Positions 1 through 43,801 of a stretch of DNA of 43,801 nucleotides are shown piece by piece. The DNA lies in IMG/VR virus record IMGVR_UViG_3300043448_000845, positions 1 to 43,801 of that record. The stretch is one strand, 5' to 3'. The stretch is from a virus. A program made the position numbers and the translations under genes. A model generated the notes under the pieces. It saw only the letters and a program-made list of their open reading frames with translations, was not told where the DNA came from and ran no database searches. Numbering within the stretch: position 1 is the stretch's first letter; each line of letters starts with the position of its first letter.

Positions 1-858
1 GGTGAACTTGCTTTGGTTATTGCACCACTTGGCGTTGGTAAAACGACTTTTTTAACAAAGGTGGCCAATAATGCCTACCAGACTGGTAGAAATGTTTTAC
101 AAGTATTTTTTGAGGATAAAGAAAAATCCATACAAAGAAAACATTACACACTTATAACTGGTGTTCCACTCAATAAATTAGCTGATAAAGAGGGTGTTTC
201 TTTAGTGAAATCCAGATTGGAGGCTTTTAAAAATAGAAAAGTTGACGGACAAGAACCGAAGAATAACTTATTTCTACAAAAATTACCCGCTGATGGTGTT
301 ACAATAACAAAAATCAAAAACATCATAAAGAAATTAAATTCAAGAGGTCATAAAATTGATTTATTGGTTTTGGATTACATTGATTGTATATCACTTGAAA
401 AAGAATATAGCTCAACCACAAATGATGAATGGGCTAGTGAGGGTAGAGTTATGCGACTTCTTGAAACAATGATTGAAGAGGTCGGTGTTGCTTGTTGGAC
501 AGCAACTCAAGGTAACCGAGCCTCAACAAGTGTTGAGGTGGTTAAAACCGAAAATATGGGCGGTTCACTTAAAAAAGCTCAGATCGCACACTTTATAATG
601 AGTATTGGTAAAACATTGGAACAAAAAGAAGCCAGTGTCGCAACAATTTCAATATTAAAGAATCGATTGGGTCGTGATGGTATGGTTTTTCCAAATTGTA
701 AATTTGACAATGGTACGTTAAAGATTAACACCGATGATCAATTAACTGAAAAGGGTTTTGAAAGCCAAAAGGCTAAAGAACAAGTAGATAAACGTAAGAA
801 TCTTTACAGAGGGTTTTTAGAATCTAGAGAAGGTGAAAATAATACTGAAAATCAGTAA
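1..858 (+). CDS. Replicative DNA helicase, DnaB/T4 gp41-like (5' partial)
   Basis: The reading frame is open from base 1, so the N-terminal part lies outside the window. What remains is the RecA-fold ATPase domain of a hexameric DnaB-family helicase that unwinds DNA at the fork. The Walker A loop APLGVGKTT lies at the very start, the Walker B strand LLVLDYIDC is about residue 120, and a TATQGNRAS segment about residue 167 matches the DnaB H3 region. The segment LKNRLGRDG near residue 220 fits the usual C-terminal arginine/lysine region. The charged tail ends in a run rich in Glu and Asn. It precedes the nrd operon, so it probably belongs to the replication/nucleotide module. A RadA/RecA-type ATPase is less likely because of the H3-like motif. 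Confidence 0.85.
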   Translation, partial: GELALVIAPLGVGKTTFLTKVANNAYQTGRNVLQVFFEDKEKSIQRKHYTLITGVPLNKLADKEGVSLVKSRLEAFKNRKVDGQEPKNNLFLQKLPADGVTITKIKNIIKKLNSRGHKIDLLVLDYIDCISLEKEYSSTTNDEWASEGRVMRLLETMIEEVGVACWTATQGNRASTSVEVVKTENMGGSLKKAQIAHFIMSIGKTLEQKEASVATISILKNRLGRDGMVFPNCKFDNGTLKINTDDQLTEKGFESQKAKEQVDKRKNLYRGFLESREGENNTENQ

Positions 859-863
859 ATTTT

Positions 864-897
864 TTTACCAATATTAACCCGAAATAAGTATATTTGC
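864..897 (+). promoter_or_regulatory. Bacteroidota-type promoter before nrdB
   Basis: The sequence TATATTTGC at 889-897 is a full match to the Bacteroidota -7 element TAnnTTTG. The -33 element is weak: only a T-run ending near 867 lies at the expected distance. Transcription would start near 903, leaving a leader of about 35 bases before nrdB. This is inference from known host promoters. Confidence 0.55.
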
Positions 898-937
898 AAA
901 TATTTATTTTTAACCTAACGCAATACAAAAAAAAACA

Positions 938-1885
938 ATGAATTTAAAAAGTAATGATTTAACAAAGAGGTATTCGATTTTCCCTATAACGCACCCAGAC
1001 TTATGGGAGTTTTATAAAAAAGCCGAAAAACAAACCTGGGTAGCTGAGGAAGTTGACCTGTCAAAGGATAAATACAATGAATTAACTGATTCCGAAAAAC
1101 AATATCTAAAAAACATTTTAGCGTTTTTTGCTATTTCAGATGGATTAGTGATCGATAATTTGGCGACAAATTTTATGGCCGAAGTTGATTTACTGGAAGC
1201 TCAATATTTTTATGGTCATCAAACATTTATTGAACAAGTACATGCTAATGGATATTCACTTTTGATTGAATCGTATGTAAAAGATGAGAAAGAAAAACTT
1301 GACTTATTTAATTCCATGGAAACAAGCCCATCTGTTGCGGCAAAAGCTTCTTGGGCTGAAAAATGGATAAGTCACCCATCTTTTGTACACAGATTAATCG
1401 CATTTGCTTGCGTTGAGGGAATTTCTTTTAGTTCTGTTTTTGCTGGAGTTTTTTGGTACCGCTCAAGAAATAAAATGGAGGGTTTAGCGGGTATGAATGA
1501 ATTAATTATTCGTGACGAAACATTACATTACGAATTTGCGGTTAATTTATATAACAATTACGTTACAAACAAATTACCAAAAGAAGAAGTGCGTGAAATT
1601 ATTTTATCTTGCTGCCAGGTGGAAGAGGTTTTTGTTAGAGAAAGTATGCCAAATGGACTTATGGGTTTAACAACAGACATGATGGTACAATATGTTAGAT
1701 ATGTTGCTGATGTTGTTTTAAAAGATTTTGGTATTGAACCAGAATTTAATATGAACAATCCTTTGGATTATATGGCAAGAATTGGTTTGTCCGCTAAAAA
1801 TAATTTCTTTGAACAAAGAATAGGACAATATACCAGAGTGGATATCCCAACCACAACAGATGGTATTTTTGATGATGATTTTTAA
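938..1885 (+). CDS. nrdB: Ribonucleotide reductase class I, small (beta) subunit
   Basis: This makes the radical-generating subunit that works with NrdA to reduce ribonucleotides to deoxyribonucleotides for phage replication. The 315-residue length fits the R2 family. Metal and radical residues are visible: the E-x-x-H-x-x-x-Y pattern in EQVHANGY (about residues 103-110, supplying the metal ligands and the radical tyrosine), a glutamate in the helix starting VEGISFSS, and the E-x-x-H pattern in RDETLHYEF. The acidic, aromatic C-terminus GIFDDDF is the usual tail that docks into the large subunit. The tyrosine is present, so a conventional tyrosyl-radical enzyme (Ia/Ib type) is most likely. 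nrdA follows 11 bases downstream, so the two are co-transcribed. Confidence 0.96.
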   Translation: MNLKSNDLTKRYSIFPITHPDLWEFYKKAEKQTWVAEEVDLSKDKYNELTDSEKQYLKNILAFFAISDGLVIDNLATNFMAEVDLLEAQYFYGHQTFIEQVHANGYSLLIESYVKDEKEKLDLFNSMETSPSVAAKASWAEKWISHPSFVHRLIAFACVEGISFSSVFAGVFWYRSRNKMEGLAGMNELIIRDETLHYEFAVNLYNNYVTNKLPKEEVREIILSCCQVEEVFVRESMPNGLMGLTTDMMVQYVRYVADVVLKDFGIEPEFNMNNPLDYMARIGLSAKNNFFEQRIGQYTRVDIPTTTDGIFDDDF

Positions 1886-1896
1886 AAAAAATAGAT

Positions 1897-4050
1897 ATGA
1901 GGATTAAAAAAAGAAATGGCGATTTTCAAGCTTTTATGCCTAATAAAATTTTGAGTAGAATAAAAAATAACTCAAAAGATTTAAATGTTGATGGTGATGC
2001 GTTATTCAAAGAAGTTATTCCTTTGATATACGATGGTATGACAACCACCGAATTGGATGAATTAATTGCGTTTAAGGCCGCTGATAAAGTAATAAACCAC
2101 CCAGATTATTCGACCTTAGGTGGCAGATTACTTTTGAGTAGACAATCAAAGTTAATTGGTAAGGAATTACAACCAGTTGATTTAACCTATGATTTTTTCG
2201 CGGCAACAACATTCTTGAAAAAATATTCAATGAAAGAAGGTAGTATGCCAATAGAATTACCCTCTTGTATGTATAATAGAGTGGCAAAACACTTATCAAG
2301 TTCGGATAAAGATTTTAAAATGTTTGTTGAGGAACTAACAAACAAAAGAATGAACTTCGCCACACCGATATACACAAATGCGGGGATCGACAAAAGAAAT
2401 GGGATGATTTCTTGTAATTTGACCACATTACATAGTGATAGTATTGATGGGATTGAGGATACACTTACAAAAATATCTTACGCGTCTAAAGAGGGTGCTG
2501 GTATTGGTATGTTGATCGATCCACTAAGAAGTCGCCACTCTATGGTTGGTTCATTTAATGGTAATGCTGGTGGTGTTGTCAGATTAGCTGATATGGTACA
2601 AAGTAAAATGAGATTCTACAAACAAGGTAGCCGTTCTGGTAGTTGCGCTTTATACCTTTCTTTATGGCATAGAGATATTATGGATTTCTTAGAATTGACG
2701 TTACCAATCGGTGACGAGCAAATGAGAACCAGAGATTTATTTACCGCAGTTGTTGTTAACGATCTGTTTATGGAAAAATTAACCAACAACGAAGATTGGT
2801 ATTTATTTTGCCCCAATGATATTGAAAAAGCTGGTTTAAAACCACTGCATGATACTTGGGGTAATGAATTTGTGGAACTATATAATAAAGCTGTTGAATT
2901 GGGTATTGGCACCCCAATAAACCCAAAAACAATTTGGGATGCGATTATTAAGGCTCAGGTTGAAAGTGGAAGACCGTATGTGTTCTTTAAAGACAATGCT
3001 AATAAAAGAAACATGCAAAATAATATTGGTGTTGTTAAACAAAGTAACCTTTGCATTGAAATTACAAATGTATCAAAACCAGGTTATACATCACAATGTA
3101 CGTTAGGCTCAATTAACCTAGCTGAACATGATGATTTGAAAAGTATAGCTAAGAGTACAAAAGTTATGGTTAGAGCGCTAAACGCTGTTATTGATAAAAA
3201 TAAATGGAGTGATGAATGGAGCGAAAAAGCTGGGTTGGATCAAAGATCTTTGGCGATTGGCGTAGCTGGTTTAGCTGACTTTTTCGCAAAGAAAAAGATT
3301 TCTTTTGAAAGTGAGGAAGCCAAAAAATGGAACACCGACATTTTCGAGACAATGTACAAAGCTGCGGTTACCGAATCTATGAACATGGCTAAAGAACAGA
3401 ATAGAAATTACCCCTCGTGGGATGGTAGTCCTTATTCAAAAGGCGAAACGTATATTGAAGGGTGGAGCCCATTATCAAAGGGTGAGCCGATACCGATGCT
3501 TAATTCATTACTACTTGGTTTAATGCCAACAGCGTCATCTGCAATATTACTGGGTGTATTTGAGTCGTTTGAACCAGTAACGTCAAATTTATTTACTAGA
3601 AGAGTTGGCCAGGGCGAATTTTTGGTAATAAATAAACACCTTGTAAATGAATTGGATGAGTTAGGTATTTGGGATAATGATATTAAAAATAAAATTATCG
3701 CCAATGGTGGGAGTGTACAAATGATCAATGAAATCCCCCAAGATATAAGACACAGATATAAAGATGTTTGGGAAATTTCACAAAGAACCTTATTGGATTT
3801 ATCGGCGATTAGGAACAAATATGTTGACCAATCACAGTCGTTAAATGTTTATCATTCTGATGCAAAATATTCTAAAATATCCAGCGCTTTAATGTATGCT
3901 TGGAAAGTCGGTTTAAAGTCTGGGGCTTATTATACAAGGACTAAATCTAAAATAGAAAATAATTCTAAACTATCATCTGTGGGGGGAATAGAACAAATAC
4001 CCAAAAAACCAGAAAATAGTCAATTTGAGTGCTTTGGATGCTCAAGTTAG
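1897..4050 (+). CDS. nrdA: Ribonucleotide reductase class I, large (alpha) subunit
   Basis: This is the catalytic subunit of the reductase. The first 85 or so residues form an ATP-cone regulatory domain (KKRNGDFQAF, then LGGRLLLSR), so allosteric control by ATP/dATP is likely retained. The catalytic set is complete: a cysteine in MISCNLTT and one in SQCTLGSIN form the redox pair, SNLCIEIT supplies the Asn/Cys/Glu active site, and GAYYTRT gives the paired tyrosines that pass the radical. The C-terminus ECFGCSS carries the CxxC pair that is reduced by a thioredoxin or glutaredoxin. The 717-residue length is typical of phage class I enzymes. I see no intein or intron. It ends just before a strong hairpin terminator. 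Confidence 0.97.
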   Translation: MRIKKRNGDFQAFMPNKILSRIKNNSKDLNVDGDALFKEVIPLIYDGMTTTELDELIAFKAADKVINHPDYSTLGGRLLLSRQSKLIGKELQPVDLTYDFFAATTFLKKYSMKEGSMPIELPSCMYNRVAKHLSSSDKDFKMFVEELTNKRMNFATPIYTNAGIDKRNGMISCNLTTLHSDSIDGIEDTLTKISYASKEGAGIGMLIDPLRSRHSMVGSFNGNAGGVVRLADMVQSKMRFYKQGSRSGSCALYLSLWHRDIMDFLELTLPIGDEQMRTRDLFTAVVVNDLFMEKLTNNEDWYLFCPNDIEKAGLKPLHDTWGNEFVELYNKAVELGIGTPINPKTIWDAIIKAQVESGRPYVFFKDNANKRNMQNNIGVVKQSNLCIEITNVSKPGYTSQCTLGSINLAEHDDLKSIAKSTKVMVRALNAVIDKNKWSDEWSEKAGLDQRSLAIGVAGLADFFAKKKISFESEEAKKWNTDIFETMYKAAVTESMNMAKEQNRNYPSWDGSPYSKGETYIEGWSPLSKGEPIPMLNSLLLGLMPTASSAILLGVFESFEPVTSNLFTRRVGQGEFLVINKHLVNELDELGIWDNDIKNKIIANGGSVQMINEIPQDIRHRYKDVWEISQRTLLDLSAIRNKYVDQSQSLNVYHSDAKYSKISSALMYAWKVGLKSGAYYTRTKSKIENNSKLSSVGGIEQIPKKPENSQFECFGCSS

Positions 4051-4055
4051 TAAGT

Positions 4056-4081
4056 AAAGCCACCATTTAGGTGGCTTTTTT
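4056..4081 (+). terminator. Rho-independent terminator after nrdA
   Basis: AGCCACC (4058-4064) pairs with GGTGGCT (4070-4076) around a five-base loop, ATTTA, and is followed by a T-run to 4081. This is the clearest terminator in the window and separates the nrd operon from the tail block. Confidence 0.9.
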
Positions 4082-4105
4082 GTTTACAATAAAATAATTT
4101 TTCTT

Positions 4106-4120
4106 ACTATTTATGAATAA
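4106..4120 (+). promoter_or_regulatory. Candidate phage late promoter before gp25
   Basis: ACTATTTATGAATAA ends ten bases before the gp25 start and lies just after the nrdA terminator, where a new transcript must begin. The same CTATTTAT core recurs before other operons in this window (22281, 27662, 37050, 41771). The promoter role is inferred. Confidence 0.5.
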
Positions 4121-4129
4121 ATAAAAATC

Positions 4130-4546
4130 ATGAATATTAGAAGACCAACGTATGGTGTTAATTTTCCCTTTGATGATGGTGACAATGGTGATTTTTTAAA
4201 GTTAACAACAACACCAGAATTAGAGGTTAAAACAAATTTAATACATCTTTTATTAACAAAAAGGGGTAGTAGATATTATTTACCAGATTTTGGCACCAAT
4301 TTATATCAGTACATTTTTGAACCGCTTGACGATATCACAATGGGTAAAATTGAGGATGAAATTACTGATGCTGTTGAAAAATACATACCAAATTTAACGA
4401 TTAATAAAATTATTATAAATAAATTTTACGATCAAATTGAATTTGTTGGCGATGACAAATTACAACACACAATAAAAATAAATCTTGATTACACAGTAAA
4501 TTCAAGAACATTCCAATCGTCTGGCACGGTAACATTATTATTATAA
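4130..4546 (+). CDS. gp25: Baseplate wedge protein, T4 gp25-like (GPW/gp25 family)
   Basis: This is a small baseplate protein with the lysozyme-like gp25 fold, which primes sheath assembly in contractile-tail phages. The 138-residue length fits the family (T4 gp25 is 132). The family core is visible: LLLTKRGSRYYLPDFGTN at about residues 42-59, followed by IFEPLDDIT, which occupies the place of the conserved EPR motif, and a helix IEDEITDAVEKYIP. It is the first gene of the tail block and directly precedes the gp6-like gene, the same order as in T4. Confidence 0.93.
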   Translation: MNIRRPTYGVNFPFDDGDNGDFLKLTTTPELEVKTNLIHLLLTKRGSRYYLPDFGTNLYQYIFEPLDDITMGKIEDEITDAVEKYIPNLTINKIIINKFYDQIEFVGDDKLQHTIKINLDYTVNSRTFQSSGTVTLLL

Positions 4547-4547
4547 A

Positions 4548-6368
4548 ATGGCTAAACAAATTAATTATAGTAAACGTGATTTTTCGTCATTAAAAACCGA
4601 ACAAATCAATTTTATTAAACAGTATTACCCAAATTTGGTGCAAAACTTTAATGACGCATCAATATTATCCGTATTTTTAGATTTAAATGCCGCAATTGCG
4701 GATAACCTTCACTTTCATATTGACAGAGCTTTACAAGAAACAGTATTGGACTACGCACAAGAAAGACAATCACTTTTCAATATCGCAAAGACATATGGTT
4801 TAAAATTACCAACTAGATCTGCAAGTGTTGCGGTATGCCAATTTAGTGTTCAGGTACCAATTAGGGGTGATGCTGAGGATAGAAGATATCTACCTTTAAT
4901 GTATGCTGGTTCACAATTTTTATCTGGCGATGTCAGTTTTGAGTTATTATATGACGTTGATTTTGGAGCAAATTTTAATATTTCGGGTAAAATTGATAGA
5001 ACTAAAATCCCAATTTATACAAATGGTGTTTTAACTGCTTATAGAATAACAAAAACTGGTATAGTTGTGGCTGGAGCGAGTAGAATTTTTACACAAAAAA
5101 TTTCAAATACAAGATCATTTTATCAAATAACATTGCCAGAAAATAATGTATTATCTATTGATTCTATTATTCATAAAAATGGTACATCGTTTCAAACAAT
5201 ACCAACAAATTTAGAATTTAATTCAAACACAAATAAATGGTACGAAGTTGCGTCTTTGGCTGAGGATACTATATTTGTCGAAGACAGAACTGTAGCACCA
5301 GTAAATGGCGTTTACAAAGGTGATTATACAAAAGTTGATAGACGATTTGTGAAAGAATTTACACCAAATGGGTTTTGTGTGTTAACTTTCGGTTCTTTGA
5401 CCGACCAAGGTTTAGACATATTAGATGATTTTGTCGATGCTAATACTTTTGATCTTAAAAGTTTTTTAAATAACCCAGGTTTAGGTTTGGCACCAATTAA
5501 CAATACAACAATGTACATTAAATACAGAATTGGGGGTGGTGAGGATACAAATGTTGGTGTTGGTACGATAGATACTACTGGACTTGTTTCAATGCAACTG
5601 AATGGCCCTGAGGCCCAAATTAATTCAATTGTACAAGGTTCACTAACGGTTACAAATGTTACACCAGCAATTGGGGGTGGGGATGCCCCAGGTATTGAGG
5701 AGTTAAGAAACTATATTTCATATAATTTTGCTGCTCAAAATAGAGCTGTAACATTGCAAGACTATAAGGCAATTTTACTCGGTATGCCAGCTAAATTTGG
5801 TGTTCCAGCAAAAGTAAGTGTCTCACAAATTCAAAATAAAATTAATGTTGGTGTTTTATCAACAGATACAAATGGTTCGTTAACAAATATTGTTTCATCA
5901 ACCGTTTTAGAAAATGTAGCAAATTATTTATCGAGATATAGGATGATAAATGATTATGTTGTCGTAAAACCAGCTGATGTGATTGATTTATCGTTTGAGA
6001 TATCAATTTTAAGTGAGGCTGGATCGCAAATAAACGCCATTGCTAACATTGCCGCAATATTAAGAGATGAGTTTTCCAAGGATAAAATGCAGTTAGGGCA
6101 AAGTTATCTTGTTGGGGATGTTATTAAAAAACTTTCACAGGTTGATGGTGTTTTAAATATTAACTATATCAAGGTATTTAACAAAGTTGGCGGTGATTAT
6201 TCATCAAGTAGACTTGACGATTCACTTTATATAAACGTTACTACGGGTGAAATTGATATAACTGGTGGTGTTATTCGTGTAAATGCCGATCAAATTTTAC
6301 AATTAAAGGCACCAGAAAAGGATATTGTGGTTATACCAACCACACAAAACACATTGTTAGGCGTTTAA
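4548..6368 (+). CDS. gp6: Baseplate wedge protein, T4 gp6-like (baseplate J family)
   Basis: This protein should form the ring of dimers that holds baseplate wedges together. The N-terminal segment up to about residue 90 has the family pattern: a D-x-S-x-L-x-V-x-L-type stretch (DASILSVFLDLNAAIADN), a helix rich in contacts, and QERQSLFNIAKTYGLKLP with the following Ser/Ala-rich strand. The centre contains GIEELRNYISYNFAAQNR followed by QDYKAILLG at about residues 380-410, which is the baseplate J core. The length of 606 residues is close to T4 gp6 (660). It begins two bases after gp25 and is followed by the next gene after one base, so translation is probably coupled. Confidence 0.9.
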   Translation: MAKQINYSKRDFSSLKTEQINFIKQYYPNLVQNFNDASILSVFLDLNAAIADNLHFHIDRALQETVLDYAQERQSLFNIAKTYGLKLPTRSASVAVCQFSVQVPIRGDAEDRRYLPLMYAGSQFLSGDVSFELLYDVDFGANFNISGKIDRTKIPIYTNGVLTAYRITKTGIVVAGASRIFTQKISNTRSFYQITLPENNVLSIDSIIHKNGTSFQTIPTNLEFNSNTNKWYEVASLAEDTIFVEDRTVAPVNGVYKGDYTKVDRRFVKEFTPNGFCVLTFGSLTDQGLDILDDFVDANTFDLKSFLNNPGLGLAPINNTTMYIKYRIGGGEDTNVGVGTIDTTGLVSMQLNGPEAQINSIVQGSLTVTNVTPAIGGGDAPGIEELRNYISYNFAAQNRAVTLQDYKAILLGMPAKFGVPAKVSVSQIQNKINVGVLSTDTNGSLTNIVSSTVLENVANYLSRYRMINDYVVVKPADVIDLSFEISILSEAGSQINAIANIAAILRDEFSKDKMQLGQSYLVGDVIKKLSQVDGVLNINYIKVFNKVGGDYSSSRLDDSLYINVTTGEIDITGGVIRVNADQILQLKAPEKDIVVIPTTQNTLLGV

Positions 6369-6369
6369 T

Positions 6370-8667
6370 ATGGATAGAAACATAAGAATCCCAGTAGATT
6401 TTTCTAAGGATGACAAATTAATACAATTTAATTTAGAGCAAGAGTTTGATAATCTTGAAATTCTTAGTTTAAAGATAACTAATTCAGACGCTTATACTAG
6501 ACAATGCTCAAATTTCGGAGTGATTGTTGGTAGAGTTATGTTAAATAGTGGATTCGGTGTTCAGAATGCGAAAGTTAGTGTTTTTATCCCACTAAAAGAT
6601 GAAGACAAAGATAGACCAGAGATATTAGAGTTATATCCATTTGAAACAATAAATGATACTTACCCAAATGGTGTTAGATACAATCTTTTTCCTAGAATCA
6701 AAAACGAAAGAAATCCGAGTCATAAAGCAATTGGTAATTTTCCGCACGAAAGTGATTTTACAAATTACCCGCAGTATCTCGAAATAATGGAAAAGTATTA
6801 TAAATACACAACCACAACAAACGAGTCTGGAGATTTTATGATATTTGGTGTCCCAACGGGGCAACATGATATTATTATGGATTTTGATGTTTTTGATACA
6901 AAATCTTTTGAATTAACAGCAAATGATTTGGTTGAACAAATATCTTTGAATAACAACATTGAGGAATTAAGATCATTATTACTTAGTAATTCGATTGACG
7001 CTCAAGAGCGAACAATTAATAGAAACAAAGTGCCTAATTTTATTTACTTGGGTAACAATAACTTTGAGGTCGAAGTAAAAACAAATATTGATGAAATGCC
7101 TAATATATTTCATCAGGTTAAACAAATAACTGTATCACCATTTTGGGGTGATGAGGATCAATGTGATGTGGGTATAACTAGATGTGATTTTAAAATAAAT
7201 TTTAAATACACACCAACCGCTGTATTTTTTGGGTATATACACGCACCAAGTGGTGGTTTTACGATAAACCCAGATTACAATTATAATATCACAACAAGAA
7301 GGCCAGAAATACATGCAAATGATGCTTCACTTAATTACGCAACTGGTGATATATACCCATATCAAAAAATGGAAATAGTTGTTTATCGGTTAGACGATAA
7401 ATTAAATCTAGGTTCTAGAAAAAGACTCGGCGTATTTACTGGCTCATACTACAATGGGGTATTCAGATTATCATTACCTATGTATACGGATTACTATATC
7501 ACAAATGAATTTGGTGATTTAGTTCCGACAAACGATACAACGAATGGAATACCAACAAAAGCATACTACGCTTTTGAGATATATGATACCGATGATAGAT
7601 GGACAGGTAGAAGATTACCGTGGGGTGGATTTGCAAACCAAATATTACCAGGTATTAGAATACCATCCACAATTAATGGAGATGTTTGGCTTGGTGGTTG
7701 GGAAGGTACTTGGGGTGGTTTATTTGAATATGATATATTAAACAGGCGTAGAAAGTTTTATACGGTAAAAACAATACACAAAAAACATTCTTTATCAAAT
7801 GCTTTAATACCTGGTAATTTTATTGGGTATTTTCCACAGTATAACCCAAATAAATCATCGGTTTTTTGGAATTTTCCTTTACATTATAATACAGTGGCAA
7901 ACATAGACGAACCTACGATTATTGGATCGATCTTAATACCAAGATTTTATACTACTTATGAGGATAATTCATTAAAAAGAGCGCATAAATTTTTAATTGA
8001 ACCTTGGAAAGATAAAACTGACACATATAACGAATGGGTTGGTGACTGGGAAATGTATTTGGGTCTAGGTGTTAAGAAAGATGGTGGTGTAAACTCAGGA
8101 TCGGTGTATTCAGAATTATTTAATGCCGATGATTTTATCAATAACGGTAATAATATTTTTGGCGATAATAATACTTGGAATTTTGGTGATAATACAACTA
8201 CAGTATTTAATGCTAGTTTATATGCGACAGAATTAGCCAAGAAAAAGGGTTCAAACGCTAATGGTTCTTCAGTACATAAAGCTTATAATCAAGTTGCGGA
8301 TGAATATCAAACATATGGTGTTTTTATTAATTCTGTGGAATATAACGGTAAAGAACCAATTTTAGAGGTTTTTATTGATGATATAACTGACGATTTACCA
8401 GATTTAATAAACGACCAGGTTTATTCTTCATATAGAAAAGGAGATGCTTCAATTATTAGATCGCAAATAACACAAATTGCCTCAGTTAGAAGTGTTAGTT
8501 TGGATTCTTCTGAAATTTTCGTTGAGCGTCCAGAAGAAACAATAACAACAACTAATTCAGAAAGTGCCACATCAAACAATAGTTATAAAGGAAAATATTA
8601 CTATTTTGGTTTATGGAAAGGCGCTAATGCGTTGTACGATATTGAAAAAAATTATTTTGTAAAATGA
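6370..8667 (+). CDS. Baseplate/tail structural protein with an N-terminal beta-sandwich domain
   Basis: I do not recognise a specific family for this 765-residue protein. Residues about 50-165 look like a carboxypeptidase-regulatory-type beta-sandwich: VGRVMLNSGFGVQNAKVSVF, then a later strand SGDFMIFGVPTGQHDIIMDF. Such domains occur in phage structural proteins and often decorate or bridge subunits. The middle is rich in aromatic residues and glycine (GGWEGTWGGLF near residue 442). It is one base after the gp6-like gene and overlaps the next gene by ATGA, so it is part of the baseplate operon. By position it could stand where T4 has gp7, but the sequence gives no support for homology. There is no signal peptide or membrane segment. 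Confidence 0.7.
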   Translation: MDRNIRIPVDFSKDDKLIQFNLEQEFDNLEILSLKITNSDAYTRQCSNFGVIVGRVMLNSGFGVQNAKVSVFIPLKDEDKDRPEILELYPFETINDTYPNGVRYNLFPRIKNERNPSHKAIGNFPHESDFTNYPQYLEIMEKYYKYTTTTNESGDFMIFGVPTGQHDIIMDFDVFDTKSFELTANDLVEQISLNNNIEELRSLLLSNSIDAQERTINRNKVPNFIYLGNNNFEVEVKTNIDEMPNIFHQVKQITVSPFWGDEDQCDVGITRCDFKINFKYTPTAVFFGYIHAPSGGFTINPDYNYNITTRRPEIHANDASLNYATGDIYPYQKMEIVVYRLDDKLNLGSRKRLGVFTGSYYNGVFRLSLPMYTDYYITNEFGDLVPTNDTTNGIPTKAYYAFEIYDTDDRWTGRRLPWGGFANQILPGIRIPSTINGDVWLGGWEGTWGGLFEYDILNRRRKFYTVKTIHKKHSLSNALIPGNFIGYFPQYNPNKSSVFWNFPLHYNTVANIDEPTIIGSILIPRFYTTYEDNSLKRAHKFLIEPWKDKTDTYNEWVGDWEMYLGLGVKKDGGVNSGSVYSELFNADDFINNGNNIFGDNNTWNFGDNTTTVFNASLYATELAKKKGSNANGSSVHKAYNQVADEYQTYGVFINSVEYNGKEPILEVFIDDITDDLPDLINDQVYSSYRKGDASIIRSQITQIASVRSVSLDSSEIFVERPEETITTTNSESATSNNSYKGKYYYFGLWKGANALYDIEKNYFVK

Positions 8668-10367
8668 GTGATATTGTAGAAATATTAGGTGAAAAAAAGT
8701 TTATTGGGTCTAAAAGAAAAGAACTAAAAACTAGAGTTGTGTTTGAAGAAAATAAAAAAATTCAATACGAGCACAATTTGTTTTATGATATATCACAACA
8801 AACTCAATATATTACCGAAAAAAACGAATCTAATAAATTTAGAATATATGGTAAAATAAATCCAATTATTAATTTAAATGTACATCAAAAATTAACAAAC
8901 AATACCGATCGTTTAATTGAAATTGATAATAATTTATTTGATATGAATTTAAATAATTGGACAATTGTGGTATTAAAATCAAAAAGATTTGAATCAAAGG
9001 TGGACGTCAATGGGATTCAACAGTATATTAAAGGTGTTAAAAAACTAGAAAAAAGTTCAAATAATACCACCATCATTGATTTAGATTTTAGGTTAGGTTT
9101 ACCAGGTAGGCAGTATAATTCTTCAATTAACTCAGATAATTTTTGCATGTTTTTACCTCTTGGCCACAATTTTGAAATTGGTGATAAGGTAAAAGTTGAA
9201 ACTTTAGATGATGATTTATTAGATTCAAAGATATATGATGTTGTGGATGTTAGGCCAAATATGGTTTATATAAACACAAAACCAATTAAACGTTCTTTTA
9301 AAAAAGAATTCGTTCAAGCTAAAGAGGCTTCAGTAAAAAAAATAGATGATTTTACTAATGTAAAAGTAAATAATACGGAAGTTATAAATAATGATGCAAA
9401 ACAAAGAATTAAAAATTTAGTTTTTAAACCATCAGAAATTCCAGGAATAATTAACACTCCAAGACCAAGAATACAAAACCTGATAAGACCAGAATTTTAT
9501 GTTTCAAAAGTAATTGAAAAAGAACAATTAGAATATTATGTAAAAGGTTTGGAAATTATTGCGATTGTGGATCAATTAGATGACTGCGCTTTTTCGATTA
9601 ACAATTACAACCAGCAAATAAAAAATTTTTTCTTAAATGGCGATTTAAATATAACTGGGCTACGAAATAATTTAAACGAACCCCTTTCTGATTTATACAT
9701 TGGTATTATTAAAAACTCAGCGCCAGCTGAAAACACAATTAGTAATGTCGAGTCTCATTTTTCAAATTACATTGAAAATGTTGGTGATGGATTTGGGTTG
9801 GAGCTTATATCCGATAATACTAAAGGTTTTAATTCAAAACCAAAAATTGGTGATATTTTATTACATTCAATTTGTGAACACACGACTGAAAATTTAACTG
9901 AAAAGGAAATTTCATACATTAGCCATAGATTCATATATAAAAATGTATTATTTAACTACAAACCTTTTACAAAAATTAATATAAAATTAAAATCACCGTA
10001 TATCGAAGACGGTGAAAATGTTAGGAATAAACCAGATTATGCTATTTATAGTAGAGAAAGGGAAAAATATATTTGGCGAGATATATTTGATATAGGGATA
10101 ACTGATGAAAACGGTAATGTTATAGATTTTCCTTTCATGAACGGATCTTTTTATACGTTTTGTGATATTAACTTTTTTTTAAAACCTGAAGTTAGATCAG
10201 TTAGAAAATATACACTAAATGTAAACGATATAACATCATCAGCTGGTAATCAATTTATTAACGAGTTTGATGACGCGTTTAGAAATGTGGATTTAAGTGA
10301 AACAAACGACCCAAATGACCCCAATGGAATAAAACCATTTAATCAGTATAGAGACGAAAAATGTTAA
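8664..10367 (+). CDS. Unknown baseplate-block protein (567 aa)
   Basis: I do not recognise this protein. It begins with an ATGA overlap on the previous gene and its stop overlaps the next start by seven bases, so it is translated as part of the baseplate operon. The sequence is rich in Asn, Lys and Ile, with no signal peptide, membrane segment or nucleotide-binding motif. A stretch at about residues 170-215 (GDKVKVETLDDD, then YDVVDVRPNMVYI) looks like a small beta-barrel, and residues 425-440 contain FNYKPFTKINIKLKSP. The strand-rich character and location suggest a structural baseplate component. The exact role cannot be told from sequence. Confidence 0.6.
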   Translation: MSDIVEILGEKKFIGSKRKELKTRVVFEENKKIQYEHNLFYDISQQTQYITEKNESNKFRIYGKINPIINLNVHQKLTNNTDRLIEIDNNLFDMNLNNWTIVVLKSKRFESKVDVNGIQQYIKGVKKLEKSSNNTTIIDLDFRLGLPGRQYNSSINSDNFCMFLPLGHNFEIGDKVKVETLDDDLLDSKIYDVVDVRPNMVYINTKPIKRSFKKEFVQAKEASVKKIDDFTNVKVNNTEVINNDAKQRIKNLVFKPSEIPGIINTPRPRIQNLIRPEFYVSKVIEKEQLEYYVKGLEIIAIVDQLDDCAFSINNYNQQIKNFFLNGDLNITGLRNNLNEPLSDLYIGIIKNSAPAENTISNVESHFSNYIENVGDGFGLELISDNTKGFNSKPKIGDILLHSICEHTTENLTEKEISYISHRFIYKNVLFNYKPFTKINIKLKSPYIEDGENVRNKPDYAIYSREREKYIWRDIFDIGITDENGNVIDFPFMNGSFYTFCDINFFLKPEVRSVRKYTLNVNDITSSAGNQFINEFDDAFRNVDLSETNDPNDPNGIKPFNQYRDEKC

Positions 10368-12880
10368 AAACAAAAATACCAAACGAAGATATAATTTTAC
10401 AAGCTAATATTGTAAATGAAGACTATTCGTCTGACAGGGATTTTTATAACCAAAATTTATTAAATTTTACAAAAAACACTGTTATTAATGATATCAGCGA
10501 TACTGAAATTTATGAGTATAAACCCGATAATATTAATGAAATAAATTTTAATATTTTCTTTTTACATTATGTTCAAGACAATGAACTATCTGATTTAAAA
10601 AAATATATTGAATCTGATTTTAATAAGCAGTATAACATCACAAAAGCAAAATTTGGATTAACTGATATTAACGGTGTTGAAATAACTAAAGGATTCAATA
10701 ATGTCTACGAAACTAGACAAGCTAATGGACTAAGAGAAGAGGCTGTTTTGAGTGAAAAAACTTTAACTAGGTTTGAAGAATTAAAACAAAAACCATATGT
10801 TGTTAGAGATTTTATTGGGGAAAGTACGTTAAAAAAACCAATTAAATCTGGTATACCCGTTTTTTATAATTCGTTTACGTTGCCATTTTGGGTATCAAAA
10901 GATAAGTGGATAAACGAAACATTACTTTTTTCCAACAAATCATATTTTTATAACTCATTTTTGTTAATGGAAATTTATGATTCAACATCTATTGTATCTC
11001 AAAATAGAATACAATCGATACCGATTTTTATTAATGATAGGTATAATATTACGGAAAAAAATGCATCAAAAAACTTTCATTACGAAAGACCTTGTTTTAA
11101 ATTAAGTGAAGGTGTTGACGGATTTTCATTTTTCTTTTTAAGAGATTATATAACAAATGAATTTTATGTTAAATATTCTTTTTGGGATGCATTAAATGGT
11201 AAAAAAATATCCTTATTACCATCATCAAATTTAGATGTTAATAAAAAATGGTTACAGGATCCAGATAACTTTAGTCAAAATAATCGCTATTTGAAATATG
11301 TTTTAGATTATCAAAATAAAACTTACAAAATATACGAATATAATCCAATAACAAAAGAGTATGATAGCGAGCGAAGTAATTTTGATTTGTATCAGTTAGA
11401 GTTTGACACTTACTATAAAAACAAAGTGGTACCAAATGAAAAACCTAAAAATTCAAAATTAATTTTAACCACGCAAGAAATTTCTAATCCTTTAAATTTT
11501 ACAATAAAAAATTTATATACATCTAATTTTGTTAATAGCGCAAGTAGTTTACCAATCTTAACAGATGGCGAAATAAATAATTACCAAACATTCCTTAATA
11601 ATAAAACAAAAAATTTTTTAAAGCAATTTAATGGTTATATAAATAATTTAACTTCAGAAGTTTTTGGTGAGTTAAATGAAAAAAATGTATACATTCCAGT
11701 TGTAAATAGAAATGTTAAAGCATATCAAATACCAATCAAATCTTTTATCTTTAAAAATGTTGATACAAAAACTTGGACTATTAGAAGTATGGAATTTAAA
11801 GACATAACGGTAAATCTTAATAGTTTAGTTTTAAAAAATACTGTTTACAACCAAAGACAAAGTTTATGGAATGAAAATCCAAGTTATAGGGTTAGTGAGG
11901 CTATAACGATAGTACATGGCTCACAATCAAACATAGGTTCGGGTACTGATGCTGGAAAATTTACTGAAAATGTGTTAAGAAAATATTTGGAAAATCCACT
12001 TATTTTTAAAGTTCTTTTAAATCAAATAGAAAGTGAAAGGTATAATATAAACTATTATCAATATGATGAGTCGTATAGGGAACAATCAATAGTTAATTTT
12101 TTGTCAAAATGTTTTACAAAATTAGGTGTTGTGTTTCGTGTAACATCTTCACATAATTATGATTATACGGGGCTAGCTGTGGATTTAAGAGGTCAGGTCG
12201 ATCAAAATCATAGTGAAATATATTATTATATAGATAAATTAACTCAAAAATATGAGTCTATGAAAAGCATAAATAGGGCTATATTTGATGATATTAGAGA
12301 CACAGCGCTTGGGTTATTAATTGCATATAATACTAATCAATCGGATTTATTTTCAATTGTTGACGGTGTTGTGGATGCTGTAAATGATATTTTAAATCCA
12401 AAAGACAACCCAGAATTAATTGAGCAATTTTTGATTTTAGCTGCTCAAAAAAATATTAACCAAACAGATAAAGATATTTTAATAAACAAATTAACTTTAG
12501 AAAAAGCGGCAATTAATTTAGACGCTAATCCAACGGATTTAAGGTATGAAATAAGAGATTACGCCCTGACAACATATGCTGTACAAAATGGTGATAAATT
12601 TATCATACCTAATGAGAGTAATAAGATAGATGTTTATTTTAACATTGGGGAAAAAATAAAATTTTTAGCATCAAATATTTCACAATTTGTCATAAATGGT
12701 AAATTAAGAATATCTATTATTAATAGTGATGGTGATATAAAAAATATTGTAGTACCTGTTAAATCAACTATAACAGCTAAAAAATCATCGGCGACTAATC
12801 TCAAAAATAAATTACCAAAGTACACAGCACCAAAAACCCCAAGCGGCGGTGGTGTGGCGGAATTAGATGAAATGCTATGA
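10361..12880 (+). CDS. Unknown large baseplate-block protein (839 aa)
   Basis: I do not recognise this protein. It overlaps both neighbours (seven bases at the start, four at the end), consistent with fixed subunit ratios in one assembly. It is Asn/Lys-rich, with a centre of aromatic strands (PVFYNSFTLPFWVSKDKW near residue 165) that reads like a beta-rich fibre or wedge protein. A more helical region near residues 540-710 includes a segment QSIVNFLSKCFTKLGVVFRV. The tail after residue 810 is low-complexity and basic (Lys, Ser, Thr, Pro, Gly) and may be disordered. Function inferred only from context. Confidence 0.6.
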   Translation: MLKTKIPNEDIILQANIVNEDYSSDRDFYNQNLLNFTKNTVINDISDTEIYEYKPDNINEINFNIFFLHYVQDNELSDLKKYIESDFNKQYNITKAKFGLTDINGVEITKGFNNVYETRQANGLREEAVLSEKTLTRFEELKQKPYVVRDFIGESTLKKPIKSGIPVFYNSFTLPFWVSKDKWINETLLFSNKSYFYNSFLLMEIYDSTSIVSQNRIQSIPIFINDRYNITEKNASKNFHYERPCFKLSEGVDGFSFFFLRDYITNEFYVKYSFWDALNGKKISLLPSSNLDVNKKWLQDPDNFSQNNRYLKYVLDYQNKTYKIYEYNPITKEYDSERSNFDLYQLEFDTYYKNKVVPNEKPKNSKLILTTQEISNPLNFTIKNLYTSNFVNSASSLPILTDGEINNYQTFLNNKTKNFLKQFNGYINNLTSEVFGELNEKNVYIPVVNRNVKAYQIPIKSFIFKNVDTKTWTIRSMEFKDITVNLNSLVLKNTVYNQRQSLWNENPSYRVSEAITIVHGSQSNIGSGTDAGKFTENVLRKYLENPLIFKVLLNQIESERYNINYYQYDESYREQSIVNFLSKCFTKLGVVFRVTSSHNYDYTGLAVDLRGQVDQNHSEIYYYIDKLTQKYESMKSINRAIFDDIRDTALGLLIAYNTNQSDLFSIVDGVVDAVNDILNPKDNPELIEQFLILAAQKNINQTDKDILINKLTLEKAAINLDANPTDLRYEIRDYALTTYAVQNGDKFIIPNESNKIDVYFNIGEKIKFLASNISQFVINGKLRISIINSDGDIKNIVVPVKSTITAKKSSATNLKNKLPKYTAPKTPSGGGVAELDEML

Positions 12881-13701
12881 AACAAGTATTAATTTCAGAA
12901 ATTTTTGATAATAATATAGTTATTAATTTAGAAAGCAACACCGTTGTGCCTGGTTCTTATATAAATGCGGAATACAACGTTCCAGATGATTATAAATTAC
13001 AACAACTTGAACAAATAGCAAATAATATTGATCGAGTTGTTGGTACAAAAAATTTAATTTCTTATATTACAAATACCAAAATAATATCAACATATGATGA
13101 TGTTGTGAGTCATTTTACCCCGTCAACAAATAAGTATTTTGTCACTGGCTTTACGGAAAGTAAATCAAATTTAATAACAAAATACTTTAAAAAAAATAAC
13201 TTTATAAAATCAGCCGAATCGTTAAAATCTTTACAAAAATTAAAATTTAAAAAAATTGTTGGTGATGGCGGAAACGCACCAATTGAAATTGAAGAAACTT
13301 TTGATGGTAACCATAATATAAGAAACCGAGTTAAATTAAATATACCTGGTTTAGATATTGTAGCAATGATTTTAAATGAAAATAATAATGGTTTGATTGA
13401 ATATGTTTTGTATTTAGACACAGAAAATCCCATAAAGTATGTTGATTTAGGAAATGGAATTGCTAGATTTATATATATGAGATCTCATTACGAAGAAACT
13501 CAAACAGCAAATATGGTAATTTATGATGGTATAGTCGAAGAACCAAAAATAATATCTGAAGTATTTATTGATAGGGGTTTAAATAGCGCGTTTGAGCGCG
13601 TTAAAAAACTGAAAAATGTTAAAGATATGAATGAATTAACTAAAACGGGATTAGGGTATTATAAAATAAACACAAAGGGATATAATTTTAAAACAACATA
13701 A
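12877..13701 (+). CDS. Unknown baseplate-block protein (274 aa)
   Basis: I do not recognise this protein. It starts in an ATGA overlap with the previous gene and ends three bases before the next. It is soluble, with no signal peptide or membrane segment. The centre has VKLNIPGLDIVAMILNENNN followed by an acidic strand YVLYLDTENPIKYVDLG, suggesting an alpha/beta or beta-sandwich fold. The C-terminal third is helical and basic. Context places it in the baseplate or tail tube assembly. Confidence 0.6.
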   Translation: MKQVLISEIFDNNIVINLESNTVVPGSYINAEYNVPDDYKLQQLEQIANNIDRVVGTKNLISYITNTKIISTYDDVVSHFTPSTNKYFVTGFTESKSNLITKYFKKNNFIKSAESLKSLQKLKFKKIVGDGGNAPIEIEETFDGNHNIRNRVKLNIPGLDIVAMILNENNNGLIEYVLYLDTENPIKYVDLGNGIARFIYMRSHYEETQTANMVIYDGIVEEPKIISEVFIDRGLNSAFERVKKLKNVKDMNELTKTGLGYYKINTKGYNFKTT

Positions 13702-13704
13702 AAA

Positions 13705-14610
13705 ATGGCAATCGGATTATACGGTGTAAAAAGACCTGCGGATGTCGATCCAACTGACATTGAGGTCATTGTAATATACACTAAAACTAGAAATGCGACC
13801 GAAGCACAAACCGTAACAAAATTATTCGGTTCCCAGGTAATTAGACCGATGATGTCTAGTAGCGCACTTGGTGGTACCGATGTTGAATTACTCGGTGGTT
13901 TGTACAATTTAACTTTACCTAGAGACGTTTTCGGTCAAAAGGGTTTTTATACAATTTATTTAAGGCCAGCCCAAATTAGGGTTAAAATTGAAGATTGTGC
14001 TGAATTAGCGACATATCCTGATGTAAAAGGTTTAGTTTTTAACATAGATCAAGCGCCAATTGATTTTAGTAATAAATTTACCAATAATGGTTTGGATGGG
14101 TATAGGGTTGAGTATTTAAATAACGATGGAACAAAAATACCGAATCTTTACAGAATTATAACCTCATCGTTTATTTCAGAACCAGTACAAATTAACACAC
14201 CAAATTCGTCACAAAAAACAATTAAATATATCTACAATAATGTTGGTAATTTATTATTTTGTACCGTTACACCTAATGCGGCCCCTAGTTTTAAACCAAC
14301 TTCAGCACCATTTATTGGTAGAAAAGACCAAAATGTAATATTAACAAATACCAGTTTCTCACCACAAATGATTGAATTGGAAATGGTTAATTATGACGTT
14401 GAAAGTCTAGCAATTGGATTATTTGCCGATCAAACAAAATCTATGGATGATGGTATTTATACAATTTATGATTTTGATGGTAATATATACGCCCAGTATG
14501 ATTTATATGAAATCAGAGATAGTGTTAATAAAAAACTTTATGAAGTTAGACGAAAAAGAACAACCGTTGATACGACAAAATCTTTAAATAACATAGTAAG
14601 AAATGGCTGA
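13705..14610 (+). CDS. Unknown tail-block protein (301 aa)
   Basis: I do not recognise this protein. It opens with a strand-rich segment (DIEVIVIYTKTRNATEAQTV) and contains several short beta-strand segments such as YTIYLRPAQIRVKIEDC and DGIYTIYDFDGNIYAQYDLY, so it is probably an all-beta structural subunit. The C-terminus is basic (YEVRRKRTTVD). Its stop codon overlaps the start of the giant downstream gene by eight bases, which suggests the two products are made and used together, perhaps as an adaptor that links the giant protein to the baseplate. Confidence 0.6.
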   Translation: MAIGLYGVKRPADVDPTDIEVIVIYTKTRNATEAQTVTKLFGSQVIRPMMSSSALGGTDVELLGGLYNLTLPRDVFGQKGFYTIYLRPAQIRVKIEDCAELATYPDVKGLVFNIDQAPIDFSNKFTNNGLDGYRVEYLNNDGTKIPNLYRIITSSFISEPVQINTPNSSQKTIKYIYNNVGNLLFCTVTPNAAPSFKPTSAPFIGRKDQNVILTNTSFSPQMIELEMVNYDVESLAIGLFADQTKSMDDGIYTIYDFDGNIYAQYDLYEIRDSVNKKLYEVRRKRTTVDTTKSLNNIVRNG

Positions 14611-17600
14611 TCTTAGTTTTACAACGAATAATCAGATAATTAGGGATCTATACGATACACCACAAGATGCTATTGATGCATCAAAAGCGCTTGGTTGTGA
14701 TGGGTATCGTACATATGTCATAAACGGTGACGTTAAATATGTACCGTGCTCATCTTTTGTGCAATATGAAAGAGCCTTGAGATATAGAACAGTGCAAGGC
14801 AAAATAGGTGCTTTTGGTAGCGATACTTTCGGTAGTAAATTAGTTGGTTTACAATTTGCTAATGCTAAAGACGAAATACAAGGTGATCCGTTTTTTACGT
14901 TAGGTAATTTTTCAATACAAAAAAGCGTACAGCAAGGGGCCCAAGCATCACAATTACAAATTCAGATAAATGAAGCCACACAAAATGACTCCGTAAAAAG
15001 TTTTACGGTTGATAGTATAGCACAAAGAAATTTACCTTATTTTGAAGGCAAAGAATATGTGCAAGCCTTAAAACAAAAAGTAACTGAAAATTTAACAGTA
15101 AAAGTATTATTTGACAGAAGAAAATTAGATAATTATGTTTTATTTTCATCGTTAAAAGAAAGATTAAAAAATGTTATTATTGAGATATATAATAATTTTC
15201 CAGGGGCAATAAAAGCCGAGCCAATCTCTATAACAACACCTTCCATTTCTAACTATGCGGTATATCCACTCGAAAACAGGTCTTCTTTTAAAGTAAATCT
15301 TTATGGTTTATTCAATCCATATGGTATTGAATATAATAGTTCTGGAAATACTTTAGATAACAGTGAAACTGTAACAAAATATAGAAATTTTACTAAAACA
15401 CATAAAGAATATGTTATATATTATAACGGAGTTGAATACCCTATAATTTCTGCGCAATTTCCACAAAATAATAATGACGATGCGACAGGTATTAGGTTAA
15501 CAGTGGATGGTAATCCTTTTGGGGATATTGTTGATGTAAACAATGTTGTTAACGTAAGATTTTATATAAAACCTAAAAGTAAAGTATACAATGATTTTTT
15601 TAATAATTTATCAGATTTAGCTTCGTTTCTTTTAAATAAAGATCCGAATACTGGTGAATATATTAGTGAGTTCGTTTATCCATCAGAAGATGATAGCGGA
15701 CAAGTGAGAACTGTTAAAGAAACTTTAATTTTTCCAATGTATGATGAGTTTAACATTGATATGTTTAGTAGCAAATTTGATAATTATACGACAACATTAA
15801 ATGATTTTGCTGATTCATATGATAGTATTAAAACAAATTTAATTTCAAGATTTTTAACAACCGATTCTTTAAAAGAATTTGACACAAGCGATCGTAAAGC
15901 TAATTTACTATTTCAATTGTACGGTAAAACATTTGATGATATTAAAAGATATATCGATGGTATAACTTTTATGCGAAATGTTACTTATGATAAAATTGAA
16001 AATGTTCCAGATCTTTTAATTAAAAATTATGCGACAATGCTCGGTTTCAATACATTTGAAATTGAAGATGAAAATACTTTAATCGATTCTTTGTTTTCAA
16101 CTGAACTTGATGATGTTGAAAAAGGTACAACACCAGCTGAAATTGACATCGAATTATGGAGAAGAATTTTAATTAACTCGTTTTATCTATACAAATCAAA
16201 AGGTACTAGAAAATCTATCGAGTTTATTTTGAGATTAGTTGGTTTACCTGACGAAATATTTGAGTTAAATGAATATGTTTATTTGGCTGAAAGACCTTTA
16301 AATACACCAGATGTTTTAAATAAAATTTATGGTCAGGCAATTATTGATGACCCAGAGATTTTAATACAAAGAGTGCCTTTTGATACAAAAGGTTTTCCAA
16401 CTACACCAATAAATGTTAAATATCAAGAAGACGGGGGTTACATTACAGAAGATAAGTTTAATATTGGTAGATTTGATTTTGGCCAAAGATATATTAATCA
16501 ATACAAAAAATATGAAAATGTTTTTCTTTTTGATGTGTATAGAACAATTGATAACGTAAAAAGTTGGGTATACAACGAAGTGCCAAGAACCTATTATAAA
16601 GATGACAGAAATGGCTTTACCGAATACGAATCAAATGATATTAGATTATCTATAAATTCTAAAGAGCTTGAGGTTTATTTATCATCAAATCGAATATTTG
16701 ATGTTCCCGTTTACAGGCAATACGCTAGAAATATAGGTATTGTTAACGCTGATTTAAATATATTAAATAAATTTAACTCAACAGATTTAACGTTTAATCA
16801 ATTTATTAAAAAATCGTTAGATACGTTTATAAACCCAAAAAATAGAAAAACGATTAAGACGTATCCAACATTATCGAAGATTTACTTTGATTATTTAAAA
16901 ACAACAACCACGCCAATTGACAGCATGAGAAGTTTAGAGTTTTTAAATAAATTTGATTCTTCGTGGGTTAAATTAATACAACAATTCGTACCAGCAACAT
17001 CTATTCTTAATGCTGGTAAAAAAATACAAAATTCAACTTTTTTAGATAATAAATTTGTATATAAACATGGTTTAAATAATGATGTATCTTGGTTGGGTAC
17101 GGATGGTTCTGAATTCCAACAAAAAGCACTTAAACCAGTTTATCTTGGAACAACAAATGTTACAGAAAATGTTGGGAAACTTGGGGCCAAAATTGATGGT
17201 GACCCAATAACGTTTAATATTTCGGGTAAACCAGGCGCCAAAATAACTGGAACAGACCCAACTATTAATGAATATTTTGGTGTTTACTATACGATGTTTG
17301 AGTATTGCGATGAAAGTGAGGGTAGTTTCCATATTTGGCAAAGCGGTATTGACTACGGGGATGATAGCTTATTTAATGGTAATATAAATCAATCTAGCTA
17401 TGTGTCATCAACTCAAAGATATGGTGTTTTTGTTATATACAATAGTAAGTTATATAGATTGAATACTAGGTACATGTTTAATGATACGGGTTCAATTCCC
17501 GACATACATACGGCTGGAACTGGGTCAACAATTGAAAGTAGATACCCGCCCAATAAAGCAACAGTAACAAACGCATCTGGTGATACCAGAATGATATGGG

Positions 17601-20600
17601 AACACGTACCAATTGATGTTGATTCTAGAACTATAACGTTTGCAGATACCTTGTCTTTAGACATTAGATCAATTGAAAGATCATATTATATGAACTCAAT
17701 TGGGCGTGGTTTAGCCTATTTGGGTATTCGGGTTAATTTTGATTGCCCACCACCAAGACCGCATGTTTGTTACTATGATTTTACTGGTAGAACAATTACA
17801 CCAGCTTTAGTACATAACACATTTAGGACTTATAATGATGAAGAAGGTATCACACAAACTATTAAACAACCTAGGTTTTATGGTTATAGTATGAACCACA
17901 CCCCATTAAGACCATCAGGATTAATTTATGGTGAAATATCAAAGTGGGCTACCCCATATGAAAAAAGATTTTCGTGGGCAACTGGATTTACGTATTATAA
18001 GGGAGAAATTATCGCAAATATACATCCAACAAATAAAGAAAATTTGGTTGTTGGTAGTAAAATATATTTAGTTACTGGAGACACATTTGAGGCAACGGGT
18101 ACAACATATCCAATTACAGCCCCAACTGGTTTAAAACACATAGCAACAGCAAATTCAGCGTCTTTTGTGAGTCCTGGAACTACTGGTGTGACCGTTAATT
18201 TATCAACAATTTCAACTGGAACCACTGGTGGTATGTATGAAAGATATCAGGATAGAACAAAAACGGATCCTTTTATGCATATTGATCCAGCTTATATTTC
18301 AAAAATTAAATTAGACCCAAGCAGGGCTTCATATTCGGTAAATTTAACAAAATCACTTAATTTAGGCCACATATTTAGTGGCGCAACACCACAAACAACA
18401 TATAAAGTAAAGGATAATATTATAAACGGTGAGCTATTTATATCAGATTCTGTGACTGTAAACTTTGAGGGTTTTTATGGGTTAGACCAAACAAAAATAG
18501 GCCCATTTTATACTTTAAATGATGATGGGGTATTTATTCACACTTTAGAAAATAGTATTCTTTTACAACCAAATTCAAACAACTATATATCAATTCAATC
18601 TTTAAATGAAAATTTTACAACAATTGGTAATGAGTTAAGTTTGGTAAATACAACACCAGGGCATTATTTAGTTGCAAAAAATAGTTATTTAAGTTTTAAA
18701 TTTGATTTATATTTCGAATCTATTGAAAATATAAATCAAACCATAAACATTAAATTGATAAATTCTTTAGGTTTTATTTATGATACCCAGTCATTTACAT
18801 TTAATGGATCTGACGATGCAAACTTAAGACAATATGTTTTTGAATATACTGGATTTTTTAATTCTGGTGAAAAAATTTATTTAGTCATTGAACCAATAGA
18901 TTTAGCTTGCACATTATCTAGATATGAAGAAATAGATTATATTCATGAAGAGGTCGATGAGGCTTCTTTTAATCAATTAAATGACCCTAGATTTAGAGTG
19001 TTATTAAATTCTGGATTTTCGGCCAGAGGTGAGTACTTAGATGGTTTATCGATTAAACCAATTTATAATTTATCAAATTTAGATACCAACAATTTAATAC
19101 TTAGATTAACAGAAAAAAAATATGTTAATGTTCCTTTTTTAAATATTGAGCATTCGATCGATCCTAATTATTATCACAATAAATTATTTTTATCTTATTT
19201 TGAAACCAATTCTCAAAATAACATTGTTTTTGACTCGAGTGAATACGATAAAAAGATAAATTTTGATAAGGTTAATTTCACCTTTACTATTAGAAGTAAA
19301 AGTGATAATTTTTCAACAACAGGCCTTGTTTCTGTTTCTGGCGGTAAAAACATAGGTGTAAAAACCGCAACTGTCGAACACGAATTAAATTTTAGTGATT
19401 ATTATTTGGGTAATTCTGTTAGACAAACTGATAATAATGATGTCACAAATGCGATAACAATCGGTAAAAATGTAAGAATTAGGCAAAACACGCATAACAG
19501 AGAATTTACTTACTCACCGAAGTATAGTTTTTACAACAATATTGAACTTGGTACGGCAACCAAAGATACTCTAGGTAGCTTTAAAGGTTATGATTTAGGA
19601 TTAAATGATTATACTCTGTTTAATTATGGAAACCCTATAATTAGTGAAATTAAAAACAAAAAAAGGTACTCTTTTAATTCATTAGGTACGTCATCATATA
19701 GCTTATACAAATTAGAAAATGATGTGTATAACACTGAAATTTATAAAAAAATACTTGATGTCGTACCAGAATTTAATGCCCAAATAGTTAACTATGAATT
19801 AAATGATATTGTAAAAGTTAATATTGATGACTATAAAATTGTGGTGGATAGCCCAACGGGTCAAACTGTACAAACAAATTCGGTTTATAGGTTATATGTG
19901 TGTGTTAACGATATTAACATTGATCATTGCTACAAATTAGAAGATACGTCAGCTTCGACACTCGTCCAAGGTGAAATACACGAAATTTATAGACCAAGGG
20001 GGTCGAGATCATGTTTTATTGAAATTGAAAAATATAACCCAACTAATTTCACACCATGGGGTTATGAACACTCACCGTTACTAACAACAAGTAACCCAAA
20101 TGTTTCGGATTATATTAATAAAAATTTTATAAGCTATGACCCAACGGTTGTAAGTGAATATAATTTTGGGGATATAATTTTAGGTTCATATCCAAATCCT
20201 GGGGGTAGTGACGAATTTTTTAGGTTCATATATCAAAAGCCGCTAAAATGGGATTCAACTAAAAAGTATTTTAAAGGTGATTTTGTTTTGTCTGGAGTTA
20301 CCGATGAAACAGTATTAGCCCCAACCGTGTATAGATTTTTTGTGGCAAAAAAAGACCATACAAATGCCGCGCCATATCTTGCGACAAGTGGGTCAACTGG
20401 TACAACCGAATGGAGGCGTATAACTAGCGTTAACGATTTATTTGATCACAAATCACTTGGTGGTTTAACCAACTGGGTCGAATCTGTTGGTGGATCTTGG
20501 TTTCCGTTAGATGTGTATGTTGCGATACCAACAACGGCAGCGAGATTACCTAAAACACTACCTGTGAGTGAATTTGGTATACCATTTATATCAACTGGTA

Positions 20601-22267
20601 CAACTGTTTCTGGTGTAACATTTGGTGGTAGATGGAACGATGTTCTAATAAATGGTTATTGTTTTATGGATGATTCATACGTGTCCTATAACGAATACGA
20701 TGTAAATATTAATAAAAAAATATTAAGATCATATTTTAGTGCATTTTCTGGTCGTTATTACGGGCCAGACGCATACGTTCCATATTATCTACCGTATTCG
20801 GCATATAATTCTGGGACGCTATACGCACCAGGTGCCATTATAAAACATAATGATTTAACTTATAGAAAAATAAGTACAGCCGCAGCTGGCACACCGCCAG
20901 TTGTTGGGGTTGACTGGGAAGTTTATTATCCAGCACTTTTAGAATCAAATACTTATTACGAAACCGATAATTATAAGGATTATTTTAATCAGACCAGATT
21001 AAATAAAACAAATATAAAACTAAGACCATCATTTCCGTTAAATTCGTTTAATTATCTTACTTATTATCATCCATTTTTAACGGATTCATCTTCAATTTAT
21101 CCATTGTTTGAAAGAATTGGTAGATATACTGAAAAAAATAACCCAACGTTGTTTATTGCGGATGAAACAACTGGTATAACTTATGATAACACATCAAAAT
21201 ACATAGGTTACAAATATACAGTTAATAGAGGTGTTTTATATAAGTTTATTGGGGGTTCCCCATTGGGTACTTATCCAGCTCAACCTTTTGAAGATACTAC
21301 TAATTGGTCTGAGTCTGATTTTTGTTTGGTAAATAATTTTAAATTTTTTAAAGATAGAACACGAGTTACTGTATTTGAATCAAAGATAGAAAGTTTAACT
21401 AATTCAGTTAAAAAATCACTTCATTTTTTTAGAGATAATCTTACGTTAAAAAGTGGATTTACCAGTAGGTCATTTAGTGGATCCACAATTAATAATAAAC
21501 TAATATCTGGTTTAAATAAATTTTATGATGCGACCGACCCAAATAGAATTTCTGCTAACACAACAGGTTTAGTTGATTTTAGGGTTATTGGTAATGACGT
21601 TATAATGGATTATTTTCCGCAAAAAGATGAAGTTGGTTACCCATTAACGGGCGAGTTTATAGGAAAATTAAAAATTTCAAACCCATGTGGGAAAACAGCT
21701 ACAACAATATTTGGTGTTTTATTTGATACTGATATTGATAAATTAGATAGACAACAAGGTTTAACTCAAACTGCGAATTTTACACCAGAAGATATTGAAA
21801 TATTACCTTATACTGTAAGAGTTGTTGTTACACAAAATGGACAAGCTAATGCCACATTAACTATTAAACAAACTGATAATACGTTAGCGCAAAAAATCAC
21901 GTCTACAAGCGTAACTAAAAACACTGTATTTGATACTAAGTATGATGTTATACCAGAAACAAACTTTGAGGTTGAAATAACATACACCACTCAAAGAAAA
22001 CAAACAAAATTTGGCTCTGCTTTTGTTGATGCAACACCATTATTTGTTAATAATCAAGTGATAAATACAAATACAGTTCAGACAACATTTGTTCAAACAG
22101 CTAATTTAGAAACTAGAGTAATCACGTTGAAAAATGTGACCGCTAATAGAACAATATTTATTAATCTTAATGGTATTGTTTCAGTAACTGATGTTAAAAC
22201 TGATGTTGCAGATGCGACCGCAATTTTTAACGTAAAAGCGATTAATATTAATACAGCAACACTATAA
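14603..22267 (+). CDS. Giant baseplate/tail protein (2554 aa) with tail-protein-I-like region and carbohydrate-binding-like modules
   Basis: This is the largest gene in the window. Residues about 430-565 carry a conserved block: LLFQLYGKTFDDIKRYIDG, a long helix, then LYKSKGTRKSIEFILRLVGL, the pattern of P2 gpI/T4 gp7-type tail proteins that sit at the baseplate periphery. Further along are several short modules of the form Y-x-x-G-x-x-V...Y...P...W, as in chitin/cellulose-binding type 5/12 domains: near residues 935-1003, 1127-1185, 1883-1945, 2067-2115 and 2200-2238. The last 150 residues are Thr/Val-rich strands typical of Ig-like repeats. My reading is a wedge protein fused to a surface-binding extension. 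The family link of the first block is moderately sure, the sugar-binding role is inferred. Confidence 0.75.
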   Translation: MADLSFTTNNQIIRDLYDTPQDAIDASKALGCDGYRTYVINGDVKYVPCSSFVQYERALRYRTVQGKIGAFGSDTFGSKLVGLQFANAKDEIQGDPFFTLGNFSIQKSVQQGAQASQLQIQINEATQNDSVKSFTVDSIAQRNLPYFEGKEYVQALKQKVTENLTVKVLFDRRKLDNYVLFSSLKERLKNVIIEIYNNFPGAIKAEPISITTPSISNYAVYPLENRSSFKVNLYGLFNPYGIEYNSSGNTLDNSETVTKYRNFTKTHKEYVIYYNGVEYPIISAQFPQNNNDDATGIRLTVDGNPFGDIVDVNNVVNVRFYIKPKSKVYNDFFNNLSDLASFLLNKDPNTGEYISEFVYPSEDDSGQVRTVKETLIFPMYDEFNIDMFSSKFDNYTTTLNDFADSYDSIKTNLISRFLTTDSLKEFDTSDRKANLLFQLYGKTFDDIKRYIDGITFMRNVTYDKIENVPDLLIKNYATMLGFNTFEIEDENTLIDSLFSTELDDVEKGTTPAEIDIELWRRILINSFYLYKSKGTRKSIEFILRLVGLPDEIFELNEYVYLAERPLNTPDVLNKIYGQAIIDDPEILIQRVPFDTKGFPTTPINVKYQEDGGYITEDKFNIGRFDFGQRYINQYKKYENVFLFDVYRTIDNVKSWVYNEVPRTYYKDDRNGFTEYESNDIRLSINSKELEVYLSSNRIFDVPVYRQYARNIGIVNADLNILNKFNSTDLTFNQFIKKSLDTFINPKNRKTIKTYPTLSKIYFDYLKTTTTPIDSMRSLEFLNKFDSSWVKLIQQFVPATSILNAGKKIQNSTFLDNKFVYKHGLNNDVSWLGTDGSEFQQKALKPVYLGTTNVTENVGKLGAKIDGDPITFNISGKPGAKITGTDPTINEYFGVYYTMFEYCDESEGSFHIWQSGIDYGDDSLFNGNINQSSYVSSTQRYGVFVIYNSKLYRLNTRYMFNDTGSIPDIHTAGTGSTIESRYPPNKATVTNASGDTRMIWEHVPIDVDSRTITFADTLSLDIRSIERSYYMNSIGRGLAYLGIRVNFDCPPPRPHVCYYDFTGRTITPALVHNTFRTYNDEEGITQTIKQPRFYGYSMNHTPLRPSGLIYGEISKWATPYEKRFSWATGFTYYKGEIIANIHPTNKENLVVGSKIYLVTGDTFEATGTTYPITAPTGLKHIATANSASFVSPGTTGVTVNLSTISTGTTGGMYERYQDRTKTDPFMHIDPAYISKIKLDPSRASYSVNLTKSLNLGHIFSGATPQTTYKVKDNIINGELFISDSVTVNFEGFYGLDQTKIGPFYTLNDDGVFIHTLENSILLQPNSNNYISIQSLNENFTTIGNELSLVNTTPGHYLVAKNSYLSFKFDLYFESIENINQTINIKLINSLGFIYDTQSFTFNGSDDANLRQYVFEYTGFFNSGEKIYLVIEPIDLACTLSRYEEIDYIHEEVDEASFNQLNDPRFRVLLNSGFSARGEYLDGLSIKPIYNLSNLDTNNLILRLTEKKYVNVPFLNIEHSIDPNYYHNKLFLSYFETNSQNNIVFDSSEYDKKINFDKVNFTFTIRSKSDNFSTTGLVSVSGGKNIGVKTATVEHELNFSDYYLGNSVRQTDNNDVTNAITIGKNVRIRQNTHNREFTYSPKYSFYNNIELGTATKDTLGSFKGYDLGLNDYTLFNYGNPIISEIKNKKRYSFNSLGTSSYSLYKLENDVYNTEIYKKILDVVPEFNAQIVNYELNDIVKVNIDDYKIVVDSPTGQTVQTNSVYRLYVCVNDINIDHCYKLEDTSASTLVQGEIHEIYRPRGSRSCFIEIEKYNPTNFTPWGYEHSPLLTTSNPNVSDYINKNFISYDPTVVSEYNFGDIILGSYPNPGGSDEFFRFIYQKPLKWDSTKKYFKGDFVLSGVTDETVLAPTVYRFFVAKKDHTNAAPYLATSGSTGTTEWRRITSVNDLFDHKSLGGLTNWVESVGGSWFPLDVYVAIPTTAARLPKTLPVSEFGIPFISTGTTVSGVTFGGRWNDVLINGYCFMDDSYVSYNEYDVNINKKILRSYFSAFSGRYYGPDAYVPYYLPYSAYNSGTLYAPGAIIKHNDLTYRKISTAAAGTPPVVGVDWEVYYPALLESNTYYETDNYKDYFNQTRLNKTNIKLRPSFPLNSFNYLTYYHPFLTDSSSIYPLFERIGRYTEKNNPTLFIADETTGITYDNTSKYIGYKYTVNRGVLYKFIGGSPLGTYPAQPFEDTTNWSESDFCLVNNFKFFKDRTRVTVFESKIESLTNSVKKSLHFFRDNLTLKSGFTSRSFSGSTINNKLISGLNKFYDATDPNRISANTTGLVDFRVIGNDVIMDYFPQKDEVGYPLTGEFIGKLKISNPCGKTATTIFGVLFDTDIDKLDRQQGLTQTANFTPEDIEILPYTVRVVVTQNGQANATLTIKQTDNTLAQKITSTSVTKNTVFDTKYDVIPETNFEVEITYTTQRKQTKFGSAFVDATPLFVNNQVINTNTVQTTFVQTANLETRVITLKNVTANRTIFINLNGIVSVTDVKTDVADATAIFNVKAININTATL

Positions 22268-22280
22268 AATTAAAATAAAT

Positions 22281-22295
22281 CTATTTATTGTAAAA
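22281..22295 (+). promoter_or_regulatory. Candidate phage late promoter before the 904-aa tail gene
   Basis: CTATTTATTGTAAAA sits in the 34-base gap between the giant tail gene and the next start, six bases before the ATG. It matches the recurring core seen at 4107, 27662, 37050 and 41771. Transcription start so near the ATG would give a very short leader; promoter role is inferred. Confidence 0.45.
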
Positions 22296-22301
22296 TAGTA
22301 A

Positions 22302-25016
22302 ATGAGTTACATTATAAAAAAAACCGACCCTTTAGTAAATTTAAAACTAACCGACACGGGTAGAAAAAACTTATCATCTGGAGGTTTAAATTTTTCGACA
22401 TTTGCACTTGGTGATGGCGAAATGGATTACAGTTCGGATAATCCAGTTTTAATAAATGTTTTACGCCCTGTTGATAGGCAACACGATATACAATATCGGG
22501 TGCCATATGAGGGTACGGTTTATCAACAACCTATATCATTTTTAACTTCAGTGCAAAATGAAGTTTATACCGCCGCAAAAGAAAGAGGGTTTTTTAATTT
22601 TAATTTAAATTCTAATGTTACAGAATTAGACGCATCGCTTTGGTTAATAGGTAATTTAACAGGTTCAACACATACAACGGCGACAGAAATTGTTTTATAT
22701 GACACATCTAGGACAGTTGTTAATTCTTATAGAGAAAGCATAAATAAGGGTGATTTTTTATTTATTAAATTTAAGACAAGTGGTTACACTAATTCATATG
22801 TTTCAAACGAATTAACGGAAGAAATTACGAGCTACCCAGTACCATATTTAATGTATATTATACAAAGTATAAATGGAAATGGAATTTTTGATATAAGCGG
22901 TTTAACAACTGGAAGTACAACTGGTTTTACAACTGGATTTACCACAGGTGTTACATTTGAGTTAGATAGGGAATTACCGAATTTTAATTCCTATTTGGTT
23001 GACGCATTTATTTATCCTGGTAAAAATACAATAAAAGATTATTATGACAACGAAACCCCAATTGCGTACTGGAGTGGGGGTTTACTCGACTTTACCTCAA
23101 ATTGTACATTATCAAATGACGATGTTCCAGTTTGGAATATGAATATATTAACAATTGAAGATGTTATTGGATTAGATAGTACAACCTATAAAGGAAAATA
23201 TACCGCCGAATCTAGAAATTATTGGGGCACCGCAATTAATTATGATTATTTTTTAGAAAATAATTTAATAGATAAAGTTGGTGTTATACACTATACAAAC
23301 AACTCGGTTAGTAATTATTACGCCGAAGGTTTTTATAAAAATACATTAAAATTAAAAATACCACACATAATGTGGCATAAACAACAATTTGGTGGTGTTA
23401 GTTTAGCGGATTCAATTGGTTATACGTTTTTATGTGACTCTGTACTAAAAACAATGGGTACGAATAATACCATTAGATATTATGATTTGGTGGATCAAGA
23501 AACAATTAAAACTGTCGTTGGTAAAGTTTTAATTGATCAAAAAATAATAATAATTGAGGATCAAGAACTATTGACTGTAATGTCATACAAAGCAAATAGA
23601 AATTGGACACTACCAACACCTAAATTAACTTTAACTGAACCTGGCGTTTGTCCTGGGTCTAATTTAACAGGGTGTCTATTAAACAATGAGGCTTTACACA
23701 TTACCTATTTATTTACTGATAGTGATGGGTTAACTGGGTTACATTGTGAAAACTATTCAACCGTAAACAATAATAGCGGTACTGTTAAAGACGTAATATT
23801 CGAGTTTCCAAAAAACTCAAGTGATCCTAATTATAGCGAATTTGGTTTTTTGATGGATTTTAATGATACTGAAGGTTATGGTTATAGAGCGGGATCTATT
23901 TTACTTTTGTGGCAAAAAACCCCAGTAAATGGTAAACCAAACCCAGCAGATTGGAATTATTTAAATGTTAATAATTTTATTGGCGGTACTGGGTGTTTAA
24001 GTAATATTACATCACTTTGTGATAATTTTGAACTAAAAAATGAAACGGCGATATACCCAACATCGTTTGTTACAAATCAATATACGTTGGCTGAACAAGA
24101 AATTGGGGATGTTATAGTTTCACAAAATGGTTTAATTTTAAAACAAGCTTCATCATTCGCCAATTTAGGTACAGACGGTGATTATTGGAAATATCCATTA
24201 AATGTACTTAGCGGCCCAAATAACACATCTGTTATTCAATTTACATCTGGCATTTTAACGTCTGGCGATGTAATGCAGTTTCATTATCTAATAGGTGAAA
24301 CAAACACATCCTCAACTATAAGACAAGATATAACAGTACCCATCGGCGGGGTACCAATTGGTAACGATTTTAATGACGGGATTTATTTAATTGGATCAAC
24401 CGTATGTTTAACTTTAAATAAACAACCAAATAACAATGTTGTTTATTTATTCTATAACGGTCAATTAATTAGCGCAAATAACTATGGGGTTATACCAACT
24501 GGTACGACCGCAACAAGACGAGTTGAATTAACTTTTACCCCAGCGGATGGGTCAATATTATCATTATTTTATTTAGATAATGCTGGCGCTGGTAATAACC
24601 CAATTAGTAATGTGCTAACGGCGGCTAATATACAAAATTTAAGAGTTAATTTAGATAAAAGTTTATTAGATGTTAGTGAGGGTACAACATATGATATAAA
24701 TGACTTTATTTCTTTACCGTCAGTTAGTAATATTACTGGACATACATTTGGCGATGAAACTTTCTTTTTTGGAAATATAGAAACTGATATAAAAGCAACT
24801 ATTTACAAAAGCTTAATAACTTGTAATATTTTACCAAACAAATATATAAACACCTCAAATCCAACTTTTAACCCAGAACAAGATAAAGTTGCGTTTACTG
24901 AAATGGGTGTTTACGATTCAGACGATGATTTAGTTGCAATCGGTAAATTTAGTCAGCCGCTAACAAGAAAATATAACTCAGATGTATTAATAATACAAGC
25001 GACAATAGATTTTTAA
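22302..25016 (+). CDS. Tail fibre-type protein (904 aa), founder-type member of the shared N-module family
   Basis: The first 60 or so residues form a module also seen in the two genes starting at 25018 and 27708: a short strand, LKLTDTGRKNLSSGGLNF, then FALGDGEMDYSS. The last 40 residues (FTEMGVYDSDDDLVAIGK, then QPLTRKY) reappear at the end of the 619-aa protein at 27956. Between these lies a long Thr/Gly/Asn-rich, beta-type region with Cys-containing loops (PGVCPGSNLTGCLLNNE near residue 447) and a TTG-x tetrapeptide repeat near residue 203. The shared ends suggest conserved attachment and trimer-end modules with a variable middle, as in tail fibres. The N-module may bind the baseplate. 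I infer fibre function from architecture and location, not from a named family. Confidence 0.7.
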   Translation: MSYIIKKTDPLVNLKLTDTGRKNLSSGGLNFSTFALGDGEMDYSSDNPVLINVLRPVDRQHDIQYRVPYEGTVYQQPISFLTSVQNEVYTAAKERGFFNFNLNSNVTELDASLWLIGNLTGSTHTTATEIVLYDTSRTVVNSYRESINKGDFLFIKFKTSGYTNSYVSNELTEEITSYPVPYLMYIIQSINGNGIFDISGLTTGSTTGFTTGFTTGVTFELDRELPNFNSYLVDAFIYPGKNTIKDYYDNETPIAYWSGGLLDFTSNCTLSNDDVPVWNMNILTIEDVIGLDSTTYKGKYTAESRNYWGTAINYDYFLENNLIDKVGVIHYTNNSVSNYYAEGFYKNTLKLKIPHIMWHKQQFGGVSLADSIGYTFLCDSVLKTMGTNNTIRYYDLVDQETIKTVVGKVLIDQKIIIIEDQELLTVMSYKANRNWTLPTPKLTLTEPGVCPGSNLTGCLLNNEALHITYLFTDSDGLTGLHCENYSTVNNNSGTVKDVIFEFPKNSSDPNYSEFGFLMDFNDTEGYGYRAGSILLLWQKTPVNGKPNPADWNYLNVNNFIGGTGCLSNITSLCDNFELKNETAIYPTSFVTNQYTLAEQEIGDVIVSQNGLILKQASSFANLGTDGDYWKYPLNVLSGPNNTSVIQFTSGILTSGDVMQFHYLIGETNTSSTIRQDITVPIGGVPIGNDFNDGIYLIGSTVCLTLNKQPNNNVVYLFYNGQLISANNYGVIPTGTTATRRVELTFTPADGSILSLFYLDNAGAGNNPISNVLTAANIQNLRVNLDKSLLDVSEGTTYDINDFISLPSVSNITGHTFGDETFFFGNIETDIKATIYKSLITCNILPNKYINTSNPTFNPEQDKVAFTEMGVYDSDDDLVAIGKFSQPLTRKYNSDVLIIQATIDF
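22899..22955 (+). repeat. 12-base tandem repeat coding TTG-x
   Basis: Four imperfect 12-base units encode TTG followed by S, F, F or V within the 904-aa tail protein. The bases differ between units (ACAACTGG versus ACCACAGG), so this is an old repeat held at the protein level rather than a fresh slippage array. Confidence 0.75.
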
Positions 25017-25017
25017 A

Positions 25018-25602
25018 ATGGGATTTATATACGACAATACAAACACTTTTGAGGTTTATCTAACTGATTTAGGTAAAGAAAAATTTTTTGACGGAGGATT
25101 CAAAGATTCCATAGCATATTTCTCTTTAGTGGATTCTGATGCTAATTATCAAATTTTTGATCCTTCACAAAATGAAGTTTTAACTTGGGTTACGGGGACA
25201 ACTTATAGTGTTGGAAGTATTGTTAAATATTCTGGTAATTTTTATAAAAAAGTTTCGATTAACCCTTCATCACCATCAACCGAATACGTCCCAACAAATA
25301 GCATTTATTGGGATAAAATAAGGGTATTTAATTCAACAAATATATCATTACAACCAATACCAACAATAAACCACGTAAGTGGTTACAAAACATCTTTGGC
25401 AAACGGTTCATCACAAAATGATGATTATATAAATGATGTTTTTGTTCAAGTACCACTTAGGGGTAAAAAAGTAGATAATTTAATTTATAAAAGAGCTTTA
25501 TTTGGGATTAAAACACCAACCCAAAAAGAATATTTAATGTATGAACCTGATTTAACATCAAATCAAACACTTGAAATATTAACCTATATTAATAATGAGT
25601 AA
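25018..25602 (+). CDS. Small tail protein: shared N-module with an inserted carbohydrate-binding-like domain (194 aa)
   Basis: Residues 1-45 match the N-module of its neighbours (VYLTDLGKEKFFDGGFKDS, then FSLVDSDANYQ). Residues about 57-105 interrupt it with a W...Y-x-x-G-x-x-V-x-Y...YK...P...YW pattern (TYSVGSIVKYSGNFYKKVS), which resembles CBM5/12-type domains and the modules in the giant protein at 14603. The rest (VQVPLRGKKVDNLIYKRALFG) returns to strand-rich sequence comparable with the end of the 80-residue relative at 27708. It follows the 904-aa gene by one base and overlaps the next gene by eight. It probably adds a glycan-binding element to the tail; this is inferred. Confidence 0.7.
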   Translation: MGFIYDNTNTFEVYLTDLGKEKFFDGGFKDSIAYFSLVDSDANYQIFDPSQNEVLTWVTGTTYSVGSIVKYSGNFYKKVSINPSSPSTEYVPTNSIYWDKIRVFNSTNISLQPIPTINHVSGYKTSLANGSSQNDDYINDVFVQVPLRGKKVDNLIYKRALFGIKTPTQKEYLMYEPDLTSNQTLEILTYINNE

Positions 25603-26428
25603 ACAATTCAACATAAAAGGTATTAACGGTTTATATTTGACTTATAAACCAGATGTTACTTTAACAACCGTTAATTACGCGTCACAACTATTGTTTGATA
25701 ATGATTTTTTCCCAGCCACTAAAGCGGAATCAAATTTATTTGATTTAAAAAATGTTAGATACCAGGAGCCCACTAGTATTATCGGTTCAAATTCTTTACA
25801 AAAATCAAATTCAATTTACAAATACTCAGAATTTTCAATTAAAGATGGTTTAATAGCAAATAAAATGTATTACAATAGGTTTACATTTTATTTTAGATTT
25901 TACGGCTCAACATTAAGTGGTTATACATTACCAGGTATAAATGCGACAAACACTAAAAAAATTTTAGATAGATTACGTGTTAAATTATATGTGACTATTG
26001 GTGGAAATGTGATACCAATGGAACTTTCTAATTTGGAAAAATACTCTGGAGGTAACTGGGTTGCTGTTACAGGTGCTGACAAAACTAGCACGATTAGCAC
26101 TGGTGGTTATGGTATTGAATTAACAACTGGATTAAATAGCGAAGATTGTGTGGACATGGCGTATACTGGTACAACAACAGTAAATACCTTATTTAATGGT
26201 TATCAAACGGCTCCAGAAAAATATAATTTTAGGGTTAGTGCGGAATTTCCAAATTTTGATGAGGTTGCGGTAAATAGTAAAACCTATAAACTTACAATAA
26301 GATATTATAATATTGGGGTTGCGGGTACTGGTACATACGCAACATCTGAGGCGGTTGAATTAATGTCAAACACACTCACATATTACGAGCAAGCCCTGTC
26401 GCCTTCAAGCAATTCTAACGTTTCATAA
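25595..26428 (+). CDS. Unknown tail-block protein (277 aa)
   Basis: I do not recognise this protein. It overlaps the previous stop by eight bases and ends one base before the next gene, so it is part of the fibre operon. It is beta-rich with Tyr-containing strands (MYYNRFTFYFRFYGSTLSGY near residues 90-109) and Gly/Thr linkers (STGGYGIELTTGLNS). No signal peptide, membrane segment or catalytic motif is visible. A structural or fibre-adaptor role is the simplest reading. Confidence 0.6.
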   Translation: MSKQFNIKGINGLYLTYKPDVTLTTVNYASQLLFDNDFFPATKAESNLFDLKNVRYQEPTSIIGSNSLQKSNSIYKYSEFSIKDGLIANKMYYNRFTFYFRFYGSTLSGYTLPGINATNTKKILDRLRVKLYVTIGGNVIPMELSNLEKYSGGNWVAVTGADKTSTISTGGYGIELTTGLNSEDCVDMAYTGTTTVNTLFNGYQTAPEKYNFRVSAEFPNFDEVAVNSKTYKLTIRYYNIGVAGTGTYATSEAVELMSNTLTYYEQALSPSSNSNVS

Positions 26429-26429
26429 T

Positions 26430-27095
26430 ATGGCTTCATTAGTATATACACAGTTATACAGTAGGATAAACGAAAAACAACCAATTTTTGATTTTATGAT
26501 CAAAAAAGCTGATTTTTATATTAATACACACGGTGTTAGCGTAACTGAATTAGGAAAATCCTATACATCCTATAATGATGGATTATTTTATATTTTAAAT
26601 AAAAATAATAAACCGATCTATTTTAATGGATTATATTTCAATTCAATTAGAATGCGAAGGGAAAATGGTTATCCTTCAGCGAATTTAACTTCGGTTTTAA
26701 GTGAAACAAGAGTTGTTGGTAATTACACATATGAAGATTATATTTTAAGTTTTAGACGCCAAACGATTGGTAAATTAACTATTGGTAGATTAAATGAATA
26801 TGTTAACGAATCCAATGTAATTTTAAATCCATTTCAATCATTAGAAATGTCAGCAAGTTATACAGTTTTAAATTTAAATAGATTAGACATTCATTACTTT
26901 GGTAAATCAAATTTAAACCCAAATAAAACAAAAGGAACTATTGACATATCTTTTAATATAAAATGTTTTGCTAATAGAGAATATACGCAAGCGATTAACG
27001 ATACGTTGGTTCTTACAATAAACACAATTAACACTGGTTATGTCCCTCAATCGTTGGCCCCCTCAACGTCAGGCACCAGTGGTTTTGGTTATTAA
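26430..27095 (+). CDS. Unknown tail-block protein (221 aa)
   Basis: I do not recognise this protein. It starts one base after its neighbour and reads as a compact alpha/beta or beta protein: an early segment DFMIKKADFYINTHGVSVTE, a middle with YINEYVNESNV-like charged loops, and a Ser/Thr/Gly-rich end (SLAPSTSGTSGFGY). It ends five bases before the nucleotidyltransferase-like gene. Its place within the fibre operon suggests a structural role. Confidence 0.6.
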   Translation: MASLVYTQLYSRINEKQPIFDFMIKKADFYINTHGVSVTELGKSYTSYNDGLFYILNKNNKPIYFNGLYFNSIRMRRENGYPSANLTSVLSETRVVGNYTYEDYILSFRRQTIGKLTIGRLNEYVNESNVILNPFQSLEMSASYTVLNLNRLDIHYFGKSNLNPNKTKGTIDISFNIKCFANREYTQAINDTLVLTINTINTGYVPQSLAPSTSGTSGFGY

Positions 27096-27099
27096 TTTT

Positions 27100-27657
27100 A
27101 TGAGATATACTTATTATTTTAAAGACCGTTCAGATGTGGTGATAAATGATCCCCTAAGAAAAAACGAATACGATCAATTTATTATTGAATTTAAACAATT
27201 AAACAGCAATTATAATTTTGAAGTTTATTTGTCTGGTGGGTATTTAGCATATATCACAAAATCGGCCCCAACTTACAACGACATTGATTTTTTTGTGATG
27301 GCTGAAAAAATTGTTGATTTAGATGATTTAACAGAATTTTTTAAATCATTTCATGAGTTGGCGAAAAAATACAAATTTGCTTATGATTTAATTTATTTTA
27401 TGGATGCAACCGCTGATGATTTGAATATGAATCCAAATGTATATCATATTTTAAATATTGAAAGCACTAGAACTTTAAAATTATATCATAAAAAAGTACA
27501 CAATAATTATTCAAATACACAATTAACGGTGTCTGGTTCATTGGTGCCAAATACTGAATTGTATCAAGGGACATTTAATAATAAAGTGCCAACTAAAAGT
27601 TTTATAAATAAAGTGGCCACTAAATCTGTTTTCCAAAAACCAATAAAAATTTCATAA
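27100..27657 (+). CDS. Nucleotidyltransferase-like protein inside the tail block (185 aa)
   Basis: The start is taken at the ATG at 27100 (MRYTYYF), five bases after the previous stop; the frame is open further upstream but would overlap the neighbour by 56 bases. Residues about 46-67 read LSGGYLAYITKSAPTYNDID followed by FFV, which fits the polymerase-beta nucleotidyltransferase signature: a Gly-Gly turn on a helix, then D-x-D on a strand. A third acid is available in YDLIYFMD about residues 104-111. The enzyme would transfer a nucleotide or a related group to a protein, sugar or RNA. The tail location is unusual for such a fold. The fold call is from motif only; the C-terminal 50 residues (basic, Asn/Thr-rich) are not part of the core. 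Confidence 0.6.
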   Translation: MRYTYYFKDRSDVVINDPLRKNEYDQFIIEFKQLNSNYNFEVYLSGGYLAYITKSAPTYNDIDFFVMAEKIVDLDDLTEFFKSFHELAKKYKFAYDLIYFMDATADDLNMNPNVYHILNIESTRTLKLYHKKVHNNYSNTQLTVSGSLVPNTELYQGTFNNKVPTKSFINKVATKSVFQKPIKIS

Positions 27658-27661
27658 GAAA

Positions 27662-27675
27662 CTATTTATTAATAA
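27662..27675 (+). promoter_or_regulatory. Candidate phage late promoter before the second fibre set
   Basis: CTATTTATTAATAA lies in the 50-base gap after the nucleotidyltransferase-like gene, 46 bases from the start of the motif to the next ATG. It is the best example of the recurring motif. Promoter role is inferred. Confidence 0.5.
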
Positions 27676-27707
27676 AAAACAATAACTAAAATTAAAAAAA
27701 CGATAAA

Positions 27708-27950
27708 ATGGGTTTAATAGATACAGGAACCACCGTTGAAATGAAAGTTTACTTAACGGATTTAGGTCGAAGAAGACTTCTTGAGCAAGGGTTTATCCCA
27801 AGTTCATTTTCAATATCGGATGAGGATGTTAATTATAATGCTAATCTATTTGTTACACAAATGGTTAGTGATTTGACAGGAGATTATAATGATAATGTCT
27901 ACTCCCTATCCAAAAATGTTACAATAAAAAATCAAATAATTAGACAATAA
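27708..27950 (+). CDS. Stand-alone tail N-module (80 aa)
   Basis: This short gene consists almost only of the N-module shared with the proteins at 22302 and 25018: VYLTDLGRRRLLEQGFIPSS, then FSISDEDVNYN, and a short closing segment SLSKNVTIKNQIIRQ. It lacks the long fibre body. The gene that follows five bases later carries the matching C-terminal module, so the pair looks like a split version of the 904-aa protein. The two are in different frames and the stop is clean, so this is likely a true short gene rather than a broken one. It may act as a baseplate attachment plug. Confidence 0.75.
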   Translation: MGLIDTGTTVEMKVYLTDLGRRRLLEQGFIPSSFSISDEDVNYNANLFVTQMVSDLTGDYNDNVYSLSKNVTIKNQIIRQ

Positions 27951-27955
27951 TTAAA

Positions 27956-29815
27956 ATGAGCGCAATATTAAAAGTAAGAATCCCATTTTATAGAAGAAAA
28001 ACAAACGGTGGCGCTGATGGTCTAGCCACTTTTTATTTAAATTCTTTACCAACTTATACACCAACAATTAACCAACAAGTTTTAATTGTACATACAGATG
28101 TACCATCAACTAGTGGTTTAAAAACAAAATTAAATGCAATATCAACAAACACCGTCCCAGCTTTTTTTCAGAGTATTGAGCAAAACACGTCACAAGAGTC
28201 TGTGCAAGAATCAGATGGTTTTGCTAATTTTATGATATTACAATATCAAGATTTGTCATTTTCAACATCTCAATTTGGTGGTGATTGTAGAGGTTATATT
28301 GAGTATGATGTTAATCCATCGGTTTACTCCGTATTAAAACCAATTGAAAGTGCTGTTATTGTTAATGAGTCAATCCCATTTGATTTGGATGATGGTATAG
28401 TTAGTGTAACGCATAAAGTAACTGGATCTACGTACCCAACGAATTTTATTCGCGGTATGTTTGTAAAAAGAAATGACACTAATACTATTTTTGCAAACTT
28501 ATTAAAATCATTAAATTTACCAGTTTCCGATGAGGAAATGAAAAAATATACTAGAAGTCAATATGGTACTTTATCAATAACAAGTGGAACGACATATGAT
28601 ACTATAATTGATAACACAAAATATATTTGGACTCCGCATACAACAACTGGATCAACTTCCGCAAATTTAGTCGTTCACCCTACAAGTGGGCATACTGGTG
28701 AATATTACGGAACGGCATTGCAACCAATTGGATCATATGATTATACACCAACAAATAAAGCTGCGCTACCGATACAAAATGAACTGTATTTGATATTTGA
28801 GATCCCTAACGGTGCATATGGTGAGTTAATAGATGGTAAATCTGTTAAATTTGAATTACCATATTATACGGGAACAACATCAAATGTGGTTGATGCGAGA
28901 TTAGGTTTTTATACCTATGGTGTTACACCAGTACAACTGGAAGCATATGGGACATATAATAAGAAAAATCTAACAACAAGAAATTTAGATAGAGTTTTAA
29001 GTGAGATCGATTTTTCTGTTAAAGATATTGGGATTAGACCAGATTTAATAACAACCACATACGAAAGCAACGTTGTACCTTTATTTTCAGATAGAATTAA
29101 AGTGCCATCTGGCGCTAACTTTGGTTCTTGGTCTGCTGGTTACACAGATTTGATAGATGGAACAAGGGTATTTAATCCAAATTCACAGGAAAAAGCTGTG
29201 TATGATTATAATAATGATGAGTGCATTGGGTTTGTTGCGTTGGACAAAGGGTTTATTGTTGTTACCCACCCAAAGGTAGTTGATTCATATTTTAGAAATG
29301 TATTTAATGGAACTGTTACAAAATCTAGTACGGCCTCATTATTTACCGCTAATAAAAATTATGATGTGAACGGAACGCCAGCAACTGGAACTACCAGAGG
29401 TTTTGTAAAAACAGATCCAGCTGAAATGATCACAACACTTGATGAAAATTCTAATGTTGTTTGGGATAGTACACAATTTGTGTTCGATCCAACTGGGGGA
29501 ACACTTTATACTTTAGATGCGGGGGCGCAATATATAAGTTACAATACGGAAAAATCATTAAATATTGTTTGCTTGGCGTCATCAGATGAGTTTTTTAAAT
29601 CAACAAATGATACGGCAAAAGAGTTAATGAACACAGTTGCAACCGCTGATTTTGCAAATTTAAAAACTGAAGACCAAAATTTATATCCGATAATAATAAC
29701 ACAATTAGGCATTCATGATGCGGAGGGTAATTTATTAGCCGTATGCAAACCAACACAACCAGTTAAAAAGTATTGGTATGATGTTGTTTCATTTAATGTC
29801 AAAATAAGATTATAA
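27956..29815 (+). CDS. Tail fibre-type protein (619 aa) lacking the N-module
   Basis: The final 40 residues (ITQLGIHDAEGNLLAVCKPT, then QPVKKYWYDV) match the end of the 904-aa protein at 22302 (FTEMGVYDSDDDLVAIGK, then QPLTRKY). The start has no N-module; that is supplied by the 80-residue gene just upstream. The body is Thr/Gly/Asn-rich and beta-like, with VTHKVTGSTYPTNF near residue 150 and several GTT/TTG segments. This supports a fibre or fibre-base protein that works together with the upstream module. It closes the tail block; the gene after it belongs to DNA metabolism. Confidence 0.7.
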   Translation: MSAILKVRIPFYRRKTNGGADGLATFYLNSLPTYTPTINQQVLIVHTDVPSTSGLKTKLNAISTNTVPAFFQSIEQNTSQESVQESDGFANFMILQYQDLSFSTSQFGGDCRGYIEYDVNPSVYSVLKPIESAVIVNESIPFDLDDGIVSVTHKVTGSTYPTNFIRGMFVKRNDTNTIFANLLKSLNLPVSDEEMKKYTRSQYGTLSITSGTTYDTIIDNTKYIWTPHTTTGSTSANLVVHPTSGHTGEYYGTALQPIGSYDYTPTNKAALPIQNELYLIFEIPNGAYGELIDGKSVKFELPYYTGTTSNVVDARLGFYTYGVTPVQLEAYGTYNKKNLTTRNLDRVLSEIDFSVKDIGIRPDLITTTYESNVVPLFSDRIKVPSGANFGSWSAGYTDLIDGTRVFNPNSQEKAVYDYNNDECIGFVALDKGFIVVTHPKVVDSYFRNVFNGTVTKSSTASLFTANKNYDVNGTPATGTTRGFVKTDPAEMITTLDENSNVVWDSTQFVFDPTGGTLYTLDAGAQYISYNTEKSLNIVCLASSDEFFKSTNDTAKELMNTVATADFANLKTEDQNLYPIIITQLGIHDAEGNLLAVCKPTQPVKKYWYDVVSFNVKIRL

Positions 29816-29825
29816 TTTAATTTTT

Positions 29826-30425
29826 ATGAAAAAAGAGATACAAGAAGATTACTACTTACTTGGACTTGACGTATCGACAAAAACAATTGGCGTTGCGCTA
29901 TTCAACAATAAAGGACAACTTTTAGAATTAACACATATTTCACCAAAAGCAAAACCAACACCAGAAAGCAAAACTGAGGAGTTAATAAAAAAAGCTGACT
30001 TGTTTTCCGAATTTATTGAAAAATATTCTAAAATGAATATTAAACATATTTTAATTGAAGAGCCCTTACTAAGATCAAATAACGTAAATACTGTTGGCAC
30101 TTTATTAAGGTTTAATGGTATGGTTACAAAAATATGTTATGACAAACTTGGCGTGACGCCAGAATACATTAGTACGTATGAAGCGAGAAAGAATGCTTTT
30201 CCAGAATTAATGCAGCCAGGCGCGACAGGTAAAATTGTTTTATTCGGGGCATATCCAAAAGAAATTGACAAAAAACGAGTTGTTTGGGATAAGGTATCTA
30301 AGCGAGAACCAAAAATTAGTTGGCTTTTAGATAAAAAGGGGCAACTAAAAAAAGAAAATTTCGACATGTCTGACGCATACACCGTTTGTTTGTCATTTGC
30401 ACACATTAAAAATATTTTCGACTAA
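29826..30425 (+). CDS. RuvC-like Holliday junction resolvase
   Basis: This is a 199-residue nuclease of the RNase H fold that would cut four-way or branched DNA before packaging, the job endonuclease VII does in T4. The catalytic acids are visible: an Asp in LLGLDVSTKTIGVALF (residue about 15), a Glu in HILIEEPLLRS (about 78), and the D-x-x-D pair in NFDMSDAYTV near residues 179-182. The overall size is close to bacterial RuvC (about 170). It lies at the head of the recombination module and just before a promoter. A tRNA-threonylcarbamoyl or YqgF-type relative is less likely given the full acid set and gene context. Confidence 0.8.
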   Translation: MKKEIQEDYYLLGLDVSTKTIGVALFNNKGQLLELTHISPKAKPTPESKTEELIKKADLFSEFIEKYSKMNIKHILIEEPLLRSNNVNTVGTLLRFNGMVTKICYDKLGVTPEYISTYEARKNAFPELMQPGATGKIVLFGAYPKEIDKKRVVWDKVSKREPKISWLLDKKGQLKKENFDMSDAYTVCLSFAHIKNIFD

Positions 30426-30426
30426 A

Positions 30427-30459
30427 TTTGGTTTTTTTAAATTAATTGTGTATTTTTGC
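30427..30459 (+). promoter_or_regulatory. Bacteroidota-type promoter before the primase
   Basis: TTTG at 30427-30430 and TATTTTTGC at 30451-30459 are 20 bases apart, an exact fit to the Bacteroidota housekeeping promoter pattern (TTTG, 19-21 bases, TAnnTTTG). The primase ATG is 15 bases further on, so the leader would be short. This implies the recombination module can be read by the unmodified host polymerase. Confidence 0.7.
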
Positions 30460-30474
30460 CTGAAATAGGCTTTA

Positions 30475-31452
30475 ATGTACGATTTGGACACCGATAGAAA
30501 ACACGAGCAACTTATTCAACTCCTTGAGGAATTTCTTGGTGAGCCTAGAAAGCATTACGCAACTAAAGGCCAAGTTTCTTTTGATTGTCCCAGCTGTTCG
30601 GCTATGAAGGGCGTTGAATTTGATGGCAAAGGCAACCTTGAAGTTAACTACGATATGGGTGTTTATAATTGTTGGTCTTGCGCTGAAACACATGGAACCA
30701 AAGGTAAAATTTATAATTTATTTAAAGAATTTGCGGACAGGGAACTTTTAAGACGTTTTGTTGGCGGTAAGTTTACATTTACTGGGGATTATTATGCCAC
30801 TAAAGAATTTTTACCTAAAAAAGAACTTTTAAAGTTACCGACCGAATATTTTCAACTAGCTGGCAAACAAAATTATCGTGATTTTAAGCCAGCTTTTTCT
30901 TATTTATATGGGCGTGGTATTACCGATGATTTAATTGAGAAATATAAAATAGGGTTTTGCCTTGGGGGTAAATATCAAAATCGAGTTGTTATACCATCAT
31001 TTGATAAAGAAGGGGATCTTAATTATTTTGTAACTCGCTCCATTTCAAAATACACAAAAAAATATAAATACCTTAATCCTGAGGTTGATAAAACTGAGAT
31101 AATTTTTAATGAAAATTTAATCGACTGGAATAAAGCTATATTTTTGGTTGAGGGTGCATTTGACCATATAGTGGTACCAAATAGTATCGCATTACTTGGG
31201 AAAAAACTTTACGATAAATTATTTTCTGAACTTTATTTTAAAGCTAATAGTCTTATTATTATAGTTTTAGACCCAGATGCTCGTGAAGATGCTATTAAAA
31301 TTTTTAATAAATTAAATGCGGGTAGGTTGAGAAAGAAAATTTTATTAAATTTGATGCCATCAGACCATGATGTGTCGAGTTTCAACCAAACATATGGTCA
31401 AGAACAATTAAAAACATGGCTTAAACAAAAAAATTATAGATTAAATGATTAG
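30475..31452 (+). CDS. DNA primase, DnaG/T4 gp61-like
   Basis: This enzyme makes RNA primers for lagging-strand synthesis together with the DnaB-like helicase. A zinc-binding domain is at the N-terminus with cysteines at about residues 38, 41, 66 and 69 (CPSC and CWSC). The TOPRIM catalytic domain follows, with the Glu strand FLVEGAFDH near residue 222 and the acidic strand IIIVLDPDARED near 261. The 325-residue length fits phage primases (T4 gp61 is 342). A Bacteroidota-type promoter lies directly upstream, and its stop overlaps the next start by eight bases. Confidence 0.92.
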   Translation: MYDLDTDRKHEQLIQLLEEFLGEPRKHYATKGQVSFDCPSCSAMKGVEFDGKGNLEVNYDMGVYNCWSCAETHGTKGKIYNLFKEFADRELLRRFVGGKFTFTGDYYATKEFLPKKELLKLPTEYFQLAGKQNYRDFKPAFSYLYGRGITDDLIEKYKIGFCLGGKYQNRVVIPSFDKEGDLNYFVTRSISKYTKKYKYLNPEVDKTEIIFNENLIDWNKAIFLVEGAFDHIVVPNSIALLGKKLYDKLFSELYFKANSLIIIVLDPDAREDAIKIFNKLNAGRLRKKILLNLMPSDHDVSSFNQTYGQEQLKTWLKQKNYRLND

Positions 31453-32182
31453 ATTAATAGCAGAAACACATACATATGTGAATGATTTAGCACCGAATTG
31501 CAAATACACTTCGGTTACAACTATGTTGGGTAATTACAAAGATAAATTCGATGAGGATTATCACGCAGAAAGAGTTGCACAAAAGAAGGGTGTGACAAAA
31601 CAAGAAATTATTGCCGAATGGCGAGAGATTAACAGATTGGCCAATGAGTATGGGACGAATTTACATGAAATTCTTGAGAGGTTCTTGTTGGCCCCCAAAA
31701 GATTATATTCACCAAGGGACGATTTTGAGAGAAGCGTTATAAATGCTTTTAGAATGGTTTGCGATGAAGAGAGTTTGAATCTTTTACAAAACGATGATAT
31801 TAAACCAGAACATATAATGTCAATCGAGTTTACCCCAGAAAAGGGTATTGCTGGAACATCCGATATTATTGAGGATTTACCGAACAACATGTTTAATGTA
31901 TGGGATTTCAAAACGAATAAAAAGTTTGAATTTGAAAATAGATATGGGGAATATTTACATTTTCCAGTGAGCCACTTACCACATTGCCAATATAATGATT
32001 ACACATTGCAGTTATCTGTGTATGGTGTGATGTATGAAAGGGAAACGGGTAGAAAATTTAACAGAGGTGGATTATTTTATTGGGACAAATTCACACAAAC
32101 ATTCAGATTAATACCAATTGGGTATATGAAAAGAGAAGCTGAGATGCTTATAGAACATTTTAAAATTAAATTATTATCATAA
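31445..32182 (+). CDS. PD-(D/E)XK family nuclease
   Basis: This 245-residue protein has the RecB/Cas4-like nuclease pattern. The motifs are visible in order: NLHEILERFL near residue 75 (a conserved His helix), a Glu in SIEFTPEKGIAGTSDII, the D-x-K core in WDFKTNKKF near residue 157, and the Gln helix TLQLSVYGVMYE near 190. It would act as an exonuclease or flap/recombination nuclease. Its position between primase and the gp47/gp46 pair, with overlaps on both sides, suggests it works in the same DNA repair or replication pathway. T4 uses different nucleases here. Confidence 0.85.
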   Translation: MIRLIAETHTYVNDLAPNCKYTSVTTMLGNYKDKFDEDYHAERVAQKKGVTKQEIIAEWREINRLANEYGTNLHEILERFLLAPKRLYSPRDDFERSVINAFRMVCDEESLNLLQNDDIKPEHIMSIEFTPEKGIAGTSDIIEDLPNNMFNVWDFKTNKKFEFENRYGEYLHFPVSHLPHCQYNDYTLQLSVYGVMYERETGRKFNRGGLFYWDKFTQTFRLIPIGYMKREAEMLIEHFKIKLLS

Positions 32183-32985
32183 TGATACAAAAGATCGTAC
32201 ACATCGCTGACATTCATTTTAGAAACTTTCAGCGACACATTGAATTTAGGGCGATATGTGAAAATTTTATCGACCAAATGAAATTCGTTAAACCAGATAG
32301 GATTGTTATTGCTGGTGACATTGTTCATTCCAGGAATCAAATAAGTCCCGAGTTAGTTAATGAAGTTTCGTGGTTTTTAAATGAATGCTCAAAACTAACA
32401 GGTAAAGTTGTTATTATTCCAGGTAATCACGATATTGTTGAGCAGAATAAAGAGCGAATGGATGCGTTAACACCCATCATAAATGCATTGGATGTTGAAA
32501 ACATTATATACTACACTAAATCTGATGTTTTTATTGATGAGAATGTTGCTTGGGTTGTGTATTCAATCTATGACAACAATATGACACCAGAGGCCGCAAT
32601 GTTAAACACGTACCCAGAAAAAGTTAAAATTGGGTTGTACCATGGTATTATTAATGGTGCAACAAATAACTTAGGATTCACTTTTTTACATGGCGCTGAT
32701 GTTGAAAAATTTAATGTTTGTGACGTTGTTCTTTGTGGTGATATACACAAAAGACAAGTGTTGCAAACTAAAAAAGGTGTTCATGTAATTATGCCAGGTA
32801 GTTTTATCCAACAAGATTTCTCTGAAACAATATCCGAGCACGGATATAATACGTTGAGGGTTGACAGCAATAAAGTATTGTCATATGATTTTACGGATAT
32901 CGAAAACCCAATAAAATATCTTAACTTTAAGATAAACGATTTTGAAGATATTGAAAACGGAAATGAGCAACTCACTAACGCTTAA
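32182..32985 (+). CDS. gp47: Recombination nuclease subunit, T4 gp47-like (SbcD/Mre11)
   Basis: This is the nuclease subunit of the gp46/gp47 complex, which resects DNA ends for recombination-dependent replication. All five metallophosphatase motifs are visible: HIADIHF, IAGDIVHS, IIPGNHDI, YHGIING and LCGDIHKRQ. The length of 267 residues is a little shorter than T4 gp47 (339), mainly by a smaller C-terminal cap. It begins on the last base of the nuclease stop codon and overlaps the following small gene by 23 bases. Confidence 0.93.
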   Translation: MIQKIVHIADIHFRNFQRHIEFRAICENFIDQMKFVKPDRIVIAGDIVHSRNQISPELVNEVSWFLNECSKLTGKVVIIPGNHDIVEQNKERMDALTPIINALDVENIIYYTKSDVFIDENVAWVVYSIYDNNMTPEAAMLNTYPEKVKIGLYHGIINGATNNLGFTFLHGADVEKFNVCDVVLCGDIHKRQVLQTKKGVHVIMPGSFIQQDFSETISEHGYNTLRVDSNKVLSYDFTDIENPIKYLNFKINDFEDIENGNEQLTNA

Positions 32986-33283
32986 TATAAAAAAACAATT
33001 ACACGATGACATAAAACTATATTGTGAGGTAAATAATATAGAAAATATTGATTTGTTCTGCACCGAGTTACTCGAGAAGGGGTTTATGGTGGAAAAATAT
33101 GGCACGGCGCCTGAGTTTGTAAAAAATGTGGAAAAAAAACCAGAGCCTGTGGTGTATGAACCAGAAAAACCCTTATCTTTGCCAGAACAACCAAAAATAC
33201 CAGAGCCACCAAAAGAAGAACCTAAAAAAGTATTTAAAAAAGCAACATTAAATGATGATTACAGAGTCTACGATAAAATCTAA
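32963..33283 (+). CDS. Small unknown protein between gp47 and gp46 (106 aa)
   Basis: The start is placed at the ATG at 32963 (MSNSLTLNI); an upstream TTG at 32942 is less likely because it would deepen the overlap. It overlaps gp47 at its start and gp46 at its end by 32 bases. Residues 1-50 (LTLNIKKQLHDDIKLYCEVN, then a helix ending FCTELLEKGFMV) look like a strand-helix-helix arrangement of the kind seen in ribbon-helix-helix DNA-binding proteins. The second half is a Pro/Glu/Lys-rich linker (EPEKP, PEQPK, PEPPK) followed by a basic end. T4 also has small genes here (46.1, 46.2). A partner or regulator of the nuclease is possible, not shown. Confidence 0.7.
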   Translation: MSNSLTLNIKKQLHDDIKLYCEVNNIENIDLFCTELLEKGFMVEKYGTAPEFVKNVEKKPEPVVYEPEKPLSLPEQPKIPEPPKEEPKKVFKKATLNDDYRVYDKI

Positions 33284-35645
33284 GTTAGCTGACGAACAGA
33301 TATACGACAGCAATAATTATATTAAGGTAATTTGGGAAGATACCTTAGATAACCATTCTAATCATAAAGAAAAGCAAATTGAGAAGTATTTCCAAACGAA
33401 ATATAAAACCAATAAGGTAAAAGTTATATTTAAACCAATCACATCTAAAAATTCAAGTGTTGTGGTTGAAGGAGCCGCTGACGCTTCCGAATTGGTGTTG
33501 GATGAAAATTACCAAAAATCGCTTATTGAGCAATATATTAAAGATAATAATATATCAGTATCTTTAGCACATTTAATGAAACTTGACTCATCTGTTAATC
33601 TTGAACTCGAAAATTATAAGGAACACACTAATAGGTATAAGACTTTTAAAATTAAAGAAATAGAGTTTTCAAATTTCCTATCTTACGGTAAAAACAATAA
33701 GATAACCTTTGAGGACAAGAATGGTATTACATCGGTTATATCCGACCCACCAAACTACGGTGGTAAGACAACATTAACCGTTGATTTATTATTGTTTCTT
33801 TTCTTTGGCACAACCACCAAAACGGATAAAAATGAAGAAATCTTCAATCGTTTTAGTGAAGATGATTTGGTTGAGGTCAAAGGTAAGGTTGATATTGAGG
33901 GTGACACGTATATTATTAAAAGAACCATAAGTAGAAAAAAATCAAAAGATGGCCATACATGCAAGGGTGAGGTTGATTTTTATCAAGTACTACCAAGAGG
34001 TGGTGTAAAACAACTCAATGGTGAACAACGTAAATTTACTGATGAATTAATTAAGACTTATGTTGGAACCTACGATGATTTTTTAATCACGATTCTTACA
34101 ACGGGTGACAACCTGGATGATCTCATAAAAACAAAACCAACCGAAAGAGGTAGGATTTTAACCAGATTTATTGGTTTGGAATTTTTCCGTGAAAAAGAGA
34201 AGATTGCTAAGAAAAAGCACACCGAGTGGAAAGAAAAATCTAAGTTGTATCATAATAATAGTCAGGAGATTTTAGCTAAAATTGATACCGAAAATGATAA
34301 AATAGGGCAAAATGAGCTAATGATTATCTCACAAAAACAAACTGAAGATAATTATAAGATACAGATAGATGGTTTAAATAAATCACGCGAAGAACTATTT
34401 AAAACAAGGTACAACGATATCGATAGTGAGTTGTATAAGTTGGATGAAGAGACTATTCAGTCTGGTATAAATAAAGTTGAGGGTTTGGTTACGCAAAAAA
34501 CTAATGAAATAAAAACACTGGAATCGCAAATACCGATACCAGGTGAGGAATATGATATTGATTTTTATGGCACACAAAAGTTGGCTCTGAAAGAAAATAC
34601 AGAAGCTGAAATCACATTGCGTCTTGAAATAAACTCAACCAGTCAAACAATTGACATGCTAAAGAACAGCGAGATTTGCCAAACATGTAAAAGACCTTTG
34701 GATCATGTTGACCACAAAAAAGAAATTGCTGATAACGAAAAATTACTTTCAAGCAAACAAACTGAATGGGAACTTGTGAAACAAAAAATTGTTGAAATAA
34801 CAACTTCAATGAATCATATGGATGAGATAAAAAACAAATGGGATTCTTATAACAGAAATATCCTATTAGTTGATAAAGCCAAAGTTGAACTTAAAGCATA
34901 TGAGGATAGTTTGAGCCGTGGTTTGGAAAAGTTAAACCAATATCGTAAGATAAAAGCGATGGTGGATAAAAATAAATTGATTGACACTGACATTCAAACG
35001 ATAAAATTTAAGATTGATGGTTTGGATCAGGATAAAAATATGGTATCTTTGCAAATCAAAAGTCTTGAAAAAGATATTGAGTTATCTAAAAGTAAAATAG
35101 ATGAGTATAACGGTTTGTTGAAAGAACTTAAAAACGAAGAGATGATCGATAATATATTCAAAATCTACTTGGATGTATATGGTAAAAACGGTATCTCTAA
35201 AATGGTTCTGGGCACTATGATACCTTTAATAAACAGTCACTTAAAGATATTACTTTCAGATACATGTGAGTTCATATTGGAGATGAGAATGAATGAAAAA
35301 AGTGAGGTTGAGTTTTGGATGGTTGACCAGGCAACTGGAATTGAGAAACCACTCAATGCTGGGTCTGGTTATGAAAAAACGGTTAGTTCGTTAGCCCTTA
35401 GATGTGTGTTGAGTAAAGTTTGTTCGTTACCAAAACCAAATATCATAGTGTTTGATGAGGTCACTGGTAAGGTATCAAATGAAAATCTGGATAAGATTGG
35501 GTTGTTTTTTGATAAACTTAAACAATTTTTTGACCACATTTGGGTTATTAGTCACAACCCACTAATTCAGGATTGGGCTGACCATATGGTTAAAGTTAAA
35601 AAAAATGACAACATATCGACTTTAGTTGAAAATATAATTGAATGA
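33252..35645 (+). CDS. gp46: Recombination ATPase subunit, T4 gp46-like (SbcC/Rad50)
   Basis: This is the SMC-like ATPase that pairs with gp47. Its Walker A is at about residue 165 (SDPPNYGGKTT), its Walker B at about residue 735 (IIVFDEVTGK), and the ABC signature is replaced by NAGSGYEKTVSSLALR near residue 700. Long coiled-coil arms fill the middle, with a zinc hook CQTCKRP at Cys476 and Cys479. The switch His is in WVISHNPL. The N-terminal ~135 residues before the ATPase domain are an extra segment not usual in T4 gp46 (560 residues). The first Gly of the P-loop is Pro. It overlaps the upstream gene by 32 bases. Confidence 0.92.
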   Translation: MMITESTIKSKLADEQIYDSNNYIKVIWEDTLDNHSNHKEKQIEKYFQTKYKTNKVKVIFKPITSKNSSVVVEGAADASELVLDENYQKSLIEQYIKDNNISVSLAHLMKLDSSVNLELENYKEHTNRYKTFKIKEIEFSNFLSYGKNNKITFEDKNGITSVISDPPNYGGKTTLTVDLLLFLFFGTTTKTDKNEEIFNRFSEDDLVEVKGKVDIEGDTYIIKRTISRKKSKDGHTCKGEVDFYQVLPRGGVKQLNGEQRKFTDELIKTYVGTYDDFLITILTTGDNLDDLIKTKPTERGRILTRFIGLEFFREKEKIAKKKHTEWKEKSKLYHNNSQEILAKIDTENDKIGQNELMIISQKQTEDNYKIQIDGLNKSREELFKTRYNDIDSELYKLDEETIQSGINKVEGLVTQKTNEIKTLESQIPIPGEEYDIDFYGTQKLALKENTEAEITLRLEINSTSQTIDMLKNSEICQTCKRPLDHVDHKKEIADNEKLLSSKQTEWELVKQKIVEITTSMNHMDEIKNKWDSYNRNILLVDKAKVELKAYEDSLSRGLEKLNQYRKIKAMVDKNKLIDTDIQTIKFKIDGLDQDKNMVSLQIKSLEKDIELSKSKIDEYNGLLKELKNEEMIDNIFKIYLDVYGKNGISKMVLGTMIPLINSHLKILLSDTCEFILEMRMNEKSEVEFWMVDQATGIEKPLNAGSGYEKTVSSLALRCVLSKVCSLPKPNIIVFDEVTGKVSNENLDKIGLFFDKLKQFFDHIWVISHNPLIQDWADHMVKVKKNDNISTLVENIIE

Positions 35646-36247
35646 TAACTTACTTTTTATTTAAAATTAGATATTATATATGGCTTAGTTTAAGTAAGCT
35701 ATTTCAACCCAAAAGGCATGAATATATCATGTTCTTTTTAGGTAGGTACCCGCAAAATTTTAAACATGGGTTTAAGGCTGTCCTTGATGCACAATCAATG
35801 TTTAGATATAGTATAGGTTCAGCTTGTATTGTCATAAGATTTAATACCACAAAAAATCTGTTTGAGGCACAAGAAATTTTTAATAAAGTATATCAGGGAT
35901 ATATGGATAGTTTTTTTATTTTTGATGCAAAAAGTAAACACGCTAAAACTATGGATCGGGTACATTATAAACACTTATATGATCCAACAACTGAATTAAA
36001 AACTCCGACAGAGGCTTTAAATAGAATACAAGAATTTATTGAGGTGCTACAACAAATGAAGTATACTTTTATGCGTTTAATACAAGAGCACCAAGATATT
36101 GAGACCGAAACAAATTTAGTGAGTAACTCAGATGATGTTATTACTATGGACGACATTGATCCGATTCTAGAAAAAATTAAAGAATCTGGGATTGAAAGTT
36201 TAACCGAAAAAGAAAAATTAATCCTTAAAAAATATACAAAAGAATGA
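35642..36247 (+). CDS. Unknown protein between gp46 and the sigma factor (201 aa)
   Basis: I do not recognise the body of this protein. It begins in an ATGA overlap with gp46 and ends in an ATGA overlap with the sigma gene. The first 20 residues are aromatic and hydrophobic (YFLFKIRYYIWLSLSK), either a membrane-touching helix or part of a longer leader, since a second Met occurs at residue 30 (MFFLGRYP). The last 33 residues (IDPILEKIKESGIESLTEKE and a basic end) closely resemble the short C-terminal motif of Bacteroidota rhomboid proteins (ILDKI...G..SLT..E). Position next to the sigma gene could point to a transcription accessory protein, but nothing in the sequence proves it. Confidence 0.65.
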   Translation: MITYFLFKIRYYIWLSLSKLFQPKRHEYIMFFLGRYPQNFKHGFKAVLDAQSMFRYSIGSACIVIRFNTTKNLFEAQEIFNKVYQGYMDSFFIFDAKSKHAKTMDRVHYKHLYDPTTELKTPTEALNRIQEFIEVLQQMKYTFMRLIQEHQDIETETNLVSNSDDVITMDDIDPILEKIKESGIESLTEKEKLILKKYTKE

Positions 36248-37041
36248 TCAAAGATACTTCACACTGGATTGACCAATCCGAAATTAACCTTTACCTTTAT
36301 GATGTTAGAAAATACCCAGCACTAACACGTGAGGAGGAATTTAAACTAATTGATAAAATAAAGACAGGGTGTCAAAAGTCCAAAGATTTATTAATTTATT
36401 CAAATTTAAGGTTTGTTATATCAATGGCAAAACAATATCAAAATCAAGGTTTGTCCCTATCTGATTTGATATCCGAAGGTAATTATGGTTTGATTAAAGC
36501 CGCTGAGCGCTATAATTATGATCAAACCAATGTTAGATTCCTTTCTTATGCGGTTTGGTGGGTAAAACAAAGTATGCTGCAATCATTACATGAAAACTCC
36601 AGGGCAATTCGTCTGCCAGTGAATATTATTAATGAAATGAATAAGTTGCGTAAAGAGACACCAAAAGAGTATAGTGCGGACGAGAACGAAACACCAACCA
36701 GTATCCTTGGTTTACCAACAATAACATACTTAGACGCACCTTTTGACGATGAAGGTAATTCGATGTACGATGTGATTGAGGATGTTAATTCGAAAAGACC
36801 CGATTTGATTTTTTCTGACGATCATGATTCGTTAATTAATAGACTTAAAATAGTTTTATCTAATTTAACGGATTCTGAGCAATACGTTGTAACCAAGTAT
36901 TTTGGTTTAGATGGGGAGCCCTTGACGTTACAGGATATATCTGAGGAACTTAACCTAACAAAAGAGCGTGTTCGCCAGATAAAAGAAAAGGCGATTAAAA
37001 AATTAAGGTTCTATTCTAAGGAATTATTTGAACTCTTATAA
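36244..37041 (+). CDS. Phage sigma factor, RpoD-like (Bacteroidota type)
   Basis: This 265-residue protein is a full sigma-70 family factor without region 1.1, the layout of Bacteroidota RpoD (about 287 residues). Region 1.2 is near residues 12-40, region 2 near 52-117 (SNLRFVISMAKQYQNQGLSL, SEGNYGLIKAAERY, SYAVWWVKQSMLQSL), region 3 begins about 118 (NSRAIRLPVNI) and region 4 is at 202-258 with the helix-turn-helix TLQDISEELNLTKERVRQIK. It should guide host RNA polymerase to phage promoters. It lies close to gp46/gp47, as gene 55 does in T4, but is far more like a complete host sigma than gp55. ATGA overlap with the preceding gene. Confidence 0.92.
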   Translation: MIKDTSHWIDQSEINLYLYDVRKYPALTREEEFKLIDKIKTGCQKSKDLLIYSNLRFVISMAKQYQNQGLSLSDLISEGNYGLIKAAERYNYDQTNVRFLSYAVWWVKQSMLQSLHENSRAIRLPVNIINEMNKLRKETPKEYSADENETPTSILGLPTITYLDAPFDDEGNSMYDVIEDVNSKRPDLIFSDDHDSLINRLKIVLSNLTDSEQYVVTKYFGLDGEPLTLQDISEELNLTKERVRQIKEKAIKKLRFYSKELFELL

Positions 37042-37049
37042 AACTCTAA

Positions 37050-37063
37050 ATATTTATTAATAA
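37050..37063 (+). promoter_or_regulatory. Candidate phage late promoter before the accessory/lysis block
   Basis: ATATTTATTAATAA (37050-37063) lies in the 38-base gap after the sigma gene, about 29 bases before the next ATG, and shares the TATTTATTAATAA core with 27663. Promoter role inferred. Confidence 0.45.
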
Positions 37064-37079
37064 GGCAAAATACTAAATT

Positions 37080-37421
37080 ATGGAAAAAATTAAAAATTTT
37101 TTTAATAAGTATGGAATGATTAGTGTTATTTTTTTAATACTAGTTATGTCCATGCAAAATTGCAGTAAAAACGGTAAGATTAAAAGGTTAACTAAAGAAC
37201 GTGATATTCTTCAGGTTCAAAATGATAGTTTACAAACTTTAATACCAACCGAAAATAACATGTTAATTATTCAGTATAAAGCTGAATTTGGTGTTTACAA
37301 CAAATTAAATAATGAAATGTCTAAATTAAATAGACAAGAACAGATGATGAGTTTTCAAAATCAGTTCATTATTCCACCAAAAGAAGAATTAGAAAATAAA
37401 ATAAATGAATTAGAAAAATAA
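37080..37421 (+). CDS. Small membrane-anchored coiled-coil protein (113 aa)
   Basis: One hydrophobic helix at about residues 13-26 (MISVIFLILVMSMQ) is followed by a basic stretch (KNGKIKRLTK) and a coiled-coil of heptad type rich in Leu, Asn and Glu. There is no strict lipobox, although a Cys follows the helix (MQNCSK). It could be an inner-membrane protein with a periplasmic coiled-coil, such as a third spanin-type or lysis-control protein, or a lipoprotein under the looser Bacteroidota rule. It is the first gene after the sigma factor and follows a candidate late promoter. Function unknown. Confidence 0.65.
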   Translation: MEKIKNFFNKYGMISVIFLILVMSMQNCSKNGKIKRLTKERDILQVQNDSLQTLIPTENNMLIIQYKAEFGVYNKLNNEMSKLNRQEQMMSFQNQFIIPPKEELENKINELEK

Positions 37422-37425
37422 GAAA

Positions 37426-38937
37426 ATGTTTAAAGTAATTGATTCAACGACTAATGAGGCCATTGGGTTAAAAAGTACAACCGATAGATACGGACAAAAA
37501 AGAATTTTTGTTGTATCGGATAATCCAGATAAAAGAGAAGCTGGTAATGAAACGTTTAAAACCAAAGACGTATTCAAAAAGTATGGGGCTGCTTGGGATA
37601 ACGATGAAAAGCATTGGTACTGGAATGATAGATTCAAAAGTGCTGATGAGATAGCTAAAATGGCTAATGACGCTGTTAAAACGGCCAATCAAATATTAGG
37701 CGCTGACATTTCTGGTAGACCAGAGGTAACTAAATTTGATGATGTTGAATCATTAGTTAAAGCTAAAGAATTCTTGGAGACCGTAAAAGGTACTCTTGAA
37801 TTTGTTAAATCAAAATCTGGGAAAGTTACTTTAGACTTGATTAATGACTATATTGATCAGTTAGCTGATAGTTTGGACGATCAAAAATTATTGGATGATA
37901 TTGCTGAGTTTAACAAAGCGGCTAAGGCTTATATTTTAGATACTGGTAGATATTCATATAGTTTTTTCAATACATTCATGATATGGTTACAAGCAACCAA
38001 GGGGGCCAAAGAATTTGGTTCGGTACCATATTGGTTGGGTAGAGGTTATGAACCTAAACCAGATGCTAGAAAAATTATGATTTTAAAACCAGGTGGAACT
38101 GGTAGTTTAGCGAGTAACGTTGCCAGAATCATTAAAGATCATCCGAAATCACCGCAAGAGTATGCTGCTGAAAGTGGTACATTTAAAATCACAGATCCTA
38201 ATAACCCAATTCCAAAAGAAAAGCATAATGCGTTTTGGAACTGGGCTTTGAAAAAGGGATATGTTAAATTTAAAGGTACGAGTCAATTCACGGAAGTTGC
38301 AATTTATGATAATGCAAACGTACAACCAATACCTGGTGTAGAACAAATTAATGCACCTGAACCCCCAAAGTGGTATAATGACGATGATACTGAGGACGAA
38401 AAGTCAAGAGTTATGATTGAAGCCTTAAAAGCTTTTTCAGAAGATAATGGTATTAGAATTAAACAATCGGATGATTTAGGTGGTGCGAGAGGTGTTAGCA
38501 AAGGTGGTCACATTGAGTTATTAACAAATAGTGTTGGCGCTGGATTATTATCAACATTTGTTCATGAGTTGGCACATGAGATTTTACACCAGCCAGCTAA
38601 TAAAGGATTAGCTAATGGTAAATTATTCATTGGTAGAGAATTCTCATCGGAAGAAAAAGAACTACATGCTGAAGCTGTTGCTTATACTGTGATGAAAACT
38701 TATGAGTTTCCTATCGAACATTCAATTAATTATTTAGCTTTATGGAAACAAAATAAAGATAAGGTTAAAGCCTTCCAAAAGGTTATTAGAGAAACATCAA
38801 TGTTTATTATTCAACAGATTGAAAAGTATGCGCCAAACGTTGAGGGTGGCGCGACTCCTGGTGAAACCAATGTTGCTGAATCCTTAAACGAAATCAAATC
38901 AATAATTAACAGATTTAAAGAATTAATCACATATTAA
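37426..38937 (+). CDS. ardC: ArdC-like antirestriction protein with metallopeptidase domain
   Basis: The protein has three visible parts. Residues 42-68 (FKTKDVFKKYGAAWDNDEKH, WYW) match a small domain found in front of many plasmid ArdC-type proteins. Residues about 160-225 (YSYSFFNTFMIWLQATKGA, WLGRGYEPKPDARKIMILKP) fit the ArdC N-terminal ssDNA-binding domain. Residues 370-420 form a zinc metallopeptidase with HELAHEILH (His380, Glu381, His384) and a likely third ligand in ELHAEAVAY. ArdC protects incoming DNA from restriction; here it would shield injected phage DNA. The last 20 residues (VAESLNEIKSIINRFKELI) form a separate amphipathic helix. A general ImmA/IrrE peptidase is the alternative. 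Confidence 0.82.
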   Translation: MFKVIDSTTNEAIGLKSTTDRYGQKRIFVVSDNPDKREAGNETFKTKDVFKKYGAAWDNDEKHWYWNDRFKSADEIAKMANDAVKTANQILGADISGRPEVTKFDDVESLVKAKEFLETVKGTLEFVKSKSGKVTLDLINDYIDQLADSLDDQKLLDDIAEFNKAAKAYILDTGRYSYSFFNTFMIWLQATKGAKEFGSVPYWLGRGYEPKPDARKIMILKPGGTGSLASNVARIIKDHPKSPQEYAAESGTFKITDPNNPIPKEKHNAFWNWALKKGYVKFKGTSQFTEVAIYDNANVQPIPGVEQINAPEPPKWYNDDDTEDEKSRVMIEALKAFSEDNGIRIKQSDDLGGARGVSKGGHIELLTNSVGAGLLSTFVHELAHEILHQPANKGLANGKLFIGREFSSEEKELHAEAVAYTVMKTYEFPIEHSINYLALWKQNKDKVKAFQKVIRETSMFIIQQIEKYAPNVEGGATPGETNVAESLNEIKSIINRFKELITY

Positions 38938-38939
38938 TC

Positions 38940-39116
38940 ATGGATAACTTAGAAAAATTAAATAGGTTGATCGCGCAGGTTGATGCGAGAATCGAACAGA
39001 TAGATGAGACCACATTAAATGAGGATCAAAAAAACATGTTGCAAGAGTTTAAATCTAGGAATTTAAAACAACAAGCTGCTATTGCGATAGCAAAAAAAGA
39101 AAAAGAAAACAATTAA
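38940..39116 (+). CDS. Small charged helical protein (58 aa)
   Basis: A short frame from ATG at 38940 to TAA at 39114-39116 fills the gap between ardC and the membrane protein gene, with two bases on either side. The product (MDNLEKLNRLIAQVDARIEQ, then more charged helix ending IAIAKKEKENN) is one long amphipathic helix and probably a coiled-coil. The tight fit between neighbours on the same strand is the main support. Function unknown. Confidence 0.65.
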   Translation: MDNLEKLNRLIAQVDARIEQIDETTLNEDQKNMLQEFKSRNLKQQAAIAIAKKEKENN

Positions 39117-39118
39117 TA

Positions 39119-39859
39119 ATGAAAGGTGAAAATAAATTAACCAGGAATTTTATAATAGGTACGTTTGTGTTGCTTTATGTGATGGTATCCGTCATATCGA
39201 CAATACACGTAATTGATTTTTTCAAACTATCTAATCCAGACTGGTTAGCGATCACTTTAGCAATTGCATTTGAAGTTGGCGCCGCAGCATCTCTTGCCTC
39301 AATTATAGCATTACAAAAAATGAACAAAAGTATTGTGTGGGCTTTATTTTTTGTTTTAACAGCCATGCAAGCGATGGGTAACACTTATTTTGCCTACGTT
39401 CATTTGGAAAATTATCAATCTTGGATTGAATTATTTGGTTTAGTCGAAGAAGAACCTATTTTTCAAAAAAGAATCCTATCAATAGTGTCTGGTGCGATTT
39501 TACCGTTAGTAGCTTTAGGTTTTATTAAATCACTTGTTGATTACATTAAACCAAATGAGGATCAAATGACTGAAACAACTCAGGTTGATGAAAAACCAAT
39601 AGATTCAAATAAAGTTAAAGTAAATAAAGAAGTTTGGGACATTGCTAAAAAAATCAGAAAAGAAAATGTTGAGAAATACGGAGAAGAAATTTACAATGAT
39701 CCAAACGAACCAACCGCATTAGCTAATTCACAGTACAGAGAAGAATTAATAAATGAAGCAGAACCTCAAAGCGAGGTTATAGAACCAGAAATTCCAAATG
39801 TTCAAGAAACTATTCAAGATGTTATCCAAACTACTGAGGATGACGAAAAAAAAAACTAA
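39119..39859 (+). CDS. Four-helix membrane protein with acidic tail (246 aa)
   Basis: Four hydrophobic helices are visible at about residues 10-32, 42-64, 71-90 and 119-140, followed by a cytoplasmic-type tail of about 100 residues that is acidic and rich in Glu, Pro and Gln. It lies two bases after the small helical gene and right before the amidase, so a holin-like or lysis-related role is possible, but the size and the long tail are not typical of holins. The reading frame ends after a run of ten A residues (39846-39855). In the -1 frame the tail continues for another 42 residues in the same Glu/Pro-rich style, up to a stop at 39979-39981, so the true product may be about 287 residues. Confidence 0.75.
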   Translation: MKGENKLTRNFIIGTFVLLYVMVSVISTIHVIDFFKLSNPDWLAITLAIAFEVGAAASLASIIALQKMNKSIVWALFFVLTAMQAMGNTYFAYVHLENYQSWIELFGLVEEEPIFQKRILSIVSGAILPLVALGFIKSLVDYIKPNEDQMTETTQVDEKPIDSNKVKVNKEVWDIAKKIRKENVEKYGEEIYNDPNEPTALANSQYREELINEAEPQSEVIEPEIPNVQETIQDVIQTTEDDEKKN

Positions 39860-39981
39860 CGGCTGAACCAGAGTTAGTTGAAACACCAGTAGTAATTCAA
39901 ACAGAATCGGTAGAAACACCGTCAACAATAAACTTTATAGACGCTATAAGAGTTTTTAAAGATGGTGAGCGTAAACACTAA
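39846..39981 (+). other. A10 slippery run and -1 frame extension of the membrane protein
   Basis: Ten A residues at 39846-39855 stand just before the zero-frame stop TAA (39857-39859). Slipping back one base gives an open frame that reads LTAEPELVETPVVIQTESVE, then PSTINFIDAIRVFKDGERKH and stop at 39981. The composition matches the upstream tail (EPQSEVIEPEIPNVQE). It could arise by ribosomal frameshift, by polymerase slippage, or reflect one missing A in the read. Confidence 0.6.
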
Positions 39982-40564
39982 TTTTACTATTGATAGTGAT
40001 TTAGTTTTTAAAACAAGACAAGCAAAAAAACAAATAGTCTTGTTAAATACTGGGTATCCGATAGACGACTTCTTAACAAAGATAAAATCAAGATTCAATA
40101 AAAAATACAATAAAATCCCAGCTTATACAATAGATAGGTCTGGGATTTTGTATCAACATTACGACCCAAAAAATTATAGCCAACTATTCGATAAAGACGA
40201 ATTAAATAGAATTGCTATACCGATAGCAATTGAAAATGTTGGTTGGTTAGAACACCATAAAGAAAATAACGCTTATTTAGATTGGCGTGGAATTAAATAT
40301 GGTGGCGCTGTTATTGAAACAAATTGGCGTGGTAAAAAGCTATGGGCGGATTACACTGACGAGCAAATGGCTGTACTATTTGAATTAATTAACTATTTAT
40401 GTATAGAATATTCGATTGAAAAAAATTTTATTGGTAACAATGTTCTCGCACATAAACCAATGAATTTCAAAGGAATACTCAACAGAAGTAATTTCAGTAA
40501 AAATCATTATGATTTGACACCAGCATTTGACTTCGAAAAATTAACTAAACTAATAAACAATTGA
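39962..40564 (+). CDS. N-acetylmuramoyl-L-alanine amidase-like endolysin (variant)
   Basis: The fold pattern of amidase_2/T7-lysozyme type is recognisable: QIVLLNTGY near residue 24 (the first strand), a substrate-loop region DRSGILYQHYDP, IAIPIAIENVGWL near 84-96 (family: glycine/isoleucine/glutamate strand), the helix TDEQMAVLFELINYL near 132, and NNVLAHKPMNFKGI near 159 with His164 as a metal ligand. The His normally found in the first strand (HHT) is replaced by LNT. The 200-residue length fits a single-domain endolysin. Its ATG lies within the -1 frame extension of the membrane gene, and spanin-like genes follow, so a lysis role is supported by context. Activity would need another first ligand. 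Confidence 0.7.
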   Translation: MVSVNTNFTIDSDLVFKTRQAKKQIVLLNTGYPIDDFLTKIKSRFNKKYNKIPAYTIDRSGILYQHYDPKNYSQLFDKDELNRIAIPIAIENVGWLEHHKENNAYLDWRGIKYGGAVIETNWRGKKLWADYTDEQMAVLFELINYLCIEYSIEKNFIGNNVLAHKPMNFKGILNRSNFSKNHYDLTPAFDFEKLTKLINN

Positions 40565-40565
40565 T

Positions 40566-41081
40566 ATGAATATTATTAACGAAAACGATCAAATTAGAAA
40601 ATCACTAGCTAAAATTAGATCTTTAATGGAAGCTGAGATGGTTGACATAAATCTCAAATCGGATGATGAAAATCAAGACGGGGAAGAAACCACAAAATCG
40701 GGTGATGAAATTAAATTTGACGGTATTAACACCGTTGGCTACCTAAACAGCCAAGAGGGTTTATCTGATGAGATAAAAACATCACTAACCGCAGCCATTG
40801 GGGAGTTTATAAAAGCGTCTGGATTATTACTTGATACTATTTCCATAAATGTGGAAGATAGTCGTATAATTATGCGCAGTGAAACAATTAAAAATCCTGG
40901 CACAGATTCAATCAAATCAATTGTTTTTGACACCGATGAAGATGAACCGCAAATTGAGGTTATATCTGGCACAATAGCATTGGATCAAGACTTATTAAAT
41001 TTGATTCAAACTGCATCTAGATCGTTTTCAGATAATCAAATAGGTCGAAATAAATTAGTTTCTTTAACCCAGGGTAGTTAA
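40566..41081 (+). CDS. Unknown protein with helical N-terminal tag (171 aa)
   Basis: I do not recognise this protein. The first 24 residues form a helix ending SLMEAE, with a T4-protease-like L-x-E site (LME before Ala). Residues 30-50 are acidic and Gly/Ser-rich linker (DDENQDGEETTKSGDE). The remainder is alpha/beta (SDEIKTSLTAAIGEFIKASG, then strands ISINVEDSRIIMRSE). It starts one base after the amidase stop. Presence between lysis genes and a tag-like N-terminus suggest a virion-associated protein, inferred. Confidence 0.6.
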   Translation: MNIINENDQIRKSLAKIRSLMEAEMVDINLKSDDENQDGEETTKSGDEIKFDGINTVGYLNSQEGLSDEIKTSLTAAIGEFIKASGLLLDTISINVEDSRIIMRSETIKNPGTDSIKSIVFDTDEDEPQIEVISGTIALDQDLLNLIQTASRSFSDNQIGRNKLVSLTQGS

Positions 41082-41083
41082 TA

Positions 41084-41422
41084 ATGAAAAAATATGTGCC
41101 ATATCTTATAATCTTAGCTTTAGTTGGTATTATAATATACTTAGCGATTGATAACCATAATAAGGGTTTGATCGACACATCACACTATGATAAAAAAGTG
41201 GATTCTTTAAATACCCAAATAACAAAACAAGAACTTGTTGCGGATTCATTAAAGAAATCAATCGAAAAAAGAAACGAGAAAATTGCCGTATACGAAATTG
41301 AGTTATCGCAGTTAAAAAATAAATTAGATAAAGAGAAAAAACAACATGAAAAAGATATTAATCGTATTAATTCTATGTCTAACACAGATATTGCCAGGGA
41401 ATTCGCAAACAGTTTTAAATGA
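41084..41422 (+). CDS. Inner-membrane spanin-like protein (112 aa)
   Basis: A single membrane helix at residues 4-22 (YVPYLIILALVGIIIYLA) is followed by a long charged coiled-coil (about 35-105) with regular Leu/Ile spacing, the layout of an Rz-type inner-membrane spanin. It follows the amidase by one gene. The next gene starts inside it in another frame, overlapping by 77 bases, a nesting typical of spanin pairs. It would help fuse inner and outer membranes at lysis. Confidence 0.72.
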   Translation: MKKYVPYLIILALVGIIIYLAIDNHNKGLIDTSHYDKKVDSLNTQITKQELVADSLKKSIEKRNEKIAVYEIELSQLKNKLDKEKKQHEKDINRINSMSNTDIAREFANSFK

Positions 41423-41759
41423 TACAAATTGTGTAGTACCATGTGCTACATTAAAAAACGCATTAATTATGCGTTCAGATTATAAATTAACTCAGGCTAA
41501 ATTATTGGTTGCCAGGGACACTATATCAATACTAACAAAAAAAAGCTTAGAGCAAGATAGCGTTATATTTGATTATTCAAATCTAGTTGTCAGAAAAGAT
41601 AGTATAATTCAATTAAAATCAAATGTGATTGTGGAAAGGGAATCCGAAATAAAAGATTTGAATAAAAACATCACTACTTTAAAGAACCAAAGAAACGGTG
41701 CTATTATAGGTGGAGGGGTATTAGTTATACTAACAATCATACTTGGAGTGGTATTTTAA
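41346..41759 (+). CDS. Second spanin-like protein with signal peptide and C-terminal membrane helix (137 aa)
   Basis: The N-terminus is a signal peptide (KKILIVLILCLTQILPGNSQ, cleavage likely after about residue 20). The middle is a coiled-coil or helical region (residues 50-115), and the C-terminus is a membrane helix (GGGVLVILTIILGVVF). An export signal at one end and a membrane anchor at the other is the layout of unimolecular spanins, though no strict lipobox is seen. It is embedded in the preceding spanin-like gene in a different frame. Either the two act as a pair or one of them has another task. Confidence 0.68.
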   Translation: MKKILIVLILCLTQILPGNSQTVLNDTNCVVPCATLKNALIMRSDYKLTQAKLLVARDTISILTKKSLEQDSVIFDYSNLVVRKDSIIQLKSNVIVERESEIKDLNKNITTLKNQRNGAIIGGGVLVILTIILGVVF

Positions 41760-41770
41760 TCATATTTAAA

Positions 41771-41780
41771 CTATTTATTA
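41771..41780 (+). promoter_or_regulatory. Candidate late promoter-like motif before the head-associated block
   Basis: CTATTTATTA occurs 12 bases before the ATG at 41783 in the 23-base gap after the spanin-like gene. It repeats the core of the motif at 4107, 22281 and 27662. The distance to the start codon is too short for a normal leader, so this copy is the weakest as a promoter. Confidence 0.3.
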
Positions 41781-41782
41781 GT

Positions 41783-42130
41783 ATGAAAATAAGAGTAACA
41801 GAATCGCAATTAACCGCATATTTTAAAGAGGTTTTAGAAGAGGGCGAAGTGTGTCCTTGCGGGGAAGTTATTTCCGAGGCTTTAACACCAACGGATAAAA
41901 GTGATATTAAAACTCTTGTTAAAAAAGAAATTAAAGACTTTTTAGATTTAAACAGAAGCTCTGATTTAGAGAAAAAAGTTGAGGATATCGTAAAAAAGAA
42001 ATTTAAAAACGATAAAGATATTGAAAAATACATAGTTGAGATTACTAAAAATGTATTGGTTCAATTGTATAAAAGCCTATGGACTAAAAGAAGTTTTTGG
42101 TCTGGCGATCTTAAAAATTCATCAAACTAA
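41783..42130 (+). CDS. Small helical protein with RVTESQL-type leader (115 aa)
   Basis: The N-terminus MKIRVTESQLTAYFKEVLEE resembles a leader seen, from memory, on many hypothetical proteins of marine phages (I/L-TES-x-L...V-x-E). It is followed by a CPCGEV pair of cysteines. The rest is helical and Lys/Glu-rich (KTLVKKEIKDFLDL, KKVEDIVKKKFKND) and ends in a conserved-looking LVQLYKSLWTKRSFW. The stop shares one base with the next ATG. Function unknown; leader and neighbours suggest a virion-associated protein. Confidence 0.62.
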   Translation: MKIRVTESQLTAYFKEVLEEGEVCPCGEVISEALTPTDKSDIKTLVKKEIKDFLDLNRSSDLEKKVEDIVKKKFKNDKDIEKYIVEITKNVLVQLYKSLWTKRSFWSGDLKNSSN

Positions 42131-42720
42131 TGCTTACTAAGGGAGAGTTTTTAAATAACGTTAAAACCAAACTAAACGAAGAGGGTGAAGGTGCCAGTAC
42201 TGGTGGTTTGACAGCAGCTTCAAATGCTGGTGGAACAAACACATTTAGTGTTTTAGGTTCAACGGATAGCCCAACATTCGGTGGTTTTATTGGCCCACTT
42301 AGTAGAATATCAAAAAACAAATTAAACAAAAGGGTTTTATGGAGATGGAAAGGCGCGAAAAATGCAGCTGGTGATGGTGTTGGTAAAATTGTTGAACCAC
42401 CACAAGGTTATGTGAGTGAACATTTATACACCGAATCTGGTGAGATGGTAACAGAAAACCATTTAATGGAATGGTTTGGTCAGGATTTACAACAAAAACC
42501 ATCATTTAATGGTGGTAAATTAGTTGCAATTGAACCTAAGTGTTTAGCGTTCCCATATTGTTCACAAGGTGCCATTGATAAACCTATAAAATTAATTGGC
42601 GAAACAAAAGATGGTATGTGTGAAAAGTGTTACGAATATTGTTCACACATTGGACATGAAACTAAAAAAACACCAGAATATATCGCTAAAATAATTCGTG
42701 AAAGATATTTATCATTATGA
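42130..42720 (+). CDS. Unknown Cys-containing protein (196 aa)
   Basis: I do not recognise a named family. The first 20 residues (LTKGEFLNNVKTKLNEEGEG) are a helix with an L-x-E site followed by Glu/Gly. A Gly/Ser/Thr-rich linker (21-55) leads to a basic segment. Residues 138-171 hold five cysteines (138, 144, 164, 167, 171) in CLAFPYC...CEKCYEYC, with His at 173 and 176, able to bind zinc. The YCSQGAIDKPIKL segment looks conserved. The gene is coupled to both neighbours by stop/start overlaps. Confidence 0.62.
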   Translation: MLTKGEFLNNVKTKLNEEGEGASTGGLTAASNAGGTNTFSVLGSTDSPTFGGFIGPLSRISKNKLNKRVLWRWKGAKNAAGDGVGKIVEPPQGYVSEHLYTESGEMVTENHLMEWFGQDLQQKPSFNGGKLVAIEPKCLAFPYCSQGAIDKPIKLIGETKDGMCEKCYEYCSHIGHETKKTPEYIAKIIRERYLSL

Positions 42721-43801
42721 AACTTGACGAATCCATAGAATTAAAAAATAAAGTAGAAAAAACTATAAATGAAATGAAACATATGAATTATGAAACAATG
42801 CGTTCTGTTATGTCAGAAATGGCTAATAACGAAGCAATGAAAGGATGCATGTACGAAGTATTAACAATGGAAGGTTTCTTACCTGAAACTTTATCCGAAG
42901 GTGAAACCTATGAGGAGGTCATGTCATCAATGATGGAAGATGATGAAATTATGGCTGAAATGTATAAAGCTTGCTCTATGAACGAGAGTGATTGTGGTAG
43001 TAGAATGGAAGCCTGGTTACATGAAAAATTAGTTGGTGGGCAAAAAGAATTGGATAAAAACAACAACGGTAAGATTGATGCTACCGATTTCGAAATGCTA
43101 CGCAAAGAGAAGGGTGTAGATGAAAGCATCTCAGAAGGAGATCAATATATAGACCCAGTTGAGTTAGAACAATTAGCATATCGTCATGCTGAGGAAGCTG
43201 TAAATAATATACCTCAATATATATTTGATCAAGATTACTTTATGCTTTATGCTAAAAAGTTTGCTCAAAATTTCATTAATTTTGCGGAGATGAATAAAAA
43301 AGATCTAAATAATTTAGATGAAATGGAATTAAATGAATATGAAAAAGAGGTTATGGGTAAATTCCAAAGTCAATATGGTAAAAAGCGTGGTAAACAAATT
43401 TACTATGCAACAGCTAACAAACAAGATAGAAGCCCAGAAACTTTTGAAAAAAATGAGGGTGAAGTTTATGAAGGCAATTATCCAGAGGGTGAACACTATA
43501 AAATTAAAGTTTCACAAATTTGTGATGATTTAGCTGATGTTAACAAAATGATGGATGGTAATGATGAGTTACCAGCCTGGATTCAAGATAAAATTGCTGT
43601 TATGTATCATAGTGCTGACGCAATCAAATCTTATTTATCTGGTGAAAAATCAATGACCATGAATGAAAATGAAGATGATGAGGATGATAATGAAAGCCCA
43701 ACATACCTTTTAAACAAGAAAAGGGTATTGGATCAGGAAATCGCTCGTTATAGCAAATTCGTTGACAAATTCATCCCAATGGTCGGTAAATTAGATATCG
43801 A
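42717..43801 (+). CDS. EF-hand-containing, probably head-associated protein (3' partial)
   Basis: The frame opens at ATG 42717 (ATGA overlap with the previous stop) and runs to the end of the window, giving at least 361 residues. The first 20 residues form a helix with I-N-E (KVEKTINEM). A Met-rich helical part is followed by an EF-hand-type calcium loop at residues 113-124 (DKNNNGKIDATD). Later, VSQICDDLADVNKMMDGNDE and LPAWIQDKIAVMYHSADAIK resemble a helical segment found in prohead core-type proteins of marine T4-like phages. The C-terminal part seen is acidic (NENEDDEDDNE) followed by a basic helix. A scaffold or internal head protein is my best guess, with moderate support. Confidence 0.65.
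   Translation, partial: MKLDESIELKNKVEKTINEMKHMNYETMRSVMSEMANNEAMKGCMYEVLTMEGFLPETLSEGETYEEVMSSMMEDDEIMAEMYKACSMNESDCGSRMEAWLHEKLVGGQKELDKNNNGKIDATDFEMLRKEKGVDESISEGDQYIDPVELEQLAYRHAEEAVNNIPQYIFDQDYFMLYAKKFAQNFINFAEMNKKDLNNLDEMELNEYEKEVMGKFQSQYGKKRGKQIYYATANKQDRSPETFEKNEGEVYEGNYPEGEHYKIKVSQICDDLADVNKMMDGNDELPAWIQDKIAVMYHSADAIKSYLSGEKSMTMNENEDDEDDNESPTYLLNKKRVLDQEIARYSKFVDKFIPMVGKLDI

Follow-up and report, generated by a model that had tools for sequence, protein, structure and literature searches.

An RpoD-type sigma factor lacking the sigma3 domain beside gp46 in large T4-like phages, and its possible role alongside a putative gp55-like sigma factor

An RpoD-type sigma factor of 265 amino acids is encoded by an ORF with an ATG start at 36244-37041 (+ strand) of the DNA that we analysed, a virus record of 43.8 kb (hereafter the window) that is listed as linear and as a probable fragment. 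Its gene is a conserved neighbour of the primase, gp47 and gp46 genes in a large phage group comprising at least two clades. It shares contigs with the gene for a second, putative sigma factor, which we call gp55-like. The two main promoter-like motifs of these genomes lie mostly before different genes, and most of the residues with which RpoD contacts promoters are kept. From these observations we infer binding to the core polymerase, the pairing of each sigma factor with its promoters and the timing of their use, including the lateness of one promoter class. In our preferred reading, to which we give a probability of about 0.55, the RpoD-type protein would replace or compete with host RpoD at early and replication-stage promoters, and the gp55-like protein would read the late ones.

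The window matches a 298.8-kb contig (G001) at 94% DNA identity across 43.0 kb. Genes for a baseplate, ribonucleotide reductase, helicase, gp46, gp47 and primase mark it as part of a T4-like contractile phage; names of gene functions derive from a hand-picked list of T4 genes and genes of Flavobacterium phage immuto. The nearest relatives of the ribonucleotide reductase are in Cellulophaga and Tenacibaculum phages. This kinship, a sigma factor of Bacteroidota type and many promoter-like sites of Bacteroidota type make Bacteroidota the likely host phylum of this large phage. A DNA-level search of a phage collection with positions 34000-39000 of the window gave no match, and neither did a search of the collection with the RuvC protein. 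Two very long ORFs were also observed, one of 2554 aa at 14603-22267 of the window, which has no PHROG match, and one of 5316 aa at G001:139607-155557.

Domains and relatives of the RpoD-type sigma factor

A preliminary description of this DNA had called the protein a host-like sigma factor of the RpoD type, distinct from T4 gp55, and our analysis bears this out. The Pfam models Sigma70_r2 (6e-13) and Sigma70_r4 (2e-14) match above their cut-offs, the PHROG match is phrog_351, 'RNA polymerase sigma factor' (2e-56), and SigA and RpoS chains are the top PDB sequence matches. At E<=0.001 there is no match to phrog_234, which we established as the T4 gp55 family with T4 gp55 itself as the query, and unlike T4 gp55 the protein has a region 4.

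Pfam and alignment delimit region 2 (aa 51-120; 36394-36603, + strand), which holds the segments for core binding and -7/-10 recognition, and region 4 (aa 204-255; 36853-37008, + strand), with the -33/-35 recognition helix. Region 1.2 (aa 15-35; 36286-36348, + strand) was placed by a Sigma70_r1_2 match that falls just below the cut-off (E 5e-4; 20.5 bits against 22 bits). Residues 138-191 (36655-36816, + strand) form a mostly low-confidence linker with a 3.2-like loop, LDAPFDDEGNSMYDVIED, in place of the sigma3 domain. Of the full set of regions originally proposed, regions 2 and 4 and a 3.2-like loop are thus present, region 1.2 is borderline, and the sigma3 domain (regions 3.0-3.1) of primary sigma factors is absent.

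The predicted model of the protein (mean pLDDT 67) aligns to sigma factors. Its best structural match is 8x6f_E (Z 17.5, rmsd 22.8, 188 residues aligned), in which the domains are positioned differently; region 2 of the model, taken alone, aligns to 7n4e_F with an rmsd of 1.7 (Z 16.4, 108 residues aligned). Within the linker, residues 138-180 have pLDDT values <50, and the model contains no helix between 139 and 180. The short region 3 mentioned in the preliminary description is confirmed by the distance from the region 2.4 anchor to the 3.2 loop, which is 34-41 residues in all 47 distinct phage proteins compared and 54 residues in all 80 bacterial relatives (the best 80 of 563), as it likewise is in E. 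coli RpoD. We regard the window protein as derived from RpoD but, because of this short span and the missing helix, do not class it as a full primary sigma factor.

Residues in regions 2.4 and 4.2 of sigma-70 read the -10 and -35 elements of promoters. Seven of these, Y430, W433, W434, Q437, E585, R588 and Q589 (E. coli positions), are identical in 47/47 phage proteins and in 80/80 bacterial proteins (the best 80 of 563). The position of R584, which aligns with Lys240 of the window protein (codon 36961-36963), is Lys in every one of the 47 phage proteins and Arg in every one of those 80 bacterial proteins (again the best 80 of 563), and the position of R436 is Lys in 32 of the 47. The promoter contacts said earlier to be conserved are therefore kept at seven positions, with R584 replaced throughout and R436 in most of the phage proteins.

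Most of the 47 phage proteins end in (L/I)F(E/D/N)xx (LFELL, LFDYM and the like). In T4, the clamp-binding tails of gp55 and gp43 end in SLDFLYEAND and SLDFLFG, respectively. A reading of the LFELL end as such a tail was not retained, as it sits where RpoD normally ends and the DNA polymerases of this phage group end differently.

Among bacterial proteins, Bacteroidota-type RpoD shares 41-47% identity with the window sigma over the best segment (best 80 of 563 genome matches, which include a few from phyla neighbouring Bacteroidota). The two are alike in having regions 2, 3.2 and 4, a region 1.2 that is borderline in the window protein, and most promoter-contact residues. Besides the longer span of 54 residues and the Arg residues at 584 and 436, Bacteroidota RpoD differs in its C-terminus and in its place in the tree. 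With E. coli RpoD as the root, the phage sigma factors form a single clade (99/95) that is sister to the bacterial RpoD-type clade (98/95); an earlier tree, which carried long-branch warnings, gave supports of 90/91 and 90/96 for the phage and bacterial clades. Forty-one of the 80 bacterial rows (from the best 80 of 563) went into the first tree, and 27 of these 80 into the second, which also took in nine loci of paralogues and 17 of the 33 sigma factors of the sister clade; alignment A2 held 30 of 79 loci. A search of viral contigs gave 20 loci, one of them weak, and one further search was read from the best 80 of 107.

The existence of one phage clade next to the bacterial RpoD-type clade makes a single old capture of a bacterial RpoD by this phage group plausible. 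No sampled host lineage encloses the phage clade, so the tree points to no particular donor. The capture of a host sigma factor proposed previously fits this tree; its further part, that the captured protein stands in for gene 55, found no support. One 321-kb relative carries a third sigma-like ORF of 196 aa (G002:291904-292494, equivalent to L142:11904-12494), which matches phrog_351 at E 3e-5 and by eye resembles a small ECF-type factor.

Gene neighbourhood and a second, gp55-like protein

The sigma gene belongs to a run of genes on the + strand, most of which overlap or adjoin. A RuvC-like resolvase (29826-30425; PHROG) lies just upstream of a host-type promoter-like site, TTGGTTTTTT...TATTTTTG (30428-30458, + strand), which heads the run 17 bases before the primase start. 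Primase (30475-31452), a PD-(D/E)XK exonuclease (31445-32182) and a gp47/SbcD-like protein (32182-32985), all identified with Pfam and PHROG, are followed by a gp46/SbcC-like protein (33252-35645; PHROG), ORF201 (35642-36247) and the sigma gene, whose start ORF201 overlaps. ORF201 has a C-terminal DUF6576 stretch (Pfam, 5.6e-9) and adjoins the sigma gene in 13 of 16 relatives' loci.

Among the best 80 of 463 loci from a gp47-seeded search of viral contigs, taken together with L019 and L020, 74 hold gp46, some of them near-copies, and 60 of the 74 also hold the sigma gene. In the other 14 the DNA stops 0-3.6 kb past gp46, within 220 bases in 11 of them. Given both observations, the place of the sigma gene beside gp46 is not due to chance. 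Contigs of relatives with this arrangement reach 321 kb. The likeness to T4 gene 55, to which the preliminary description had drawn attention, is real as regards position, since the sigma gene follows gp47 and gp46 and, in T4, some 3 kb separate gene 55 from gene 47; in both cases the protein is a sigma factor of a T4-like phage.

A protein of 237 aa encoded outside the window (G001:113621-114334) is a candidate second sigma factor. Its similarity to the T4 gp55 family is weak, with E-values to phrog_234 of 4e-4 to 0.03 in 5/10 contigs and, protein by protein, of 0.0012 to 0.52 in 5/5. Pfam Sigma70_r2 is found in four of five gp55-like proteins, below the cut-off in every one; the immuto protein has no Pfam match. 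Profile-profile alignment of the family with T4 gp55 (hhalign) gave a probability of 5%, and a PDB profile search gave no useful match. The predicted structure (mean pLDDT 74) found nothing significant with Foldseek (E 3.4), and with VIA sigma factors made up 43 of the 50 rows listed, including the first 28. T4 gp55 (7d7c_F) was matched at Z 6.9 (rmsd 6.4, 118 residues aligned), and the best Z of 7.9 is middling for a helical protein. We name the protein gp55-like on the strength of the weak region 2 similarity and these structural matches to sigma factors.

A profile of the gp55-like protein matches 11 of 11 genomes tested, including immuto (E 1.8e-16), and a profile of the RpoD-type sigma factor matches seven of the same 11. 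The remaining four are immuto, a complete record and a single genome, and three contigs (G011-G013) that miss the whole operon. These three had been taken as genomes without the RpoD-type sigma, a reading that was withdrawn: the entire RuvC-primase-gp46 module is missing there, and the sigma factor is present in phages whose gp47 is similarly diverged. Likewise, a score of 0/15 contigs with the RpoD-type sigma in one search is no evidence of absence, which leaves immuto as the only genome regarded as lacking it.

Within the core clade, all seven examined contigs that carry the RpoD-type sigma also carry the gp55-like gene. In the sister clade this is so for five of ten contigs picked for carrying the RpoD-type sigma; in two of these the matches have identical coordinates, and the two contigs possibly represent one phage. 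The contigs without the gene have lengths of 120 to 200 kb and are possibly fragments. Twelve long contigs therefore have both sigma types, and the gp55-like gene is located away from the gp46 neighbourhood. Matches to gp45 and gp33, the partners of gp55 in T4 late transcription, were found in 0/10 contigs each, these contigs being incomplete and divergence high.

The stretch QDT(I/L)xx(L/F)(F/Y)TPS is conserved about 45 residues from the end of the DNA polymerase in G001, G002, G003, G004, G009 and G010; we take it to resemble a clamp-binding box. In G002 (141280-144626), two overlapping ORFs of 797 and 339 aa make up the DNA polymerase gene, which is one ORF in five other contigs. Proteins related to gp46 and to the gp55-like sigma are both encoded by Microcystis phage Mel-JY01 (PP395634), which may be related to this phage group despite its name.

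Two classes of promoter-like sites

ORFs were called by a simple script, and motifs were counted in the non-coding stretches ahead of genes, the control being the opposite strand of these stretches. Across six contigs, TANNTTTG occurs at 234 sites (85 on the opposite strand) and TATTTATA at 131 (49 on the opposite strand). We defined class A as TTG-N18-22-TANNTTTG and class B as [ACT]TATTTATA, without a strong -33 element; in class B, upstream signals amount to at most 0.34 bits beyond the base adjoining the box. When the count was made stricter and confined to sites before gene starts, with those fitting both directions scored as sense, the sum over seven carriers was 194 against 14 on the opposite strand for class A and 143 against 12 for class B. 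The corresponding values in the 294-kb sister contig G031 were 22 against 2 and 43 against 5, and those in immuto 0 against 2 and 25 against 7.

Bacteroidota promoters are reported to have a TAnnTTTG -7 box, with TANNTTTG as the host consensus (PMC9723704, of which part was available), and class A sites match this host type. They stand before the DNA polymerase gene in all seven carriers. By eye, a site of this type precedes the primase gene upstream of the sigma gene in 12/13 loci, and in the sister clade class A is found before primase in nine of 11 distinct upstream stretches. In G001, small ORFs are crowded together at about 186-216 kb, and class A sites fill this cluster; one genome has 68 of them before gene starts.

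Class B sites precede tail tube, terminase, head protease, scaffold, gp25-like baseplate or endolysin genes, each in at least one of the seven carriers. In G031 they are located before terminase, portal, protease and tail tube genes, and in immuto before those for terminase, portal, tail sheath, tube and tape measure. The class thus resembles the T4 late system in having a -10-like element without a strong -33 element before virion genes, and we take its lateness from this likeness. The split of the two classes between gene sets is not clean: class B is also found before RuvC in G002 and before DNA polymerase in G012 and G013, and many target genes of both classes have no known function.

A form of class A with TTG[GT]TT was seen in the core clade, where it occurs before 13 conserved genes at 33 of 47 class A sites, elsewhere at 30 of 75, and in the early cluster at none of 67; both the pattern and the list of 13 genes were picked after viewing the sites and counted afterwards, which makes the P values calculated for the split purely descriptive. 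Sister contig G031 shows no such division. Host control sites carried an extension of this type in 0/6 and 2/6 cases, too few to separate phage from host, and the proposal that this middle-promoter extension is specific to the phages was not kept. The early-region genes of immuto have, by eye, TTGC-~20 bases-TATATTTAGGTATC upstream, a variant of the host type, and many of its small early-like genes (NC_055915, about 62-77 kb) follow a promoter-like repeat, TTGC...TATATTTAGGTATCAATAATTAAAA.

Possible roles of the two sigma factors and known systems

In the preferred reading, the RpoD-type phage sigma would bind the RNA polymerase core of its presumed Bacteroidota host and steer it to promoters of the form TTTG, 19-20 bases, TANNTTTG on early and, above all, replication-stage genes. 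Its own operon would be among the targets, with possible self-amplification through the operon promoter, and host RpoD would be substituted or outcompeted during infection. Late virion genes would be read by the gp55-like minimal sigma from the one-element promoter TATTTATA. The RpoD-type sigma should read class A, because most of its promoter-reading residues are those of bacterial RpoD. Class B seems to fit a region-2-type factor such as gp55 better.

The preliminary description had instead proposed a takeover of late gene control by the RpoD-type sigma, which would make the gp55-like protein a relic or give it another role. Nearness to gp46 and gp47 as in T4 gene 55, the weak gp55-like scores and a C-terminus (LFELL, LFDYM) that can be read as a clamp-binding tail would favour this takeover. 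The tail is located at the normal RpoD end, however, and is unlike the polymerase C-terminus of the group. In addition, the late-type promoters have no strong element for region 4 to read, although the sigma retains that region, and they occur in immuto, which has no detected RpoD-type sigma. With the gp55-like profile matching every genome tested, and its gene present in all core-clade and half of the sister-clade contigs examined, we consider a takeover of late control very unlikely.

Other alternatives concern what the protein does at class A promoters, all of which host RpoD could read; it follows that no promoter class demonstrably needs the phage sigma. An abundant phage sigma might simply displace host RpoD from core, with no promoter class of its own, and serve chiefly as a weapon against host transcription that shifts transcription onto phage DNA. 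Such displacement would agree with the retention of most promoter contacts and with the large number of class A sites before gene starts, but an exact imitation of host specificity would not in itself protect phage promoters, and the invariant R584K substitution and the missing sigma3 domain suggest altered properties; we judge it unlikely. It is less likely still that host RpoD reads all of class A, leaving the phage sigma a small or conditional group of promoters outside those recognised here. The match of class A to the host consensus and the scarcity of host control sites would allow this, yet such a minor role is hard to reconcile with the retention of the gene beside gp46 in two clades.

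We also entertain, tentatively and with some doubt, a cascade of three sigma factors. Host RpoD would act early, on promoters with a TTTGC.. or TTTGGTGG.. extension; the phage RpoD, without sigma3 and with R584K, would then act on a middle promoter peculiar to the phage, with the extension TTTG[GT]TT[AT]TT, at replication genes and at its own operon, amplifying itself; and the gp55-like sigma would finally read the late promoters.

If the preferred reading is right, the phage protein is an RpoD trimmed in nature and predicted to function without sigma3 and with a changed -33-reading residue, a form common to all 47 distinct phage proteins in our comparison. Late control, by the gp55-like protein, would be set apart from this other phage sigma, and with distinct promoter types before different genes the order of events is open to direct test.

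The combination of an RpoD-like and a minimal sigma factor is already known from T4-type jumbo phages (PMC7824862, PMC5259590; statements on these and the T4 sources refer to the parts available). Jumbo phage vB_PcaM_CBB, which is T4-like, has a fuller, sigma-70-like factor (RpoD-like CBB_513), a gp55-like one (CBB_244) and three predicted promoter classes: RpoD-like promoters clustered in what is presumed to be the early region, a further RpoD-like promoter near DNA-synthesis genes whose -35 differs, and an ATAAATA motif before structural genes (PMC5259590). As here, gp33 and gp45 went undetected (PMC5259590). CBB differs in its enterobacterial hosts, in a sigma factor reported to have region 3, and in its motifs (-35 TGAAACG, late ATAAATA) (PMC5259590), whereas the window sigma is of Bacteroidota type, is without sigma3 and adjoins gp46/gp47. 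The 'group 2' jumbo phages have two sigma types, one near cellular RpoD and possibly derived from cells, and the Bacteroidetes phages Lak-B8 and Tenacibaculum PTM1 are assigned to group 2.2 (PMC7824862). As a difference, their minimal sigma is described as a single helix-turn-helix domain, and that review's account, in the part available, contains no sigma3 loss, operon or promoter classes (PMC7824862). T4 gp55 itself consists of a sigma2-like domain and a clamp-binding tail, and acts at promoters without a -35 element (PMC2988020, PMC7892883).

Little was found on phage transcription in Bacteroidota in the literature searched, and no description of this arrangement, of sigma3 loss or of such promoter classes in Bacteroidota phages came up in the partial texts covered, most subscription journals and bioRxiv lying outside the search. 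Matches to ribosomal protein S21 occur in five of ten contigs, three above the cut-off (all five: G001:291103-291255, G004:51409-51558, G011:112655-112807, G012:118324-118476 and G013:108280-108432), and recall the freshwater bS21 phages in the available part of PMC9723584.
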